Source: Phycisphaerales bacterium
GTDB lineage: Bacteria; Planctomycetota; Phycisphaerae; Phycisphaerales; UBA1924
Reading direction: 5' to 3'
NCBI GenBank assembly: GCA_029213305.1
Contig: JARGPA010000018.1
Coordinates: 1-64,000, forward strand
Length of the DNA stretch: 64,000 nucleotides
Shown here: piece by piece, positions 1 to 64,000 of the stretch
Numbering within the stretch: position 1 is the first letter of the stretch
How the letters are laid out: the number at the start of each line of letters is the position of its first letter
Notes under the pieces: generated by a model
What the model saw: only the letters and a program-made list of their open reading frames with translations
Database searches by the model: none
What the model was told of the DNA's origin: nothing
Program-made: the position numbers and the translations under genes

Positions 1-135
1 GCTGGGGAGAAATCGATCAACCCATGGCACGGGCGCGATCATTCCCAACGGCTATACATGATGCTAGTGCTTTCGATCTGGAGTAAGTGGCTCGATCGAA
101 TCCGAAGTGAGCCAATCATCCAATCTCACGATTGA
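1..135 (+). CDS. C-terminal end of probable asparagine synthase (partial)
   Basis: Frame 1 is open from the first base to a TGA at 133-135, giving about 44 residues that include PWHGRDHSQRLYMMLVLSIW. The pattern of a Gly-Arg-Asp-His-Ser stretch, then Arg-Leu and a hydrophobic helix ending in a Trp, resembles the last segment of glutamine-hydrolysing asparagine synthases of the AsnB type. The body of the gene lies outside the window. Its stop overlaps the tail of the convergent mechanosensitive channel gene by 10 bases. The family call rests on a short C-terminal tail and is tentative. Confidence 0.45.
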   Translation, partial: AGEKSINPWHGRDHSQRLYMMLVLSIWSKWLDRIRSEPIIQSHD

Positions 136-1049
136 GCGATTTTTCCGTTGAGATGAAGATCCATCTGTGGGAATGGGATTCCGATACCTGCTTGATCGAG
201 TGCGTATTTCACATCTCTTGTGAGTTGATCTGTTACGCCCCAGAAGTCTTCAGCCTTGGCCCAAACACGGATGGACCAATCGATTGACGAACCTCCGAGT
301 CCAGTCAATACAACTGCAGCTTCAGGATCGTCCATGACATTCTCGCATGCCTTTGCAGTCGCAAGTAAGATCTCGCGAGTTTTATCCACATCAGCGCTGT
401 AATCTGTCCCGACTGAAACCGCGACTCGACGAGTTGTGTGATAGGACACATTTTCGATTGTGCCATCAAAGATTGTAGAGTTTGGCGCAATGATTCTTCG
501 ATTATCTGGAGTATCGAATGTGGTTGTGAAGAGTCCAATCTCAAAGACTTTCCCAGTGACGCCTCCAGCGTTGACAACATCCCCCACTTTGAACGGGCGG
601 AAGAAGAGCAACATCACACCAGCCGCGACATTCCCAAGCATTCCTGAGAGCGCCATACCGATAGCGAATCCAGCTGCTGCGAGTACTGCTGCGAAGCTGG
701 TAGTTTCCACACCCAGAGTACCCAGAATTGCAATCCCACCTGCAAACAGGACGAGGTATCGAGCCATATTCCCAAGGAATCGAGAAAGTGTCTCTTCAAC
801 ATTCGCTTTTCGGCATGCTTTGGAAGTCAATCGACGGATCCAACCTGCAACGAACAGCACTGCAATGATCAGTACGAGAGCAAGCGCGACTGGTTTTCCC
901 ACAGATTCCCAGAGCAGAATCCATGTCCCGCTGCTCATATCACCCTCAGCAAGTCGTGTGACGAGCTCTCCGATTCCCGACACAACTGGGTTGGCTGCTT
1001 CTGCTTGGGCTTGATTCACGGTTTCGACAACTTCCTCTGCTTGAAACAT
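126..1049 (-). CDS. MscS-family small-conductance mechanosensitive channel
   Basis: The 307-residue product is an inner-membrane channel that opens under membrane tension to release solutes during hypo-osmotic shock. After a short periplasmic N-terminus come about three membrane helices (roughly residues 50-75, 90-112 and 117-150). The last is the Gly/Ala-rich pore helix with GMLGNVAAGVML, followed by the family hallmark FFRPFKVGDVV and a beta domain containing IAPNSTIFDGTIENVS. Length matches the minimal MscS type (about 280-310). The ATG is preceded by AGAGGATACTC, a good ribosome binding site. The gene stands alone, divergent from the amidase gene. Confidence 0.93.
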   Translation of the reverse strand: MFQAEEVVETVNQAQAEAANPVVSGIGELVTRLAEGDMSSGTWILLWESVGKPVALALVLIIAVLFVAGWIRRLTSKACRKANVEETLSRFLGNMARYLVLFAGGIAILGTLGVETTSFAAVLAAAGFAIGMALSGMLGNVAAGVMLLFFRPFKVGDVVNAGGVTGKVFEIGLFTTTFDTPDNRRIIAPNSTIFDGTIENVSYHTTRRVAVSVGTDYSADVDKTREILLATAKACENVMDDPEAAVVLTGLGGSSIDWSIRVWAKAEDFWGVTDQLTRDVKYALDQAGIGIPFPQMDLHLNGKIAQS

Positions 1050-1217
1050 GAGTATCCTCTTGACTTCTTTACACTCTCATTGCACAATTCGGATGAAAAC
1101 TCTGTTAGGATAGTTTTCATCGTTGTCCCTGAGCGAGTGTATCCTCAATGTGAGGGACTTGCCTAAACTTGATGATCAGATTGCACAGAACATCAGAGAT
1201 TTGCCGAAGATATTGAT

Positions 1218-2039
1218 GTGAATCAAAGCAACACCCCCCAATCAGATGATCGTAAGAGCGTCTCTCGGCGTGAAGCTCTTCGTGTAGCCGCGAAGATTGG
1301 TTCAACTGGAGTCGCTCTTGGAGGTCTGAGTGCACTCAGTGGATGTAACAGCTCTGCTCAAAAAAGAGTAAAAACACTCGGTGGCGCTATCGGGGATCCG
1401 ATCCCATCGGACCCGATTACCCGGACGAACAGACCTACTCCTGTTTATACACCCCCTCCGACAACTAAGGTTGCGATTGATCTCCCTCTCTCAGCGCTTC
1501 CATCTTTTGTTATTCCTCGATCTAAATGGACAAGTGCCCAACCTAAGCGCTGGCTCGCAGACCCAATGAATCGTGTGAGTCGGATTACTATCCACCACGA
1601 TGCGATTATGCCTGTCCCTACTGGTTCATACGCGGATTCGTTACGCAGAATGCAGTTGATCAGAACTGGACATCTCAATAATGGATGGGCAGATGTTGGA
1701 TACCATTTCGCAGTCGATCCAAGTGGACGCATCTTCCAAGCTCGTCCGTTGGAACTCCAAGGGGCACATGTCAAGAACAACAACCCAGGCAACTTAGGGA
1801 TTGTTGCATTTGGGAACTACGAGAAAATCAGACCAACTCAAGCAACTCTCAGTTCAATCAATAAACTGGTTGCGTATGCGATGGATCGATTCTCCGTTTC
1901 GATTTCGAATGTGCATACCCATCGCGAACTTCGAAGTACTGCTTGCCCTGGCAAGTACCTCCAGTCGCAGATGGTTTCAACAAGAGCACGCGGCGGCAAA
2001 CTCGCACTTGCTGTTGGGCAGCATGTTGAGCATTCCTGA
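1218..2039 (+). CDS. Tat-exported lipoprotein N-acetylmuramoyl-L-alanine amidase (PGRP/amidase_2 type)
   Basis: The 273-residue product probably cleaves the amide bond between MurNAc and the stem peptide of peptidoglycan outside the cytoplasm. The N-terminus carries a twin-arginine motif (SRREALRVA), a hydrophobic segment and a lipobox (LSALSGC), so it is likely a Tat-exported lipoprotein. A Pro-rich linker (about residues 55-90) leads to the amidase fold with ITIHHDA, the zinc-ligand region GYHFAVDPSGRIFQ, an HTHREL segment and TACPGKYL, all typical of amidase_2/PGRP domains. The start is GTG at 1218. An ATG two bases upstream is immediately followed by a stop. Confidence 0.85.
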   Translation: MNQSNTPQSDDRKSVSRREALRVAAKIGSTGVALGGLSALSGCNSSAQKRVKTLGGAIGDPIPSDPITRTNRPTPVYTPPPTTKVAIDLPLSALPSFVIPRSKWTSAQPKRWLADPMNRVSRITIHHDAIMPVPTGSYADSLRRMQLIRTGHLNNGWADVGYHFAVDPSGRIFQARPLELQGAHVKNNNPGNLGIVAFGNYEKIRPTQATLSSINKLVAYAMDRFSVSISNVHTHRELRSTACPGKYLQSQMVSTRARGGKLALAVGQHVEHS

Positions 2040-2072
2040 GTTCAACTCAATGTCTATATCTCACTCACTCGT

Positions 2073-2858
2073 TCAATGAGTTTCGAGTGTCATTGACTCT
2101 TTTTGATTCGCATTTCCAAAGATCGCAGATCCTACACGAACTAGATTTGCACCTTCTTCGATCGCGATCTCGTAGTCGCCGCTCATTCCCATTGAGAGTA
2201 GATCGAAATGTCCTTCGCCTATCCCATCTCGAACCATATCTTCGTAAAGCTCTCGGCAACGAATGAAATGCTCTCTTGATGCTTCAGGAGATTCAGCAAG
2301 CGGTGCCATTGTCATCAATCCACGAACGCGAACATTGATCATGGTATCGATCTGTTCTGCGATTGCTCCCGCGGCGGCGATCGGAACTCCAAACTTCGAC
2401 TCTTCGTTAGAGACATTTACTTGCAATAGCACATCCATAGTCAGATCCAGCTTGTTGGCGATTTGCTGAATTTCTTCTGCAAGACGCAAGCTATCTACTG
2501 AGTGCACTAGACGAACTAGATCCGCAATCTTGCGAACTTTGTTTCGCTGAAGATGCCCGATCATGTGCCAGCGTACGCCTGCAGCGGGATCAAAATCTGA
2601 ATGCTCGCCTGCGACTCTAGGATGGCGCTTCATTCGTTCGAGCCATTCATTGATTACGCTTGCGCGTTGAGAAAGTTGCTGGACTTTGTTTTCTCCAAAG
2701 TCTTGATGACCTAACTCGATAAGTTCCCGTATGTCTTCGGGTTCTGCAAACTTCGTAACTGCGATGAGATATACCGAGTCAGCAGAACGACCTGATCGTT
2801 TCGCTGCTTCAGCAACTCGTTGTTTAACTTCCGTGTATCGCTCTTTAAGATCAGACAT
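2073..2858 (-). CDS. YggS/PLPBP-family pyridoxal-phosphate homeostasis protein
   Basis: This is a PLP-binding protein that buffers vitamin B6 and amino-acid pools and has no proven catalytic activity. The sequence has the PLP-lysine region LIAVTKFAEPEDI, then FGENKVQQL, WHMIGHLQRNKVRKI, the repeat of small residues around GLMTMAP, and LSMGMSGDYEIAIEEGA near the C-terminus, all signatures of the family. I chose the ATG at 2858 because GGAGGTCAT lies directly upstream; the open frame extends five codons further. The usual length is about 230, so this one (261) is slightly long because of an insert after ERMKRHPRVAG. Confidence 0.92.
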   Translation of the reverse strand: MSDLKERYTEVKQRVAEAAKRSGRSADSVYLIAVTKFAEPEDIRELIELGHQDFGENKVQQLSQRASVINEWLERMKRHPRVAGEHSDFDPAAGVRWHMIGHLQRNKVRKIADLVRLVHSVDSLRLAEEIQQIANKLDLTMDVLLQVNVSNEESKFGVPIAAAGAIAEQIDTMINVRVRGLMTMAPLAESPEASREHFIRCRELYEDMVRDGIGEGHFDLLSMGMSGDYEIAIEEGANLVRVGSAIFGNANQKESMTLETH

Positions 2859-2956
2859 ATGACCTCCTGTCATGCATGGTCTGAAAAATGAATTGACTTA
2901 TTGACTGAATTATACCCGAAAACAGTGGAACTGACGGGGATTTTCGTTGCGTTCCT

Positions 2957-3238
2957 TTAAGGAGATCCGGTCCAACTCCCTCTGCGATCTGGATCAGTTG
3001 GAGCATCAGTCCCCGTCGTCTCCGGCTTTGCCTTCCATCGTCCGTAACCAAGTTGAGCATCCTTCTCTGTCGGATCTTGTGCGTCACCAGTGAGTTCAAA
3101 GCGGGAATCAAGAGATTCGTCTGCACCTGACGCCTCGCGGACTTCAACGCGTCTTTGTTGCAACTCACAACCAGTAAACACTGCTATGACAAACAAATAC
3201 GACACATTTCGCAAAATGGTTTTTTTCTCAATCTTCAT
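2957..3238 (-). CDS. Small predicted lipoprotein, unknown function
   Basis: This encodes about 93 residues. The N-terminus MKIEKKTILRN is basic, followed by a hydrophobic stretch and the lipobox VFTGC, so the mature protein should begin with a lipid-modified Cys and sit on a membrane. The remainder is polar and acidic, ending with a Pro/Gly/Asp-rich tail, and has no recognisable domain. The start was placed at the Met just before the basic segment; five more codons precede it in the open frame. It lies between slyX and the yggS-like gene on the same strand. Confidence 0.6.
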   Translation of the reverse strand: MKIEKKTILRNVSYLFVIAVFTGCELQQRRVEVREASGADESLDSRFELTGDAQDPTEKDAQLGYGRWKAKPETTGTDAPTDPDRRGSWTGSP

Positions 3239-3303
3239 ATCATGAGTATACACATCTACCTTGAGAGTGCAATCTGTAACATCTTGTACATTAGAGATAT
3301 GTT

Positions 3304-3552
3304 TTACAAAGGGTCCTTTGGAATATCAGGCCCAGCACTGTGAGGTGGAGGTACATTTCCAGGATCTTCTCCTACCCGATCATCGAGCTCACTGAGTCTT
3401 GATTCAAGAACAGCCATGCGACGAGAAAGCCCGAGCATGAGTTTATTGATCTCTGTCACTTCTTTTGAGAGTATTTCGATCGTGTGATCTTGATATCCGG
3501 CGGACTCTTCGAGTTTGCGGATTCGATCTTGATTCTTGGATTGATCGCTCAT
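3304..3552 (-). CDS. slyX: SlyX-family protein
   Basis: The 82-residue product is a short coiled-coil protein of the SlyX family, whose cellular role is unknown. A heptad-like helix runs from about residue 8 to 60 (RIRKLEESAGYQDHTIEILS, then KEVTEINKLM). It ends with a Pro-rich tail that carries the PPPH motif usual for SlyX. Length is typical (about 70-80). It is likely a solitary gene, or co-transcribed with the small lipoprotein downstream. Confidence 0.8.
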   Translation of the reverse strand: MSDQSKNQDRIRKLEESAGYQDHTIEILSKEVTEINKLMLGLSRRMAVLESRLSELDDRVGEDPGNVPPPHSAGPDIPKDPL

Positions 3553-3629
3553 TCCAGAGTTTATGCAGAATAACCGTGTTACTCGGTGATGAAACCCGAA
3601 AACTTGCTCAGATCTTCATTGAATGAGTT

Positions 3630-4589
3630 TCAGCTTGCTTTCGCAATTTTTACCTGAGCGCCGTTGATGTCAGATGCCCGAACCATGTTGCGCCCTGACT
3701 TCTTTGCATCATACAGATTCCGATCTGCGAGCTCAATCATTGCAGCAGGTGTGCATTGAATCCCCGCACCGTCTGTTGCTCCCACGATCCCGATTGAAAT
3801 GGTCACTGGGCGCCCAGGATGCTGCGCCCAAGTAGTCGCTTCACATCGTTCGCGGATTCGATCACAAAGCGTGAAAGCGTCTGCAGGTGATGTCTCAGGC
3901 ATGATAAGCACGAACTCTTCACCTCCATATCGACATGCGATATCTGAGGATCGACATTCCTGAACTGCGATCTTGGCAACACCCGCAATCACTGTATCAC
4001 CAGCGGGATGTCCGAAGGTGTCATTGATTGATTTGAAATGATCCAGATCCATCAATGCGATTGAAAGAGGATGTCCATGACGAATCGCTCGATCATACTC
4101 TTCTTTGAATCGATCGTCGAAAAATGATCGATTGTACAACTCGCTCAGGCCATCGATTTGAGCTTTCTGTGAGAGCATTTTCATCAACGCGGACATTTTT
4201 AAGGATGAACGCACTCGAGCTCTGAGCTCAGTAAGCTCAAATGGTTTTGTTACAAAATCGATTGCTCCAAGATCGAATGCAGTTACTTTATCTTGTGATG
4301 AATCCATCCCTGAGAGGACGATTACTGGAATGTCCTTTGTTTTCGCTTCTTCTTTTAATGCACGAAGGGTTTCAAACCCATCCATCACAGGCATATCAAG
4401 ATCTAGTAAAATCAGCGCAGGGGAATCTTCGACAGCGCGTTCGAATCCGTTTTTGCCGTTAAACTCACCAATCAATGAGATCGATTCAGATCTCATCCGT
4501 GCATCCAACAGACGATGGACAAACTGAGAGTCATCGATGAGAAGCACAACCGGAGTTGTATCGAGTTGTAGATCTTTTGGATCAACCAT
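3630..4589 (-). CDS. Response regulator fused to GGDEF diguanylate cyclase
   Basis: The 319-residue cytosolic signalling protein has an N-terminal receiver domain (about 13-130; acidic pair LLIDD, phospho-acceptor D63 in LLDLDMPVMDG, conserved Lys in FVTKPF) and a C-terminal GGDEF domain (about 140-305). The active-site motif is GGEEF at 222-226. An RSSD inhibitory site (213-216) sits five residues upstream, so the enzyme should both make cyclic di-GMP and be feedback-inhibited by it. The layout is PleD-like with a single receiver. The Hpt gene lies 67 bases upstream on the same strand. No histidine kinase is present in the window. Confidence 0.93.
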   Translation of the reverse strand: MVDPKDLQLDTTPVVLLIDDSQFVHRLLDARMRSESISLIGEFNGKNGFERAVEDSPALILLDLDMPVMDGFETLRALKEEAKTKDIPVIVLSGMDSSQDKVTAFDLGAIDFVTKPFELTELRARVRSSLKMSALMKMLSQKAQIDGLSELYNRSFFDDRFKEEYDRAIRHGHPLSIALMDLDHFKSINDTFGHPAGDTVIAGVAKIAVQECRSSDIACRYGGEEFVLIMPETSPADAFTLCDRIRERCEATTWAQHPGRPVTISIGIVGATDGAGIQCTPAAMIELADRNLYDAKKSGRNMVRASDINGAQVKIAKAS

Positions 4590-4656
4590 GGAGTCTATAA
4601 ATCTCTTTAATCACATGCGAACGAGCGAGTAGGCCGAATAGATTTTCATTTTCACT

Positions 4657-4998
4657 CTAATGAGAGTTCTTTGATTGTGAAATATACGACTGACAGAGTG
4701 AGATTAGATTCTCTACCTCTGCACGAACAAGATTGACATCCTCTTCTGATTGATCAAGTGCACGAATACTGCCCTCGAGCTTTGCAGCTGCAGAACCAAT
4801 GAGTGGAAATCCAAACCCTGGTGCAGCGCCCTTGAGTTGATGAGCAAGACGACCAAGTTGCTCGACATCATCTGATGACGAAGCTTGATTAATTGCGTCT
4901 ACACGTTCTGGGAGTTCGCCTAGGAAATACTCAATGAGTTCAGCGTCCTCAGAGTCATTGATATCGAGGCTAAATGCATTTGGATCAGGTGCGTTCAT
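4657..4998 (-). CDS. Hpt (histidine phosphotransfer) domain protein
   Basis: This encodes a 113-residue single-domain phosphorelay protein. The helix LGRLAHQLKGAAPGFGF contains the phospho-accepting H53 in the standard HxLKG context, with a second helix IGSAAAKLEGSIRALDQ behind it. I placed the start at 4998 because CAGGAGAATT precedes that ATG; the longer frame adds 17 unlikely residues. It probably relays phosphate to the receiver of the GGDEF protein encoded just downstream. That partnership is inferred from proximity only. Confidence 0.85.
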   Translation of the reverse strand: MNAPDPNAFSLDINDSEDAELIEYFLGELPERVDAINQASSSDDVEQLGRLAHQLKGAAPGFGFPLIGSAAAKLEGSIRALDQSEEDVNLVRAEVENLISLCQSYISQSKNSH

Positions 4999-5218
4999 CA
5001 GAATTCTCCTGAATCGTTCATCGGTTGAAATAGAGGGGTGATTTACCACTAGGAATGATCTGCCTCCTGATTGAGCTCGCAGGATATCTACAAGCCTTCC
5101 AGACGGACCACTTTACTATTTCTAAAAAGAGCTCACTATCTTCTTATCGTTATCGGATGTACCAATGCATTGAATGTGCTATCAATATAGTGTGAAGAAC
5201 AAACCCAACATTGAGAGA

Positions 5219-5920
5219 ATGTCTGATCTGATCCCAATCTCAGATCGAGCGAAGAATGCTCCTTTCCGTTTATTCTTTGGAGGATCCTTCGATCCCCCAC
5301 ATCAAGGGCATTGCCGACTCGCAAGAGCAATCGCAAATGAACTCTCTATCAAAACACGAGTAATCTATGTCCCTGCAGCACGATCTCCATTCAAAGATCA
5401 ACATCCGACATCAAGCAAACATCGATTGAATATGTTAAATCTCGCACTTGCTGAATATGAAGAATGGGAAGAATGGGAAGTCTGGGAACAAGAGCTCTCT
5501 GATTCCAAGCTTAATCCATCCAAACCGAGCTATTGGGCAGACACTTGGCAAATAGTAAATCAGATGAATCTCGATGGGACTAACGCATTCCTTATTGGCG
5601 CAGATCAACTACTCTCTCTGCATCGTTGGCGTAAGTATACAGAGTTCTGGCAAGACGCTGTTGTGATGTTGCGCGCATCAGACAAAGCAACTCAAGAGTC
5701 TCCTGCACAACTAATAGATCAACTGCGTGAGCTTGAAATCTGGAATGATGAAGAACTGAAGTACTGGGAATCCCGGATTGTGAGCACACCCACTATTGAA
5801 GCATCGTCGACTTTCATTCGAGAATCACTCAAGGACTCATCTAAAAGAAACTCCCCGATCAAAGGACTTGATCAGGGAGTACATGATTACATTCTCACAA
5901 ACAATCTATATCTCACTTAA
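5219..5920 (+). CDS. nadD: Nicotinate-nucleotide adenylyltransferase
   Basis: This enzyme adenylates nicotinate mononucleotide with ATP to make deamido-NAD in NAD biosynthesis. The sequence has the nucleotidyltransferase signature LFFGGSFDPPHQGH near residue 20, the SPFKDQHPTSSKHR region, LIGADQLLSLHRW and the C-terminal ISSTxIR-like STFIRESL. The start at 5219 is preceded by GAGAG. An insert in the middle (about residues 78-95, EYEEWEEWEVWEQELS) is encoded partly by a 9-base tandem repeat. The gene converges on metK with a 20-base gap. Confidence 0.93.
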   Translation: MSDLIPISDRAKNAPFRLFFGGSFDPPHQGHCRLARAIANELSIKTRVIYVPAARSPFKDQHPTSSKHRLNMLNLALAEYEEWEEWEVWEQELSDSKLNPSKPSYWADTWQIVNQMNLDGTNAFLIGADQLLSLHRWRKYTEFWQDAVVMLRASDKATQESPAQLIDQLRELEIWNDEELKYWESRIVSTPTIEASSTFIRESLKDSSKRNSPIKGLDQGVHDYILTNNLYLT

Positions 5921-5940
5921 AGTGAAGAAACTTAGATTTG

Positions 5941-7122
5941 TTAAACGCTTGCAGTTTGACAGTTGCATGCTTCTTTGAGTGCATCTGCTTTATCAGTCTT
6001 TTCCCAGTTAAAGAAGTTGAGCCCGTTCTTCTCGGATGGTTTTCTACCAAAGTGTCCGTGACGAGCAGACTTTCTATAGATCGGATTACGAAGCTCGAGT
6101 GTTTCAATGATTCCTCGTGGAGTCAATGGGAATACTTTGCGCACAGCATCCGAGATTTTGTTCTCATCACATTTGGAAGTTCCGAAAGTATCGATGTACA
6201 CACTGGTTGGTTCAGCAACACCGATTGCGTATGAGAGTTGAACTTCACATTCGTCCGCAAGATCTGCAGCCACGATGTTCTTGGCGATGTAACGAGCCAT
6301 GTACGCTGCAGAGCGATCAACTTTCGTTGGATCTTTACCACTGAATGCCCCACCGCCGTGTCGGCCACGGCCGCCGTAGGTGTCAACGATAATCTTGCGA
6401 CCTGTGAGTCCACAGTCTCCGTGCGGTCCACCGATTTCGAATCGTCCAGTTGGGTTCACATGGACTTTGATTCCGGGATTCCAGAGTTCGCCGAGTACTG
6501 GTTTGATAATGTGATCGATCACTTCACGAGCAAGTTGGTCTTGACGATCGTTCCACGATTTATCGTGCTGTGTTGAAAGAACCACTGTGTCCACTCGCAC
6601 TGGTTTTCCATGATCATATTCAACAGTGACTTGGCTCTTTGCGTCAGGACGAAGACCTGGGATGGTATCGTTTCGACGAACATGAGCTTGCTGTGCGACG
6701 AGTTTGTGGCTCAGCATAATCGGTAGCGGCATGAGCTCTTCAGTCTCTTTACATGCAAACCCGAACATCATCCCTTGATCGCCGGCGCCTTCTTTGTTTA
6801 CGCCTTGTGCGATGTCTGGAGATTGCTGATTGATTGATACCATCACAGCACATGATTCTGCATCGAATCTCATGTCACCGTCGTTGTATCCGATATCGCG
6901 GATGACTCCGCGGACGATATCTGGGATGTCTACATAGCCCTCAGTTGTGACTTCACCTGCGATGACTGCCATACCGGTTGAAACCATGGTTTCAACCGCA
7001 ACGCGTGAGTAGGGATCATTTGCAAGCATTGCGTCAAGAATCGCGTCTGAGATCTGATCAGAAACTTTATCTGGGTGTCCCATGGAGACGGATTCTGATG
7101 TAAAGAGCTGGGTGTCTGGCAT
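5941..7122 (-). CDS. metK: S-adenosylmethionine synthetase
   Basis: The 393-residue enzyme makes S-adenosylmethionine from methionine and ATP. Visible signatures are the N-terminal [20 protein letters not shown], the ATP-binding [12 protein letters not shown] and the phosphate-binding [19 protein letters not shown]. Length is standard (about 385-400). AAGGATATTCAAA precedes the ATG. I looked upstream (7123-7368) for a SAM riboswitch and did not recognise one. Confidence 0.98.
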
Positions 7123-7368
7123 TTTGAATATCCTTCGAGTTAGCCGATGATTCGGATGAGAGGATTATAGCCCAAATCCCATCCACTTTGGGATCCGAAT
7201 CGAGCAAGAGTTTGAAACTGTGATTCTCAGAATCATCATCGAGGTTGAGAGGATTATTCTCTTCAATTTCCACTCTGAGTCTCTTAGATCAACAACTTCT
7301 TGTGTACATCGTGATATCTGGTTGTCTGTGAATGAGCTATCAGTGAACTGCAGTCCTATTGTCTTTCC

Positions 7369-8478
7369 ATGGCTGCGAAAACCAAGCGTTCATCCACTGG
7401 TTCAAAGGGTCTTACTTACGCCGATTCGGGTGTCAGCATCGCTGCGGGCGATCGATTCGTAGGCTCAATTGGGTCACTTCTTCGACGGACCCATGGACAA
7501 CGAGTCATCGACAACCCTGGAGGATTCGCAGGGTTACTTCGACTCGATTACAACGAACAACTCTTCAAACACAACTACAAGGATCCAGTCCTCGTTGCGT
7601 GCGCAGATGGTGTAGGCACAAAGGTCCATCTCGCAATCGAGATGAACAAGCATGACACAGTAGGTATTGATCTCGTAGCAATGAATGTCAATGACCTGAT
7701 CGTTCAAGGCGCAGAACCATTGTTGTTCCTCGATTACATCGCAGTTCACGCCGTTGATCAACAAGTTCTATATGACATCGTCAAAGGGATATCAGATGGG
7801 TGCAAGCTCGCAGGATGCGCACTCATCGGCGGCGAAACTGCAGAGATGAATGATCTCTACCAAGAGAATGACTATGACCTGGCGGGGTTTAGTGTTGGAG
7901 TTGTTGAACTCAAGAAAGCAACGAACCCACTTCGCGTAGAACCTGATGATATTGTCATTGGTCTAGAGAGTAGTGGAGTCCACTCGAACGGGTATTCTTT
8001 GGTTCGTAAAGTTCTAAAACATGCAAAGCTCAAACTTGACAAGGTGTATCCCGAACTGGAAACAGATCGCACGCTCGGCGAAGTCCTGCTCGAACCCACA
8101 CGCATTTATGCAGACTCGATCGTCAAACTTCTCAGATCATACAAAGTAAAGAAGATCATCTCAGGCATGGCGCACATTACCGGCGGCGGCATGGAAGGGA
8201 ACCTGAATCGCTCACTCCATGATGGAGTCGATGCAGTGATCGATGAACGCTCATGGGAAGTGCCTCCGATCTTTGATCTACTTCAGAAACACGGAAACAT
8301 TGAAGAAGCAGAAATGCGTCAAGTCTTCAACATGGGGATTGGATATTGCCTGATTGTTCGACCTAGCTTTGCTGATGCGGTCATCCGCAGACTTGAGAAG
8401 TCAGGCGAAAAACCCCATGTGGTCGGCATAATCAAAGCAGGCTCAGGTAAAGTGAAAATTAAAAATCGCCGTAAATAA
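7369..8478 (+). CDS. purM: Phosphoribosylformylglycinamidine cyclo-ligase (AIR synthetase)
   Basis: The 369-residue enzyme closes the imidazole ring in purine synthesis: FGAM plus ATP gives AIR. Family landmarks are LTYADSGVSIAAGD at the N-terminus, VACADGVGTKVHLA, GIDLVAMNVNDLIVQGAEPL, ALIGGETAEM, GLESSGVHSNGYSLVRKV and MAHITGGGMEGNL. Length is close to the bacterial norm (about 345), with a short basic N-terminal extension. No strong ribosome binding site is visible before the ATG. It is divergent from metK. Confidence 0.97.
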   Translation: MAAKTKRSSTGSKGLTYADSGVSIAAGDRFVGSIGSLLRRTHGQRVIDNPGGFAGLLRLDYNEQLFKHNYKDPVLVACADGVGTKVHLAIEMNKHDTVGIDLVAMNVNDLIVQGAEPLLFLDYIAVHAVDQQVLYDIVKGISDGCKLAGCALIGGETAEMNDLYQENDYDLAGFSVGVVELKKATNPLRVEPDDIVIGLESSGVHSNGYSLVRKVLKHAKLKLDKVYPELETDRTLGEVLLEPTRIYADSIVKLLRSYKVKKIISGMAHITGGGMEGNLNRSLHDGVDAVIDERSWEVPPIFDLLQKHGNIEEAEMRQVFNMGIGYCLIVRPSFADAVIRRLEKSGEKPHVVGIIKAGSGKVKIKNRRK

Positions 8479-8507
8479 TCTGTACCTCTGGGTACTGTTT
8501 CAATAAT

Positions 8508-8536
8508 TTGCGAAATCTAATATCAAGCCCTACTAT
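8508..8536 (+). promoter_or_regulatory. Possible sigma70-type promoter for mscL
   Basis: TTGCGA at 8508-8513 and TACTAT at 8531-8536 are separated by 17 bases and lie about 70 bases upstream of the mscL start. Each hexamer matches the consensus at four of six positions, so this is only a plausible site. Confidence 0.35.
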
Positions 8537-8608
8537 TCTTTCGGGACATCAACCAAGTCATAACTTCGGTTGAGCACTTTTTACTATCCTACATGGAGAG
8601 GAACACTC

Positions 8609-9058
8609 ATGGGTTTTATCAAAGAATTCAAAGACTTTGCTGTCAAAGGCAATGTGATGGACATGGCCGTCGGTATCATTATCGGTGCGGCATTCGGAAC
8701 AATTATCAAATCAGCAATTGATGATGTAATCATGCCACTCGTTGGTTCGGTAGTCGGCGATGTCGATTTCACAAACATCTACATTCCGCTGAGCGAAGCT
8801 GTTACAGCAGCAAAGGAAGCGAACCCATCACTTCCACTTGCAGAAGCAAAGGACCTTGGTTCAGTGCTCGCGATCGGTAACTTTATTACGATCTTGATCA
8901 ACTTCCTGATCCTTGCATTCGTTATCTTCATGATGGTAAAGATGATGAACAAAGCAAAGGCAAACTTCGAGAAAGAACAAGAAGCTGCACCACCAGCAGC
9001 GCCAGCAGCAGATGTTGTCTTGCTTGGTGAGATCCGCGATCTTCTCAAGAAGGACTAA
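8609..9058 (+). CDS. mscL: Large-conductance mechanosensitive channel
   Basis: The 149-residue protein forms the homopentameric MscL emergency pressure valve of the inner membrane. It starts with the amphipathic [20 protein letters not shown], continues into TM1 with [15 protein letters not shown], has a periplasmic loop of about 45 residues, TM2 (about 87-110, [19 protein letters not shown]), a charged stretch and a C-terminal helix after an Ala/Pro linker. The start follows GAGAGGAACACTC; the open frame extends 13 codons further upstream without support. A strong terminator follows. Confidence 0.96.
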
Positions 9059-9082
9059 TCGTCCTATCAACTAAAACTTATG

Positions 9083-9114
9083 AATCCCTCAGTTTTTACT
9101 GAGGGATTTTTAAT
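9083..9114. terminator. Bidirectional intrinsic terminator between mscL and the threonine aldolase gene
   Basis: AATCCCTCAG (9083-9092) pairs perfectly with CTGAGGGATT (9099-9108) around a six-base loop and runs into ATTTTTA on the plus strand. On the minus strand the stem is also followed by T-rich sequence. It separates the convergent genes. Confidence 0.85.
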
Positions 9115-9121
9115 GATCCAC

Positions 9122-10204
9122 TTAGAGTGTGATCTCCTTGATACGGCGAACGGTTTCATGAATCATCGCATCATCAATGTCGAGATGGGTCACAAATCGG
9201 ATAGTTCCCTTGCTCTCAGCGTAACACAAGACTCCGATTGACTCGAGTTGTTCTTGCCATTCATATGCATCTCCAACAGTAGAGATCGCCTTTGTGGAGA
9301 GTCTGGCGTAAACAAGGTTCGTTTCTATGCTTGCAGGATCAAAGTCAAAGAGTTCAATACTCGCAAGACTATTTGCAAGTTCCTTCGCTCGTAGATGATC
9401 TTCTGCTAAACGATCGAAATGATGATCAAGAGCAAACATTCCCGCCGCGGCGAGAACACCTGCTTGTCTCATGCCGCCGCCGAGCATTTTTCGTTTCATC
9501 CGAGCACGGTCAATTGTGTCTTGATCTCCGACGAGGATTGAACCGACAGGACATCCGAGTCCTTTACTTAAACATGCAGATATTGTGTCAGTTTCAGAAG
9601 CAATATCTTTAAGATCAACCCCAGATGCAATTGAAGCATTCCAGATTCGAGCTCCGTCAGTATGAACTCTGAGTCCGTTTGCACGAGCAGCTTTGCATGT
9701 GTCACGGAGTAAGTCCATCGGCCAGACGATCCCCCCACCGCGGTTGTGCGTATTTTCGATCGTGAACAGTTTGGTAGGTGGGAAGTGAACATCCGCCATA
9801 CGAAGTGCGCGATTGATACCATCTGGAGTTGTCATTCCTAGACGAGTTGTTTCATCCTCTTTGACAAATCGAATACTACATCCTGCGATCGCGGCGTATC
9901 CGCCAGTCTCGTAGTAATACACATGATTCTCGGGGTGCGTGAGTATTTCATCTCCTGCGACAGTTTGAGCGAGCACTGCAAGCAAGTTTGCCATGGTCCC
10001 AGAAGGAACAAACAATGAAGCTTCTTTGCCGAACATAGATGCGGTTCGTGATTCTAGTTCATTCACCGAAGGGTCGGCCCCCATCACATCGTCACCAACC
10101 TTTGCGTTTGCGATCGCTTCTCGCATTGCTTCAGTCGGTCTGGTGACAGTATCGGATCGCAGGTCGATAGGAGTATTCAAGATATGTTCCTTCCAAGTCG
10201 TCAT
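9122..10204 (-). CDS. ltaE: Low-specificity L-threonine aldolase
   Basis: The 360-residue PLP enzyme splits L-threonine (and allo-threonine) into glycine and acetaldehyde. It opens with IDLRSDTVTRPTEAMREAIA and VGDDVMGADPSVNELE, has the glycine-rich FVPSGTMANLLA, and the PLP-lysine segment SACLSKGLGCPVGSILVG. All are signatures of fold-type I threonine aldolases, and the length is normal. It starts 68 bases after the NRPS stop on the same strand, so read-through from the polysaccharide/NRPS operon is possible, although its role is metabolic. Glycine supply to the NRPS is conceivable but speculative. Confidence 0.92.
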   Translation of the reverse strand: MTTWKEHILNTPIDLRSDTVTRPTEAMREAIANAKVGDDVMGADPSVNELESRTASMFGKEASLFVPSGTMANLLAVLAQTVAGDEILTHPENHVYYYETGGYAAIAGCSIRFVKEDETTRLGMTTPDGINRALRMADVHFPPTKLFTIENTHNRGGGIVWPMDLLRDTCKAARANGLRVHTDGARIWNASIASGVDLKDIASETDTISACLSKGLGCPVGSILVGDQDTIDRARMKRKMLGGGMRQAGVLAAAGMFALDHHFDRLAEDHLRAKELANSLASIELFDFDPASIETNLVYARLSTKAISTVGDAYEWQEQLESIGVLCYAESKGTIRFVTHLDIDDAMIHETVRRIKEITL

Positions 10205-10272
10205 ATCGAAACAACATTGTTCGTGTGATCGCTTCGAATGAACTGTATGGAATGAAAGTGTTTGAATCTAGT

Positions 10273-13200
10273 TTATGTGTATTCTTGGTGAATCCATTGA
10301 TTCACAATATCTGCAAGCTCGATCACTGCTTGATCTTTGAATAACCCGAGATGAGTTGCATGGATTGAACTGAGGGTGATATTTTTGGGATGAATCGCGG
10401 CAGTCCACCCATTAAACCCATCATCCTTATGGAACTTAAACCACTCGGGCTGAATCGCACGCAACAAACATACCCGGCCTCGATAAGTATCAGTAGGAGT
10501 ATATGAACTGAGCATCCGACGGTTCGCGCGTGCTAGTTTTTTAAACTCAGTGAGTTCTTTGTTCTCTGCTTCGGGTTGAGGAGCAATTGGTTTTTTGTTA
10601 CTTGAAACTCTCTGACGAATGTATTCGAGTCTTCCTGTATCGCTTCCTCGTAGGAGTTGCCCAAGATGTGCAGCAGCTAAACCAGCTTTGTTCTTTCTAG
10701 GCAACCCCGCGGGCAAGTGTGCGTCGAGAAGAATCAAATGCCCAGGAGTGAACCCCTTCGATTGGAGTTGTATCCCAACTTCAACTGACAAAGCACCCCC
10801 AAAACTGTATCCAATCATATCTGGAGCTTGCAGTGTGTTTGTTAGATCCATTTGGTCTATGACCCAACTCGCAAGTTGTTTTAGATCTTCTCCGATTACA
10901 TGAATCTGATTCAACGCGGGGAGTTGCAGCCCAACAAAAGAACGATCTCCAATCAAGAGATCAACCATGGGCTTGAATCCCATCGGTTGCCCACCGATTC
11001 CTGGAAAGAGAATCACTGATGATTCATCACTCGTCTCTGTTAATGAAACGAATGTATCGCACCCACTTGTGTTTGAATAAGTCGACACAGCATGTGCAAG
11101 CAATGAAGGAGTTGAAGCTCTGTAGATTGTTGAAATCGGGAGATGAGTTCCAAGCATTTCTCTCATCAATGAGAACAAGCGAATTGCTTTGAGAGAGTTC
11201 CCCCCTAGCTGAAAGAAACTCTCATTCCCGTCAATTCCCTGCACATCTAAGATACGTTCGAAACAATCAATGACGGTATCCAAGTGACTTGATTCTCCTT
11301 GATCTATGCGCTGAGGGTCAGAGCGAAATGGCAACTTCCGCATTCGTTCAAGCTCATGTCGATTGACTTTCCCGCCTCCAACACGAGGTATATTCGATAC
11401 TCTTGACCAATAAAGCGGGATCATATATCCAGGAAGAAGGCTACTCAGTCCGTTGCGAATCTCTGATTCTGAAACAACCGAATCTTTGCCGACAACGATA
11501 TAGCAATGAAGCTCATGATCTCCATCAGTCATTCGCGAAGCAACGATAGAAGCATCTTGAACCCCTATAAGACTTCGGATGATGCTTTGAACTTCCTCTA
11601 GCTCGACCCGACATCCATGCACTTGCACTTGTTGATCAATTCGCCCTCTATGGATCAATGTACCGTCTTCAAGGACCATTGCACGGTCACCTGTCCGGAA
11701 CCTTCTCCGATTAGTATCTACAACAGGCATTCCGATTTGATCAACTGATTGGGTTGTACAATTCCAATATCCAAGCGCTACACGATCTGATTCGATTTCG
11801 ATCTCACCTGCGAGTTCTGTGGGATTCCCATTTGAATCGACTAATCGAATGTTTGTTCCATTAACAGGAAAACCGATTGGGATCCATCTTGTATATTGTC
11901 TCAGATCTCGAGGATGAACTCTAAGTTGGAGAGCAAGGGACGATTCAGTGAGTCCTAGTCCATTGATGAATAACTCGCAGTTCGGGAAATGATCCTGAAG
12001 CTCTTCACAATCATCTGCGATGACTTGTTCGCCTCCAAGTACCACACATCGGATGTGATCGAGAGTTGTTGAATCATCTAATGATCTTGTCAGCCATCTA
12101 AATACTGATGGAGCTGTGTGAAAGATATCAACTTTAAAGGTATCAACAAACTTGACAAGCTCATCATGATCGGCGTGTTGGATATCGAAGAAACAGAGTG
12201 ATGCACCTGTGAACCAGGCTGAGAACATATCCATAATCGCAGCATCAAAGGCAGGCGAAGAGAGTTGCAAGATATGGTTGGTTGAATTCAACTCAATAGA
12301 ATTCGCGAATGTAGTCATATGCGAAACAACCGCTGCGTGGGATTGAACAACTCCTTTGGGTTGCCCTGTTGACCCTGAAGTATACAAGATATACGCGGGC
12401 GCTTCTGGGTTGATGTGTAAAGGAGTTAACTCTGATTTTTCCATCGAGTTGGTGTTATGATCAATAATGTAAATCAGAGAGTGATCTACAACTTCATCGA
12501 TCCGTGATCTCATTGATTGATCAACTAGTACTTGTGTAGGGTTCGAACTTTCCACAACTTGTTGGACTCGGCGTATTGGCCAGCTGGTTTCAACAGGTAC
12601 ATAGATTGCTCCAATCCGCAATGTCGCTAGGATCGCAATCGCAAGATCGATGTTGTTCTCAATAACGAGAACCACTCGATCACCTGATTCTACATTTCTG
12701 GATTGCAAAGCTCTTGCAATATTGGTGGACTTATCCCACAACTCAACATAACTCAATCGCTCTGATTGTAAAACAACCGCATCATGCTCTGGATATTGCT
12801 TCACAGATTCCCAAACAACATCATGAATACAGCGAGAACAAGCTTGTTGGTCTATCGACGTATCAACTCTGAGAACGTGAGATGATGTCGGTTCATCAGG
12901 ATTCAATATAGGAATGGATGAAATCGAATGATCAAGATATTGCCATGAAGATTTGATTAGTTGGATGAACTGCCCAAGGTATCGATCCATAGATTCTTGT
13001 GAAAACAAACTCTCACGATAGTTGAACACAACTTCCAGTGTGCTTGAGCTATCAAAGACATAGCAAGTTAAGTCAAATTTCGCGGTTCTGTTGTCAATCT
13101 CAGTCTCGTTAAATCGTAGCAAATCATCGTTCTTACCTGAACGGATATCAATACCAATATGATTGAAGAACACTTCAAACAATGGATTTCGGCCGTTCTC

Positions 13201-16065
13201 AGATCGGCCATGAACAGCGTCAACGATATGCTGGAATGGAACATCTCGATGATCGAATGCATTCAGTGCATTTCGGGATGCTTTTGCGATGACATCACTC
13301 AAAGAATCATCGCAAGAAATATGCGTCCGGATCGCAGCGGTTTCCATAAAGAATCCGATTAGCCCTTCAGTTTCTGTCCATTCTCGATTTGCAATAGGTG
13401 TACCAACAGTCACATCCTCTTCGTTGGTGAGTCGATACAACCAGGTCTGAAACAGCCCAAGTAAATAGGCGTACGGTGTAACATTGAGATGACGAGTTGC
13501 ATCTCGAACTTGAGCGGTCGTTCCCGAATCAAGTTGGATACGAATCTTTCGGCCAACTGATGAAGGGTTCGGACCTCTCACAAAATCAGTTGGGAGTTCG
13601 ATTGAACCAACATCACGGAGTTCTTCTTCCCAAAACTCTAAATCGGATTTGTATTGCGAAGTGTCAGGCAAGCTTCTTTGCCAGTTTGAAAAATCAGTGT
13701 ACTGTACATCCAAGTCTGGCAATATAGGATCTCGACCTTGTACGAATGCGGAGTATGCCTCATTCAATTCTCGATGCAGAACTTCGCAAGACCAAGCGTC
13801 AGAGATGATGTGATGCATCGAAATTAGAACTGAGCTTTGATCGATATGATTAAACACATGGCACCGAACCAGCGGCGATTCTTCGAGATTGAATTTGAGA
13901 ACAGAATCTCTTTCGATCTGAGACTCAATCTCAGAGTCTGACATATGGTTTGATTCTGTCCAATTAACTAATGGCAATATGCTGTCGTCAATACATTGAT
14001 ATGGGTGTCCATCTTCGATCTTAATCTTGGTTCTTAACACACCATGTCGTTGCACTACATGATTCCATGCATTCTCAAATGAGACTTGATCTAATGATCC
14101 TGTATGCTCAAGACGAATGCTGATCAGATAGCTTGGATCATCTGGATGAAGTTGATCGAGCATCCATAAGCGCTGTTGGTTAAACGAGAGCGGGCTTCGT
14201 TCTAAACCAAGCGCTGAGTGGGTTAAACCAAGCTTGTTTAAATCAGTTTCTCTTGATTGTTGATCGATCCAATCTGCGATTCCTGCGATCGTGCCAATAC
14301 GATATATTTGAGAGATTGGAAGACTCACACCTAAATGATCTCGAACACGCGAAGTCAAAACCACTGCCCGTAAACTATGACCTCCGAGTTTCAGAAAATT
14401 ATCTTGCTTGTTGATTCCTTGAACTCCAAGGAGAGTTTCAATCGTTTCAATCAACCATTGTTCCGTTGCTGTCTGAGCGAGCTTACTTGAATCATTCTCA
14501 ACTGAGCGTGGTTCATCCTTGTCAATCTTCAAATGATCAATCCAACTCTCAGCGATAACCTTACGATCAATTTTTCCATTAGGATTGAGCGGAATGTGAT
14601 CAACTATCCGGATTGATCCCGGGATCATGTATTGAGGTAAATGCGATTGAAGATAATCGTTTAGAACTTCAGTCGATTGAACTGATGAATCCATTACAAT
14701 ATCCAAATGAATTGACTTTGTTCCTTCTAAATGGATTACCACCGCTGCTGAATTTCGAACACCATCTACTTCATTCGATCTTGACTCAATCTCACCGAGT
14801 TCTATCCGGTATCCATGAATTTTTATTTGATCATCAAGTCGACTATGGAATACAAAATTCCCTAACGCATCTTGGTGTACTAGATCTCCTGTTTTGTAGA
14901 TTCTCTTCGACTCGCCTGATGAGGATTTCAAGTTTACAAACTGCGAGGATGTAAGCTCATGTTGATTTAGATATCCTCGCGAGATTCCGATCCCTGATAG
15001 ACACAACTCACCTATTTCGCCTTCGGATTGCTCTTTATCCTGATCATCGAGTACAAACGCTTCGACTCTGTTTAACGGCTTCCCAATTGGTAAGTACTTT
15101 TGCGTCGAAGAAATTTCTTCAGGTATGTCAAAGGTCGTCGCGAGCATAGTTGCTTCTGTCGGTCCGTAGGCATTAATAAATCGAATCGAAGGGAATTCTT
15201 GTTGAGCTCTTGCGATGATTGCTGGGTTTACTTGTTCTCCACCAACTGCGACCACTGACATGTTGCGAAAGATTGATGGGTTTGCTTCAAACAGGGACGC
15301 GAAGAATCCGAACGCCATGCATGTTGATTGGACCTGCTCACGATGACACAGCATTTCTAGAGTTGCAGGGTCTGGGTCGCCTTCTGGAACGACAACTAGC
15401 TTTGCACCGTGTAGTAACGGCGTAAAGATTTCAAGCGTTGAAACATCAAATGACAATGGCGCTGCATAAAGATAATGAAATTCTGAAGAGAATGGTAGAT
15501 AATTTTGTTCACATACAAGACGAACTACCCCGCAATGTTCGATCATCACTCCCTTCGGTTTCCCCGTCGATCCTGAAGTGTAGAGGATGTACGCGAGCTG
15601 ATTGGGAGTAATATCCTTTGAGGGATTCGTGTCACAACACTCTTTGCATGAATCAACGCGGAAACGTGTTTGAGAATCAGTCCAAAGCTGATTCACATAT
15701 CCATCTTCATAAACAACGAATCTGCATGCAACATCATCCTTCATTTCTTGTAGACGAGAAATTGGCTGATTGTTCACGAAAGGAACATATGCCCCACCTG
15801 CTTTTAGGATTCCAAGAATAGCTGCAACTTGCTCAAATGATTTTGAAATTGAAACCGCAACCGGTTCTTCGGGTTCAATCCCCTCGAGAATCAAACGATG
15901 CGCGACATTGTTTGCTGACGCATTCAACTCCGTAAATGTAAAACATCTTGAAACTTCTGCAATCGCGATCGAATCTGGGTGTAGTGCAACAATTGATTCG
16001 AATCGATCTACGATTGACCAAGTCTCCACGCCGCGTTCATCATATTGGTTCTGGGTTTGATCCAT
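10273..16065 (-). CDS. Two-module nonribosomal peptide synthetase (A-T-C-A-T-TE)
   Basis: The 1930-residue protein has six domains. Adenylation domain A1 (about 20-520) contains YILYTSGSTGKPKGV and NAYGPTE. Carrier T1 has its phosphopantetheine serine at S564 (LGGHSL). The condensation domain (about 620-1070) has HHIISDAW at 751-758, matching HHxxxDxW. A2 (about 1090-1580) contains YILYTSGSTGQPKGV. Carrier T2 has S1624 (LGGNSL). The thioesterase (about 1690-1930) has GYSFGG with S1754 and a late His in ATHLG. It lacks a starter condensation domain, so it looks like a complete two-residue assembly line releasing a dipeptide or cyclising it. Specificity-pocket residues read by eye give DVL-x-AGAML for A1 and DAM-x-VGGLA for A2, which match no code I know. 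It lies 44 bases after a UDP-sugar dehydrogenase gene. Product unknown. Confidence 0.93.
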   Translation of the reverse strand: MDQTQNQYDERGVETWSIVDRFESIVALHPDSIAIAEVSRCFTFTELNASANNVAHRLILEGIEPEEPVAVSISKSFEQVAAILGILKAGGAYVPFVNNQPISRLQEMKDDVACRFVVYEDGYVNQLWTDSQTRFRVDSCKECCDTNPSKDITPNQLAYILYTSGSTGKPKGVMIEHCGVVRLVCEQNYLPFSSEFHYLYAAPLSFDVSTLEIFTPLLHGAKLVVVPEGDPDPATLEMLCHREQVQSTCMAFGFFASLFEANPSIFRNMSVVAVGGEQVNPAIIARAQQEFPSIRFINAYGPTEATMLATTFDIPEEISSTQKYLPIGKPLNRVEAFVLDDQDKEQSEGEIGELCLSGIGISRGYLNQHELTSSQFVNLKSSSGESKRIYKTGDLVHQDALGNFVFHSRLDDQIKIHGYRIELGEIESRSNEVDGVRNSAAVVIHLEGTKSIHLDIVMDSSVQSTEVLNDYLQSHLPQYMIPGSIRIVDHIPLNPNGKIDRKVIAESWIDHLKIDKDEPRSVENDSSKLAQTATEQWLIETIETLLGVQGINKQDNFLKLGGHSLRAVVLTSRVRDHLGVSLPISQIYRIGTIAGIADWIDQQSRETDLNKLGLTHSALGLERSPLSFNQQRLWMLDQLHPDDPSYLISIRLEHTGSLDQVSFENAWNHVVQRHGVLRTKIKIEDGHPYQCIDDSILPLVNWTESNHMSDSEIESQIERDSVLKFNLEESPLVRCHVFNHIDQSSVLISMHHIISDAWSCEVLHRELNEAYSAFVQGRDPILPDLDVQYTDFSNWQRSLPDTSQYKSDLEFWEEELRDVGSIELPTDFVRGPNPSSVGRKIRIQLDSGTTAQVRDATRHLNVTPYAYLLGLFQTWLYRLTNEEDVTVGTPIANREWTETEGLIGFFMETAAIRTHISCDDSLSDVIAKASRNALNAFDHRDVPFQHIVDAVHGRSENGRNPLFEVFFNHIGIDIRSGKNDDLLRFNETEIDNRTAKFDLTCYVFDSSSTLEVVFNYRESLFSQESMDRYLGQFIQLIKSSWQYLDHSISSIPILNPDEPTSSHVLRVDTSIDQQACSRCIHDVVWESVKQYPEHDAVVLQSERLSYVELWDKSTNIARALQSRNVESGDRVVLVIENNIDLAIAILATLRIGAIYVPVETSWPIRRVQQVVESSNPTQVLVDQSMRSRIDEVVDHSLIYIIDHNTNSMEKSELTPLHINPEAPAYILYTSGSTGQPKGVVQSHAAVVSHMTTFANSIELNSTNHILQLSSPAFDAAIMDMFSAWFTGASLCFFDIQHADHDELVKFVDTFKVDIFHTAPSVFRWLTRSLDDSTTLDHIRCVVLGGEQVIADDCEELQDHFPNCELFINGLGLTESSLALQLRVHPRDLRQYTRWIPIGFPVNGTNIRLVDSNGNPTELAGEIEIESDRVALGYWNCTTQSVDQIGMPVVDTNRRRFRTGDRAMVLEDGTLIHRGRIDQQVQVHGCRVELEEVQSIIRSLIGVQDASIVASRMTDGDHELHCYIVVGKDSVVSESEIRNGLSSLLPGYMIPLYWSRVSNIPRVGGGKVNRHELERMRKLPFRSDPQRIDQGESSHLDTVIDCFERILDVQGIDGNESFFQLGGNSLKAIRLFSLMREMLGTHLPISTIYRASTPSLLAHAVSTYSNTSGCDTFVSLTETSDESSVILFPGIGGQPMGFKPMVDLLIGDRSFVGLQLPALNQIHVIGEDLKQLASWVIDQMDLTNTLQAPDMIGYSFGGALSVEVGIQLQSKGFTPGHLILLDAHLPAGLPRKNKAGLAAAHLGQLLRGSDTGRLEYIRQRVSSNKKPIAPQPEAENKELTEFKKLARANRRMLSSYTPTDTYRGRVCLLRAIQPEWFKFHKDDGFNGWTAAIHPKNITLSSIHATHLGLFKDQAVIELADIVNQWIHQEYT

Positions 16066-16109
16066 CAGAACAACTAATCCTTAATCCGGACTCTGCACCT
16101 TATACGGCG

Positions 16110-17480
16110 CTACGCCTTAACTACCCTTGCGCTGATCTCCGAAACGCTGTTCATCGCATTACGTGTATCGACGATTAACCCAGCGAACTTGCCGACGATT
16201 GACCAATCGATTGCTTGATGATCTGTCACGATAATCACACAATCGGACTTTGAGAGTTGCGATTGAGTGAGATCAACCGATTCCATCTCAAACGAGTAGT
16301 TTCTCATCTTTGGGAAACTCGAAACATGCGGATCGTGATATGACACAATCGCGCCCCTTTGTGCAAGTTGAGCAATGATCTCTGCAGCGGGAGTTTCTCT
16401 AGTATCATCTACATTGGGTTTATACGCGAGACCTAATACAAGAATATCAGAGCCCTTGATAGATTTACAATCTTCATTGAGTGCCTCTGCAGTCTTCTCA
16501 ACCACATATTCAGGCATACTCCGGTTTATTTCCCCTGCGAGCTCAATAAATCGAGTCACACATCCATGCTCACGAGCTTTCCATGTAAGGTAGTATGGAT
16601 CAATTGGTATACAGTGCCCACCCAAACCTGGTCCAGGATAAAATGGTGTAAACCCGAATGGTTTCGTTGATGCTGCACGGATCACTTCCCAGATATCAAT
16701 ACCCATCGTATCGAACACGCCTTTGAGTTCATTCACTAAAGCAATGTTGACAGATCGAAATACATTTTCCAGTATTTTCGCAGCCTCCGCAATTTCTGCA
16801 GATGCTACAGGGATGACTTCACTGACTCCATGAGCATAGAGCAAACACGCAAGTTCGGTCGAAACTTGATCTATACCACCCACAAGCTTTGGTATTGATG
16901 TCGTAGAGTGTGACTTGCGTCCAGGGTCTTCGCGTTCAGGTGAAAAAGCAACAAAGATATCTTCACCTGGAACGAATGATTGTTTTTGTTGATTAATCGC
17001 GGCATTGAGAATCGCTGGAATGAAATCACCTGTTGTTGTCCCAGGATAGGTGGTGGATTCGAGGATAATCAACTGTCCTTTTCGCAAGCATGCACCGATA
17101 TCTTGGGCAGTTTTAATGACATATTTCAAGTCCGGTTCGAGATGTTCTCCTACTGGAGTTGGGACACAAACAATGATCACATCTGGATCTGAAAGTTTTG
17201 AAAAATCTGAAGTGACTTCAAAACGATTTGAATCGTTGAGTCGTTGAGTCATCTCATTTCCAAGATGCTTGAGATAATTTGTACCCGATTGGATTTCTGT
17301 GATCTTGGACGAATCAATATCGAAACCGATTACTTTCAAACCCCCTGTGTGAATCGCATCGGCCAAGGGAAGACCGACATATCCTAACCCGATGATACCT
17401 ACAACGGCTTCTTTGGATTCGATCTTCTCTTTCAATCGTTGAGCTTGAGTACTCATTTCATGTGTCATATCGCTACCCAA
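16110..17480 (-). CDS. UDP-sugar 6-dehydrogenase (UDP-N-acetylhexosamine type)
   Basis: The 456-residue NAD-dependent enzyme oxidises C6 of a UDP-sugar to the uronic acid for polysaccharide synthesis. The Rossmann start VGIIGLGYVGLPLADAI, the FSPEREDPG segment, the catalytic-Cys motif GLGGHCIPIDPYYLTWKA and the C-terminal VLGLAYKPNVDDTRETPA place it nearest the WbpA/WbpO group that acts on UDP-GlcNAc or UDP-GalNAc, rather than UDP-glucose dehydrogenase. Substrate assignment is inference from motif style. It follows the Alg13-type glycosyltransferase gene by 11 bases. Confidence 0.9.
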   Translation of the reverse strand: MGSDMTHEMSTQAQRLKEKIESKEAVVGIIGLGYVGLPLADAIHTGGLKVIGFDIDSSKITEIQSGTNYLKHLGNEMTQRLNDSNRFEVTSDFSKLSDPDVIIVCVPTPVGEHLEPDLKYVIKTAQDIGACLRKGQLIILESTTYPGTTTGDFIPAILNAAINQQKQSFVPGEDIFVAFSPEREDPGRKSHSTTSIPKLVGGIDQVSTELACLLYAHGVSEVIPVASAEIAEAAKILENVFRSVNIALVNELKGVFDTMGIDIWEVIRAASTKPFGFTPFYPGPGLGGHCIPIDPYYLTWKAREHGCVTRFIELAGEINRSMPEYVVEKTAEALNEDCKSIKGSDILVLGLAYKPNVDDTRETPAAEIIAQLAQRGAIVSYHDPHVSSFPKMRNYSFEMESVDLTQSQLSKSDCVIIVTDHQAIDWSIVGKFAGLIVDTRNAMNSVSEISARVVKA

Positions 17481-17491
17481 CTTTTAGAAAC

Positions 17492-17974
17492 TCACAGTTC
17501 ATGATGAATGAAGTCTGAGATCGCTTGTATAAGCTCCGGCGAAGCTCCTGATGAGATTGTATCAGAAGCTGAGAGTTGAGAGAGCTTTTCGAGCATCGCT
17601 GGAAGCTCTGTTTCATCCATTGCTACCGCTACCCTTCCCATTTCGAGGAATCTTTGCGCTGTTGCTACTTGATGATCGTTCCGTGTTTCTAAGAGCGCTG
17701 CGCGTCGCGGCATAACTAAAATTGGAGTTTGCTGTTCTAGAGCTGTGAGGATTGTCCCAGTCCCTGCGTGTGCTACAACTGCATCCGCTTGAGCGATTCG
17801 TTCTTGGAACTCATTTGGATCAATAGTATGCGCCCATTGAATATGCTCCGGGCGATACTTTGTAGAACCAATCTGCGCAAACACATCGGATCGCTGATTC
17901 AATGCCGCCCAATCATCAACCGCTTTGACCATACGATCAAAGGGCATCTGATGTCCGACAGTAACAAAGATCAT
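17492..17974 (-). CDS. Alg13/PssE-type glycosyltransferase catalytic subunit
   Basis: About 160 residues resemble the C-terminal half of GT28 enzymes: MIFVTVGHQMPFDRMVKAVD at the start, then VVAHAGTGTILTALEQQTPILVMPR, the donor nucleotide-sugar site, and NDHQVATAQRFLEMG. Such proteins work with an Alg14-like membrane partner. The start at 17974 overlaps the stop of the Alg14-like gene by 4 bases (ATGA); the longer frame has no motif support. The pair probably adds a sugar (often glucuronate or GlcNAc in relatives) to a lipid-linked intermediate. Confidence 0.88.
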   Translation of the reverse strand: MIFVTVGHQMPFDRMVKAVDDWAALNQRSDVFAQIGSTKYRPEHIQWAHTIDPNEFQERIAQADAVVAHAGTGTILTALEQQTPILVMPRRAALLETRNDHQVATAQRFLEMGRVAVAMDETELPAMLEKLSQLSASDTISSGASPELIQAISDFIHHEL

Positions 17975-18450
17975 ATCACTGCTCCTTTGCACTTGGGTCC
18001 GGATTCTGTCTCAAGGTGAGGCCATTGAGTGAGCCAAAGTGACGCGTGGGGTCCGATCTTTTGTCCCGACTTTGAGAGCTCTTCCACATTCGCGATCGAG
18101 TCAACCCAGATCGTCCTTGCTCCAAAGAACTTCCCAAGTCGAAGTGCGAAGAAACCGGGGAGTGCTCCAGTTGAGATAATCACATCTGGTCGCTCTCGAA
18201 CAAGAATCCATAGCAACTGTAATACTGTCTGGATCCATCTGATTTTATTCCAACGAGTCACATCAAAGACAGTGTAATACCGAGCGTTGTTAAATCGATC
18301 AATCTGATATCGATAATCATCTTGAACAGTCACAAATGCAAGTGAACAATCTTCAACTGCTTGAGTCAGGCGCATGAGCTCGACCCAGTGCCCACCACCG
18401 GATGCAACAAGCATGACTTTCTTCTGCTTTACATTCTTTGAATCGCTCAT
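17971..18450 (-). CDS. Alg14/PssD-type glycosyltransferase membrane subunit
   Basis: The 159-residue protein carries KVMLVASGGGHWVELMRL at its start, a hydrophobic segment (about residues 75-90, IQTVLQLLWILV), PDVIISTGALPGFFALRLGK and ARTIWVDSIANVEELS, the pattern of Alg14/PssD/CpsF proteins that recruit the Alg13-like subunit to the membrane. It overlaps both neighbours by 4 bases, which suggests translational coupling with the partner subunit directly downstream. Confidence 0.88.
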   Translation of the reverse strand: MSDSKNVKQKKVMLVASGGGHWVELMRLTQAVEDCSLAFVTVQDDYRYQIDRFNNARYYTVFDVTRWNKIRWIQTVLQLLWILVRERPDVIISTGALPGFFALRLGKFFGARTIWVDSIANVEELSKSGQKIGPHASLWLTQWPHLETESGPKCKGAVI

Positions 18451-19394
18451 TTCTGAATCCGATCACGAATGAGTCGATTGTACTTATCAAGAGTCCGGCC
18501 TTTTCCCTTTAGCAGGCACTCGAATTCATATTTGCGAAAATGGTGGAGATATTCAGGATCATCGTATCGTGGCGCTCTTGTAATCATCGCACCAAGGTAT
18601 CCACACAAAATACCCAGACCGCCAAATATGATTGGGTATTCTTTCGATCGGTAGATACTCACTGCGAGAACATAAGCGAGTGACGAACCCATGTAATACT
18701 TGCCGCGCCCCCATCGCTTGCGCCCAGTCCAGATACTTTTTTGGCTGCTCCCTTGTGGGCGATAATGCTTGAGCACAATGTCAGGTTCGTCAATTGAACT
18801 CGCAATCCAGTTCTTCATCCGACATCGGTGTCCATCAATCCCATCCCAACTGGCGCGTGATACAAACCCCCCAATATCAAGATAGCATTCTTTGCGATAG
18901 AACTTCGCAGGACCGATCGCGTTCTCATCACCCATCCGTTCGGAAACCCACTTATCTCCGCTTGTATTGATGTATGTCTTGCCTGAGATGTTTCCAAGCA
19001 GCGGATCCTCTTGGAGACGATTCATCATGCTCTCGAAATATCCTTCGGGGATACCCAAGTCCGCGTCCAGTTTGCAGAGAAAATCGTAATCATCCAAGTT
19101 AATCGATTCGAGTCCGTCATTGAAAGCTTCAACGACTCCTGCCCCTACCGCACGCTGTCCACGATCACTCCGTTGTATGACTTTGATGAATGGATATTTT
19201 TTACATGCAGCTTCTAAAATTTCTGGTGTACGATCAGTCGACCCATCATCGACTACAACCCAGCAGGCGGGGAGTTCGGTTTGCTCAGCAATGGAATCAA
19301 TTGTAATTTGCAGATAATCTTCTTCGTTACGACAAGGCGTAATCAGCACATATCGACGCTGGTTCATCGATGTCTCTGCTTCTGGATTCATCAT
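18447..19394 (-). CDS. GT2-family glycosyltransferase
   Basis: The 315-residue protein has a GT-A fold: YVLITPCRNEEDYLQITIDS, VVVDDGSTDRTPEIL, and DXD-like CKLDADLGIPEGYFESM near residue 105. A putative acceptor-site acidic motif and a C-terminal hydrophobic segment (about 240-265) follow. It probably extends the repeat unit of the exopolysaccharide from a nucleotide sugar at the cytoplasmic membrane. It overlaps both neighbouring genes by 4 bases. Confidence 0.9.
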   Translation of the reverse strand: MMNPEAETSMNQRRYVLITPCRNEEDYLQITIDSIAEQTELPACWVVVDDGSTDRTPEILEAACKKYPFIKVIQRSDRGQRAVGAGVVEAFNDGLESINLDDYDFLCKLDADLGIPEGYFESMMNRLQEDPLLGNISGKTYINTSGDKWVSERMGDENAIGPAKFYRKECYLDIGGFVSRASWDGIDGHRCRMKNWIASSIDEPDIVLKHYRPQGSSQKSIWTGRKRWGRGKYYMGSSLAYVLAVSIYRSKEYPIIFGGLGILCGYLGAMITRAPRYDDPEYLHHFRKYEFECLLKGKGRTLDKYNRLIRDRIQK

Positions 19395-20629
19395 TTCAAC
19401 CCCCTCGTTGAGAATGTATCAACGATCCGATTCGCATTGAGCAATAGATCAAACTCATTTTCAATTCTTAATCGAGCTGCTCTCCCAAGCTCATCCACAC
19501 GATCGCGATTCTCTGCGAGTTCCATCAATGCAGACTCCAACGATTCTTGATCTCCAGGAGGAATCATGATTCCTGAGATTCCGTCTTCGATGAGTTCACG
19601 AATGGTTTCAAGATCGCCAGATATCACACAACGCCCTCTTGCCATCGCTTCCATCAACACGACTGGAATACCATCACGATCTCCTGTCGACGCTACTCGA
19701 CATGGAAGCGCAAACACATCCGCTTTAGTCATAAGTTCCATTATCTGATCATTGTCAGTATCACCCAACATCACCACTTCTGCAGTCACAGGAAGCGATC
19801 GAACAATTCGTTCTAGGTTTTCAGCTTCTGGTCCGCCACCTGCGATTGTTAAACGCATCGAGTGCGTACCCTTCTCTGCTATTTCACCGATTGCTTTGAT
19901 CAACACATCAAAGCCCTTCTTCTCCACAAGTCGACCAACGCTCAGAACTTCAAGACGATCTCCTCGAGGCGCGGGAGTACTTTGGAATAGACGAGTATCT
20001 ACGCCGCAACGAATAACGGGATACTCTGTATCAGGACGATCGCAAAGATCTTGGTAAAACTTCCGATGCCAATAACTGATGCAGTTCACGAAACTAGCTC
20101 GCGAGAGCTTTTCCTTTAGCAACGTTCGGTTTGGAAACAAATCATTCGCATGCCCTGTGAAACTAAATGGAATCCCAAGTTGTTTCGCGCTGTACATTGC
20201 AATCGTCGTAGGAACATGCGCCATATGTGCATGGATATGAGTGACACCTTTACCTCGCAGTCGATGAGCAAATGCCAATCCAGCAATCCCTTGCCAAACG
20301 ACTTTGGGTCTTCGACTCAGTGAAATATCTGATGAAAACAACACATCACATATGCACATCAACAGAGTTCCAATTGACTTCAATGGATGAGTTAACATTT
20401 CCTTTACGGAATCAACAAGAAGTTTACCAGCGCCCAACGAGTAAATCTGGGTTGTGTTCTTTGCCATCTCATCGAGAACATCATTGTCGAGCCCAGCCAT
20501 GGATTCATGAACAGATGCGGTTTGAACATCGACTCCAAGCGAACGAAGCGCCAAGATTTCACGATATACAAAGGTTTCTGATCGCTTTGGAACGGTCCCA
20601 GACATGTACACAACTAAACGCTCAGGCAT
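19391..20629 (-). CDS. GT4-family glycosyltransferase
   Basis: The 412-residue protein has a GT-B fold. The N-terminal half includes VTHIHAHMAHVPTTIAMY and PFSFTGHANDLF. The C-terminal half contains the donor site VLSVGRLVEKKGFDVLIKAI, TIAGGGPEAENLE, and GIPVVLMEAMARGRCVIS with the EX7E-type region. It resembles the WcaL/AmsK group of exopolysaccharide glycosyltransferases. It overlaps the upstream GT2 gene by 8 bases and the downstream gene by 4. Confidence 0.9.
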   Translation of the reverse strand: MPERLVVYMSGTVPKRSETFVYREILALRSLGVDVQTASVHESMAGLDNDVLDEMAKNTTQIYSLGAGKLLVDSVKEMLTHPLKSIGTLLMCICDVLFSSDISLSRRPKVVWQGIAGLAFAHRLRGKGVTHIHAHMAHVPTTIAMYSAKQLGIPFSFTGHANDLFPNRTLLKEKLSRASFVNCISYWHRKFYQDLCDRPDTEYPVIRCGVDTRLFQSTPAPRGDRLEVLSVGRLVEKKGFDVLIKAIGEIAEKGTHSMRLTIAGGGPEAENLERIVRSLPVTAEVVMLGDTDNDQIMELMTKADVFALPCRVASTGDRDGIPVVLMEAMARGRCVISGDLETIRELIEDGISGIMIPPGDQESLESALMELAENRDRVDELGRAARLRIENEFDLLLNANRIVDTFSTRGLK

Positions 20630-21665
20630 GATCCCCTCCTACTGCGAGTCCATCGGCGTCCTTGTATTCGATGAGTGTTGCTTGCTTCTTCAAGAGTTTT
20701 CGATACCAATACAAGAGAACGCCGTTCGCTTGAGGATACTTAGCAATGAGTACAAACAAGGCCATGAGATTCGCATCCTTTGAGATACGCCCTCTCCCAA
20801 TTTCACCCTTGCGAATGCGCCAAAACTGGAGTACCAGTAACATCCCATAGATCAAGACTGACAGCCCTAAAGTCCACCAGGCAAAGCAGATTGCAAGTAG
20901 AGGCATTATGAAACCCCAAACCATTGCTGAACGAGTTTGCTTTACATTGTGACGCTCGGGGGGAGCACCGTGCATATCTGCGCCCTGTGCGTAGGCGTGC
21001 CCTGCTCGTTTAGCTCGTAGCCAAAATTGCCCGAATCGAGTCATGGCCGCATCGTGGAATGTCATCTCATGATCAATCCGATGAACAGTGTATCCTAATC
21101 CCCTGATACGAACGCACAACTCTGGTTCCTCTCCTGCGATTACAGTTGGGTTGTAACCGTTCACTTCATTGAAAGCTTTGAGCAAGAACAGTGCATCTCC
21201 ACCGCACGAGCGAGCTTTGCCAATTGGAGTGTCCCATTCGAGATCACAGAGACGGTTATACTTCGTATCATCCGGGAATCGTTCTCTTCGACGGCCGCAC
21301 ACTACCGCAGCTTTATCTTCAGAACGAATAAAATCAAATGCTAGTTGCATCCACCCTTCGCGAAACTCACAATCTCCATCGAGCACATGAACATATTCGA
21401 TCGCATCATTTTGCATGAGCAGCTGTTTTATGCCTTCATTTCTTGCTCGAGCAGCAGTAAATGGAACACTCGTATCAAGGTTTACTACTTCAACTCCAAT
21501 CGAGCTGGCAAACTCTATCGAATCATCTGTTGATCCTGAATCCACATATACAACATGATCTACTTGCTCTTTGGCAGATCTGAGACATTTTTTCAGACGA
21601 TCTCCCTCGTTGCGACCAATCGCAACAACTCCGATTAGATTGCGCATGCTTACTTGCTCAGACAT
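20622..21665 (-). CDS. GT2-family glycosyltransferase with C-terminal membrane segments
   Basis: About 347 residues. The GT-A signature is LIGVVAIGRNEGDRLKKCL, VVYVDSGSTDDSIEFA and the DXD-like HVLDGDCEFREGWM. Two or three hydrophobic helices follow at about 230-275. The start at 21665 follows GAAAGAGGCGTGCA and overlaps the sulfotransferase stop by 8 bases. It likely adds one sugar to the lipid-linked repeat unit on the inner face of the membrane. Confidence 0.88.
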   Translation of the reverse strand: MSEQVSMRNLIGVVAIGRNEGDRLKKCLRSAKEQVDHVVYVDSGSTDDSIEFASSIGVEVVNLDTSVPFTAARARNEGIKQLLMQNDAIEYVHVLDGDCEFREGWMQLAFDFIRSEDKAAVVCGRRRERFPDDTKYNRLCDLEWDTPIGKARSCGGDALFLLKAFNEVNGYNPTVIAGEEPELCVRIRGLGYTVHRIDHEMTFHDAAMTRFGQFWLRAKRAGHAYAQGADMHGAPPERHNVKQTRSAMVWGFIMPLLAICFAWWTLGLSVLIYGMLLVLQFWRIRKGEIGRGRISKDANLMALFVLIAKYPQANGVLLYWYRKLLKKQATLIEYKDADGLAVGGDHA

Positions 21666-22569
21666 TGCACGCCTCTTTCCAAGATGGAGATACACCTGAT
21701 GTCACTTGATCCTTGAACGACGCGCAAGTTAGTTCTCTATCCAACAAATCACCTAGCTTTGCTAGATCTGGATTTAGTTCTTCACCTATGAAATGAATCG
21801 ACTCATTTGAAAGCTGCGGCCGTTCACTCATTGTCCATCGGGAACGAACCCTTTGTCGCATTGATTCTGGCAACAAAGACCTGCGAGCTATTTGTACTGC
21901 ACGAATATCTAGTATTGCATTTAGAATTGGGTTTCTTCGTTGTCGTTGTGATGAAACATTCTTTGCTTCATCTTCTACCCATTGAGCAACCCCAGAATAT
22001 CCGATGTGCTGTGCAACACGCTCAAGTTCCGATTGCGGATCACCCATTAATCGTTCGAAGAAAACAGGTAGAACAGTGCCTTGTCCAAAGAGTTCAAAGT
22101 ACGGTTCGAGTTGCATCGCATATCGAGAATAATCAAGCAAAATAGGATACTTCTTGATTGCTTCATCAATCGGACAATCTTTGTCAATGACATGCATTGA
22201 CCACTCGTGAATATATTGTGAAACGATCCGATCAACCGGATCTCTCATCACATAAATCAACTTCGCATCAGGCACAAACTCATTCAGTCTGCGAGCGGCT
22301 TTGGGATATGTCGGAAGTTTCGTGTAATGGGTTGACGACTCACCCTTGAGATCCCCCGATGGCATTGATGCAAACAACGACTCATACCAAGGCATTCCCA
22401 TTGCCCATTGATCTGGATCAGAGAAGAAGTTCGGCTCCTTAGGCTCTGACATTGAGATTCCATCTAGTAGAGCAAGTTGATCGTGCAACGAACTTGTCGC
22501 ACATTTCATCGCTCCAATGATGATAAAATCAGGACGAACAACCAAACTTGTGTGAGATTGATTATCCAT
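21658..22569 (-). CDS. Sulfotransferase (PAPS-dependent, heparan-sulfotransferase-like)
   Basis: About 303 residues. The 5'-phosphosulfate-binding loop is FIIIGAMKCATSSLHDQL (about residues 15-30), the catalytic/3'-phosphate region is LIYVMRDPVDRIVSQYIHEW, and PKEPNFFSD lies between, as in glycan sulfotransferases. It should transfer sulfate from PAPS to a sugar hydroxyl or amine. The start at 22569 follows GGAGGTGCGC and overlaps the upstream GT2 gene by 8 bases. Its place among glycosyltransferases points to sulfation of the exopolysaccharide. PAPS synthesis genes are not in the window. Confidence 0.88.
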   Translation of the reverse strand: MDNQSHTSLVVRPDFIIIGAMKCATSSLHDQLALLDGISMSEPKEPNFFSDPDQWAMGMPWYESLFASMPSGDLKGESSTHYTKLPTYPKAARRLNEFVPDAKLIYVMRDPVDRIVSQYIHEWSMHVIDKDCPIDEAIKKYPILLDYSRYAMQLEPYFELFGQGTVLPVFFERLMGDPQSELERVAQHIGYSGVAQWVEDEAKNVSSQRQRRNPILNAILDIRAVQIARRSLLPESMRQRVRSRWTMSERPQLSNESIHFIGEELNPDLAKLGDLLDRELTCASFKDQVTSGVSPSWKEACNV

Positions 22570-23539
22570 GCGCACCTCCGATTGGGACTTGATGTACCGG
22601 AGATTTCCATATATCAAACTGCTCTCGTGCAACTGCTCCTGATTTCCCACGGACGAGTGAAAGTATCCACCCCATAGTCCAGAGAATGTTTCCTAAGATA
22701 AATCCGACAAGTCCATAACTACTTCGGAGGTAATGGGATCGAGCGGCGTAGTAATACGCAGGTCGGCGTTTGCGTTGAATCGTTTGCTCTTTAACAGGAG
22801 ATGATCCTCCACGCAGATGTACCACATGCGCATCAGGTTGATATGCAATCTTGAATCCTGCTTTGGTTGCTTTTCGGCACATCGCCATATCTTCAAAATA
22901 CATGAAGTACTTCTCATCAAGCAATCCAACCGAATCAAACACTTTCTTCCGGATTGCGATACACGCAAAACTCACCCAATCGAGTCCAACCTCAAACTCA
23001 CTCAACTCTCGTGCGACAACATGCTTTGGGAAAAGGCGCCCAAGCAAACCCAACTTTGCAGCGTACATCATTTCTGATATGGGAGTTCGATATCTAAATG
23101 TTGATATCTGTGGTTTCCCATCAGGCCATTCCAGTTGTGGACCAAGCATATCTACATCGCTGTGCTCACTCATCGTAGTTAACAAAGTTTTAATCGCTCC
23201 CTCACGCACAATAGTGTCGGAGTTAAGCAAAAGATAGACATCCGCAAGAATCGCATTAATTCCAACATTGTTCCCTGCTGCGAAACCAGCATTCACAGGA
23301 GATCGTACTACAGAAACCCATTCACTCCATGAATGAGTATCGATTGCGTTTTCAATCTTGTCTGCAGAATCATCCCCGGAATAATTATCGACAACAACCA
23401 CTCGATGGAATCGTTCATCGATTTGCCCATGAATAGATTGGAGACAATCGATAACAAGATCTGGGGTCTTGTAGTTCAACACGACGATCGCAAGTTTGAA
23501 CGAACCTGGTATGGTATATTGTTTGGGCAGAGCACTCAT
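22562..23539 (-). CDS. GT2-family glycosyltransferase (rhamnosyltransferase-like)
   Basis: About 325 residues: KLAIVVLNYKTPDLVIDCLQ, VVVDNYSGDDSADKIE, NAGFAAGNNVGINAI, LLLNSDTIVREGAI (DXD equivalent NSDT) and YFMYFEDMAMCRKATKAGFK. This is the layout of the WbbL-like rhamnosyltransferase group of GT2, which fits the rmlC/rmlD genes nearby. The acceptor sugar is unknown. A C-terminal hydrophobic helix (about 275-300) may anchor it. The start at 23539 overlaps the upstream GT4 stop by 4 bases. Confidence 0.88.
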   Translation of the reverse strand: MSALPKQYTIPGSFKLAIVVLNYKTPDLVIDCLQSIHGQIDERFHRVVVVDNYSGDDSADKIENAIDTHSWSEWVSVVRSPVNAGFAAGNNVGINAILADVYLLLNSDTIVREGAIKTLLTTMSEHSDVDMLGPQLEWPDGKPQISTFRYRTPISEMMYAAKLGLLGRLFPKHVVARELSEFEVGLDWVSFACIAIRKKVFDSVGLLDEKYFMYFEDMAMCRKATKAGFKIAYQPDAHVVHLRGGSSPVKEQTIQRKRRPAYYYAARSHYLRSSYGLVGFILGNILWTMGWILSLVRGKSGAVAREQFDIWKSPVHQVPIGGAHG

Positions 23540-24663
23540 TTCGACCACTCCGGATCTGACTCATCGAGCCAACGATAGAGAGCTTCTTCGAGTTTTTCAG
23601 CAGATCGATCCCAACTGAAATCGAGTGCCATCTCATAACTCTTTGCACTCATTTCTTCCCATGCATCATTCTCAAGATTCAGTATCCTTGAAATCCGATC
23701 AGCCATTGCTTCGTCGTCGCCGACATCGACAAGGTATCCGTTTTCTCCTTCGCGAATGAAATCCTCGGGCCCACCGCATCGTGTAGATACGAGAGGGCAA
23801 TGTGACGCCATCGATTCAATCCCAGGCATTCCAAATCCTTCGGCCGAAGAAGGGATCACCCAACAATCAGCTTGCTGGTAGAGTTGAGGGATCATGCTTT
23901 GATCCGGGCTTTCATAAAACTCAACGCAATCAGGAACATTCATTTCCTTTGGTAACTGACGGGTGCCGAACCCAATTACACGGAGATCAGGGTACTGTTT
24001 AACTAGTCTATGGATCGCTCTGATACCTGTCGGAGTATCTTTGAAAGACGAGAGCCCCATTAACATACCGACTGTAGGACGATGAGCTTTTCTGCGTGGC
24101 TGAGAATCAAACTGATCCCAATCAACTCCATTTGGGACACGAATTACTTCTTCATGCCCTAGATCATTCAAGATTCTTTTTAACCACGTCGAGATCACTA
24201 CACGAGGACCACAGAGTCGGTATGCATCATCTACTTCTTGCTCATCGCCTCCATGTGTTTCGTAATGGCGGACATAGTGAACTTTGAGCCCCTTTGATGA
24301 AGACCAGGTGTGAACTTGTCTCCAGACATCCCACCAACTCGCGAATGTGACATCCGCATCTGGGATGAGATCAGGATTCAGTTTTCGCGTGGGCATTTGA
24401 TTGAGTGTAATCTCGCCGTGTTGTAGGTGATGTGGATAATATTTATCCCCCACCCCTCGCTTGATTCGTTTAATCATGCGACGGACACGCCAAGGTTTCG
24501 GCCATCCCCAAGACGGGGGCAAAAACGAAGTTGTCACTGTATGCCCACGGCGCTGCATCGCTTCTGCAATCAATCGATTGGATTTGATACCACCTGAAAG
24601 GGTTGGACGAGCTTCTACCCAGTTCAATCGAAGTGTTCTCTTTTGAGTAACTGGCTCACTCAT
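23536..24663 (-). CDS. GT4-family glycosyltransferase
   Basis: The 375-residue GT-B protein begins LRLNWVEARPTLSGGIKSNR, has VIRVPNGVDWDQF at the domain junction, then VGMLMGLSSFKDTPTGIRAI, CWVIPSSAEGFGMPGIESMA (EX7E region) and CPLVSTRCGGPEDFI. It resembles GT4 enzymes of cell-surface polysaccharide loci. It overlaps the sulfotransferase gene upstream and the GT2 gene downstream by 4 bases each. Confidence 0.9.
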   Translation of the reverse strand: MSEPVTQKRTLRLNWVEARPTLSGGIKSNRLIAEAMQRRGHTVTTSFLPPSWGWPKPWRVRRMIKRIKRGVGDKYYPHHLQHGEITLNQMPTRKLNPDLIPDADVTFASWWDVWRQVHTWSSSKGLKVHYVRHYETHGGDEQEVDDAYRLCGPRVVISTWLKRILNDLGHEEVIRVPNGVDWDQFDSQPRRKAHRPTVGMLMGLSSFKDTPTGIRAIHRLVKQYPDLRVIGFGTRQLPKEMNVPDCVEFYESPDQSMIPQLYQQADCWVIPSSAEGFGMPGIESMASHCPLVSTRCGGPEDFIREGENGYLVDVGDDEAMADRISRILNLENDAWEEMSAKSYEMALDFSWDRSAEKLEEALYRWLDESDPEWSK

Positions 24664-25604
24664 AAGGGTGAACCTCGCGACTCTTGTACATCATTCGTCC
24701 AAGAATGATCACTGACATATCCGAGTGCGATCAACAGCTCTCCCGCGATATCAATAAATGCACCTCGTTCACTTTGTTTGAGATCAGTCTTCCATCTCCC
24801 GATGCTCTTAGGTGTGATCGGACGAGCAGCGCCCGCATTGTTCATGTTCTGCCCGCTGCGTTGGGTGTTAACTGACGACTCTGGATCAGGATTAAGCATT
24901 CCGTGCTCGAAATCTTCACCAATAAACTCGCACACCTTTGCCATCTCTGAGTTCGGGTCAACTACAAAGTCTTCGTATCGCACTTCGAGACAACGAGGAT
25001 GATTCTGAAATGCGAGCCCCATCGAGGTATCGTTGAGCCATCTTGTTGCACTTCTTTCAACTGGGTTGTTACTCTCGACTGGGATGATCTTCCCATTCAC
25101 AACTCGTTCGCGTGGATGTTTACGCAATGAACAAACAACATCTCGTCCATCACGGATCACATGAATGAAACGTGCATTCGGATACCAAGTCAACAATCGA
25201 TCAACTGCTCGAACATTGTTGGGGGTTTTTTCTACCCATCGTTTCTTTCCTTCATTGTGAAGAAACTCGTTCGCGAAACGATCAGCAAACTCAATCAAGT
25301 TCGATGATTGATCAACCATTGATTCTAAATGATTCCGATTAATATCCCAGGGAGCTGCAATGTTGTCTACATTGAACGGTAATCCATACAATGAAGTTTC
25401 GGGACCACACGCACAACGAGAATGTCGATTGAGTAACTCTTTGAAGAGCGTTGTGCCTGACCGACCACACCCGCCTATGAACACCGCGTCCATTTCAGAA
25501 CGGGCACTTGGGTTGTACCAGCCTTGATCTTTGAGAGACTGGTCCTGTTTATCACGAGCTCTTTTTGAAATCCGTTTCCTTAGATGATCTGGACTGAGTT
25601 TCAT
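24660..25604 (-). CDS. Sulfotransferase family protein (second in operon)
   Basis: The 314-residue protein has the PAPS-binding loop VFIGGCGRSGTTLFKELL (about 41-58), KRWVEKTPNNVRAVDRLL, and the 3'-phosphate motif FIHVIRDGRDVVCSLRKHPR, a clear sulfotransferase_1/3 family pattern different from that of the other sulfotransferase in this operon. Two unlike enzymes suggest sulfation at two positions. It overlaps genes on both sides by 4 bases. Confidence 0.9.
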   Translation of the reverse strand: MKLSPDHLRKRISKRARDKQDQSLKDQGWYNPSARSEMDAVFIGGCGRSGTTLFKELLNRHSRCACGPETSLYGLPFNVDNIAAPWDINRNHLESMVDQSSNLIEFADRFANEFLHNEGKKRWVEKTPNNVRAVDRLLTWYPNARFIHVIRDGRDVVCSLRKHPRERVVNGKIIPVESNNPVERSATRWLNDTSMGLAFQNHPRCLEVRYEDFVVDPNSEMAKVCEFIGEDFEHGMLNPDPESSVNTQRSGQNMNNAGAARPITPKSIGRWKTDLKQSERGAFIDIAGELLIALGYVSDHSWTNDVQESRGSPL

Positions 25605-27454
25605 CCTGCAGCCTCCCTCATCATGTTATGCTCATGATCAAAAATCTGATCGAGCCAGATCGCAATCTGCATGGAAATATGATTGAAGGTGGAAGGCAAA
25701 TCATGCTGGTAAGCGCTAATCATTTGCTCCCCCCCTCGTTCGATGACTTGATCGAGCATATTTAGTGCACTGGACCCACTGAGTGTATCTCGTAGTTCGA
25801 TCCATGTTGGAGAAAACTCTTGCATCGCGATTGGGTTTGCCCAACTCGTTTCAACTTGGTTCCAATCTTGTGAAGATTCAGTTCTTTGCAATCGTTCTTT
25901 ACGATCCTCATTCCTTTTTGCAAGGATCTGCTTTTCTGATGCATTTGCCGCGAGCCCTGTATTCGCATTCATAATTTCAGAGAGTGGTCCACAAAGATCG
26001 ATAAAAATCGAATCTGTCAGTGATCCGTCAACGCGGAGCTTGGGATCATACACACAGGAGACTTCGACAATTGACTGATGTGCAAAGAGTGTATCACTAC
26101 ACATCACCCTTGCATTACCCAATGTATGCGACGAATCATCCTGTCTTGAGCAAGGCCAGAATCGATGCCACTCAATCGCAGTCGTTGGACGAACCTTCGA
26201 CACTTGCTCAAGGCGTACTTCCCTACGAATCCGAACCTGATCACGAATATCCGGAGTCAGATACTTTTCGAGCCCATGTCTTCCTGTTGTGTGACTCGGG
26301 TTTGGTTCTACTGGGGTTTTCTTTCCCAGGACAAACTGTTTGATATGAGATTGAATCGAACGAGGCCGATATACATCTCGCATGGTAAACGGCATGAAAT
26401 GATCCTTGAGCAAAGTATCACTTAGTTGCCCGCCTACCACAACATCAAACTGATCTTGAAGATTATTATCTACAATACACAACCCGTGACAGTTTCCTCG
26501 AAGTTCCATCCCAATGAGATGAAGTCCACGCTTGACTAGATTTGGGAAGTAATGCTCGTCTCGCTGAACAAGGGTCTGATTTGTTCCTGCAGCTACTGCG
26601 ACTTCTCCTGCGACTCGGGTCTCTCGATTCTCTCGAGTAACATATGTCAGCGCGCCCCCTAAACGATCTGAAGGCAACACCCCGATTACAGCCCGTGAAT
26701 CAATCCCCCCACTCAGGAGGACGGCTGCGTTTGAACAACCCCTCGTGATATCTTGACCAGCTTGAACGAGCGCTTCTTTGAGCATTCCTTTGATTTCAGT
26801 CTTACTTGGAAAAACACTGGGTTCTGTCGGTTCCCAAAGAATGTTAGATTGGAACTCGTTTGAATTTGTATCAAACGAGTTTATCGAACAAGGGTCAAGC
26901 TCAATGATTCCAACTCGTGTCGTATATGGGAATGTGATGTGATTGTGTGTACAGAGTTCCCCGAGTGAAACTAGATCAATCTGTTTCTCAAGCCCGGTCG
27001 CCGCCGCGAGAGATTCAATGTGTGTCCCTATCCCAAGCAACCCACCTTCACGATTCCGGGCGCAGTAAACAGGACGGAAACCCATATGGTCTGTCATCAC
27101 TGTGACTGCATCGTTGGCACACTCGAAGATCGCATACATCCCAGAGAGTCGATCATTGATTGCTGATCCATGATCTTTGATTGATCCTTGTTGATGGACC
27201 CAATCTGCAAATGCAGTTGTCGAACTGTGAAACTCATGCCCGCGTACTACAGGCCGACCAACTGGTATGTGACTCACCCCATCATGCGACGCAGGTGCGT
27301 ACCATGCCCCCTTCGATCTTTGCGATAACACATTTCCCCAAGGGTAAGTGAACTCATCGATCTGATGATTAGCCATGCCCGGACGATTGATAAGCCTTGA
27401 TCGCCCTTGAGCGACATCACACTTATTCCCGAACAAAACTAAGATATCGCCCAA
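25601..27454 (-). CDS. Asparagine-synthase-like protein lacking the N-terminal catalytic Cys
   Basis: The 617-residue protein has an N-terminal class II amidotransferase-like region (SGMYAIFE near 107, then DHMGFRPVYCARN) and a synthetase domain with the PP-loop ATP motif LLSGGIDSRAVIG at about 245-257. The glutaminase domain should begin Met-Cys-Gly, but here the protein starts MGDILVLFGNKCD from a TTG codon preceded by GGAGAG, with an in-frame stop a few codons upstream, so the nucleophile Cys2 is absent. It may use ammonia, or form an amide or lactam by another route. In a polysaccharide operon it could amidate a uronic acid or couple an amino acid to it. Function unknown. Confidence 0.82.
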   Translation of the reverse strand: MGDILVLFGNKCDVAQGRSRLINRPGMANHQIDEFTYPWGNVLSQRSKGAWYAPASHDGVSHIPVGRPVVRGHEFHSSTTAFADWVHQQGSIKDHGSAINDRLSGMYAIFECANDAVTVMTDHMGFRPVYCARNREGGLLGIGTHIESLAAATGLEKQIDLVSLGELCTHNHITFPYTTRVGIIELDPCSINSFDTNSNEFQSNILWEPTEPSVFPSKTEIKGMLKEALVQAGQDITRGCSNAAVLLSGGIDSRAVIGVLPSDRLGGALTYVTRENRETRVAGEVAVAAGTNQTLVQRDEHYFPNLVKRGLHLIGMELRGNCHGLCIVDNNLQDQFDVVVGGQLSDTLLKDHFMPFTMRDVYRPRSIQSHIKQFVLGKKTPVEPNPSHTTGRHGLEKYLTPDIRDQVRIRREVRLEQVSKVRPTTAIEWHRFWPCSRQDDSSHTLGNARVMCSDTLFAHQSIVEVSCVYDPKLRVDGSLTDSIFIDLCGPLSEIMNANTGLAANASEKQILAKRNEDRKERLQRTESSQDWNQVETSWANPIAMQEFSPTWIELRDTLSGSSALNMLDQVIERGGEQMISAYQHDLPSTFNHISMQIAIWLDQIFDHEHNMMREAAG

Positions 27455-27827
27455 CGGTTCTCTCCAATCTTGCGATCATGACTACCCATCAACTATCGGC
27501 GAATCAGAACACGAATGTTGATCTCGATACGCCCTTTCGTGCATGAGAGTGTGGATTCCATCTGAACACACGAGCCCGATAATGATCATTACGCTCAGTA
27601 GTTCAACAGAGTGTTCATGTACGATAGGAATGATTAAGAATATCCTGTACATATCAATGTGATTCGCGTTCGAAATTCAATCAAAGGAGACGGGACACCA
27701 ACACATCCGTTTCCTTTGTTTTTAAGCAAATCAAGGACCTTTTGCGATCCCAAGCGGAGTCTGCACGATCAATCAACCGATACAAATCGTACGAAGAATT
27801 TAGTATCAGAGTTGAGACCTATACAAA
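27455..27827. other. Divergent intergenic region between the two halves of the polysaccharide locus
   Basis: These 373 bases separate the minus-strand glycosyltransferase/NRPS operon from the plus-strand polymerase-rmlC-rmlD operon, so they should contain both promoters. I could not identify a convincing -35/-10 pair on either strand. An AAAGGAGACGGG stretch at 27684-27695 looks like a ribosome binding site but leads to no gene I accept. Confidence 0.6.
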
Positions 27828-29270
27828 ATGCAAGACCAGTTCATCATCGCCGTCCTATTGGGCTACCTCCTCCTCGGAGCAGGTTTGGTGGTATTTCTCG
27901 GCGGTCTCCGTGGTGTCATGGCTGCAATTGTAATTGGATGGTTCTTTCTCCCTCCAGGTCGAGGCGTAAACCTCCCTGGACTCCCCCAATATACCAAGGA
28001 GTTCGCGGTCTCTTACGCGATCTTAATCGGAGTTATATTTTCCGACTCTACTCGATTACTCAGTTTCAAACCAAAGCTTCTTGATATCCCGATGGCGGTC
28101 TGGCTTATCGCGCCGCTCTTCTCGTCAGTTACCAATGGACTGGGTTACTATGAAGGATTCTCGGGAGTCTATTTCAACATATTCGTATTTGGTGTTCCAT
28201 ATCTGATGGGACGGATATATATCCGCACACCTAACGATGTGAAAACTGTCGCAATCTGGTTTGTCATTGCAGGCGTCATCGCAATCCCATTTGCCCTGTG
28301 GGAATCTCGCATGAGTCCAAACCTGAACAACATGCTTTACGGGTACAAGTTCCATAAAGATCACATGACACGAAGATTGGGCGGATATCGCCCGACCATC
28401 TTCATGCGTCATGGACTCGAAGTCGGACTCTGGATGGCGACATCGAGCGCAGTTGCCCTCTGGCTTTGGATTACTTCTGCGAAGAAAATCAAAATCTTCA
28501 AATACCGTATCCAAGGTATCGCAATAGTACTGTTATTCGCAACGATCATGAGTAGATCTTTAGGATCTCTGATCCTTCTTGCAGGGACGACAACCACGGC
28601 GTTTATCGTTCGCACAACCGGATTCAGGATCGCACTGATCGCGCTGGTACTTTTTCCATCGGTATATCTCAGTATTCGAATCTCGAATATTTGGTCCCCG
28701 GATCAGATGACCGCAATCATCCGCTCATTTGATGAAGAACGCGCCAAGTCACTCGAAGCACGACTCGGACAAGAACTCACAGTCTCAAAGCATGCACTCG
28801 AGCGCCCATTGTTCGGCTGGGGCGGCCAGAACAGATTTCGTCCAGTGAATGACGACGGAAGCATCACCCCGGTCGATGGGATGACGACGATCACATTTGG
28901 CAAGAATGGATTTGTAGGACTAATCTCGTTCCTTGGCGTCATCTCACTCCCAAGTTTTCTGATGATCCTAAGAATTCGAGGCCGAGAAATTACATCTGCA
29001 ATTTGGGCGCCCGCAGTTGGGATCATGCTTGGACTTGCGATCTTCTCAATCGACATGATGTTCAACGCGTTCTATACGCCGTTACATATCATCGGGATTG
29101 GAGCAATCGCGTCAGTCGCAGTGAATGCAAAGAAATGGCAACGCATTATGCTCAAACAACAACGGATGAACTCTCAGCAAATGCGAGACAATCAAAACTC
29201 AACAGACAACTCGCAGAATCCCCCAATGGCAATCCCCCCAAACGCGCGCCAATCCAGAAGAGCAAGCTAA
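27828..29270 (+). CDS. Polytopic membrane protein, probable O-antigen polymerase/ligase-like
   Basis: The 480-residue protein has roughly 10-12 hydrophobic segments beginning FIIAVLLGYLLLGAGLVVFL, a large loop with WESRMSPNLNNMLYGYKFHK, and a C-terminal cytoplasmic tail rich in Gln/Asn. A late loop contains RPLFGWGGQNRF, similar to the Wzy_C/O-antigen ligase signature in which a short Gly-Trp-Gly turn follows a positively charged region. It is the natural candidate for the polymerase of the exopolysaccharide. Sequence identity in this class is always low, so the call rests on topology and context. The start has only a weak ribosome binding site. Confidence 0.7.
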   Translation: MQDQFIIAVLLGYLLLGAGLVVFLGGLRGVMAAIVIGWFFLPPGRGVNLPGLPQYTKEFAVSYAILIGVIFSDSTRLLSFKPKLLDIPMAVWLIAPLFSSVTNGLGYYEGFSGVYFNIFVFGVPYLMGRIYIRTPNDVKTVAIWFVIAGVIAIPFALWESRMSPNLNNMLYGYKFHKDHMTRRLGGYRPTIFMRHGLEVGLWMATSSAVALWLWITSAKKIKIFKYRIQGIAIVLLFATIMSRSLGSLILLAGTTTTAFIVRTTGFRIALIALVLFPSVYLSIRISNIWSPDQMTAIIRSFDEERAKSLEARLGQELTVSKHALERPLFGWGGQNRFRPVNDDGSITPVDGMTTITFGKNGFVGLISFLGVISLPSFLMILRIRGREITSAIWAPAVGIMLGLAIFSIDMMFNAFYTPLHIIGIGAIASVAVNAKKWQRIMLKQQRMNSQQMRDNQNSTDNSQNPPMAIPPNARQSRRAS

Positions 29271-29297
29271 TCAGTCAACCGACTTCAAAGGTATCAA

Positions 29298-29792
29298 ATG
29301 AAAATCACGCAACCAGAGCATCTGAATATCCCGTTGATCGAAGCTCATGAAATCGCAAAGAATGAGCGTCGACCAATCTTTGTTCCTACGAATCACTTCA
29401 CTGATGATCGAGGATGGTCACTCATGAACCAACTCCAAGGCGTCATGGGACCCGAAGGACAAGTCAACTTCTCGGTTCAATATCCAGGGGTGATCAAAGC
29501 TTGGCATCGCCATTCTCTCCAAACGGATTTCTGGATGGGACTGGTTGGACATCTCAAGGTAGGTGTCTACGACCAAGAAGAATCAAAGGCATGGTCAATC
29601 GTGATCGGAGAAAAACGCCCAGGCACGGTCATCATCCCCCCCCCTCTCTGGCACGGCGCTGCGACGGTCGGTCCCACTCAAGCAGGGTTGTTGTACTATG
29701 TCACTCACAGTTACAATCCTCAAGCTCCAGATGAGGAACGAACAAGTCCTGATGCATTCCCAGGGTTCCCATGGGAAGTTGAGCATAAATGA
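29298..29792 (+). CDS. dTDP-4-dehydrorhamnose 3,5-epimerase family protein (RmlC-like cupin)
   Basis: The 164-residue cupin has FTDDRGWSLMNQLQG, YPGVIKAWHRHSLQTDFW (catalytic-His region near H70), VIIPPPLWHGAA and YNPQAPDEER, the standard order of RmlC motifs. RmlC converts dTDP-4-keto-6-deoxyglucose to the rhamnose configuration. The active-site region is somewhat divergent (KAWHRH instead of RGLHYQ), so a related epimerase activity is possible. The last 4 bases overlap rmlD. No rmlA or rmlB is present in the window. Confidence 0.82.
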   Translation: MKITQPEHLNIPLIEAHEIAKNERRPIFVPTNHFTDDRGWSLMNQLQGVMGPEGQVNFSVQYPGVIKAWHRHSLQTDFWMGLVGHLKVGVYDQEESKAWSIVIGEKRPGTVIIPPPLWHGAATVGPTQAGLLYYVTHSYNPQAPDEERTSPDAFPGFPWEVEHK

Positions 29793-30703
29793 CCCTTTCA
29801 TCAAACCAATCAATTCATTCTCCTCGACAAATCCCAAAGCGAGTGCTTATTCTCGGCGCGACAGGGATGGTCGGCCGAGCATGGGTCGAAAAACTCGAAT
29901 CAAACAAGATTCGTTATCGCGCTGTATCTCGGCCAGAGTTTGACTTAATGGATCCAATATCCATTTCCGAATGTATCACAGAAGAGTATGATCTCGTTGT
30001 GAATGCTGCTGCATGGACGGATGTCGACGGAGCAGAATCCGAGGAAACCTGTGCAACTCGTGCAAACGGGGAATCACTTGCTGAAATCGCTCAACTCTGC
30101 AAAGACATTGACGCAACTCTGATTACATACTCTACAGACTATGTTTTCTCAGGGGATGGTGATGCACCCTATCCTACGGATGCGCCAAACGATCCAGTGA
30201 ATGCATATGGCCGATCCAAGCTTGTAGGCGAAAAAACCCTCTCAGCATCAACCTCATCTCACATTTTGATTCGTACAAGCTGGGTCTACGCACCTTGGGG
30301 GAACAACTTTGTTCGCACTATCTGGAATCTTGCAAAGACTCGAGATGAACTCCAAGTTGTAAACGATCAACAAGGTCGACCGACGAGTGCTCAACAACTC
30401 GCACACAACTCTTTCAATCTGTATCTCAAAGGCGCCCAAGGAGTTTGGCACCTTAGTGATGATGGAGAATGCACCTGGTTTGATCTTGCGACTCAAATCG
30501 CAAAGCGTTCAAATCCACAATGCAATGTAAACCCGTGCTCATCTGACCAGTATCCTCGCCCTGCGAAACGACCTGCTTATTCAACCCTTGATATCTCTGA
30601 GTCGATGAAACTTGTAGGGACAATCAAAAATTGGCAAGACTGTGTTGCAGCAGTATGCAATGCTCTAATTGATGCTGAAGCTCAAACGTCTAGTACAAAT
30701 TAA
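29789..30703 (+). CDS. rmlD: dTDP-4-dehydrorhamnose reductase
   Basis: The 304-residue short-chain dehydrogenase completes dTDP-L-rhamnose synthesis. It shows the nucleotide-binding VLILGATGMVGRAWVEKL, VVNAAAWTDVDGAES, ITYSTDYVFSGDGDAPYP, the catalytic YGRSKLVGE (Tyr-x3-Lys), LIRTSWVYAPWGNNFVRT and NDQQGRPTSA, all typical of RmlD. Translation is coupled to the rmlC-like gene by a 4-base overlap. Confidence 0.93.
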   Translation: MTLSSNQSIHSPRQIPKRVLILGATGMVGRAWVEKLESNKIRYRAVSRPEFDLMDPISISECITEEYDLVVNAAAWTDVDGAESEETCATRANGESLAEIAQLCKDIDATLITYSTDYVFSGDGDAPYPTDAPNDPVNAYGRSKLVGEKTLSASTSSHILIRTSWVYAPWGNNFVRTIWNLAKTRDELQVVNDQQGRPTSAQQLAHNSFNLYLKGAQGVWHLSDDGECTWFDLATQIAKRSNPQCNVNPCSSDQYPRPAKRPAYSTLDISESMKLVGTIKNWQDCVAAVCNALIDAEAQTSSTN

Positions 30704-30733
30704 AAAAGCGGAAAAGGATTTCCTTTTCCGCTT
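30700..30733 (-). terminator. Intrinsic terminator for the downstream-most sorting-tail gene
   Basis: AAGCGGAAAAGGA (30706-30718) pairs with TCCTTTTCCGCTT (30721-30733). Read on the minus strand, the stem is followed by a run of T. It lies 34 bases beyond the stop of the 30768-31484 gene and also borders the rmlD stop, so it may block read-through in both directions. Confidence 0.85.
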
Positions 30734-30767
30734 CGATGATCAGTTCTAAGATCGATTCTAAAATCGT

Positions 30768-31484
30768 TTATCGGCTAGCACGATTCTTCATACGAGCAAC
30801 GCCAGCGAGTCCACCAAGAGTGAGCAAGCCTGCGAATGCTGCAGTTGGAAGTGGAACGATGAAGAGTTGATCTTGTGTATCTTCATTAATCATTGCTTTG
30901 AGGCCTGCAACGGTTCCCCAAGTGTTGTTATCCATGTAGTTCTGGATGTCTGCCATTGCAGTCGCAACATCAGTTTGACCTGCAGCTGCTTCAACTGTTG
31001 AGTTATCAAGTACCATCTTCCAGATCATACCTTGAATACCTGCTAGTTGAGCATTAGTAACTGTGTTTGCAGACAAGTCCGCGTTGAGCCATCCCATTGC
31101 GATTGCAGCAGCAACAACTGCATGAACTTCAGCTTCATCAGCTGCGTCATAAGCAGGTACGCCTGCGCCACCTTCTGGGTTAGGACCGTTTGCAATAGAA
31201 TCTACATCGTAAGTGTAACTTCCTGTGCGGACGTTCTGAAGTTCGATACAGAAAGTAACGAATGAACCACTCGCGAACTGTCCTGCACCTCGATCGCCAC
31301 CCATATCGGTGTAATCGAAACCAAAGTGTCCAGCATTGAAGTTCTGATCGATGAATCCACCGTTATCAATGTGGATTGCTCCTTCGATACCAGTGAGTCC
31401 GGTGTATTCTGCATCAAACCCTGCAGTTGCAGCGCCTGTGAATGCAGCCAAAGTCATTGCGATGTAAGCAGTCTTCTTTTTCAT
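30768..31484 (-). CDS. Exosortase-sorted surface protein, paralog 1 (VPLP-type C-terminal tail)
   Basis: The 238-residue protein has a signal peptide (MKKKTAYIAM, then AAFTGAATAG), a mature domain of about 180 residues and a C-terminal sorting tail from residue 210: VPLPTAAFAGLLTLGG, a hydrophobic helix and a basic end (RMKNRASR). This is a planctomycete variant of PEP-CTERM that an exosortase should cleave; one is encoded 11 kb away. The mature part has two Cys and repeated Ala-rich helices (CIELQNVRTG, GIQGMIWKMVL). It is a tandem paralog of the next gene. Ribosome binding site GAGGG lies upstream. Function probably structural or matrix-associated. Confidence 0.85.
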   Translation of the reverse strand: MKKKTAYIAMTLAAFTGAATAGFDAEYTGLTGIEGAIHIDNGGFIDQNFNAGHFGFDYTDMGGDRGAGQFASGSFVTFCIELQNVRTGSYTYDVDSIANGPNPEGGAGVPAYDAADEAEVHAVVAAAIAMGWLNADLSANTVTNAQLAGIQGMIWKMVLDNSTVEAAAGQTDVATAMADIQNYMDNNTWGTVAGLKAMINEDTQDQLFIVPLPTAAFAGLLTLGGLAGVARMKNRASR

Positions 31485-31698
31485 AGCTTTTCCCTCATCC
31501 AGAATTCACTGGAACTGATCTTTATCTCAACATGACGAGTCGTGCGAGATCGAATACAGATTGATCGTCTCACTCTCTTACTCCATGACCAATTTAGCAC
31601 ATTCGATGGGAAATTAGAACTGGAAACATTTATTTCTCAGAATATTCTAAAAAAATCACCCCACGAACACTAACCGTACATCAACTGAATTCGTTGTA

Positions 31699-31730
31699 TA
31701 AAAAACGGAGAAGAACTTAGTTCTTCTCCG
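31699..31730 (-). terminator. Intrinsic terminator of sorting-tail paralog 2
   Basis: CGGAGAAGAAC (31706-31716) pairs with GTTCTTCTCCG (31720-31730). On the minus strand a T run follows. It lies 37 bases after the stop of the 31767-32483 gene, so the two paralogs are probably separate transcripts. Confidence 0.85.
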
Positions 31731-31766
31731 CCTTGAATAGTGTGAGATCAGATTCAGTAGAATCTG

Positions 31767-32483
31767 TTATCGTCTGCGGATTCGTGAGAATCCTGCAAGT
31801 CCACCGAGAGTGATCAGACCAGCAAATGCTGCGGTCGGAAGTGGAACGATGAAGAGCTGATCTTGTGTGTCAGCATTCAACATTGCTCTGAGGTTGGACA
31901 TAGTACCCCAAGTGTTGTTATCAAGGTAATCTTGGATATCTGCCATTGCTGTTGCAACATCAGTTTGTCCTGCAGCTGCTTCAACGACTGCTTCGTCGAG
32001 AACCATCTTCCAGATCATTCCTTGGATACCCGCGAGTTGCTCGTTTGTAGCAGATGCAGCTGAAAGATCGCTGTTGATCCAACCCATTGCGACTGCAGCG
32101 GATACGACGGCCATGACTTCTGCTTCATCAGCAGCGTCATATGCTGGGCCGCCAGCGCCTGGTGCTGGGTTTGGACCGTTGCTGATTTTGTCAACGCTGT
32201 ACTCGTGAACTCCGCCTGCGATTGCTTGGAGTTCAATACAGAATGTGTTGAATGATCCGCCGGAGAACTGGCCATTGCCACGCTCGCCGTCAGTATCAGC
32301 GTAGTTGAATCCGAAGTGACCTGCGCCGAAATCTGAGTTTACGGTGCCACCAGTAGCGGTGTTGTCAACATGGATTGCACCAGACACACCAGTAATCTGG
32401 GTGAATGCTGCCTTGAAGTCTGCCATTGCGATCCCTGACGAGAACGCGAGAGCTGCAGTTACGATTGCTGTACTCTTCTTCAT
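31767..32483 (-). CDS. Exosortase-sorted surface protein, paralog 2 (VPLP-type C-terminal tail)
   Basis: The 238-residue protein has a signal peptide (MKKSTAIVTAALAFSSGIAM), a mature domain closely matching paralog 1 (shared GIQGMIWKMVL, EAAAGQTDVATAMADIQ, DNNTWGT, DTQDQLFIVPLP), and a sorting tail from residue 213 ending in the basic SRIRRR. The equal length and similarity along the whole protein point to a tandem duplication. The ribosome binding site is GAGGGAAAAA before the ATG. Probably exported by Sec and then processed by the exosortase. Confidence 0.85.
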   Translation of the reverse strand: MKKSTAIVTAALAFSSGIAMADFKAAFTQITGVSGAIHVDNTATGGTVNSDFGAGHFGFNYADTDGERGNGQFSGGSFNTFCIELQAIAGGVHEYSVDKISNGPNPAPGAGGPAYDAADEAEVMAVVSAAVAMGWINSDLSAASATNEQLAGIQGMIWKMVLDEAVVEAAAGQTDVATAMADIQDYLDNNTWGTMSNLRAMLNADTQDQLFIVPLPTAAFAGLITLGGLAGFSRIRRR

Positions 32484-32784
32484 TTTTTCCCTCGATTCAG
32501 ACGATTGTCTAATCTTTTTTCATCTCACTCTAAACATATTGATCTTTCGATCAGTGATATCCTGCATGAACTTAATCATCCCTAATGAATAAGCAGATAC
32601 AGAATCCCTCAAATTGCAAAGCTATCGCTCTACAACCTCAGAATAGCACCATAAAGGCTTGAAATCGAAGAAAAAAGCATGATTCCGGTTGAGATTATAC
32701 AATTTTGACAAAATACCTACTAACAAACTACAAAACACACTCTTTGTGGAGCGTTATTGGTCTGCTATCAATGGTTTTAGGACA
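32484..32784. other. Intergenic region between sorting-tail paralog 2 and the TPR gene
   Basis: The region is 301 bases and AT-rich. It holds the upstream region of paralog 2, including a small inverted repeat TGATC-TTTC-GATCA at 32540-32553, about 57 bases from the start codon, that could be an operator or a leader hairpin. I see no clear terminator for the TPR gene and no further gene. Confidence 0.5.
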
Positions 32785-35700
32785 TTACTCGCCGAGTTCC
32801 ATTGCCCATTGATCGTCACCTAAACTGCGTAGACGATCAACTAAATCTTGGTTTTGTGTCGGCTCGTTTTGCAGCAGATTCATCACTCTTTGGAACGAGT
32901 TTGCAGCATCTTCTACTCGATTGCCGCCAAGTTGATATTGGACAATTGCGAGTCCCGCCCAGCCTTCAATATTTGAAGAATCAACCTCGATGGCGCGTAG
33001 AAAGGATGTTTCTGCATCGTTTAATCGCTCTGTCGCGATTTCTACCCAACCACGAGTCCCCCAGAACGACGGAGTATCACCCCAGAGCTCTGTTGCTTGA
33101 ACACTATAACGATATGCTTCATCCAACTCTTGTTGAGTTCCACCTTTGCGCTCGATGAGCATTGCAAGATTGTTATAGATAGATGCAGTGAATGGTCCAG
33201 GAGCAGGTTCTCGGCTCAATATCTCTCGATATTGGACCTCAGCAAACTCAGAGTTATCCGCTTCCATTGCATAACTTGCTGCTTGCGCTAGGTATCCAAG
33301 GTTTGTAGGTTCTAACTGATCTGCCTGGACCATGCCGTTATAAGCCAAACTCATGAAGTTTGATCTTAGAGTTGTATCACTTACAGAGAGAGCCATTACA
33401 TAGTTTGCTCTTGCCAATGAACTGATAGTTATTGGACTTGATGCATCAAGCTCGACTGCACGATTGATCGTATCGAGTGCCGGCTGTGCATATTCTGGGA
33501 TAAACGCCTCGAAGCGATTGATCATGAGCATCCATGAGTTTCCCAGAGTGACGAGCTCATCATCTTCGATATAAGGCGTAACCTTATCGAGCCAACTCGC
33601 AGCAATATTTGCGTCGGGTACTGAATACGCGACAAGGTTGAGCCAAACTCGTTGACGAATTTCCTTTGATGTAGCGAGTGCAGATTCGATCCGCGATGCA
33701 GTCATCGCAGGATCCTCACCCAGCTTTAACTGAGCATGCGAGAACACGAGGAGCACATCAATATTCTGAGATAGATCCGGATTGTTCACTGCACCCTGAA
33801 TGTAAGGCGAGAGCGTCTGTGATGCTTTCTCGAAGTTGTTCAGTAAAACCTCAGCTCTTGCAATAAGAATATCCGCATCGATTGGAGATCCGGTTACATT
33901 TGATCTCCAGAGAGTCGCGATTCGCTTCGCTTCGGTTGGGTTATTCGAATCAAGATATGCATTTCCCGCGATCCGCATTACTGTGGATTCTCCAGGCATG
34001 AACTTCGCTGCGCGATTCGCATACGCAGAGAGCTCAACAGGACCCATCCCGAGTTGTTGTAACTCAACTAATGCAAATCGTTGAATAGGTTGGAACTCAG
34101 GAAACTCATTGAGCATGCTAATTAGCAACCCTCGGAGTTCATTTGCAGGCCGATTCGGCTTCGCGGCGGTAAACTCGTCTACCCGTTTTACCGCGGCTTC
34201 TACGATTGGGTTTGATTCAACAGCCCCAGATTCAATTAACTGTGTCGCTGAAGTAAGTTGCCCATTAGACATGAGTGCGAGTGATTTAATCTCAGTGCTC
34301 TCAGGTAACTGAGCTTGAGCAAGTGTTACAAGTTCTTTCGCGTCATCATACCGTTGATCTCGGATAAAGCTTCTGATCAATAATGACCAGGCTTGTTCTG
34401 TCTCAGGTTCAGTCTCAATCAACTCTCGTAATAAGCGTTCGAACTCTGATGAAGAGATGTATGCTCTCGCAAATTTTGCGTGAACAAGCTTGGAATCAAC
34501 TGAGTCAAGTCCGTATCGCTTACCACTACTTGCAATGTCAACCCCATCACCTTGGTACCCAAACTTAGCAAACAAAGACGCAATCTCGAAAACCTGTTCC
34601 TCCGAAAGTGTCTCCGATTCGCGTAAATCATTTAATAGAGCGACCCCTTGAGATCTGTTCTGTTGTGCATGATAGATGTTTGCCAACTCGATCCCAGAGT
34701 CTAAAACAATATCAAGAGATTCTGTTTCATTGCGATAAACTCGAGCATATATATCCGCTGCGGAATCAAGCTCATTCATATTCTTGAAACGTTTCGCAAC
34801 TTGTCCCAAAATTTGGTAGTCATTTGGGAAACGAGATACAAACTCGAGAAGATGCTGACGCGAGCTTTCATTGTCATTGTTCTCGTAGCTCAAGTCCGCT
34901 GCTTCGAGTAAATAGTTCTGTGCGACTCGCCCATTCACCTGCCGTGAGATTACTAGATATTGATCTACTGCTCCTTGCATGTCTGGTTCGAATCGTTCTG
35001 ATTCTTCTAGATCTGGCGCGGGTTTCACTGCGAGCAATCTACCCAACATATTCCGTGCATAGATGTTGTCTTGTTCGTTTGCAACAACGCCTCGGATGAT
35101 CTCTAGAGCTTGCAATCGAGAATCCTTGGTGATTCTCTCCTTTGTGAGCGCTACAGCGCGCGCGAGTCGCAAACGCGAAGGCACTGCTTGCCCGGCAGTC
35201 GAGTTTAGTTCTACCACTTTAGCAATTAGTTCGTCAACCGCAACGATGTCCTTACCAATTGCATTTGAATCGATTGCTCTGTAGAGTAAATCTACATCCT
35301 CAGGATTCTGCGCAAGCAATGCACGCCATGCTTGCTCCGCTTCTGGGGAGTTAACTGCATCTAGATACTGTGTTCGGATAAGTGCCCAGGTATTTGGATC
35401 GTTTTCTCCAGCGTCAGCAATTCCGCGATCAATAAACGCAAGCCCTTCTTCGGCATCCCCTGATACATTCCATTTGTTTAGAGCAAACTGGAGTGCGCTC
35501 CGTGGAGAACTACTCGTCAATCTTTGAAGATCTATCCCGAGCTCATCTGCTACACCTAGTTGATATCGTGAATCAACCCCTAGCATAAGGATCGCTAACT
35601 GATCGTTTGGATTCGATTCCATTGCTCGCAACAAAATATTCTTCGCGTTCTCTGTCTTCCCCACTGACGCGTACATCGTTGCTATTTGAGGCGCAATCGT

Positions 35701-37281
35701 TGCAAGAGCTTCAGGGGAAATTTCACTTGCAGACTCGAATGGTGCGAGAACTTCGAGGATCTTTGTGCGACTGAGTTGACTAGATCTTGCTAGTTGTGAG
35801 ATCGATTGGAGTTGGATCGCAGATGCAATCGGATTCCGTGGCGCAATTCGTCCAAGCAAATCAACATAATCAATCACCTCTGCAAGTCTGTTTACAGCGC
35901 TGTATGTATCAATGATTCGAACGACGGGATCAATCCATCCAACATTTCCTGATGACTCATTCACATACTCCAACGATCGAACCCATTGGTCTTTTGCTTC
36001 TGCGATCCGACCATGTCTTGCGTAAATATCTCCAAGGACCAAGTTAAATGTTGGTTCTGTTGGATACATCTCAATCGCTTTTTTGATAATTGGACGCGCC
36101 TCTGCGGATTTGTTCTCGTTGAGTAGATCTCGGCCCTCGATGAGTCTTTGCCATGCTCGTGCACGAAAATCTAGATCAACTTCTGCAAGTTTCCCTAACA
36201 ACTCATTCGCGATTTCAGTTTGACCTTGATCCTTGGCTGCAAGTATTTGATAGCCGTACACATCTGCGACAGGATCTCCCTCTGAGTCTATATCTGCAAG
36301 ACTTGCGAGTGTTTCAAAGTCACTCTCCCAGTAGAGACGACGCGCGGACCAGACAATACTGTCATAGTCATTATTTTTGTTAGCTGTTGCGAGACGAACT
36401 TGCAATGAAAGATCGTATCTGCCTAGAACATTGAAGAGCCTGTTGATAAGCCCGGTAGATTCATGGCTCAGGTAAGTAGGATCTGAGTTAAAACTCTGTG
36501 ATGCTAGATTCAACCCAATGAGTCCCGCGAGTTCATCAACATATCGAGCAATCACTGGACTGCCTCGCTCTGCGTTTGCTAACTCATTGTCGCTTGTAAA
36601 TCTATTCCAATAATCTACGAGTTGAATATCAATCGACGGTTTCGTTGCAAGCATAGTTGCAATGTACTGATCAGACTCTTCAACTCGATCATCACTCTTG
36701 AGCCAGTGAACATACTCAAAGAAATCGACAAACGATGCTGATTCATTCTCGATACTCTGCGCATAAAGCTCTTCGAGTTCAGGATTATTGTCGTCGAGTA
36801 TTTCTACCGCATGACGAAGTTCCCTGAGTACTTCAATCGAGTTGTCACTATATTGCTTGCGGATTGTTTCGCCGAGCGTTTTCGCTTCGAGACTCATTCC
36901 AACAAGATTAAACAAAGGCAACAGCTCTTTTGATGCTTCGATATCACCTGGATTTGAAGTAAGGTACGAACGGTAAGATCGAATCGCAACCTTAATGTAC
37001 CCACCATCGCTCGTTTGAACCTTTGCTCTCGCACGCGCGAACGCGAGCTCAATCTCAGGTTCTGGATTGTCCGTGCGACTGAGATAACGCCCGAGCTGTT
37101 TGCTTGCTTCGGGGAGATCACCTGACTCGACCGCGGCTAAACCTTGTGATCGCATCGATTCGATTGAACGATTTGCTTGCCATGGTCGAATCACGAAATA
37201 TCCGACAAGGACAAGAAGGACTACAGACGCGAGCGAACCCAATAAAATGATCCGTCGGAAAGTTCTAGGTTTGAGTGCCAT
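32785..37281 (-). CDS. Giant TPR-repeat protein of the exosortase/exopolysaccharide system
   Basis: The 1498-residue protein has a short cytoplasmic N-terminus (MALKPRTFRR), one membrane helix (IILLGSLASVVLLVLVGYFV) and then an almost continuous array of tetratricopeptide helices, for example NLVLGDIYARHGRIAEAKDQ and EGWAGLAIVQYQLGG near the end. Most of it should lie in the periplasm. Position and form recall PrsT, the TPR protein of PEP-CTERM/exosortase loci, but that family is a shorter lipoprotein whereas this has a membrane anchor. It is the last gene of its operon, 23 bases after the sugar transferase. Likely a scaffold for polysaccharide export or assembly. Confidence 0.82.
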   Translation of the reverse strand: MALKPRTFRRIILLGSLASVVLLVLVGYFVIRPWQANRSIESMRSQGLAAVESGDLPEASKQLGRYLSRTDNPEPEIELAFARARAKVQTSDGGYIKVAIRSYRSYLTSNPGDIEASKELLPLFNLVGMSLEAKTLGETIRKQYSDNSIEVLRELRHAVEILDDNNPELEELYAQSIENESASFVDFFEYVHWLKSDDRVEESDQYIATMLATKPSIDIQLVDYWNRFTSDNELANAERGSPVIARYVDELAGLIGLNLASQSFNSDPTYLSHESTGLINRLFNVLGRYDLSLQVRLATANKNNDYDSIVWSARRLYWESDFETLASLADIDSEGDPVADVYGYQILAAKDQGQTEIANELLGKLAEVDLDFRARAWQRLIEGRDLLNENKSAEARPIIKKAIEMYPTEPTFNLVLGDIYARHGRIAEAKDQWVRSLEYVNESSGNVGWIDPVVRIIDTYSAVNRLAEVIDYVDLLGRIAPRNPIASAIQLQSISQLARSSQLSRTKILEVLAPFESASEISPEALATIAPQIATMYASVGKTENAKNILLRAMESNPNDQLAILMLGVDSRYQLGVADELGIDLQRLTSSSPRSALQFALNKWNVSGDAEEGLAFIDRGIADAGENDPNTWALIRTQYLDAVNSPEAEQAWRALLAQNPEDVDLLYRAIDSNAIGKDIVAVDELIAKVVELNSTAGQAVPSRLRLARAVALTKERITKDSRLQALEIIRGVVANEQDNIYARNMLGRLLAVKPAPDLEESERFEPDMQGAVDQYLVISRQVNGRVAQNYLLEAADLSYENNDNESSRQHLLEFVSRFPNDYQILGQVAKRFKNMNELDSAADIYARVYRNETESLDIVLDSGIELANIYHAQQNRSQGVALLNDLRESETLSEEQVFEIASLFAKFGYQGDGVDIASSGKRYGLDSVDSKLVHAKFARAYISSSEFERLLRELIETEPETEQAWSLLIRSFIRDQRYDDAKELVTLAQAQLPESTEIKSLALMSNGQLTSATQLIESGAVESNPIVEAAVKRVDEFTAAKPNRPANELRGLLISMLNEFPEFQPIQRFALVELQQLGMGPVELSAYANRAAKFMPGESTVMRIAGNAYLDSNNPTEAKRIATLWRSNVTGSPIDADILIARAEVLLNNFEKASQTLSPYIQGAVNNPDLSQNIDVLLVFSHAQLKLGEDPAMTASRIESALATSKEIRQRVWLNLVAYSVPDANIAASWLDKVTPYIEDDELVTLGNSWMLMINRFEAFIPEYAQPALDTINRAVELDASSPITISSLARANYVMALSVSDTTLRSNFMSLAYNGMVQADQLEPTNLGYLAQAASYAMEADNSEFAEVQYREILSREPAPGPFTASIYNNLAMLIERKGGTQQELDEAYRYSVQATELWGDTPSFWGTRGWVEIATERLNDAETSFLRAIEVDSSNIEGWAGLAIVQYQLGGNRVEDAANSFQRVMNLLQNEPTQNQDLVDRLRSLGDDQWAMELGE

Positions 37282-37304
37282 CGGGGCCTTTCGTGCGAAA
37301 TTAA

Positions 37305-38726
37305 TTAACGGGCCAATGCCGCAAATATCATGACAACTGTTCTCCAGATGATATAGACATCAAGAACAAATGTTGCTTTCTCTACATATTCAATGTCATA
37401 ACGGATCCATTCTTGGAAATCCGCCCCGTCAGATCGTGTACGTCGAATCTGCCAAAGCCCAGTCACCCCGGGACGAACACTCAATCGAGCTTCGCGCCAT
37501 CCTGGACAATACTGATTCTCTGAAAACGGGCTTGGTCTAGGACCAACCACAGACATATGACCTGTGAGTACATTCAAAAACTGAGGCAACTCATCAAGTT
37601 GAAGTTTGCGTAAGACTGATCCAACCTTGGTAATCCGCGGGTCTTTCTCCATGAAAAACTGCGGGCCGTCAGCCTTATTTTGTGATTGCAACTCCGCTTT
37701 CATCGCTTCTGCGTTGCGATACATCGTCCTGAACTTCAGACACCCAAACTCTTTGCCATTGATTGATTCTCGTTTATGTGCAAAGAAAATAGGAGATCGA
37801 TCCTCGATCCAAATCGCAAGAATAATAAATGGATAAAGCGGGAGTGTGAGCGCCAGTGCAATCAAAGCAAACACAATATCAAACAATCGTTTGAATACAC
37901 TTGATGTGTATGTCGCCGCTTGATCAATCCGTCGCTCTGGTCTTGTCTGAACTGCTTCAATATCTTTCCACTCAACCTCATCAGTTTCAGGTCGTTGCTT
38001 TGGATCATCCCAAAGAACCGCAGGTCCGACTGCTGATTTACCCTCAGGGATAAATCTACCCGCGCCGATCCAAATCGGTCCAGTGATCGCAGATGGATCA
38101 GTTACGAGCGCATCCTTATCTGCCCAACTCTCGCGTCCTAGTTTTTCTACGCGAGCAATTGTAGAAAATGGATGTTTCCAAGTTTGAGCGAGATCTTGAA
38201 CAAATCGAGCACATTCAATATCAGAATCGCTGTTGTAGACATATCCCTTTGCACGGACTGCAGCACTGAGATCTTCAGGGACAATCTTTCGAAGCTCTGC
38301 CCAAGGAGATTGGTCGTCTGTCATCGATGCCCAATCGAGTGCGAGTTCTGGATTGGATGTAAGTCCAACACGCGCATGGCGCTGACTCTTTCCAGATTCA
38401 TACACTCTTCGGAACTGAAGAAACTGTCCATCAGGACGCGCATCGACAAGTTCTCGATAATCAAGTGTGCGACGATCCGCAAGACGAATCATGAGCAAAT
38501 CTGGATTCAACCAACACATCAACTCAAGCAACTTAGGTAAAGGCATCACAACTAGGTGAGACCGATTAACTAGAAGATACAACTCTGCATGCTTATCAAT
38601 CTTGATTCCAGGGGAACCACTCGGAATAACCTGAATTCCTCGTGATTTCCAGAACCTCGCATGAAGCTGGATCGGGGTTAATCCCCAAAGTGTATGTACC
38701 GATTCATCGTGTGCAGGCGCGATCAT
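37305..38726 (-). CDS. Priming sugar-phosphate transferase with N-terminal nucleotidyltransferase-like region
   Basis: The 473-residue protein's C-terminal part (about 270-473) is a bacterial sugar transferase (WbaP/EpsL class) that puts the first sugar-1-phosphate on undecaprenyl phosphate: KRLFDIVFALIALALTLPLY, CLKFRTMYRNAE, LRKLQLDELPQFLNVLTGHM, SVVGPRPSPF and RPGVTGLWQI. The first 260 residues resemble a degenerate sugar nucleotidyltransferase with a hexapeptide-like end (IWIGAGRFIPEGKSAVGPAV) rather than the usual membrane helices. It overlaps the Wzz/kinase gene by 4 bases. Confidence 0.88.
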   Translation of the reverse strand: MIAPAHDESVHTLWGLTPIQLHARFWKSRGIQVIPSGSPGIKIDKHAELYLLVNRSHLVVMPLPKLLELMCWLNPDLLMIRLADRRTLDYRELVDARPDGQFLQFRRVYESGKSQRHARVGLTSNPELALDWASMTDDQSPWAELRKIVPEDLSAAVRAKGYVYNSDSDIECARFVQDLAQTWKHPFSTIARVEKLGRESWADKDALVTDPSAITGPIWIGAGRFIPEGKSAVGPAVLWDDPKQRPETDEVEWKDIEAVQTRPERRIDQAATYTSSVFKRLFDIVFALIALALTLPLYPFIILAIWIEDRSPIFFAHKRESINGKEFGCLKFRTMYRNAEAMKAELQSQNKADGPQFFMEKDPRITKVGSVLRKLQLDELPQFLNVLTGHMSVVGPRPSPFSENQYCPGWREARLSVRPGVTGLWQIRRTRSDGADFQEWIRYDIEYVEKATFVLDVYIIWRTVVMIFAALAR

Positions 38727-40954
38727 GATCCGGTACTCCTCGGAGGCTGAGTATCAACAGACTTTGCTTTTGCACTAAAAAGTGATCCCGCAACTGGTCC
38801 AACTCGCATCGTCGGCCTGTTATCAACATCCTCTTGTTGTCGTGAAACTTGACGAGAGAAGTGGACAGACATGCTACTGGATGCTTCACGCAACTCGTGA
38901 ATCGATGCACGATTGAAGACAGTTGCAATAATGTGACCCCCTACTGCATTCACCTGATCAATCGCTTTCTTTACAAGTGGTTTGTATTGCCCGCGTCCGA
39001 CGACCATAATCACCCCGTCAGCTTGAGGAGCAACAAACACTGCTTCAACTGATCCAAGGATGGGTCCTGTATCGATCAAAATTGTATCAAAGTCCTTCCG
39101 AACATGCTTGATCAATCTCGCAACAGATCGCGGGGCTAACCTGCTCACTCGTTCATCATCACCATACCCTGCAGGTAAGATGTGCAACCCCTCAAAGTCT
39201 GTATCTTGGATGAGCTCATTTGTTTGCTCTTCAGAATCAATTGCTTCTGCTAAACTATCTGCATTGGGATATCCAAAGTGAACGCTCAATCCGCGGCCGA
39301 TGAAATCAAGATCCAACAATAAGGTTCGATCACCACTCTCTGCGAATGAAAGCCCGAGCGCAATAATCATGCTCGTTTTCCCGTCTTGTGGCGCTGGACT
39401 CGTGACACAATACACCTGAGGTTGTCCAACTTCAGCTTTAATCTGGAGCTGAGATCGGATCTGATGAACTGCAAACGCAGAAGCAGTTGCAAGCTCTTGA
39501 TTTGCAAGAGATGCTCCTAGATCTGGTAACATCCCAATAATGCCTGAGCTAGCTCCTGAGAGGATGTTGTCATCTGAATACTGAATCTTGTGACTAAAGT
39601 ATCCCAAACCAAGCACAACAAAGATCGGTAATGAACTAGCACCAACAAACCCAACTAATGCGAGTTTCTTTCGAGGATCAGAAGTAGGTTCTCTAGGCTC
39701 AGTCGCTTTACCAGCGATACTGATTTTCCCGAGTGTATCTTTCATGTTATCAACTTGAGACTCGGTATCGATCTGATCCAAACGACGATTCACTTCTGAA
39801 ATCGATTGTTGTACACCCGATCGATCTTCCTTCAGGGATTCGAGATTGATACTGATTGTGTTCAGTTCACCAAGCTTTGCTTGTTCGATTCCTGCACTCT
39901 CATCAATACGGGCAATTCTCGCATTGAGTACATTCTGCGAGAGGATCTGTTTCCCATCTTCATAGATTGGAACTGAAGCAATATCCCCTGATCGAAGCTC
40001 CTCTAGTCGTTTATCAATCTGAGTCTGTGAATTTTCAATCATCAAAGTGATCCGACGAACATCACGGTGTTCTTCTCGTAACCCCTCTGAAATCATCATT
40101 TCTTCGCGTGCATCTACTAATCCATTGCGACGATTGAACAAATCCGCAATCATCGGATCGACAACCATTGCTTCTTCAATCGTCATCGAATCTGAACCCG
40201 AGTTGCTCTTAGAGTCTTCAAACTGTTCATACATCGCGAGTTGATCAGAATATTTTTTTCGTTCTGCATCGAACTGTCGAATCTTGAGAAGTGAGTTCTG
40301 AATCAAAGGCGTCAGGTTTTCAGTCCCTACACTTGAAACTCTATTTGCGATCTGGCTATCCAAGCTGTCTCGTTGAGCCATCAAATCTACGCGTCGTTTC
40401 TTCAACGCATTCACAATCTCAGGGTTATCAATACTTCCTTCTTTCCCGTACTTTGCAAGGTATGCATTCATCACTGAACCCACAATTGCGGTCGAAACCA
40501 AAGGATTCTCGTGGCTATACGATACAGTAATGATTTCCTGAGCTCGACGATCAGGCCGAACTGAGAGTCCTCGTTGGATATCTGAAGGAGTTGAAATGCT
40601 TGACAATCTTCTTACTGGTTCCCATTCGTCTGCTTCAATTGCATTTTGAATCACATCGCCGTTTCGGATCAGTTCAGCTTGTGAACTTACGAAACTAGAG
40701 AACATCTTTGGAGCAGTACTCTGCTCTGAGTCATACAAAACCTTAGGAAGAGTTGGTTGGATACGGATCAATCCAACGCTCTTGAACTGTGGTTCTTGAG
40801 ACATATATCCCAGAGTGCCGCCCACGAGCCCAAAGATTGATGCAAGAACCAGCGTTAGGATGTATTTCCCACGAAGCATGCGATGAACAAGCACAAAAAC
40901 ATTTGTATGTGCTTGCTCGCTCTCAGATTCCCAGTTCATTTGACTCGCATTCAT
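38723..40954 (-). CDS. Wzz-type chain-length regulator fused to CpsD/CapB-like kinase domain
   Basis: The 743-residue protein has an N-terminal Wzz domain with a membrane helix (ILTLVLASIFGLVGGTLGYM), a long coiled-coil periplasmic region, a second membrane helix (about 430-450, LALVGFVGASSLPIFVVLGL), then a cytoplasmic P-loop kinase-like domain: Walker A VTSPAPQDGKTSMI (about 525), LLLDLDFIGRGLS and Walker B TILIDTGPILGS. The C-terminus lacks the Tyr-rich tail typical of BY-kinases. It probably controls polymer length and export. The EpsI gene overlaps by 4 bases upstream. Confidence 0.9.
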   Translation of the reverse strand: MNASQMNWESESEQAHTNVFVLVHRMLRGKYILTLVLASIFGLVGGTLGYMSQEPQFKSVGLIRIQPTLPKVLYDSEQSTAPKMFSSFVSSQAELIRNGDVIQNAIEADEWEPVRRLSSISTPSDIQRGLSVRPDRRAQEIITVSYSHENPLVSTAIVGSVMNAYLAKYGKEGSIDNPEIVNALKKRRVDLMAQRDSLDSQIANRVSSVGTENLTPLIQNSLLKIRQFDAERKKYSDQLAMYEQFEDSKSNSGSDSMTIEEAMVVDPMIADLFNRRNGLVDAREEMMISEGLREEHRDVRRITLMIENSQTQIDKRLEELRSGDIASVPIYEDGKQILSQNVLNARIARIDESAGIEQAKLGELNTISINLESLKEDRSGVQQSISEVNRRLDQIDTESQVDNMKDTLGKISIAGKATEPREPTSDPRKKLALVGFVGASSLPIFVVLGLGYFSHKIQYSDDNILSGASSGIIGMLPDLGASLANQELATASAFAVHQIRSQLQIKAEVGQPQVYCVTSPAPQDGKTSMIIALGLSFAESGDRTLLLDLDFIGRGLSVHFGYPNADSLAEAIDSEEQTNELIQDTDFEGLHILPAGYGDDERVSRLAPRSVARLIKHVRKDFDTILIDTGPILGSVEAVFVAPQADGVIMVVGRGQYKPLVKKAIDQVNAVGGHIIATVFNRASIHELREASSSMSVHFSRQVSRQQEDVDNRPTMRVGPVAGSLFSAKAKSVDTQPPRSTGS

Positions 40955-41640
40955 GGGTTGCTCCCCTCAACATCATTGTGTTCAACTTGCGAGTTGAGCA
41001 CTGCATCAATCGCAGGCTGCGCAATCACAACCATTTCATCAAGTATCCATTTCCGGAGTTCAGGATCGACTTGCCCATCGATCACAACCTGAAGTTGGGC
41101 AGCCCCATACTTCCGATACTCATAATCAGCACTTAACTTCCGAACATCTTTCATCGAAACTGTTTGCAAGCCGTTGGGCAAAACAAACAAGCTGTATACG
41201 CTGATATCGCGTTCAACTTTGCCTGCAACTCGATGGAACCCGTACTGCCTTAATGCATACTTTGAACTTGAGAACATGCTGACTGGGTTCTCACCCGCTT
41301 CCATCCATCCATTTGCAGGATAACAACGCGGCGGGTAGTGCCCTGCCATATCTCGTGTATCACGACATTGGACAATCAAGAGTGTTGCAGAGACTGCTTG
41401 CTCGTTATGTTGATATCTGCGTGCAACCATCGCATTCGGACGAAGCAGATTCGTCGCGGCCTGAGGGATTGGGACTTGCTCGCCGACCCATCCATTTATA
41501 TCAACAGGAGTGCGATTGATGACATCTGCGACTTGCTCGTGGTACAACTCGATCGCTTCCTTATCACCTGGATTGGCGCGAACCAATCCAACAATAATGA
41601 GGAGTATGAATGCAACCGGGATGGCAAGTTTATTAATCAA
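40951..41640 (-). CDS. epsI: Exosortase-associated EpsI-family protein
   Basis: The 229-residue protein has an N-terminal membrane helix (LAIPVAFILLIIVGLVRA) and then a periplasmic domain with INGWVGEQVPIPQAA, IVQCRDTRDMAGHYPPRCYP and ANGW, the Cys/Pro/Trp-rich pattern of EpsI proteins, which are found beside or fused to exosortases. The exact biochemical role of the family is unsettled. It lies 23 bases after the exosortase gene in the same operon. Confidence 0.85.
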   Translation of the reverse strand: MINKLAIPVAFILLIIVGLVRANPGDKEAIELYHEQVADVINRTPVDINGWVGEQVPIPQAATNLLRPNAMVARRYQHNEQAVSATLLIVQCRDTRDMAGHYPPRCYPANGWMEAGENPVSMFSSSKYALRQYGFHRVAGKVERDISVYSLFVLPNGLQTVSMKDVRKLSADYEYRKYGAAQLQVVIDGQVDPELRKWILDEMVVIAQPAIDAVLNSQVEHNDVEGSNP

Positions 41641-41663
41641 GTTCGTCTTTCTTCAGTCATTCA

Positions 41664-42545
41664 TCACGATGATTGGGTTGCCAATGTAAATCGGTATGTA
41701 GGAACCATTGCCCATCTGAGAGCACGAGTAGCACCCATCAACATCAAGAACGCGACAGGCAACATAAGCCAACCCGCGATATCATGAAAATTATCCGCGA
41801 TATCTTGTGGTGCATTTCCATAAAGAATCACTGTTGGCGCCAATCGAATCACATTACACACTATCGCTGCGATCGGGCTCAACAACAGGACCATTAACCG
41901 AACCGAGTTTCTCAATGGAACCGAAAAAGCAAACGCATACGAAACTAAGACGAGTGCGAAAACCATCCGCATACCATTGCAAGCTTCTGCAACCGCAACG
42001 GGCATGTCATTAATGTTGACAAGGTTTCCAGATCGTTCTACATAAAAACCCATTGTTTCCAAGAGAGTCGTAGTCACCCTCGCAGTTGCATTTTGTAATG
42101 GGCCTGCAATCGCGAGTCTAATGTTCCCAGGGATTGGCACCAGCAATACAAGGATCATTGCAGCGGGTGCAAAGTTTGCAACAACCTGTGATCCAACAAC
42201 TGAAATGATCGCGCCGATAAGCATGAGTACTGCACCTGCGTGCCAACCTGCTTGAAACGCATTTTGGTAACTGAGATAAGCAAGCAAACATCCTGCTAGA
42301 ATTATCAACACTCCAAACCAACTAGCGTGAGGCGGACAGCGTCGAAATCGAATACGACGAATCCAAACAAGCCACGCTGCGATCGGGACCACAAGAATTA
42401 TGTGACTCGATTCTTCGTCGTTGAGCGCAATGAGCAAGATATCTTGCCATTGACTCACAGCTGCAAAAATTGCTGCAGTTACAAGCACTACAAGCAAGAC
42501 CGCTTGTTTGATACTCCAACCATATCTTGAAGGGAAGAACTTCAT
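41664..42545 (-). CDS. Exosortase (transmembrane cysteine transpeptidase-like)
   Basis: The 293-residue protein has about eight membrane helices. The catalytic signature is in place: C189 in EACNGMRMVFALVL, R234 in NVIRLAPTVI, and H254 in NFHDIAGWLMLP, matching the Cys/Arg/His triad of exosortases and archaeosortases. It should cleave sorting tails such as those at 30768-31484 and 31767-32483 and transfer the proteins to an acceptor in the envelope. The subclass cannot be fixed by eye. Its start overlaps the upstream stop by one base (TAATG). Confidence 0.92.
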   Translation of the reverse strand: MKFFPSRYGWSIKQAVLLVVLVTAAIFAAVSQWQDILLIALNDEESSHIILVVPIAAWLVWIRRIRFRRCPPHASWFGVLIILAGCLLAYLSYQNAFQAGWHAGAVLMLIGAIISVVGSQVVANFAPAAMILVLLVPIPGNIRLAIAGPLQNATARVTTTLLETMGFYVERSGNLVNINDMPVAVAEACNGMRMVFALVLVSYAFAFSVPLRNSVRLMVLLLSPIAAIVCNVIRLAPTVILYGNAPQDIADNFHDIAGWLMLPVAFLMLMGATRALRWAMVPTYRFTLATQSS

Positions 42546-43471
42546 TAGGACCTCGCCTTCTTAACTGTGCCCGTGAGCACTTTGTCGATCACCCGAGCGC
42601 CTGGCATTACAACAGAACCAGGACAAAGAATTGAACGCACAACAACAGCACCTTTTCCAACTGTCGCGCCTTTGAGTGCGATCGAATCATGGAGGATAAC
42701 ATCGTCCGCGACGTTTGCATCCGGTTCAACAATCGAAAAAGTACTCTCCCACTCTTCACGATACGGATCTTCGTCAATTGTTGCTCCGGATCCGAATCCA
42801 GCAGTTTCAGCACGAATCGCATTAAGATATTCTGCTAATGACCGAGTTGGATGTGCATATGCACGATGGCGTTCAACAACAGAAACTTTGTGTTCCATCT
42901 TCCAAGCTTCTAACGATTGTTCTTTGAGATCAACATATCCAATGTTGTTTACCGATTTGAGCACGCCACATCGGATAAGCCAAACCCCAACAGGAGCACC
43001 ATCCATACATGACACAAAGGATACATCTGCGGTCTTCTTAGCCATCGCATGTACTAGATCGCTCAAAGGCTCGAGAAAAACCTGAGCACCTGAGCTGACA
43101 ATTATGTAATCGTCATCAGCCATTTCCTTTGTTGCATCTGAGAGCACTCCAGCAACCCCACGAATGGGAGACGCATCTTCCTGAACAACACAGTTCACGA
43201 GATCAGTCTTCCCTAAGTTCGTCGGAGGCCGACTCTCAGTATCAACAAGGACACGCATTTCTAGATTTTGTAAATCAAATCGACGAGCGCACGCTTGAGC
43301 ATTTGCCATATGATGTGAAGTAATTGACCCTGACACAAGAGGTAGATCGAGAAGACTTCGATCTATCCGCCGAGCTAGAGGCGTAGATCGTACGGATCCA
43401 TAGAGGACAATCATCGATCGGATCGATTGGATGATGTCAGATGGTTTAGTTGGTGACTCAATAGTGGACAT
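42545..43471 (-). CDS. Degenerate sugar nucleotidyltransferase-like protein with left-handed beta-helix end
   Basis: About 308 residues. The middle contains MADDDYIIVSSGAQVFLEPL, reminiscent of the nucleotidyltransferase GT-A fold, and the C-terminus has hexapeptide-like turns (VILHDSIALKGATVGKGAVV, then RSILCPGSVVMPGARV). The N-terminal GxGxRLxPLT activation loop of GlmU/RfbA enzymes is absent (MIVLYGSVRSTPLARRI instead), so it may be a regulatory or inactive relative, such as those found beside exosortases. The start at 43471 is the first ATG; a TTG lies two codons earlier. First gene of the exosortase operon. Confidence 0.75.
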   Translation of the reverse strand: MSTIESPTKPSDIIQSIRSMIVLYGSVRSTPLARRIDRSLLDLPLVSGSITSHHMANAQACARRFDLQNLEMRVLVDTESRPPTNLGKTDLVNCVVQEDASPIRGVAGVLSDATKEMADDDYIIVSSGAQVFLEPLSDLVHAMAKKTADVSFVSCMDGAPVGVWLIRCGVLKSVNNIGYVDLKEQSLEAWKMEHKVSVVERHRAYAHPTRSLAEYLNAIRAETAGFGSGATIDEDPYREEWESTFSIVEPDANVADDVILHDSIALKGATVGKGAVVVRSILCPGSVVMPGARVIDKVLTGTVKKARS

Positions 43472-43648
43472 ATTCAATTCGCAAATGTAGCTGTACCCTC
43501 AAAACCCGCTCGAACCCATCCAAAACTACAATCATGGGCACCGATGTCAGAAGACAAACGCGCACCACTCATTCTTGGAACTACACGAACTATCGGCTGA
43601 TCTCTTCGCCCGCTTTGGGGGGCTCTCAAGATCAGTCTAGGAAACAAA

Positions 43649-44395
43649 TCAATCTCTCAATGCGCAGAGAATGCGCGTCGTCAATGCATCCTCTATATCC
43701 CCCTCAGAGATCTGCATCACCCTCGTCACAACACGCTCAAACGCTACAGTCCCTACGACGTCAGATGGGGTAGAGATCGACTCAGTTAGCCATGTTTTCG
43801 AATCAATTCGCCACTGAGTGCGAACATCTGAGATCGAATCGACATACTCTGCTCGATGAATCCCATCTGCGAGCCCCCTGCCGTCTGCTTTCAACACAGA
43901 TTCAATCTGAGTCCAAGTTTGATAAAATAATCCGCAATCCTGGGTCATTTCATCGATTCTCGACTTACTCGATGTCAACATTGCGACCAATTTCCGATCT
44001 GGAATCGATGGATCCACATGTTCAACATCAATCCCACACCGTTGGTTTTTGGAAACAACCAATGCACAAGCATTTTTTGTCCTTGAGACATTGATGTCGC
44101 AGTTGGAGCCTTGAACTTCTCGTGAATATGGTCTTCCAAACTCATCTGGTTCGATGATGATCTCTCCAGGCTCAATCCCAGTGATCGCCGAAGCACCTAA
44201 ACGCCAGAGCCCTCGTTGTGCCTGATATCCAATCCGATCGGCTTCAAAATGAAACAAACTCGCATGTGCGAGTTCTTCGCTTGATAAGAATCGAGCGAGT
44301 GTGGGATTCAAATGTGATTCTAACGATCCGACATACACCTTGATTTGTCCAGGAGTCGGAACGAGAAATGAAAGGTTAGATTCGAAACGGGACAT
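43649..44395 (-). CDS. 4'-phosphopantetheinyl transferase (Sfp/HetI superfamily)
   Basis: About 248 residues. It should transfer phosphopantetheine from CoA to carrier-protein serines. The magnesium-binding motif is GIDVEHVDP (D123, E125), and the second motif FYQTWTQIESVLKADGRGL carries E165 and K169 with the correct spacing. The P1b-type FNxSH motif is altered to INVSRT (His replaced by Arg). The length is that of the two-domain Sfp type, which accepts NRPS carriers. The NRPS at 10273-16065, with two carriers, is the obvious client in this window. The start at 44395 was chosen over a TTG ten codons upstream. Confidence 0.85.
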   Translation of the reverse strand: MSRFESNLSFLVPTPGQIKVYVGSLESHLNPTLARFLSSEELAHASLFHFEADRIGYQAQRGLWRLGASAITGIEPGEIIIEPDEFGRPYSREVQGSNCDINVSRTKNACALVVSKNQRCGIDVEHVDPSIPDRKLVAMLTSSKSRIDEMTQDCGLFYQTWTQIESVLKADGRGLADGIHRAEYVDSISDVRTQWRIDSKTWLTESISTPSDVVGTVAFERVVTRVMQISEGDIEDALTTRILCALRD

Positions 44396-44428
44396 ATCCC
44401 AGATTTCGGCAATTACACCTAGCAAAGG

Positions 44429-45499
44429 TTAACGGATTCGGACAGTCCAGGTTCTTTCGATACGATTTGGATGTCCTGCGTCAACAGATTGTGAGAACAT
44501 TCTCAGATCAACGATTGTATCAGATGGAAAATCAAGTTTGATCGTACTCGCGCCTGTATTCCAGGTACTGAGAACATCGGTTGTACTTGTAGACATCCGC
44601 GTGTCCTGCATCATCACGGAGTCGCCTCCGACTTGAGTACCTGTGATTACTTCGAATGCTTGATCAGATTGAACTAGTTCAACACCGATGAAATATACTG
44701 TGTTCCCGATAACTGCAGCGCCCATTCCTGAATCATGGAACTCAACGCGTTGTCCACCAACTGCACCATCTTGGCTGTACTGTGCACTACCAACTGTCGG
44801 CACTGTTCGATTGTTTGCAGAGTTTGATGATTGAGAACCTGTATTGGAAGTACTTGACCCTGTCGAAGTTGATCCAGAACTGTTGGATTGGTTTGATCCA
44901 CCTGAATGGAATGCTCTCGGCGTGAGTGATGCTCCTGAAGAACCTTGCTCATTTGTTAGGAGCTCAGCCTCCTCTGCACCAGATCCCATAGATGTACTCG
45001 TGGATATGTTTGATCTTGAGTCCTTTGCTGATGCTGAAGAACCTCCGCCGCCGCCGCCACTACTGCGTGCTGACGAACTCCCTCCGCCACCTGAAGCGCC
45101 ACCCGTCCGTGCAGAAGAAGCATTCGATCCCCCGCTTACTCCACGGCCGCCGTAACTAATCCGTGATCCATCTGGAAGAGTCTTTGAAACTCGACTTGTA
45201 GGAGGTAGATTCCTCTTAGAGGATGATCTACGCGCTGGTTCGCGGCGAACAATCACCCGCCCATCGGGCATACTAATCCGAACTTCAATCGTGTCACTTT
45301 GCTCATTCGATTGCTCATCCAATCGATTTTTGGATGAATCATCTGCGTCTGTTGAGACCTCTTGCTTTTCGCCGCTCTGCGATTGCTGCGCTGAATCTGA
45401 TTCTTTCGATTCATCTGCAATCGCAAGCGTAGACGCAAGACCTGCGGAAAGAACGACAGCTCCAAGGAGCCCTGTTAGTTGGAAAGGTTGAACTTGCAT
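44429..45499 (-). CDS. Secreted Ser/Gly-rich protein, unknown function
   Basis: The 356-residue protein has a signal peptide (LTGLLGAVVLSAGLASTLAI, then ADES), followed by an acidic Gln/Ser region, a basic patch (RREPARRSSSKRN), and a long low-complexity Gly/Ser/Ala stretch (about 110-230). It ends with a more ordered C-terminal domain of about 115 residues (starting QYSQDGAVGGQRVEFHDSG, ending NRIERTWTVRIR). No family recognised. GGAGGAAACAAAACG precedes the ATG. It lies 33 bases upstream of the phosphopantetheinyl transferase gene and is likely co-transcribed with it. Confidence 0.7.
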   Translation of the reverse strand: MQVQPFQLTGLLGAVVLSAGLASTLAIADESKESDSAQQSQSGEKQEVSTDADDSSKNRLDEQSNEQSDTIEVRISMPDGRVIVRREPARRSSSKRNLPPTSRVSKTLPDGSRISYGGRGVSGGSNASSARTGGASGGGGSSSARSSGGGGGGSSASAKDSRSNISTSTSMGSGAEEAELLTNEQGSSGASLTPRAFHSGGSNQSNSSGSTSTGSSTSNTGSQSSNSANNRTVPTVGSAQYSQDGAVGGQRVEFHDSGMGAAVIGNTVYFIGVELVQSDQAFEVITGTQVGGDSVMMQDTRMSTSTTDVLSTWNTGASTIKLDFPSDTIVDLRMFSQSVDAGHPNRIERTWTVRIR

Positions 45500-45680
45500 C
45501 GTTTTGTTTCCTCCGCGGTAAATCGCGATCTATTCACACTGAATATCCAAATACTCTGCGTGTGAAACGAGGAAAGCAGGATGATATATTCGAACTGCGC
45601 CAGCAAATTCGACATCTAGGACCGATATCAAATATCAATCTCGTTGTTGTATAGTAAGGTTAGACTGAAATATGAAGAGT

Positions 45681-45724
45681 CCATATAAAACAAGCTGACC
45701 GAGTTGGTTGCCCAACCCGATCAG
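45681..45724 (-). terminator. Intrinsic terminator of chemoreceptor 1
   Basis: CTGACCGAGTTGG (45695-45707) and CCAACCCGATCAG (45712-45724) form a hairpin. On the minus strand the two imperfect positions are G-U pairs, so the stem is meant for that strand, and CTTGTTTTATAT follows. It lies 25 bases past the stop of the 45749-47629 gene. Confidence 0.75.
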
Positions 45725-45748
45725 CCCGTCAATGGGTATATTGATTGA

Positions 45749-47629
45749 TCAATCCAAAGGTGGGACAAGCATCGATCTTCTTTCATCCATCCCCTCAGGT
45801 GCAGACCCTTCCGTTACACGACGATCATCTGCTTGAACCTGGAACTTACCGATTAACCCAAGCAACTGCTCAGCTTTTATAGACAACTGCTCACCAGCTT
45901 GCGCGGCTTGTGCCGTCCCTTCTCCGACTTGATTTGAGACTGAGCTTACATTTTGTATGCTCTGACTAATCTGTTCCGCAACTGCGGATTGCTCTTCAGC
46001 AGTTGCTGCAATGGATTCAATCATCACGCGAACTTCTTCAGCTCCTGCAACAATCTGCTCTAAGCTCTCTCCGGCCATCGTTGCTTTCTCTACTCCTTCG
46101 CAGACCTGCTTTGTACCTTCACTCATCTGTGATACTGCATCTCCAGTTTCGTTTTGAATCAAACGAATAGATTCTGAAACTTCTTGTGTTGCAATAGTCG
46201 TTCGTTCTGCAAGTTTCCGAACTTCATCTGCAACTACCGCAAACCCCCGTCCGTGTTCACCTGCTCGTGCAGCTTCAATCGCGGCGTTCAGTGCGAGCAA
46301 GTTTGTTTGATCCGCGATATCATTGATAACTTCAATTATCGCACCGATCTGTTCGCCTCTTTTACCTAACTCTGTGACACTCTCAGAAGTAGAGTTCACA
46401 GCAGTTGAAATTGTCTCCATCCCAGCAATGGTTTGGGAAACTACATCTCCACCTCTGACTGCAACATCTCCTGAATTCGCAGCGCTCTTCGCAGCCGCTG
46501 CACTATTACTAGCAACCCCAACAACGCTTGCAGACATTTCCTCAACGGCTGCGGATATCTGGGTAATCATCTCATTCTGTTCTTTCATACCGCACGCCAT
46601 CTGCTCTGAGCTTGCAGCAATCTCTGTTGATGCTCCCGCAACTTCGAAAGCTGCTCCCGAGAATGACACGACAAGATCATGAATTCGAGAGATGAAGATA
46701 TTGAATTTTTTCCCGAGCTCGCCGATCTCATCTCCTCTTTTTTCATCAACACGCATTGTTAGATCTCCATCGCCTTCAGCAATGTCAGTCATACGTTCGA
46801 TGAGTGAACCCAAGGGATTAGTGAGTAGCTTGCGAAGAATAACTATGAGTCCGCCGCCGGCGATAAGAACAAGCGGGATCGTAAACATTACTCCGCGTTG
46901 AAAGAACCCTGCAACATGTGCGTCAACCATATCAAGCGGTATTGTCACTTCATACGCGCCGTGCATGTATCCGACAGGCCAATTTTCAAATCTGAATCCA
47001 AGTGCATCTTTCCCGTCATATCGACCTTCAGCATCTCTTTCGTCATAGACCGCGGGATCACCATGACAAGTCATGCAAGATTCATCAAGCGTGATCGCTC
47101 TCATGTAGTGTATCGTATTTGTCTCTTCATCTATGCGCCCGAGGGTGGTCTCACCGGTTGAGTTGTAACTCTCTGTCAGGTCTCTGATCATTTTCTCCTT
47201 GAAGCTCCCAGACTTAGGAGCGTTCTCAGGATTTCTTGCTTCAAGTGCAACAATACTAAAATCAAGATGCTCCTTTTCTGCAGCCTTGACCCCAGTATTC
47301 CACCCAACGATCACAGGAATCGAAGCATAATACCGAGTATCACTATAATGAGTTCCTGAATCTATTTGCTCATACGCATCACTGAGCAACTTCTCTAAGT
47401 TAACTTCATTATGAAGATACTTCTCTGAAGCATCAACCTTTGCTTCTTCTGCAACTGCAGTGAACGCGGACGCTCGTTCCATCATTGATGCTTGCATGTC
47501 TGTTCGATATCCCTTGAGGAATATAACATAGTTAACAGCGACGACCGCAATCAAAATCACAAGCGTAGCGCTTGCGATCTTCATTGAAAGTCCAACTTTA
47601 AACCCAGATAATTTTGCAGCCTCATTCAT
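45749..47629 (-). CDS. Methyl-accepting chemotaxis protein with periplasmic c-type heme domain (paralog 1)
   Basis: About 626 residues. An N-terminal helix ([19 protein letters not shown]), then a periplasmic sensor (about 40-240) of the DUF3365/Tll0287-like type with [19 protein letters not shown] and the c-heme motif CMTCH at 185-189, a second membrane helix, a HAMP domain ([19 protein letters not shown]) and the conserved signalling hairpin [20 protein letters not shown] with [21 protein letters not shown] covalent heme suggests redox, gas or electron-acceptor sensing. The start at 47629 follows GGAG; a TTG two codons earlier is less likely. No che genes nearby. Confidence 0.92.
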
Positions 47630-47841
47630 ATACAAGCTCCATTGTGTACTGTGAGCTTGTTCAGAGTTCGGAGTTTATAATTTCACATGACAATGAGTGA
47701 TCGGATTCAAACATACTCAGAGTTGTGCATAAAGAAAGCTGTTTTTAACAAATGTATGTTTATATATACCACACACCCCTTAATTAAGTTGGATTTTACA
47801 TCTAACTTAACTTGCCAACAGATGTATTTATACAACATCTA

Positions 47842-47869
47842 TAAAAAAACACCCACATTAAGTGGGTGT
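47842..47869 (-). terminator. Intrinsic terminator of chemoreceptor 2
   Basis: ACACCCAC (47849-47856) pairs with GTGGGTGT (47862-47869) around a five-base loop. On the minus strand a run of seven T follows. It lies 32 bases past the stop of the second chemoreceptor gene. Confidence 0.8.
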
Positions 47870-47901
47870 AAGAATTGATCTTAACAATAGATTACTTCTA
47901 A

Positions 47902-49695
47902 CTATTCCACTTTGAAACGACCAACTAGGGTCATCAACTGCTCTGCTTGATGCGCCAACTCTCCAGCAGCTTGCGATGCTTGGCCAGCACCTTCACTGGA
48001 TTGTCGAGTGACCGACGATATGTTTTCAATCGCACGAGCGATTTCATCTGATGCAGTTGCTTGCTGGTTTGCTGCTGCAGCGATATCTTGAACCATGCCT
48101 TGAACACTCTTTGAGCCTCCAACGATTGTTTCAAGTGAAGACCCTGCTTGGTTTGCAAGTTCGACACCGCGGCCTACTCGCTCAGACCCTGCTTCGATTC
48201 GTTGGACAGCAGAGATTGTCTCCCCCTGGATACCACGGATACTAGATGAAACTTCTTCCGTTGCTTGTGTTGTCCGTTCTGCGAGTTTTCGAACTTCATC
48301 TGCAACGACTGCGAATCCTCGCCCATGTTCTCCAGCGCGAGCCGCCTCGATCGCGGCGTTAAGAGCAAGGAGATTGGTCTGATCTGCAATGTCATTAATC
48401 ACTGCAATGATCTCTCCGATCTTCTCGCTCTGCTCACCCAGTGAGTTAATAGTCTGCGCAGAAGCATTCACTTCAGTCGCAATCCCTTCCATTTCCTCAA
48501 CTGTTGAACGAACGACATTGCCGCCTTCTTCTGCAAGGTGCTGACTTTCCTCAGAAGCATTTGTTGCATCGGAAGACTTTGCAGCGACTTCAGTAACTGA
48601 TTGACTCAGCTCTTCTACTGCTGCTGCTACTTGCTGGGTCTGGGTTTCTTGCTCTTGCAATCCAGAAGCCATTTCCTCAGCAGAAGCAGCGATTTCACCC
48701 GAAGCACTTGCAACTGATTGTGAAGTGTTTCGGATCTCGTTGACCATACCCGAGAGGTTGTCGAGAAATGTATTGAACCAAGTTGCGAGCTTACCGATTT
48801 CATCTCCACGATTTAGTTCGATTCGTTGAGTGAGATCTCCGTCACCTGCAACTTGCATGATTTCAACAACCTTCGCTAATGGTTGCGCGAGCAATCGACG
48901 CATGATGACTAAGAAGCATCCAAATGCAATAATGACAACTGGCGCCGTCCAAGCTAAGCCTTTTCCGAAGAATCCGAGCACACTCGCGTCAAGACTATCG
49001 AGCGGCATCTGAACCTCGTACGCACCGTGCATGTAACCAGGTTCCCAACTCTCGAATCGGAATCCAAGCGCATCTTTACCATCGTACTTTCCGTTTTCAT
49101 CTCGTTCGTCGTAGATTGCTGGATCACCGTGACAGGACATACATGATTGATCAAGCGTTATCGCACGCATGTAGTGAAGAGTATTCGTCTCTTCATCAAC
49201 ACGGGAAACAGTTTCTAGTCCTGTACTTTTATATGACGCAGTCAGATCCTTTAGCATTGTCTCACGAAAACTTCCAGAAGCTGGTGCATTTTCAGGGTTA
49301 CGAGCTTCGAGTGCAACAATATGAAAGTTCAACCCTTCATTTTCCGCCGCTGCCGCAGCTGCTTCCCAACCGACAATAACAGGGATCGATTTAAAAAAGC
49401 GTGTATCAGAATAATGGGTTCCATTGTCTATTTTTTCGAGAGCATTCTCTAGCATTTCTTCTGTGTTGACATCCCCATTGACTACTTTATCAGAAGCGCT
49501 GTTCTTTGCTGAATCCGCGACTGCAGTAAATCCTGAAGCACGATCAACAAGCGAATCGTGCATGTCATGCTTGTACCCTGAAAGGAAGACGACGTAGTTA
49601 ACAGCAACGACTGCGATAAGAATCACAAGCGTTAATCCGATAATCTTAGTTGAGAGCCCAAAAGATAGCTCTCCTGATTTTGATTTCAGTCCCAT
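47902..49695 (-). CDS. Methyl-accepting chemotaxis protein with periplasmic c-type heme domain (paralog 2)
   Basis: The 597-residue protein has the same architecture as its neighbour: membrane helix ([18 protein letters not shown]), DUF3365-like sensor with [19 protein letters not shown] and CMSCH at 185-189, second membrane helix, HAMP and the MCP hairpin. The heme motif falls at the same residue number in both proteins, so they are recent duplicates; the periplasmic parts have diverged modestly. The start follows GGAGTCTATCA. Sensing role as for paralog 1, inferred from the heme-binding motif. Confidence 0.92.
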
Positions 49696-49928
49696 TGATA
49701 GACTCCATTATTTTGATTCCGTTTTCACAGAACCTTGAACAAGTAAGGCACAGTACTCGTCGTGAATCGACAAATACTGCTCTTCACTTTGCCCGATTAA
49801 TGGGTCTTTTCTCGATGACCAACAATTGAGTCGGTATTGACCATTGCTACACAAATTTTGCGCACCTTGAACCAGCTATTACCCTAATAACCAAGGAATT
49901 AACCTCAAATTACTAGACACACACTCCA

Positions 49929-52124
49929 CTATCGTAAAGTAAGCAGTTTGTCGTAGTTAGGCATCGGCCAGAGATCTGCTTCGATATGTGTCTCGAGTTG
50001 ATCTCCGAGATAACGCAGTTGCTCCATCATGGGCACAATCTCATTGCGACAGTAGACACATTGTCCAACTGGATCTGATTCTGGAACTACTCGAGCAACT
50101 TCTAACTGATCCATTTTAGTTCGAAACTCTGAAATCAATGCTGAAAACAACTCAAGCATCGATTTCAACTCAGAAGCATCAACCCCTGCTTCTTTCGTTG
50201 CGATTGTTGTCTGCGCCATGTTCTTCTGATGCATCATCGCAGCCGGAAGAATCATGGTTCTTGCGATAACAGTCATTTGTTGAGCTTCGATTGAAATTTC
50301 AGTGATGTACTTCTCTGCAAAGATATCTGCTCGACTGTGGAGTTCAGTATTTGAAAGCACCTTGTACTTCGCAAACATCGATTCAACCTTCTCAGTCGTT
50401 AACGCCGGCAAAGCTTCTGCAGTTGATCGCAAGTTGGGCAACCCTCTGCTCGCAGCTTCTACCTGCCAATCATCAGAATAGTTGTCGCCGTTGAAAATGA
50501 TTGCCTTGTGCTCTTTGATCAAATCTGAGAGAACCGCACGCACTACCTCGTCGCGTCGTTCTTCGCTCGAATCTGAATCGAGCTTTGACTCAATACTCGA
50601 CGCAATCTCATCCAAGCTTTCTGCAACAATCGTGTTGATCACCGTGTTCGGCCAAGACACAGAAGCGGTCGATCCCACCGCACGCAACTCGAACTTGTTC
50701 CCTGTGAACGCAAATGGGCTTGTTCTGTTCCGATCACCCGAATCTCGTTGAAGCGCGGGAAGTGAGAAGGTACCGAGATCTAGCTCGCCGCCTTGGATTG
50801 TGCTTTGAGGCTTACCAGATTCCAACTGCTCGATCAAATCTGTAAGCATATCACCTAAGAAAATCGAGATAATCGCAGGAGGGGCCTCGTTTGCACCAAG
50901 CCGATGATCATTCGATGCGCTTGCAATTGTTGCTCGAAGCAAATCCCCATGGATGTGTACTGCACGGATTACTGCGCACAGGTATGTCATGAACTGAATA
51001 TTTGTGTGTGTTTCACCCTTTGGATCAAGTAGATTCTTTCCAGTATCCGTTGAGATTGACCAGTTGTTGTGCTTACCAGAACCATTCACTCCAGCAAATG
51101 GTTTCTCATGCAAACACGCAACGAAACCAAATCGGCCTGCGACTTTCTTTAAAGTATCCATCAGGATTGCTTGATGATCACACGCAATATTCGTTGCTTC
51201 GAATAGTGGAGCAATCTCATACTGCCCTGGAGCAACTTCATTGTGCCGAGTCTGGACAGGAACTCCAAGTCGAAAGAGCTCTTCTTCAAACTCCGCCATA
51301 AACGCGTTCACGCGTGGTGGAATCGCACCGAAGTAGTGGTCGTCTAACTGTTGATGTTTCGGCGGAATCACACCGAACAAGGTTCGACCGCAGCTCACAA
51401 GATCCGGACGAGCAAAGTACAAGTTCCGATCAATCAAGAAATACTCTTGCTCTGCACCAAGTGTTGATCCGACTGATTTCACTCCCTCATCAGTCCCAAA
51501 GATTTTTAGAATCCGTGTCGCTTGTTTATCAAGCGCATCAATCGAACGAAGCAGAGGCGTTTTCTTATCAAGCGCCTCTCCATTCCAACTAACAAACGCA
51601 GTTGGGATACAAAGAGTCGCGTAGTTTTTTCCACGCACAATGAACGCAGGAGAAGTTGAATCCCATGCGGTGTATCCCCTTGCTTCAAATGTTGCTCGGA
51701 GTCCCCCAGATGGAAAACTTGAAGCATCGGGTTCGCCTTGAATCAAGTTTGATCCAGACAAACGATACATTACTCCACCTTGACCATCGGGTGAGATCAA
51801 AGAGTCATGCTTCTCCGCGGTAAGCCCCGTCATCGGCTGGAACCAGTGTGTGTAATGCGTAGCGCCGCGCTCGATTGCCCAATCTTTCATTGCTGTCGCA
51901 ATGACTTCGGCATTATCACTCGAGAGTTTCCCTCGGTTCTCCATGACACGAATAACATCGTCATACGTATTCTTTGGTAGCCGTTCTCTCATTTTTCGAA
52001 GATCGAATACATCACACGCGAAGATTTCTTCGATGCGACGATTTGGAAGTTCGACACTTGCACTCGACGATTGCCATTTCGCAGATGCTGCGACTGCCTG
52101 TCCGTGTGGATCACCCGTTCCCAT
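49929..52124 (-). CDS. glnN: Type III glutamine synthetase
   Basis: About 731 residues. It forms glutamine from glutamate, ammonia and ATP. Type III hallmarks are the length (about 700-730) and sequences such as [52 protein letters not shown], and the ATP-site [20 protein letters not shown]. An N-terminal extension of 31 codons in the open frame is not supported, whereas AAGGGAGAAGTACC precedes the chosen ATG. This type is common in Bacteroidetes, cyanobacteria and Planctomycetes. No P-II or ntr genes nearby. Confidence 0.95.
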
Positions 52125-52363
52125 GGTACTTCTCCCTTGCGAAAGCTCTTTCGTCTTGCGTGAGTATGTACAACCAAACCGTTTGCATGATTCTTGGCAA
52201 GAGAACTTGAATTGCAAATCAAAACCATGGCTATCTACTCAGAAAGTCGCTTTTGAAGCAATGATTTATCTCGATCAAACAGATCTTTGATCGGAATTGT
52301 GCATCCAAAAAGGTTCTTATTGACCCAAAGCAGGATACAATCGTCGCGATTCGTCTCGAACAA

Positions 52364-52447
52364 GAGCCTGTGGCGGAATTGGTAGACGCAGCGGACTTAA
52401 AATCCGCCGGGGTAAAACCCATGAGGGTTCGAGTCCCTCCAGGCTCA
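52364..52447 (+). tRNA. tRNA-Leu (anticodon TAA)
   Basis: A complete cloverleaf of 84 bases. The acceptor GAGCCTG (52364-52370) pairs with CAGGCTC (52440-52446). The anticodon stem GCGGA/TCCGC encloses loop CTTAAAA with anticodon TAA at 52398-52400. There is a long variable arm (class II), and a T arm GAGGG-TTCGAGT-CCCTC. CCA is not encoded. It reads UUA/UUG leucine codons. Confidence 0.96.
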
Positions 52448-52480
52448 TTTATACTTCATTGTATAGATCATGCAATCGAA

Positions 52481-53701
52481 TCAAATCATATTGACTCGTT
52501 TGAGCGCTCGTTCGAACTGATCCCAACGATCTTCGAGAGTCCCCGTGTAACCCAAACTCACTCGCACCAACCCAGGAGCAATCCCCGCTTCTTTGAGCTC
52601 ATCATCTGTCAGTTCTGAGGATGTTGAACTCGCAGAACATGACATGAGTGTATCAAAGTATCCCAAACTGACAGCGAGGAACCCAAAGCCCTCGTTCTGT
52701 TGAAGATCATTCATAAACTCGAATGCACGATCAGTCGTTCCTAGATCAAGCGCAAAGAGCCCACCTGCTCCGAAACCAGGATTCGTCATCGACTCAAGTA
52801 GTTGATATTGAGGATGACTCGAGAGTCCAGGATACGAGATTGGTAATCCAAGCTCACTCAACTTCTCTGAGAAGTACTTTGCTCTACGAGAGTGCTCTTT
52901 CATTCGCAATCCCAAATGGGGCAATCGCAACGACAAATCAAACGCAACTCTTGGATCCATTGTTGGGCCCAGCAACATAATGGCGCCAGTATGAAGATCC
53001 ATCAACTCAGTGATAAACTCTTTGGATGCGCAAACTGCACCCGCGATGATGTCTGAAGCGCCCCCGATGAACTTAGTCAATGAATGAACTACGACATCTG
53101 CTCCGTGTTGTGCAGGCGAGAGCAACATCGGACTAAATGTGTTATCCACTACCAGCTTTGCACCTACCTTGTGGGCGCAATCTGCGAGTTGTGGAATATC
53201 TGAAATGACCATCGTTGGGTTTGAGATTGACTCAGTAAAGATTGCTTTCGTCTTTGGAGAAATTGCTGAACGCACTTCGTCTATGTTTGAGATGTCTACA
53301 AACTTAACTTGGATTCCTGTCTTGAGAGGAAAGAACTCTTTGAGTAATGCGAAGGTCCCGCCGTAGATTGCGTTGGATGCAACGATCTCATCTCCAGGAC
53401 CACAGATTTGCATCAATGAACATGCAATCGCGCTAATCCCTGAACTTGTTGCGTATCCGGCTTCGGTCCCCTCGATTGCTGCGAGGTATCGACCCAGTAC
53501 ATACACGGTAGGGTTGAAGTGTCGGCCATATAGGAAACACCCACCCTGCTCAGGATTCTTGTGCCCTTGAAAAATCTCAGGCATGATCTCAGCAGCCATC
53601 ACCGTATAGGTTGTGGATGCTTCTATGGACATGTTTACGCCGCCGTGTTCTCCGAATTCGTGGCGGACTCTCGAAAGCGATTGGACAGGATCAAAAGACA
53701 T
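52481..53701 (-). CDS. Cys/Met-metabolism PLP-dependent enzyme (cystathionine gamma-synthase/lyase-like)
   Basis: About 406 residues of the trans-sulfuration fold type I family. It has FLYGRHFNPTVYVLGRYLAA, the substrate/PLP-contact GYATSSGISAIACSLMQIC, LVVDNTFSPMLL and the PLP-lysine segment VVHSLTKFIGGASDIIAGAV. Members cleave or form C-S bonds in cystathionine, methionine or homocysteine metabolism; the precise reaction cannot be told from motifs. The start at 53701 lies nine bases after GGAG; an ATG six bases earlier is too close to it. Confidence 0.88.
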   Translation of the reverse strand: MSFDPVQSLSRVRHEFGEHGGVNMSIEASTTYTVMAAEIMPEIFQGHKNPEQGGCFLYGRHFNPTVYVLGRYLAAIEGTEAGYATSSGISAIACSLMQICGPGDEIVASNAIYGGTFALLKEFFPLKTGIQVKFVDISNIDEVRSAISPKTKAIFTESISNPTMVISDIPQLADCAHKVGAKLVVDNTFSPMLLSPAQHGADVVVHSLTKFIGGASDIIAGAVCASKEFITELMDLHTGAIMLLGPTMDPRVAFDLSLRLPHLGLRMKEHSRRAKYFSEKLSELGLPISYPGLSSHPQYQLLESMTNPGFGAGGLFALDLGTTDRAFEFMNDLQQNEGFGFLAVSLGYFDTLMSCSASSTSSELTDDELKEAGIAPGLVRVSLGYTGTLEDRWDQFERALKRVNMI

Positions 53702-53817
53702 ACTCATTATCTCCAGACAGCGTGCGGATACCCATGGAATCATTCCATGAATGCTCATCCGATCATATCCAAATACTCTTGATTCCTAGATAGAACTGCG
53801 TGTTCAAACTCAAGAAT

Positions 53818-54840
53818 TCATCGAACGCTCAAGAATTGTTCGTTATCGAACGACATCTCTTCGACGAGTGACCATCTAGGATTTAAACCATACGATGAGT
53901 CTACCACCCCCCATCGCCAGAGAAATCGCTTGAGCAATACCCAGTGCTCTTCGAGCATTCGCAAAACCCGTGGATTTGTAAGATCATGCTCAGTTGGGGG
54001 CGCATCTGAAAGCGCTCGAAAAGATTGCTCAATTCGAATCGCATCTCGTTGTTCAAGTTTTAGATTTTGAACAAAGTAACTAATTATTTCAGGATCAAGC
54101 AAGTCTCGCTTGAGTAAATCAAAAGCAAACTCAGGGTTGTATTCTGCGTAGCTTCTAGACGCCCGCCCTAACAGGTATTCTCGTCGTAGCACATCATCTG
54201 GAAAATAACGGTGATCATGTACGACACATGCCTTCGGTTGATACCAGATATCAGCTCCTGCTTGTTCAAGACGATACGCTAGTTCAATATCTTCATGCCC
54301 ATAACAATTCATCATCTCTGGGAATCCGCCCGACTCAACTGCCAACTTTTTAGGGAAAGACATATTGAGCCCAAAGCAGTTGCGAAAGTGTGTTTTGACA
54401 GGATTCGTGATTTCATTTTGTTCGAAAAATAAAAGATCTGACTCTTGAATAAATCGATCAAACATGGTTGGTGATTGAACTTTATTCCAAGTACTTTTTC
54501 CTGCAACAACTCGACTGCCTTGTTTATGCATTGCAATGTGAGTCGCAATCAAATCTGGTGATGCATATGAATCATCATTCATTGATAGTACTATGTCGCC
54601 TTTTGATTGCTGGAGCAGTGCGTTACGAATAGGAATATGGCCGTGCTTTGGAAATCTGGTGACCATTGTGCACGCTTGAATGGATTCGGGCACTACAGGA
54701 TCTGGAGTTTGATCCGCAGGCCCATCTAACCCAATGAGAATTTCAACATCGTGGAGACTCGATTGATTCGACAAATGTATCAAGCAGTTATTGAGAACTT
54801 CGGGACGTTTATATGATGGTATATTCACACTCAGTTGCAT
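53818..54840 (-). CDS. GT2-family glycosyltransferase
   Basis: About 340 residues with a GT-A domain: LSVNIPSYKRPEVLNNCLIH, VEILIGLDGPADQTPDP, the DXD-like VLSMNDDSYASPDLIATH, and GHEDIELAYRLEQAGADIWY, the ED-x-ELAYR motif of chondroitin-polymerase/beta-glycosyltransferase-like enzymes. The C-terminal third has no motif and may bind an acceptor. It is divergent from the GT4 fusion gene and forms with it and the CgeB-like gene a second small sugar-transfer group. The acceptor is unknown. Confidence 0.87.
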   Translation of the reverse strand: MQLSVNIPSYKRPEVLNNCLIHLSNQSSLHDVEILIGLDGPADQTPDPVVPESIQACTMVTRFPKHGHIPIRNALLQQSKGDIVLSMNDDSYASPDLIATHIAMHKQGSRVVAGKSTWNKVQSPTMFDRFIQESDLLFFEQNEITNPVKTHFRNCFGLNMSFPKKLAVESGGFPEMMNCYGHEDIELAYRLEQAGADIWYQPKACVVHDHRYFPDDVLRREYLLGRASRSYAEYNPEFAFDLLKRDLLDPEIISYFVQNLKLEQRDAIRIEQSFRALSDAPPTEHDLTNPRVLRMLEEHWVLLKRFLWRWGVVDSSYGLNPRWSLVEEMSFDNEQFLSVR

Positions 54841-54934
54841 AGGTATCAACTATAGTCCACATGATTCATACAGGGTCTGCGTTGCGCTCAGTGTAAATAC
54901 CAATCGAATACTCGAGTCACCGATGTCTGTATTG

Positions 54935-54963
54935 TTGAGACCAATAGGGTTATTGAGTATAAT
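54935..54963 (+). promoter_or_regulatory. Sigma70-type promoter of the GT4-fusion gene
   Basis: TTGAGA (54935-54940), a 17-base spacer and a perfect TATAAT (54958-54963) lie 63 bases before the ATG at 55027. The leader contains GGAGATTGA directly before the start codon. This is the best promoter match I found in the window. Confidence 0.65.
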
Positions 54964-55026
54964 CTAAACGCTATTAATTGCATTGAGAACGAGTCAACCT
55001 TTGTACAAATCAAACATGGAGATTGA

Positions 55027-56571
55027 ATGCTCATCATTCTGCCTGATCATCTCAGAGTAAGCGGCATAACCACCTGGGCACTCAATGCAATTCGCGGACT
55101 ACGAGCACAATCTATCGATGCGGGGCTCCTTGTTCATACAGCTCCAGGCGATTCAGTTCCCGAATTCCTAGCGCCATATGTTATTTCTGTTCTTGAAAAT
55201 GCTCCATCGATACACACCCTCAATGGGAACATTGATCTTCTCGTTGAGCATTACCTTGGCACGATCAAGGACATTCACAAGCAAACAGGCAAACCAGTTA
55301 TCGTCTCTCCAAATCTTCACGGCGATTGTTATGGCGCTATCGCTCAAATCGCGATTAAGAATCCCGAACTCGTTCGCGTTTTATCATGGATACATTCTGA
55401 CAACGAATATGACTCGGCTTTGTGCAGACGCTATGACTCAATTATCCACGCAGTTGTCCCAGTTAGTCGAGAACTCGAATCCATTGCAAAACGAACTCTC
55501 CCACACAGGCAAAATGACATTGTCCATATTCCGTACCCAGTCCAAGTAGAGCTTGAGTGCCCTAACAAAGAACCTCAATCTAATCGAGCAATCAGACTCG
55601 TGTATACAGGCCGACTCGATGAATACCAAAAACGAATCAGTGTCCTTCCTCTCCTTACTGAGGAGCTGGATGATCGTGGTATTGATTTCGAGTTTAAAGT
55701 CGTAGGCGACGGCGAAGAGATGGATTCTTTAATAGAGAAAACAAAGCAACAAAAACAGATTGAGTTCATCGGATCGGTCCCACCCGACCAAGTAAAAGAC
55801 TATCTACAATGGGCTGACTTATGGATATTACCATCTCGATACGAGGGCCAGAGCGTTGCGATGCTCGAAGCTCTCGCGAACGGGTGTATCCCAATTGTCA
55901 CTCAAGTCCGTTCTGGCGCGGATGATGCTGTACAAGAAGGTACAACAGGATTCAAAGTTGACTCTATCTGGAACACTCCGATAGAAATCATTGCTTCTCG
56001 AATGGCGGATATAGTTGAATCCGTATCTTCTATCGATTTATCTACTTATGCGACGAACGCTCACAAACACGCACTGAAATATCACAGTATCCCTACACAT
56101 ATCGATGCATTGCGATCTGTTATTTGCAAAGCTGAATCCATGGGAGATCGTCCTTGGCCATCAGACCAGAGAGCGTCATATAGCGCCAAAGAAGGAGAAC
56201 TCGACGCATCCACTCCTCACGATGCAATTGTTCGTGCAAGCGAAGCATTGTCACGGCTAGCTGGAAAACGAGTTCTCATTTATTGTTCAGGACAACACAC
56301 GCGGGATATCAGTAAAGCAATACAAGAATCACCCGCAGAGATAGTTGGGATTGTCGACGATGACCCTACAAAGGCAGGCTTGGGATTGATCGGGTATCCC
56401 ATCTATCCATCAGATCAAATACCGCACCTCAATGCAACTGATCTTCTGATTAGTAGTTGGATATACGAAGACACAATCTGGTCAAAGCGAGATAAAATCG
56501 AAGCGATGGGAATCCGTGTCCATCGACTCTATTCTACAGATCAAGATAACACAGTATGTTCGTCGCAGTAA
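55027..56571 (+). CDS. GT4 glycosyltransferase fused to a C-terminal Rossmann-like domain
   Basis: The 514-residue protein's first about 380 residues are a GT-B glycosyltransferase: LPDHLRVSGITTWALNAIRG, IRLVYTGRLDEYQKRISVLP, FKVVGDGEEMDSLIEKTK, LWILPSRYEGQSVAMLEALA and GCIPIVTQVRSGADDAV. After a linker, residues about 411-514 form a second domain, KRVLIYCSGQHTRDISKAIQ, EIVGIVDDDPTKAGLGLIGY and DLLISSWIYEDTI, resembling the nucleotide-binding fold found in FlaA1-type enzymes and at the end of C-methyltransferases. The linked role is not known. Confidence 0.87.
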   Translation: MLIILPDHLRVSGITTWALNAIRGLRAQSIDAGLLVHTAPGDSVPEFLAPYVISVLENAPSIHTLNGNIDLLVEHYLGTIKDIHKQTGKPVIVSPNLHGDCYGAIAQIAIKNPELVRVLSWIHSDNEYDSALCRRYDSIIHAVVPVSRELESIAKRTLPHRQNDIVHIPYPVQVELECPNKEPQSNRAIRLVYTGRLDEYQKRISVLPLLTEELDDRGIDFEFKVVGDGEEMDSLIEKTKQQKQIEFIGSVPPDQVKDYLQWADLWILPSRYEGQSVAMLEALANGCIPIVTQVRSGADDAVQEGTTGFKVDSIWNTPIEIIASRMADIVESVSSIDLSTYATNAHKHALKYHSIPTHIDALRSVICKAESMGDRPWPSDQRASYSAKEGELDASTPHDAIVRASEALSRLAGKRVLIYCSGQHTRDISKAIQESPAEIVGIVDDDPTKAGLGLIGYPIYPSDQIPHLNATDLLISSWIYEDTIWSKRDKIEAMGIRVHRLYSTDQDNTVCSSQ

Positions 56572-56576
56572 AAGAC

Positions 56577-58730
56577 TTACTGTGCAAGAACTTCAAGTCT
56601 CGTCTGTACAAACTCTATCACATTTTCTACAAATCCTTCGATAGTAAGTTCTTTAGGTAAATCAGAGATCGATTTTTCCACCCGCGAATCTCTCCAACCT
56701 GGATCATCTATCGCTCGATGTATGAGTGATTCGAGTTGCGGTTCATCATCAAATCCAAGTTCTGAAATCGTCGCAAACATATTTGCTGCTACTGATAAAT
56801 TGGGTGAATCAAGCATTGTCCGTCCATATTTGATATGGTCCGAGTTCCATTTATACACGCCTTCATCAATATGCGATTGATTGCGATATCCAAACCTCAC
56901 TAACTCGTTGAGCAACTCTGGCGCACCCGAAAAATGCTCAAACGGTACATGCCAAATACCGTCGATCTCTTTTGCACCTTCTCGTAATGATCCTGAGTCA
57001 AGTTGTTTGACAAACTCTGCAATGAACTGCAATGTCATGAGCCCAAACGAATCAAATGTCACTCGACACAATGGTAATCCACCAGAAAGAATGCATTCAC
57101 TTACGCGCTGATGCATCATCTGTCCGAGAGACGCGTGGAGATGGATAACTGATCCTCGATAACAATCTGGTAACTGCGAATCATGTCGAATTGATCCCGA
57201 AGCATACTGAGCAAACTCTGGATGATTCTCCCAGTTGTTGCCGTAGAGTTTGAATCGCCATCCCCGGCGTCGAGCAATGTTCGCGGCCCATTTTACCGTT
57301 TGATGTCTATAAACTCGTTCTGCAAAAGGATGGACTAACACATGATACAGATTGTTCCGTAATCCACTCGCTGATTCTGGGATACCTGACGGGAAAAAGT
57401 TTTCATCTATCCTTTTGAAAATCCCTTTGTTGATACTGGTTTCCGAGTTTTCTAATATGAGCTGTTCAACCTGATCAAGCACCAATGAGAATGGCTCAAC
57501 CGCATTCGGTGCTCTCAGATGCATCTCTTGAATCAGACGCTGCTTCATTTGATCTGTGGATTCACTCTGATGCGTAACCCACGCGATTTCGGATTCAAAA
57601 ATATTGGATCGAGAAACTGTTGCAAACTTCGATTGAAGCGCCGCCATAGGCATCCATAATGATTGGCTCTTTGGAAAATCAAAATCTTCAATCATTGAAT
57701 TACTAATCAATCCAACGAACATATCCAACTCACTCACGGAGGAACTCGTTTTTTTATCAAACAGATGTTCCATCGCGTCCTGAATCCAACATACGTGAGG
57801 TATGTCCTTTGGAAATGATGAGCTCAACGAGGATCGGGTATAGTTTGACGCAAGGATGAGATCAGGATCAAAGTCTATCGCAGCTCGAAGACCATTGCAT
57901 TTTGACATCATCGCAGAATCATCTGCTTCGATGAGAATCTGAGTTTGACACCCGATCTTCTCAAATGCTTGCGCGGCATCCGCCGCTGCGTATTTTAGAT
58001 AAGTTGTATATCTTGACACTGGAATTAACACACGCAATGGAGCGTCGCCGTTTAAAGCTGATTTGTATCGGGTAACCCACCATCGAGAATCTCGAATTGG
58101 TCGAGACTGAATCTCTGACTCTAACTCTGACTCATTGTTAGTCCAAAGCGAATCTATCTTCTTCATAATCTCATGAGCATCAGGCGAAGCTTTGTGTTTG
58201 AGCAACGGATTCTGAATTACGATCGCAGGCGGTGCATCATCAATCCGTTGACTCGCCCATTCCATCAATCTCGACTCTGCATTATCCCCAATAAAAAACT
58301 CAAGGCGATGATCTTCAAGCGCATCACCAAAATCATTCATCGATAATCCATCTAGGAACTCAATTACATCCGCTTGCAGGATAAGCAACCGTTGTCTGAA
58401 ACTTGGATGACCGAGTGGAGTTGGAGCATTGACCAATGCTTCAAACAACCAAGGAGGATTTACACCCTCGAGGATAATTGGACCTCGACAGCTCTGGGAA
58501 GTTTCCTTGAGAACCGGTTCAATCGCAGATAGATGTGCTTGTCGAACAGATGAGACCTCTTCTTCAGAAAATTCATTTCTTGCAACTTGGTTTTTCCAGA
58601 ACTGAATTTTCTCTTCGGATACCTGATATCGATCTTGGATTCTCGATAAGTTTTTCCTTAGGTTCTCTTCGCGCACATTTACAGTGATCTGCCCATAGAG
58701 TTGATCAGATAAAATAGGATTAGCAGACAT
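56577..58730 (-). CDS. CgeB-like glycosyltransferase with long N-terminal region
   Basis: About 717 residues. The C-terminal half matches the CgeB/spore-maturation glycosyltransferase pattern: RRGWRFKLYGNNWENHPEFA, PDCYRGSVIHLHASLGQMMH, and QRVSECILSGGLPLCRVTFD. The middle has FDPDLILASNYTRSSLSSSF and PHVCWIQDAMEHLFDKK. The first 200 residues are unrecognised and partly helical. The start at 58730 follows GGAGATTGTTG. It ends 5 bases from the convergent GT4-fusion gene. Substrate unknown; protein glycosylation is one possibility. Confidence 0.75.
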   Translation of the reverse strand: MSANPILSDQLYGQITVNVREENLRKNLSRIQDRYQVSEEKIQFWKNQVARNEFSEEEVSSVRQAHLSAIEPVLKETSQSCRGPIILEGVNPPWLFEALVNAPTPLGHPSFRQRLLILQADVIEFLDGLSMNDFGDALEDHRLEFFIGDNAESRLMEWASQRIDDAPPAIVIQNPLLKHKASPDAHEIMKKIDSLWTNNESELESEIQSRPIRDSRWWVTRYKSALNGDAPLRVLIPVSRYTTYLKYAAADAAQAFEKIGCQTQILIEADDSAMMSKCNGLRAAIDFDPDLILASNYTRSSLSSSFPKDIPHVCWIQDAMEHLFDKKTSSSVSELDMFVGLISNSMIEDFDFPKSQSLWMPMAALQSKFATVSRSNIFESEIAWVTHQSESTDQMKQRLIQEMHLRAPNAVEPFSLVLDQVEQLILENSETSINKGIFKRIDENFFPSGIPESASGLRNNLYHVLVHPFAERVYRHQTVKWAANIARRRGWRFKLYGNNWENHPEFAQYASGSIRHDSQLPDCYRGSVIHLHASLGQMMHQRVSECILSGGLPLCRVTFDSFGLMTLQFIAEFVKQLDSGSLREGAKEIDGIWHVPFEHFSGAPELLNELVRFGYRNQSHIDEGVYKWNSDHIKYGRTMLDSPNLSVAANMFATISELGFDDEPQLESLIHRAIDDPGWRDSRVEKSISDLPKELTIEGFVENVIEFVQTRLEVLAQ

Positions 58731-58802
58731 CAACAATCTCCTGCGTAGAACTTCGGAGTCTCAAAATTAAACATCGACGGTTTCTCGATGAACTCGTGAG
58801 CA

Positions 58803-59909
58803 TCAATCAAATAGTGATGCACATTTCAATAATCGGGAACCTTTCGAATCTGCAATCGCATAAGTTGCTCTTGGGAACATTGCTGCAGCACCATGAATAC
58901 CGTCTTTGCGAAGTGCATACATGATGACATTAAACCCAGGTCTCCCATCCTCTCGAATTAAGCGCCTCTGCTTCGTCGAATTTTTCACGATCTTCTTGAG
59001 TGCATTCAAACACGCTTGCGTTGGTTCCATACCGCGAGCCATTGCTTCGGTCACTGCATAGGCTCCACATGCTTGGATTACGGCTTCGCCTCTACCGGTT
59101 GCCCCAGCTGCACCTATATCATTATCCACATACATTCCGGCGCCGATGATCGGCGAATCCCCCACTCGTCCTGGGATCTTGTAACTCAACCCACTGGTAG
59201 TTGTACATCCTGAGACTTCTCCAAGTTGATTGACCGCAGAGCAATGAATGGTTCCATAAGTAAATGGTATTGAGTCTTGAATCCTCTCAACATGGCTGAT
59301 CCGTTCTCCATCCTGAGTCCAATCCATCTGATCAGGATCGAGCCAATCATCTCGCGTTGACCGGGTTTGTTTCCAACGTAACCAAGCTTGCCGAGCTTTC
59401 TCTGTCAACAAATCTTTCTTCTCAAATCCATGCGCTCTTGCGAACTCATATGCTCCTTCCCCGACGATCATGACATGATCAGTTGTTTGAAGAACTTTGA
59501 GTGCTACTTGCGCTGGATGAAGGATGTTTTCAATTGCACCAACTGATCCTGCTTTGTGCGTTGGGCCATGCATCACAGATGCATCGAGTTGGACAACCCC
59601 TTCCTCGTTTGGGAGCCCACCATATCCAACTGACATGTCGTTGGGATCTGCTTCAACAATCCCGACTCCTTTGACAATCGCGACAGCGGTATCTGCCCCT
59701 TCTTTCATGTTGGCATATGCCTCTTCGACTGCTTGTAATCCATTCCCAGAAGCAATACACACCATGTCACCATCATTTTTTAATGGCTTCAGAGTCTCGA
59801 GCTCTTCGTGAGTTGATACATGTTTCGAAAAAGCGATCGCGGAGCTTGCCCCGATGACGCTTACAGCGGAAGTTTGGAGAAAACGACGACGATTTTGATC
59901 TTGTTCCAT
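58803..59909 (-). CDS. Tat-exported N4-(beta-N-acetylglucosaminyl)-L-asparaginase
   Basis: The 368-residue Ntn hydrolase cuts GlcNAc-Asn bonds (or related beta-aspartyl bonds). The N-terminus has RRRFLQTSAVSVIGAS, a twin-arginine export signal. The autoprocessing nucleophile is T220 in FTYGTIHCSAVN (Gly, not Asp, precedes it), followed by SGCTTTSGLSYKIPGRVGDS, PIIGAGMYVDNDIGAAGATG, the substrate pocket typical of bacterial glycosylasparaginases. It probably degrades glycopeptides in the periplasm. No binding partner or transporter is adjacent. Confidence 0.9.
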   Translation of the reverse strand: MEQDQNRRRFLQTSAVSVIGASSAIAFSKHVSTHEELETLKPLKNDGDMVCIASGNGLQAVEEAYANMKEGADTAVAIVKGVGIVEADPNDMSVGYGGLPNEEGVVQLDASVMHGPTHKAGSVGAIENILHPAQVALKVLQTTDHVMIVGEGAYEFARAHGFEKKDLLTEKARQAWLRWKQTRSTRDDWLDPDQMDWTQDGERISHVERIQDSIPFTYGTIHCSAVNQLGEVSGCTTTSGLSYKIPGRVGDSPIIGAGMYVDNDIGAAGATGRGEAVIQACGAYAVTEAMARGMEPTQACLNALKKIVKNSTKQRRLIREDGRPGFNVIMYALRKDGIHGAAAMFPRATYAIADSKGSRLLKCASLFD

Positions 59910-60576
59910 ATCTCCAATATACCGAAATCGAGACTCATACAGACGAGGATCAGAAGCTCATCTTCCAAGATATCCACAAAAATGTCGATGGTGCACGAGA
60001 CGAACATTCGTCCCGTGCATCCATCGACCCCAAACCCCACTTGGAGACCTTAGAATTTCATTGGTCTCCGCATGATGAACTGTCACCCATTCCCGCTTTG
60101 AATTTCTATGACTTTCGTTGCTCTATGATTTTTCAAGATCCCCGAGAACTAGAAATACATAAAAAAACACCTCGGACTATGTGTCCCAGGTGCACCGCAT
60201 CGAGATTGGATTGATATCTATCTACAATCCCTCAAAGCAAATACGATCACCCAGGCATTTTTTTTGCCTTTGATCTGTTTCGATTTGCTTTGTTTGAGAT
60301 TCTGATTCATTACGATTCCGTGATACTTTCAATATTCTCTGATTCGAGTATACATCAATGGATCACCCATTGTACCGACTAAGCTCAAACTTTTTCGAAT
60401 GTTTTTCAGTCAAAACTTTCCGAGCTTGAAAACATAAATCAGGCATTTTACCCCATACCCCCCTTAATTTGGAATACTATCTACCTCCATTCTGTTCAGC
60501 ATGAATAAGTATTGCTGTACGACATTTTTGAAATGTGTGACTGATAGTGTCGTAGTTGACAGTTGCCGGGGGGCGG
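59910..60576. other. Gene-poor gap with orphan minus-strand terminator
   Basis: These 667 bases hold no open frame I would accept. The region is AT-rich, has several long T runs (for example near 60258-60264), and carries a hairpin terminator oriented for the minus strand at 60161-60192 with no minus-strand gene upstream of it. A short untranslated RNA from roughly 60450 down to 60161 is possible. The right end contains the leader of the redox operon. Confidence 0.5.
60161..60192 (-). terminator. Orphan intrinsic terminator
   Basis: CACCTCGGAC (60168-60177) and GTCCCAGGTG (60183-60192) pair with a single mismatch around a five-base loop. Read on the minus strand, a run of seven T follows (60167-60161). 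The next minus-strand gene ahead of it is far away, so it may end an unannotated transcript. Confidence 0.6.
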
Positions 60577-60777
60577 ATGAACTATATCTCACTGACAATC
60601 ATTGCTTTAGCGATTTACTTAGTTGTAGGTTTCCTATTTGCGATCGCGTTTATTGCTAAAGGTGCTCGCAGCATAGATGAAGTTGCTATTAGCACTCCTC
60701 TAAGCGTTCGACTCCTTCTGATTCCAGGGTCTGTATTACTATGGCCTAAGTTGCTTTTGATTTGGGTTCGCAAATGA
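60577..60777 (+). CDS. Small membrane protein of the Rieske/ferric-reductase operon
   Basis: About 66 residues: MNYISLTIIALAIYLVVGFL, FAIAFIAKGARSIDEVA, then a second hydrophobic segment LSVRLLLIPGSVLLWPKLLL. Two membrane helices flank a short charged loop. The start was set at the ATG after GGGGGGCGG; a start seven codons earlier is also open. I do not know a named family; the SVLLWPKLLL end recalls small proteins encoded beside Rieske-type reductases. The stop overlaps the next small gene by 3 bases within ATGA. Confidence 0.7.
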   Translation: MNYISLTIIALAIYLVVGFLFAIAFIAKGARSIDEVAISTPLSVRLLLIPGSVLLWPKLLLIWVRK

Positions 60778-60878
60778 AACGTACACATCGATCTGCCCAT
60801 CTATGGGTTTGGTTTCTCCTGACCCTTTTCCTTGGAACAACTCTCATGCTCCTTTGGTCACGGATTGGATTCAAATAA
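60774..60878 (+). CDS. 34-residue membrane microprotein
   Basis: A complete 34-codon frame with ATGA overlap at its start and TAATG overlap at its end, so it sits between two accepted genes with no spare bases. It reads MKRTHRSAHLWVWFLLTLFL, then a hydrophobic stretch ending RIGFK: a basic N-terminus and one membrane helix. The tight coupling on both sides is the main reason to believe it is translated. No function known; it may be a small subunit of the reductase. Confidence 0.6.
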   Translation: MKRTHRSAHLWVWFLLTLFLGTTLMLLWSRIGFK

Positions 60879-61954
60879 TGAGCAATGCGTACAGGTTAGT
60901 ACAATGGAATAAACACAAGAAAGTGTACGATCTGACTTTGATCGCATTTCTTCTCGTGTATCTAACTTCGTTCGTTGGAATTGGGATGTTGTTGTTTCCA
61001 TCACCAGAAGAAATCTCACTTCCGATCCTTCTCATCCGAGCATTTGGAACATGTTCGATAATTCTATTACATGTGATTCTTGCGATTGGTCCATTAGCTC
61101 GTATATCAAGCAAGTTCAACCCTTTACTCTACAATCGCCGTCACCTGGGTGTCATCTTTTTCTTCGTAGCACTGACGCACGCATTATTAGTCTTTATGTT
61201 CTATGGCGGATTTGGTGTTGAGAATCCTATCTCCGCCGTCCTTATAGGTTCATATCGATCCGGAGGTATCCCATACGAATACTTCGGATTTGTTTCGTTG
61301 CTTATCTTTGGAGTGATGGCCGCAACGAGTCATGATTTCTGGCTCAAAAACCTAAGTCCGAGTTTCTGGAAATCAATGCATATGAGTGTCTATATCGCTT
61401 ATGCATTTGTCATTGCTCATGTCGTATTTGGAGTAATTCAATCAGAGAAGAATCTTCTCTATCCAGTGATGATTTCTTCGGGTGTTGTCTTGATTGCTTC
61501 TCTTCATCTCATCACTGGTTTACGTGAATTCCGCCGCGATTTTCGGTTCAAGATGTCAAGCACACAATCCCCTTGGGTTGAAGTTTGCACTGTCGATGAA
61601 ATCGAACCCAATCGTGCAAAAATTGTACAAATAGATACGAATGAACGCATCGCTATTTTCAAAGATGGATGCACGCTCTCAGCAATCTCGAATGTATGCG
61701 CACATCAAAATGGACCCCTCGGAGAAGGCAAGATCGTTGATGGTTGTGTGACATGCCCATGGCACGGATATCAATACAACGCAAGCAACGGGCAATCACC
61801 CCCGCCGTTCACTGAAAAGATCCCAACATACGAAATTCGTATCGAGGGCAATCGAGTCATGATAAATCCGAACGCAAACGAACCAGGCACTCCTGTGAAA
61901 CCTGCAGAATTCAATCCAATTTTTAACGCGAAGCCGTCGGAGTATGATGGATAA
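60878..61954 (+). CDS. Ferric-reductase-like transmembrane protein fused to a Rieske [2Fe-2S] domain
   Basis: About 358 residues. The N-terminal part has about six membrane helices with histidines suited to bind b-type heme (H65, H101, H168, H181), as in ferric reductase/YedZ-like domains. A linker leads to a Rieske domain (about 235-335) with C274-A-H276 (NVCAHQNGPL) and C293-P-W-H296 (CVTCPWHGYQY). It should pass electrons between heme and a 2Fe-2S cluster; donor and acceptor are unknown. The start at 60878 (ATG overlapping the previous TAA) is preferred to one 25 codons upstream that runs through the microprotein gene. Confidence 0.88.
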   Translation: MSNAYRLVQWNKHKKVYDLTLIAFLLVYLTSFVGIGMLLFPSPEEISLPILLIRAFGTCSIILLHVILAIGPLARISSKFNPLLYNRRHLGVIFFFVALTHALLVFMFYGGFGVENPISAVLIGSYRSGGIPYEYFGFVSLLIFGVMAATSHDFWLKNLSPSFWKSMHMSVYIAYAFVIAHVVFGVIQSEKNLLYPVMISSGVVLIASLHLITGLREFRRDFRFKMSSTQSPWVEVCTVDEIEPNRAKIVQIDTNERIAIFKDGCTLSAISNVCAHQNGPLGEGKIVDGCVTCPWHGYQYNASNGQSPPPFTEKIPTYEIRIEGNRVMINPNANEPGTPVKPAEFNPIFNAKPSEYDG

Positions 61955-62714
61955 CTCAACCTCCAATCCGCAAAATGATGAGTTCTATGTTGGATATCTC
62001 CCGATTCCAAAGGGATATCGCAAGTTTATTAATGCGCTATTAGTTACTCTGTTTCTCTGGATTTCTGCGATGTCTGTCATCATCGTAACAACGATGCGAG
62101 ACCCTGGATATGCACGTTGGGAAACAGGAGCCGCACAACAATGGACAGGCACACTCGTTGAATCCCCATATCCAATGCTTATCCCAGATGATTCTACAAA
62201 ACCGGCAATCTTCGTTGTCTCTATGGGAAAACTTGGCGCTCATGAGAGACTTGCCCCATTCTACGACAAGCATGTCACTCTCAGCGGATACGAACTGAAT
62301 AGAGATGGCCGATTGCTCATTGAACTTGAGGATGAAGAATCAGCAATTGCTCTCGAATCATCTGTCCCAACAACTCGATCGCAAACCCCAGTACATGTCG
62401 ACACGATCAGACTTACCGGCGAAATAATTGACGGCAAATGCTATCTCGGCGCAATGAAACCAGGAGACGGCGTTGGACACCGATCGTGTGCTGTTCTCTG
62501 TATCCGAGGAGGGCTCCCTCCGATGTTTGCTGCAGAGACACCAGATGGAAGTAAGATCTACTACTTGCTCATGATCGATGGTTCAACAAATTACAGCGAA
62601 GAATCTCTCGGACTTGTTGGTAGGCGCGTGAGTTTGACTGCAAAGCACTCAACTCTCCTTGGGCTCCCCATCCTTGATTCAAGCAACAGCCAAATCACGC
62701 TGCACGAAAACTAA
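61947..62714 (+). CDS. Membrane-anchored Cys-rich protein of the Rieske operon
   Basis: About 255 residues. It has one membrane helix (about 29-47, FINALLVTLFLWISAMSVII) and a long outer domain ending in a conserved-looking block: GEIIDGKCYLGAMKPGDG, HRSCAVLCIRGGLPPMF, with C165, H178, C181 and C185 as possible metal or cluster ligands. I do not recognise a named family. Its start overlaps the Rieske-fusion gene by 8 bases, so it is likely part of the same redox complex, perhaps a periplasmic electron-transfer or substrate subunit. Confidence 0.75.
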   Translation: MDNSTSNPQNDEFYVGYLPIPKGYRKFINALLVTLFLWISAMSVIIVTTMRDPGYARWETGAAQQWTGTLVESPYPMLIPDDSTKPAIFVVSMGKLGAHERLAPFYDKHVTLSGYELNRDGRLLIELEDEESAIALESSVPTTRSQTPVHVDTIRLTGEIIDGKCYLGAMKPGDGVGHRSCAVLCIRGGLPPMFAAETPDGSKIYYLLMIDGSTNYSEESLGLVGRRVSLTAKHSTLLGLPILDSSNSQITLHEN

Positions 62715-62794
62715 GATCGACAACGGATCTCTTTGTTGAGGATGTTCATTCCACTACGGCGCTGCAACCTTCGACATTCGCTATCATTTGTTCT

Positions 62795-63583
62795 ATGCAA
62801 GCACACATCGTCCAACTCAACATCGTATGGGAAAACAAAGCTGCGAACTACGGACGAGTTGTTGATCTGCTCGATAGTGCTCCAGTTGAATCAGGTGATT
62901 TGATCGTACTTCCTGAACTTTTCGATGTTGGGTTCACTCTCAATACAAAAATCGCGATCGATCATAACGAATCTACTTTGAAATTCCTCAAGGATCTCGC
63001 TGACACTTCAGGCTGCACGATTCATGGCTCAAGAGCATTGCCATCATCTACAGAAGCAAAAGCTTGGAACTGTGCAACAATCACATCTCCCAACTACGAT
63101 ATCCCTCTCTGCGAGTACCACAAGATTCATCCCTTCTCTTTTGGAAGAGAATCAGAATCGTATATTGGTGATACTGAATTACTCCAGTACGAATGGGACT
63201 CCGGGCACAACAAAATCAGGGTTTGCCCTGCGATCTGCTATGACTTGAGATTTCCTGAGCTCTTTCGAAAAGGCCTACTCAAAGGCGCTGAAGCATTTGT
63301 AATCGGCGCGAACTGGCCCAGCCCCCGTATTCATCACTGGAGAACTCTGTGTATCGCAAGAGCGATAGAAAATCAAGCATTTGTCATCGCTGCAAATCGA
63401 TCAGGCGACGACCCACATCTTCCATATCCAGGAAACTCATTGATCGTCGATCCCAAAGGTGAAGTTATTGCAGAACTAGGTGATCAAGAAGCTGTTCTCA
63501 GCGCAGAGATTGATCCTGAGATCGTCCAAAACTGGCGTTCAGATTTTCCTGTGATCAATGACATCAAGCTCATCGACAAATGA
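62795..63583 (+). CDS. Nitrilase-superfamily carbon-nitrogen hydrolase (omega-amidase-like)
   Basis: The 262-residue enzyme has the nitrilase Glu-Lys-Cys triad: Glu in LIVLPELFDVGF, Lys in CEYHKIHPFSF, Cys in VCPAICYDLRFPELFR. The YDLRFPELFR sequence and the length are those of the omega-amidase/YafV (Nit2-like) branch, which hydrolyses the amides of 2-oxoglutaramate or 2-oxosuccinamate. Substrate assignment by branch is inference. It follows the redox operon by 80 bases on the same strand but is likely independent. Confidence 0.88.
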   Translation: MQAHIVQLNIVWENKAANYGRVVDLLDSAPVESGDLIVLPELFDVGFTLNTKIAIDHNESTLKFLKDLADTSGCTIHGSRALPSSTEAKAWNCATITSPNYDIPLCEYHKIHPFSFGRESESYIGDTELLQYEWDSGHNKIRVCPAICYDLRFPELFRKGLLKGAEAFVIGANWPSPRIHHWRTLCIARAIENQAFVIAANRSGDDPHLPYPGNSLIVDPKGEVIAELGDQEAVLSAEIDPEIVQNWRSDFPVINDIKLIDK

Positions 63584-63605
63584 ATCAAATCGATATTATG
63601 CGCTG

Positions 63606-63636
63606 AAAAAAACAAGCCTCCGGATTGGAGGCCTGT
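63606..63636 (-). terminator. Intrinsic terminator of rplS
   Basis: GCCTCC (63616-63621) pairs with GGAGGC (63627-63632), extended by ACA/TGT beyond one mismatch. On the minus strand a run of seven T follows (63612-63606). It lies about 33 bases after the rplS stop and just beyond the nitrilase-like gene. Confidence 0.75.
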
Positions 63637-63668
63637 TTGAAAATGTACTCGTTTGTTCGTCGTTAGAC

Positions 63669-64000
63669 TTAGCGATGAACTGTAGTCATGCCTTCGATAT
63701 GCTTCATGCCGCGACGGCGATCACGAAGACGACGTGACTTACCAACGCGATCACGAAGGAAGTAAAGCTTCGCGCGACGAGCATCGCCACGACGAACGAC
63801 TTCAAACTGTGCAATCAACGGTGAATGGATCGGCCAAGTCTTTTCAACACCAACATCACCCACCATGCGACGCACGGTAATGTTTTCATCAATACCTCTG
63901 CCCTTACGAGAGATCAGAGTTCCTTGATAAACCTGAATACGCTCTTTTTCACCTTCAACAATTCGGATGTGCACATTGATTGTGTCGCCGACGTCAAAGC
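63669..64000 (-). CDS. rplS: 50S ribosomal protein L19 (5' end outside window)
   Basis: The frame stays open to the right edge, reading FDVGDTINVHIRIVEGEKER from about 63998, then IQVYQGTLISRKGRGIDENI, TVRRMVGDVGVEKTWPIHSP and RRAKLYFLRDRVGKSRRLRD, diagnostic for L19. The start codon is cut off; a GTG at 63974 is internal. The protein contacts 16S rRNA across the subunit interface. A long basic C-terminal tail (RRRGMKHIEGMTTVHR) follows. Neighbouring rimM/trmD genes would be expected just outside. Confidence 0.96.
   Translation of the reverse strand, partial: FDVGDTINVHIRIVEGEKERIQVYQGTLISRKGRGIDENITVRRMVGDVGVEKTWPIHSPLIAQFEVVRRGDARRAKLYFLRDRVGKSRRLRDRRRGMKHIEGMTTVHR

What the first reader, a model, noticed from the sequence alone, without database searches (positions are those of the whole stretch)
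10273..17480. A dipeptide NRPS embedded at the end of a sulfated-polysaccharide operon
The last gene of a tightly packed glycosyltransferase/sulfotransferase operon encodes a complete A-T-C-A-T-TE synthetase, directly after a UDP-sugar dehydrogenase (gap of 44 bases). An Sfp-type phosphopantetheinyl transferase is encoded about 28 kb away beside the exosortase operon. NRPSs usually sit in dedicated metabolite clusters with transporters and regulators, none of which are seen here. One hypothesis is that a dipeptide is made for attachment to, or release with, the uronic-acid polysaccharide. Whether the product is a free dipeptide, a diketopiperazine or a glycan-linked amide cannot be told.
Basis: partly seen in the sequence, partly recalled or inferred. 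Interest (0 to 1): 0.8.

Follow-up and report, generated by a model that had tools for sequence, protein, structure and literature searches.

The report
Peptide synthetase wired into polysaccharide locus
A planctomycete bacterium carries a two-step peptide-making enzyme inside its sulfated-polysaccharide gene cluster, and comparison with related species suggests that the enzyme and its activating partner are kept or lost together while the rest of the cluster stays, so it looks like a genuine optional part of the cluster, with an unknown dipeptide product and role.

Summary
The window encodes an intact 1930-aa A-T-C-A-T-TE NRPS (10273-16065, minus), 44 nt after a UDP-sugar dehydrogenase (DH) in a glycosyltransferase/sulfotransferase operon. 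It is not the last gene: a GntG-type aldolase follows, then a terminator-like hairpin. It is probably not a chance neighbour. Of 21 congeneric genomes 13 have the operon marker and 7 of these the NRPS, each time directly after the DH. A copy without the second A domain holds the same place in another genus. The NRPS tree matches the locus tree: vertical descent with about three losses. In the eight NRPS-less copies of the locus the Sfp-type PPTase (28 kb away, exosortase operon) is absent or motif-degraded, while polysaccharide genes remain; no other gene family follows this pattern across the NRPS+ loci. Module 2's pocket code is nearly constant (DAMH[VI]GG[LV]xK, 7 of 7); module 1 has three code types. 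Best reading: an optional NRPS/PPTase pair of the exosortase/EPS locus makes an X-Y dipeptide (X lineage-specific, Y fixed), released by its own TE, probably as a small molecule co-produced with the matrix. Attachment to glycan is not excluded, but no co-segregating ligase was found. The product is unproven.

The parts
10273..16065 (-). NRPS, 1930 aa, A1-T1-C-A2-T2-TE
14506..16008 (-). A1 domain (aa 20-520, limits set by me), pocket code DVLCAGAMLK
   Evidence: code read by alignment to the 1AMU sequence
14251..14478 (-). T1 carrier domain (aa 530-605), Ser564 invariant
12880..14208 (-). Condensation domain (aa 620-1062), His751-His752-Asp756 invariant
11296..12843 (-). A2 domain (aa 1075-1590), pocket code DAMHVGGLAK, nearly constant in 7 species
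11050..11283 (-). T2 carrier domain (aa 1595-1672), Ser1624 invariant
10276..11043 (-). Thioesterase domain (aa 1675-1930), Ser1754/Asp1781/His1905 invariant
16110..17480 (-). UDP-sugar dehydrogenase, directly upstream of the NRPS in 7 of 7 NRPS+ congeners and in G148
9122..10204 (-). GntG-family PLP-dependent (threonine-type) aldolase, last gene of the operon; directly behind the DH in four NRPS-less loci
9083..9108 (-). terminator-like hairpin after the aldolase
17492..27454 (-). upstream part of the operon: glycosyltransferases, two sulfotransferases (21658-22650, 24660-25604), Asn-synthase-like protein (25601-27454)
43649..44425 (-). Sfp-type phosphopantetheinyl transferase, co-inherited with the NRPS
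42545..43477 (-). protein with a weak LbH/hexapeptide match, one flank of the PPTase site
44429..45499 (-). Ser/Gly-rich protein without Pfam match, other flank of the PPTase site
41664..42545 (-). exosortase
   Evidence: PF09721 174 bits; TIGR02602 111.6 bits, cut-off 105.55
37305..41640 (-). bacterial sugar transferase, AAA_31 (Wzc-like) protein, DUF3485 (EpsI-like) protein of the exosortase operon
30768..32483 (-). two PEP-CTERM-like, thioester-domain-like proteins of the same locus

Best explanation
The NRPS and the Sfp-type PPTase form an optional, vertically inherited accessory module of an exosortase/exopolysaccharide superlocus. The PPTase arms T1 and T2. A1 loads a lineage-specific, probably neutral or hydrophobic amino acid X. 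A2 loads one fixed amino acid Y. The C domain joins X to Y and the TE releases the X-Y dipeptide (linear, or as a diketopiperazine). Because the NRPS lies in the operon for the sulfated, uronic-acid polysaccharide, the product should appear with the matrix and most likely acts as a diffusible or matrix-held small molecule, in the way N-acyl amino acids are tied to PEP-CTERM/exosortase loci. Shown by sequence: architecture, intact active-site residues, conserved position, congruent trees, co-loss with the PPTase, near-constant A2 and variable A1 codes. Inferred: co-transcription, dipeptide product, free release, matrix role.
For: NRPS in 7 of 21 genus genomes, each directly after the DH, gap 0-44 nt by first-start ORFs (my arithmetic). 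13 of 21 carry the operon-marker GT at E<=1e-60; NRPS of this type in 0 of the 8 without it. PPTase match in 6 of 21, all NRPS+, in 0 of 14 NRPS- (PF01648 agrees; the seventh NRPS+ genome, G012, is 61% complete), between the same two flanking genes in G000, G002, G010, G011, G018. Both genes at the same places in G148 of another genus; its A1 nests among the genus A1s at 100/100 and its TE and C score nearest to them. Three changes of NRPS state on the 16-locus tree, read as losses; in all three groups the PPTase is absent (G014; G005, G009, G015, G016 by map, G013 by genome search) or motif-degraded (G296, G255). NRPS tree in the same order as the 9-protein locus tree. A2 code near-constant, A1 code in three types, A1 tree in conflict. 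dN 0.29, dS 2.2 for G011/G012. Precedent: PMC7293339, passages.
Against: No exporter or regulator of a small molecule recognised among the 30 window proteins scanned. Only three events; inside the genus two independent pairs, sign test p 0.5. NRPS and PPTase need each other anyway, and in the family 10 of 11 further genomes with a PPTase match also have an NRPS-model match in a different setting, so co-loss alone does not tie them to the polysaccharide. The A-T-C-A-T-TE layout is common in unrelated bacteria at about 30% identity. G014 holds another carrier-protein gene (A-T-TE) in the same gap and G296 beside its DH, so the site accepts insertions. No expression, substrate or product data.
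Confidence: 0.5

Rival explanations
1. The dipeptide is a covalent substituent of the polysaccharide (amide on a uronic acid or amino sugar, or ester), put on by the NRPS's own TE acting as an acyltransferase or by an enzyme already present in all loci. The variable A1 would then create lineage-specific surface chemotypes.
For: Position right behind the uronic-acid-forming DH, no exporter recognised, A1 diversification with fixed A2, losses leave the backbone machinery in place as expected for a decoration. An Asn-synthase-like protein lies in the window operon.
Against: No ligase or transferase family co-segregates with the NRPS. The Asn-synthase-like protein has a match in only one other mapped locus, G020. 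The TE has an ordinary Ser-Asp-His set, and its weak PDB matches are the surfactin type II thioesterase, NocB and a polyketide synthase.
Confidence: 0.28
2. The NRPS is a self-contained metabolite gene that merely sits in a tolerant gap between DH and aldolase; its product has nothing to do with the matrix.
For: The same region holds an unrelated inverted A-T-TE gene in G014 and G296, and six of the 13 genus genomes with the operon marker do without the NRPS. Stand-alone A-T-C-T-TE NRPSs occur elsewhere in the family.
Against: The position is kept in 8 species of two genera although the full-length orthologues are only 40-44% identical to the window's. The PPTase lies in the other half of the same superlocus, with polysaccharide genes in between, and is lost or decays with it. 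No NRPS of this type was found outside the locus in the genus.
Confidence: 0.17
3. The product is used by another part of the locus, for example as an amine partner of the thioester-domain-like PEP-CTERM proteins, cross-linking them to the matrix.
For: TED-like PEP-CTERM proteins are in the locus; in another genus an NRPS, a PPTase and two TED-like genes lie close together (L118).
Against: TED-like genes are equally present in NRPS- loci (6 and 6 genomes). The window proteins fall below the TED cut-off, and the fold model is poor and had no structural match.
Confidence: 0.05

Closest known systems
Type I dimodular NRPS (A-T-C-A-T-TE)
   Same: Domain order and catalytic residues; best-scoring solved chain is linear gramicidin synthetase LgrA
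   Different: Set in a glycan operon instead of a metabolite cluster; near-constant A2 with varying A1; no substrate or product known
N-acyl amino acid synthases linked to PEP-CTERM/exosortase loci (stieleriacines of Stieleria maiorica; PMC7293339, passages seen)
   Same: Amino-acid-derived small molecule thought to be made from an exosortase/EPS locus in Planctomycetota
   Different: There N-acyl tyrosines; here an NRPS with its own PPTase would make a dipeptide
TIGR03098 ligase_PEP_1 (AMP-forming ligase of exosortase A systems)
   Same: AMP-forming ligase in an exosortase-EPS locus
   Different: The NRPS scores 374 bits, under the cut-off of 592
Stand-alone A-T-C-T-TE NRPSs of the same family (e.g. 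L115, L116, L124)
   Same: Their A domains are the sister group of the locus A1 (96/94)
   Different: Code DALW[LC]GG[TV]FK, no second A domain, no DH or GT of this operon in the stretches read

Membership tests
Functional dimodular NRPS | A-T-C-A-T-TE domains over Pfam cut-offs | tested here: met
Functional dimodular NRPS | A Lys, T Ser, C HHxxxD, TE Ser-Asp-His present and invariant (motifs recalled) | tested here: met
   6 of 6 aligned orthologues (the split G020 copy was left out)
Functional dimodular NRPS | Cognate Sfp-type PPTase with GxDxE and WxxKExxxK (motifs recalled) | tested here: met
   GIDVE and WTQIESVLK; the Lys before Glu is Ile here and varies in this set
Functional dimodular NRPS | Makes a peptide in vitro or in vivo | not testable with these tools
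   -
Dedicated metabolite gene cluster | Own transporter, regulator or tailoring genes beside the NRPS | tested here: not met
   none recognised in the Pfam scan of 30 window proteins between 9122 and 53758; not every ORF was scanned
Exosortase/PEP-CTERM EPS locus | Exosortase, DUF3485, sugar transferase, Wzc-like protein, sorted proteins | tested here: met
   the sorted proteins judged by eye, one homologue with a PEP-CTERM hit below cut-off
Exosortase A (XrtA) subtype | TIGR03109 over cut-off 208 | tested here: not met
   130.2 bits
TIGR03098 exosortase A-associated ligase | over cut-off 592 | tested here: not met
   374.1 bits
N-acyl amino acid synthase of exosortase loci | NAS-type acyltransferase in the locus | tested here: inconclusive
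   no such Pfam hit among the 30 scanned proteins; no NAS model was looked for by itself
Aureusimine synthetase AusA | NF047350 over 2500 bits | tested here: not met
   852.5 bits; the window protein ends in a TE

The most novel reading that the evidence does not exclude
A polysaccharide operon carries its own assembly line for a lineage-variable dipeptide that is put onto the sulfated glycan, with the NRPS thioesterase acting as the glycan acyltransferase; exchange of the first A domain would then change the surface chemotype of each species.
Probability: 0.18. Interest if true: 0.85.

Novelty: new variant of a known kind. Interest (0 to 1): 0.52.

Why it matters
Genome mining usually treats NRPSs as stand-alone clusters. 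Here an NRPS and its PPTase are embedded in, and inherited with, a polysaccharide/exosortase locus, with a first module that changes specificity (apparently by A-domain exchange) and a fixed second module. The losses supply natural pairs for asking whether nonribosomal peptides are part of the bacterial matrix.

Tried and rejected
Rejected: NRPS as a recent arrival by transfer (GC 43.4% vs 46.2% for the upstream operon, tree congruent with the locus). Rejected: NRPS as last gene of the operon (aldolase behind it). Considered: the A-T-TE genes beside the DH in G014 and G296 as relatives of module 2; their A domains have Val where the amino-acid-binding Asp235 is expected, so I take them for a different ligase family.

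Considered: G148 as an ancestral form without A2. Its C domain falls with the genus C domains (100/99, but on a long branch flagged as unsure); A2 of the genus NRPS falls in a 100/100 group with the A domains of a Parabeggiatoa dimodular NRPS and two A-T-TE proteins, and C next to the Parabeggiatoa C with weak support (84/75). Loss of A2 in G148 is the simpler reading, not proven. By model score alone G148 (826 bits) barely exceeds generic NRPSs of the class (up to 786 bits); the trees, not the score, make it the relative.

Led nowhere: substrate naming. The A2 code is nearest to a Glu code that I recall (DAWHFGGVDK, 6 of 10), too weak to use; the family's DALWLGGTFK resembles the Val code that I recall. 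The fold model of the TED-like protein was poor (pLDDT 54.7) and had no match with E <= 0.001; a profile search of PDB sequences gave nothing. The first scan of genome contigs confirmed no relative; the second returned mainly generic NRPSs plus MAG UBA1910. Ten paper searches were run; in their listings I saw no title or abstract start about an NRPS inside an EPS/exosortase locus, but the library lacks most subscription papers. Passages were looked for in PMC7293339, PMC1569441 (none of the terms found) and PMC12078418; no paper was read whole.
Full report
Observation. The 1930-aa ORF at 10273-16065 (-) is a complete A-T-C-A-T-TE NRPS. It lies 44 nt behind a nucleotide-sugar dehydrogenase (DH) towards the downstream end of a glycosyltransferase/sulfotransferase operon. 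The operon goes on for one more gene, a GntG-family aldolase (9122-10204), and the longest hairpin of the scan is behind that (the scan as a whole found no more terminator-like sites than shuffles). The Sfp-type PPTase (43649-44425) lies in the exosortase operon. The own genome has one Condensation-domain match, this gene.

Who it is. 

Conservation. Of 21 genus genomes (own included) 7 have the full NRPS type (G000, G002, G010, G011, G012, G018, and G020 on two contigs). 13 of 21 have the operon's glycosyltransferase at E<=1e-60. In all 7 the NRPS is the next gene after the DH, with 0-44 nt between them by first-start ORFs (my arithmetic; starts not verified). In the six operon-bearing genomes without it, the DH is followed directly by the aldolase in four (G009, G013, G015, G016; gaps 21-75 nt), by an inverted A-T-TE gene and then the aldolase in G014, and by a contig end in G005. 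None of the eight genomes without the operon marker has this NRPS. Behind the NRPS the aldolase follows in G000, G002, G010 and G018; in G011 and G012 a dihydroorotate-dehydrogenase-like gene follows instead, so the aldolase is not tied to the NRPS.

PPTase. With the window PPTase as query, 6 of 21 genomes match, all NRPS+. With PF01648, 19 of 21 have a short AcpS-type hit and the same 6 have a second, longer one (three of these six are under the family cut-off); G012 (61% complete, NRPS+) and G008 (56%) have no hit at all. In five NRPS+ loci the PPTase sits between the same two genes. In the five NRPS- loci that span the place (G005, G009, G014, G015, G016) these two genes are 289-458 nt apart, with at most a mechanical ORF of about 100 aa between them. 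Clustering of locus ORFs (families in at least three genomes) put only NRPS and PPTase in four or more NRPS+ and no NRPS- loci; three three-genome clusters also had no NRPS- member: the Cys/Met-type enzyme at 52481-53758, a sulfotransferase of G011/G012/G020, and an ORF antisense to the exosortase. The PPTase cluster there held only 4 genomes because of low identity, and the loci are not equally long.

Other genera. In the family, 45 of 163 genomes match the glycosyltransferase, 32 of them outside the genus. I read stretches of all 32 (31; G148); several stretches end before the place of interest, and the ORF picking masks genes under longer antisense ORFs. Among the 31 the only NRPS-like hit was the A-T-TE gene of G296. 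G148 has an NRPS of type A-T-C-T-TE directly after the DH and a PPTase at the same place as in the window. Its A domain nests inside the genus A1 clade (100/100). G255 and G296 of the same genus have no match to the NRPS model at 1e-70 (the G255 contig ends soon after its DH); their PPTase copies have lost motif residues (G296: GVGLA in place of GxDxE, and the Glu/Lys pair; G255: the last residue of GxDxE). Elsewhere in the family 11 more genomes match the PPTase, 10 of which also match the NRPS model.

Trees. Nine locus proteins give one fully supported tree (G012 and G013 fill under half of the columns; with the second genus, quick method). The NRPS tree has the same order, so the NRPS descended with the locus; three changes of state are needed, most simply three losses. 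Fisher's test on 16 loci gives p 0.0014 but ignores relatedness; inside the genus only two independent pairs exist. The NRPS changes about two to three and a half times faster than the backbone (my arithmetic on branch lengths), yet under purifying selection (dN 0.29, dS 2.2 for G011/G012; dS saturated in the two other pairs).

Mechanism. Catalytic residues are invariant in the six full-length orthologues. Codes read against PDB 1AMU: A2 is DAMH[VI]GG[LV]xK in 7 of 7; A1 is DVLCAGAMLK (G000, G002), DAIWMGSALK (G010, G018), DLLM[VL]G[GA]VLK (G011, G012; G020 read in part). The A1 tree joins G000 with G002 (99/97) against the order of the whole gene, which points to exchange of A1. So the second residue of the dipeptide should be fixed and the first should vary. 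Which amino acids they are cannot be told here.

Function. The tie to the locus is fairly well supported; the role is not. For a free small molecule: no attaching enzyme co-segregates, the NRPS carries its own TE, and N-acyl amino acids are thought to be made from exosortase/EPS loci (PMC7293339, passages). For a glycan substituent: the place next to the DH, no exporter recognised, and the variable first residue. I put the first at about 0.5 and the second at about 0.28.

Limits. Most genomes are incomplete; the order and class searches sampled 400 and 397 genomes of larger groups; the only full-length matches in the order sample were the seven of the genus. The NRPS start is not verified; no expression or chemistry was available.

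Noticed in passing
window 30768-31484 and 31767-32483 (-): Tandem secreted-looking proteins with a PEP-CTERM-like tail and a weak thioester-domain (TED) match; Cys82 and Gln154..Trp158 invariant in 9 sequences; a homologue in L118 passes the TED cut-off. Possibly exosortase-anchored covalent adhesins.
   Followed up: partly
L031:7259-9904 and L073:3215-5758: An inverted A-T-TE gene sits between DH and aldolase in G014 and beside the DH in G296, both NRPS-less; its A domain lacks the amino-acid-binding Asp.
   Followed up: partly
L108 (G296) and L109 (G255): PPTase copies with lost motif residues where the NRPS is missing: apparent decay of the partner gene.
   Followed up: yes
L118:8311-17328: In another genus (G352) an A-T-C-T NRPS, a PPTase and two TED-like genes lie close together, without this sugar operon in the stretch read.
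   Followed up: no
L115, L116, L124 and others: Stand-alone A-T-C-T-TE NRPSs with a Val-like pocket code in several genera of the family.
   Followed up: partly
L069:3396-4475 (+): A RimK/LysX-like ATP-grasp ligase gene a few kb from the G148 NRPS, on the other strand.
   Followed up: no
window 45749-49695 (-): Two tandem chemoreceptors with Tll0287-like sensor domains beside the exosortase operon; at least one is kept at this place in several relatives.
   Followed up: no
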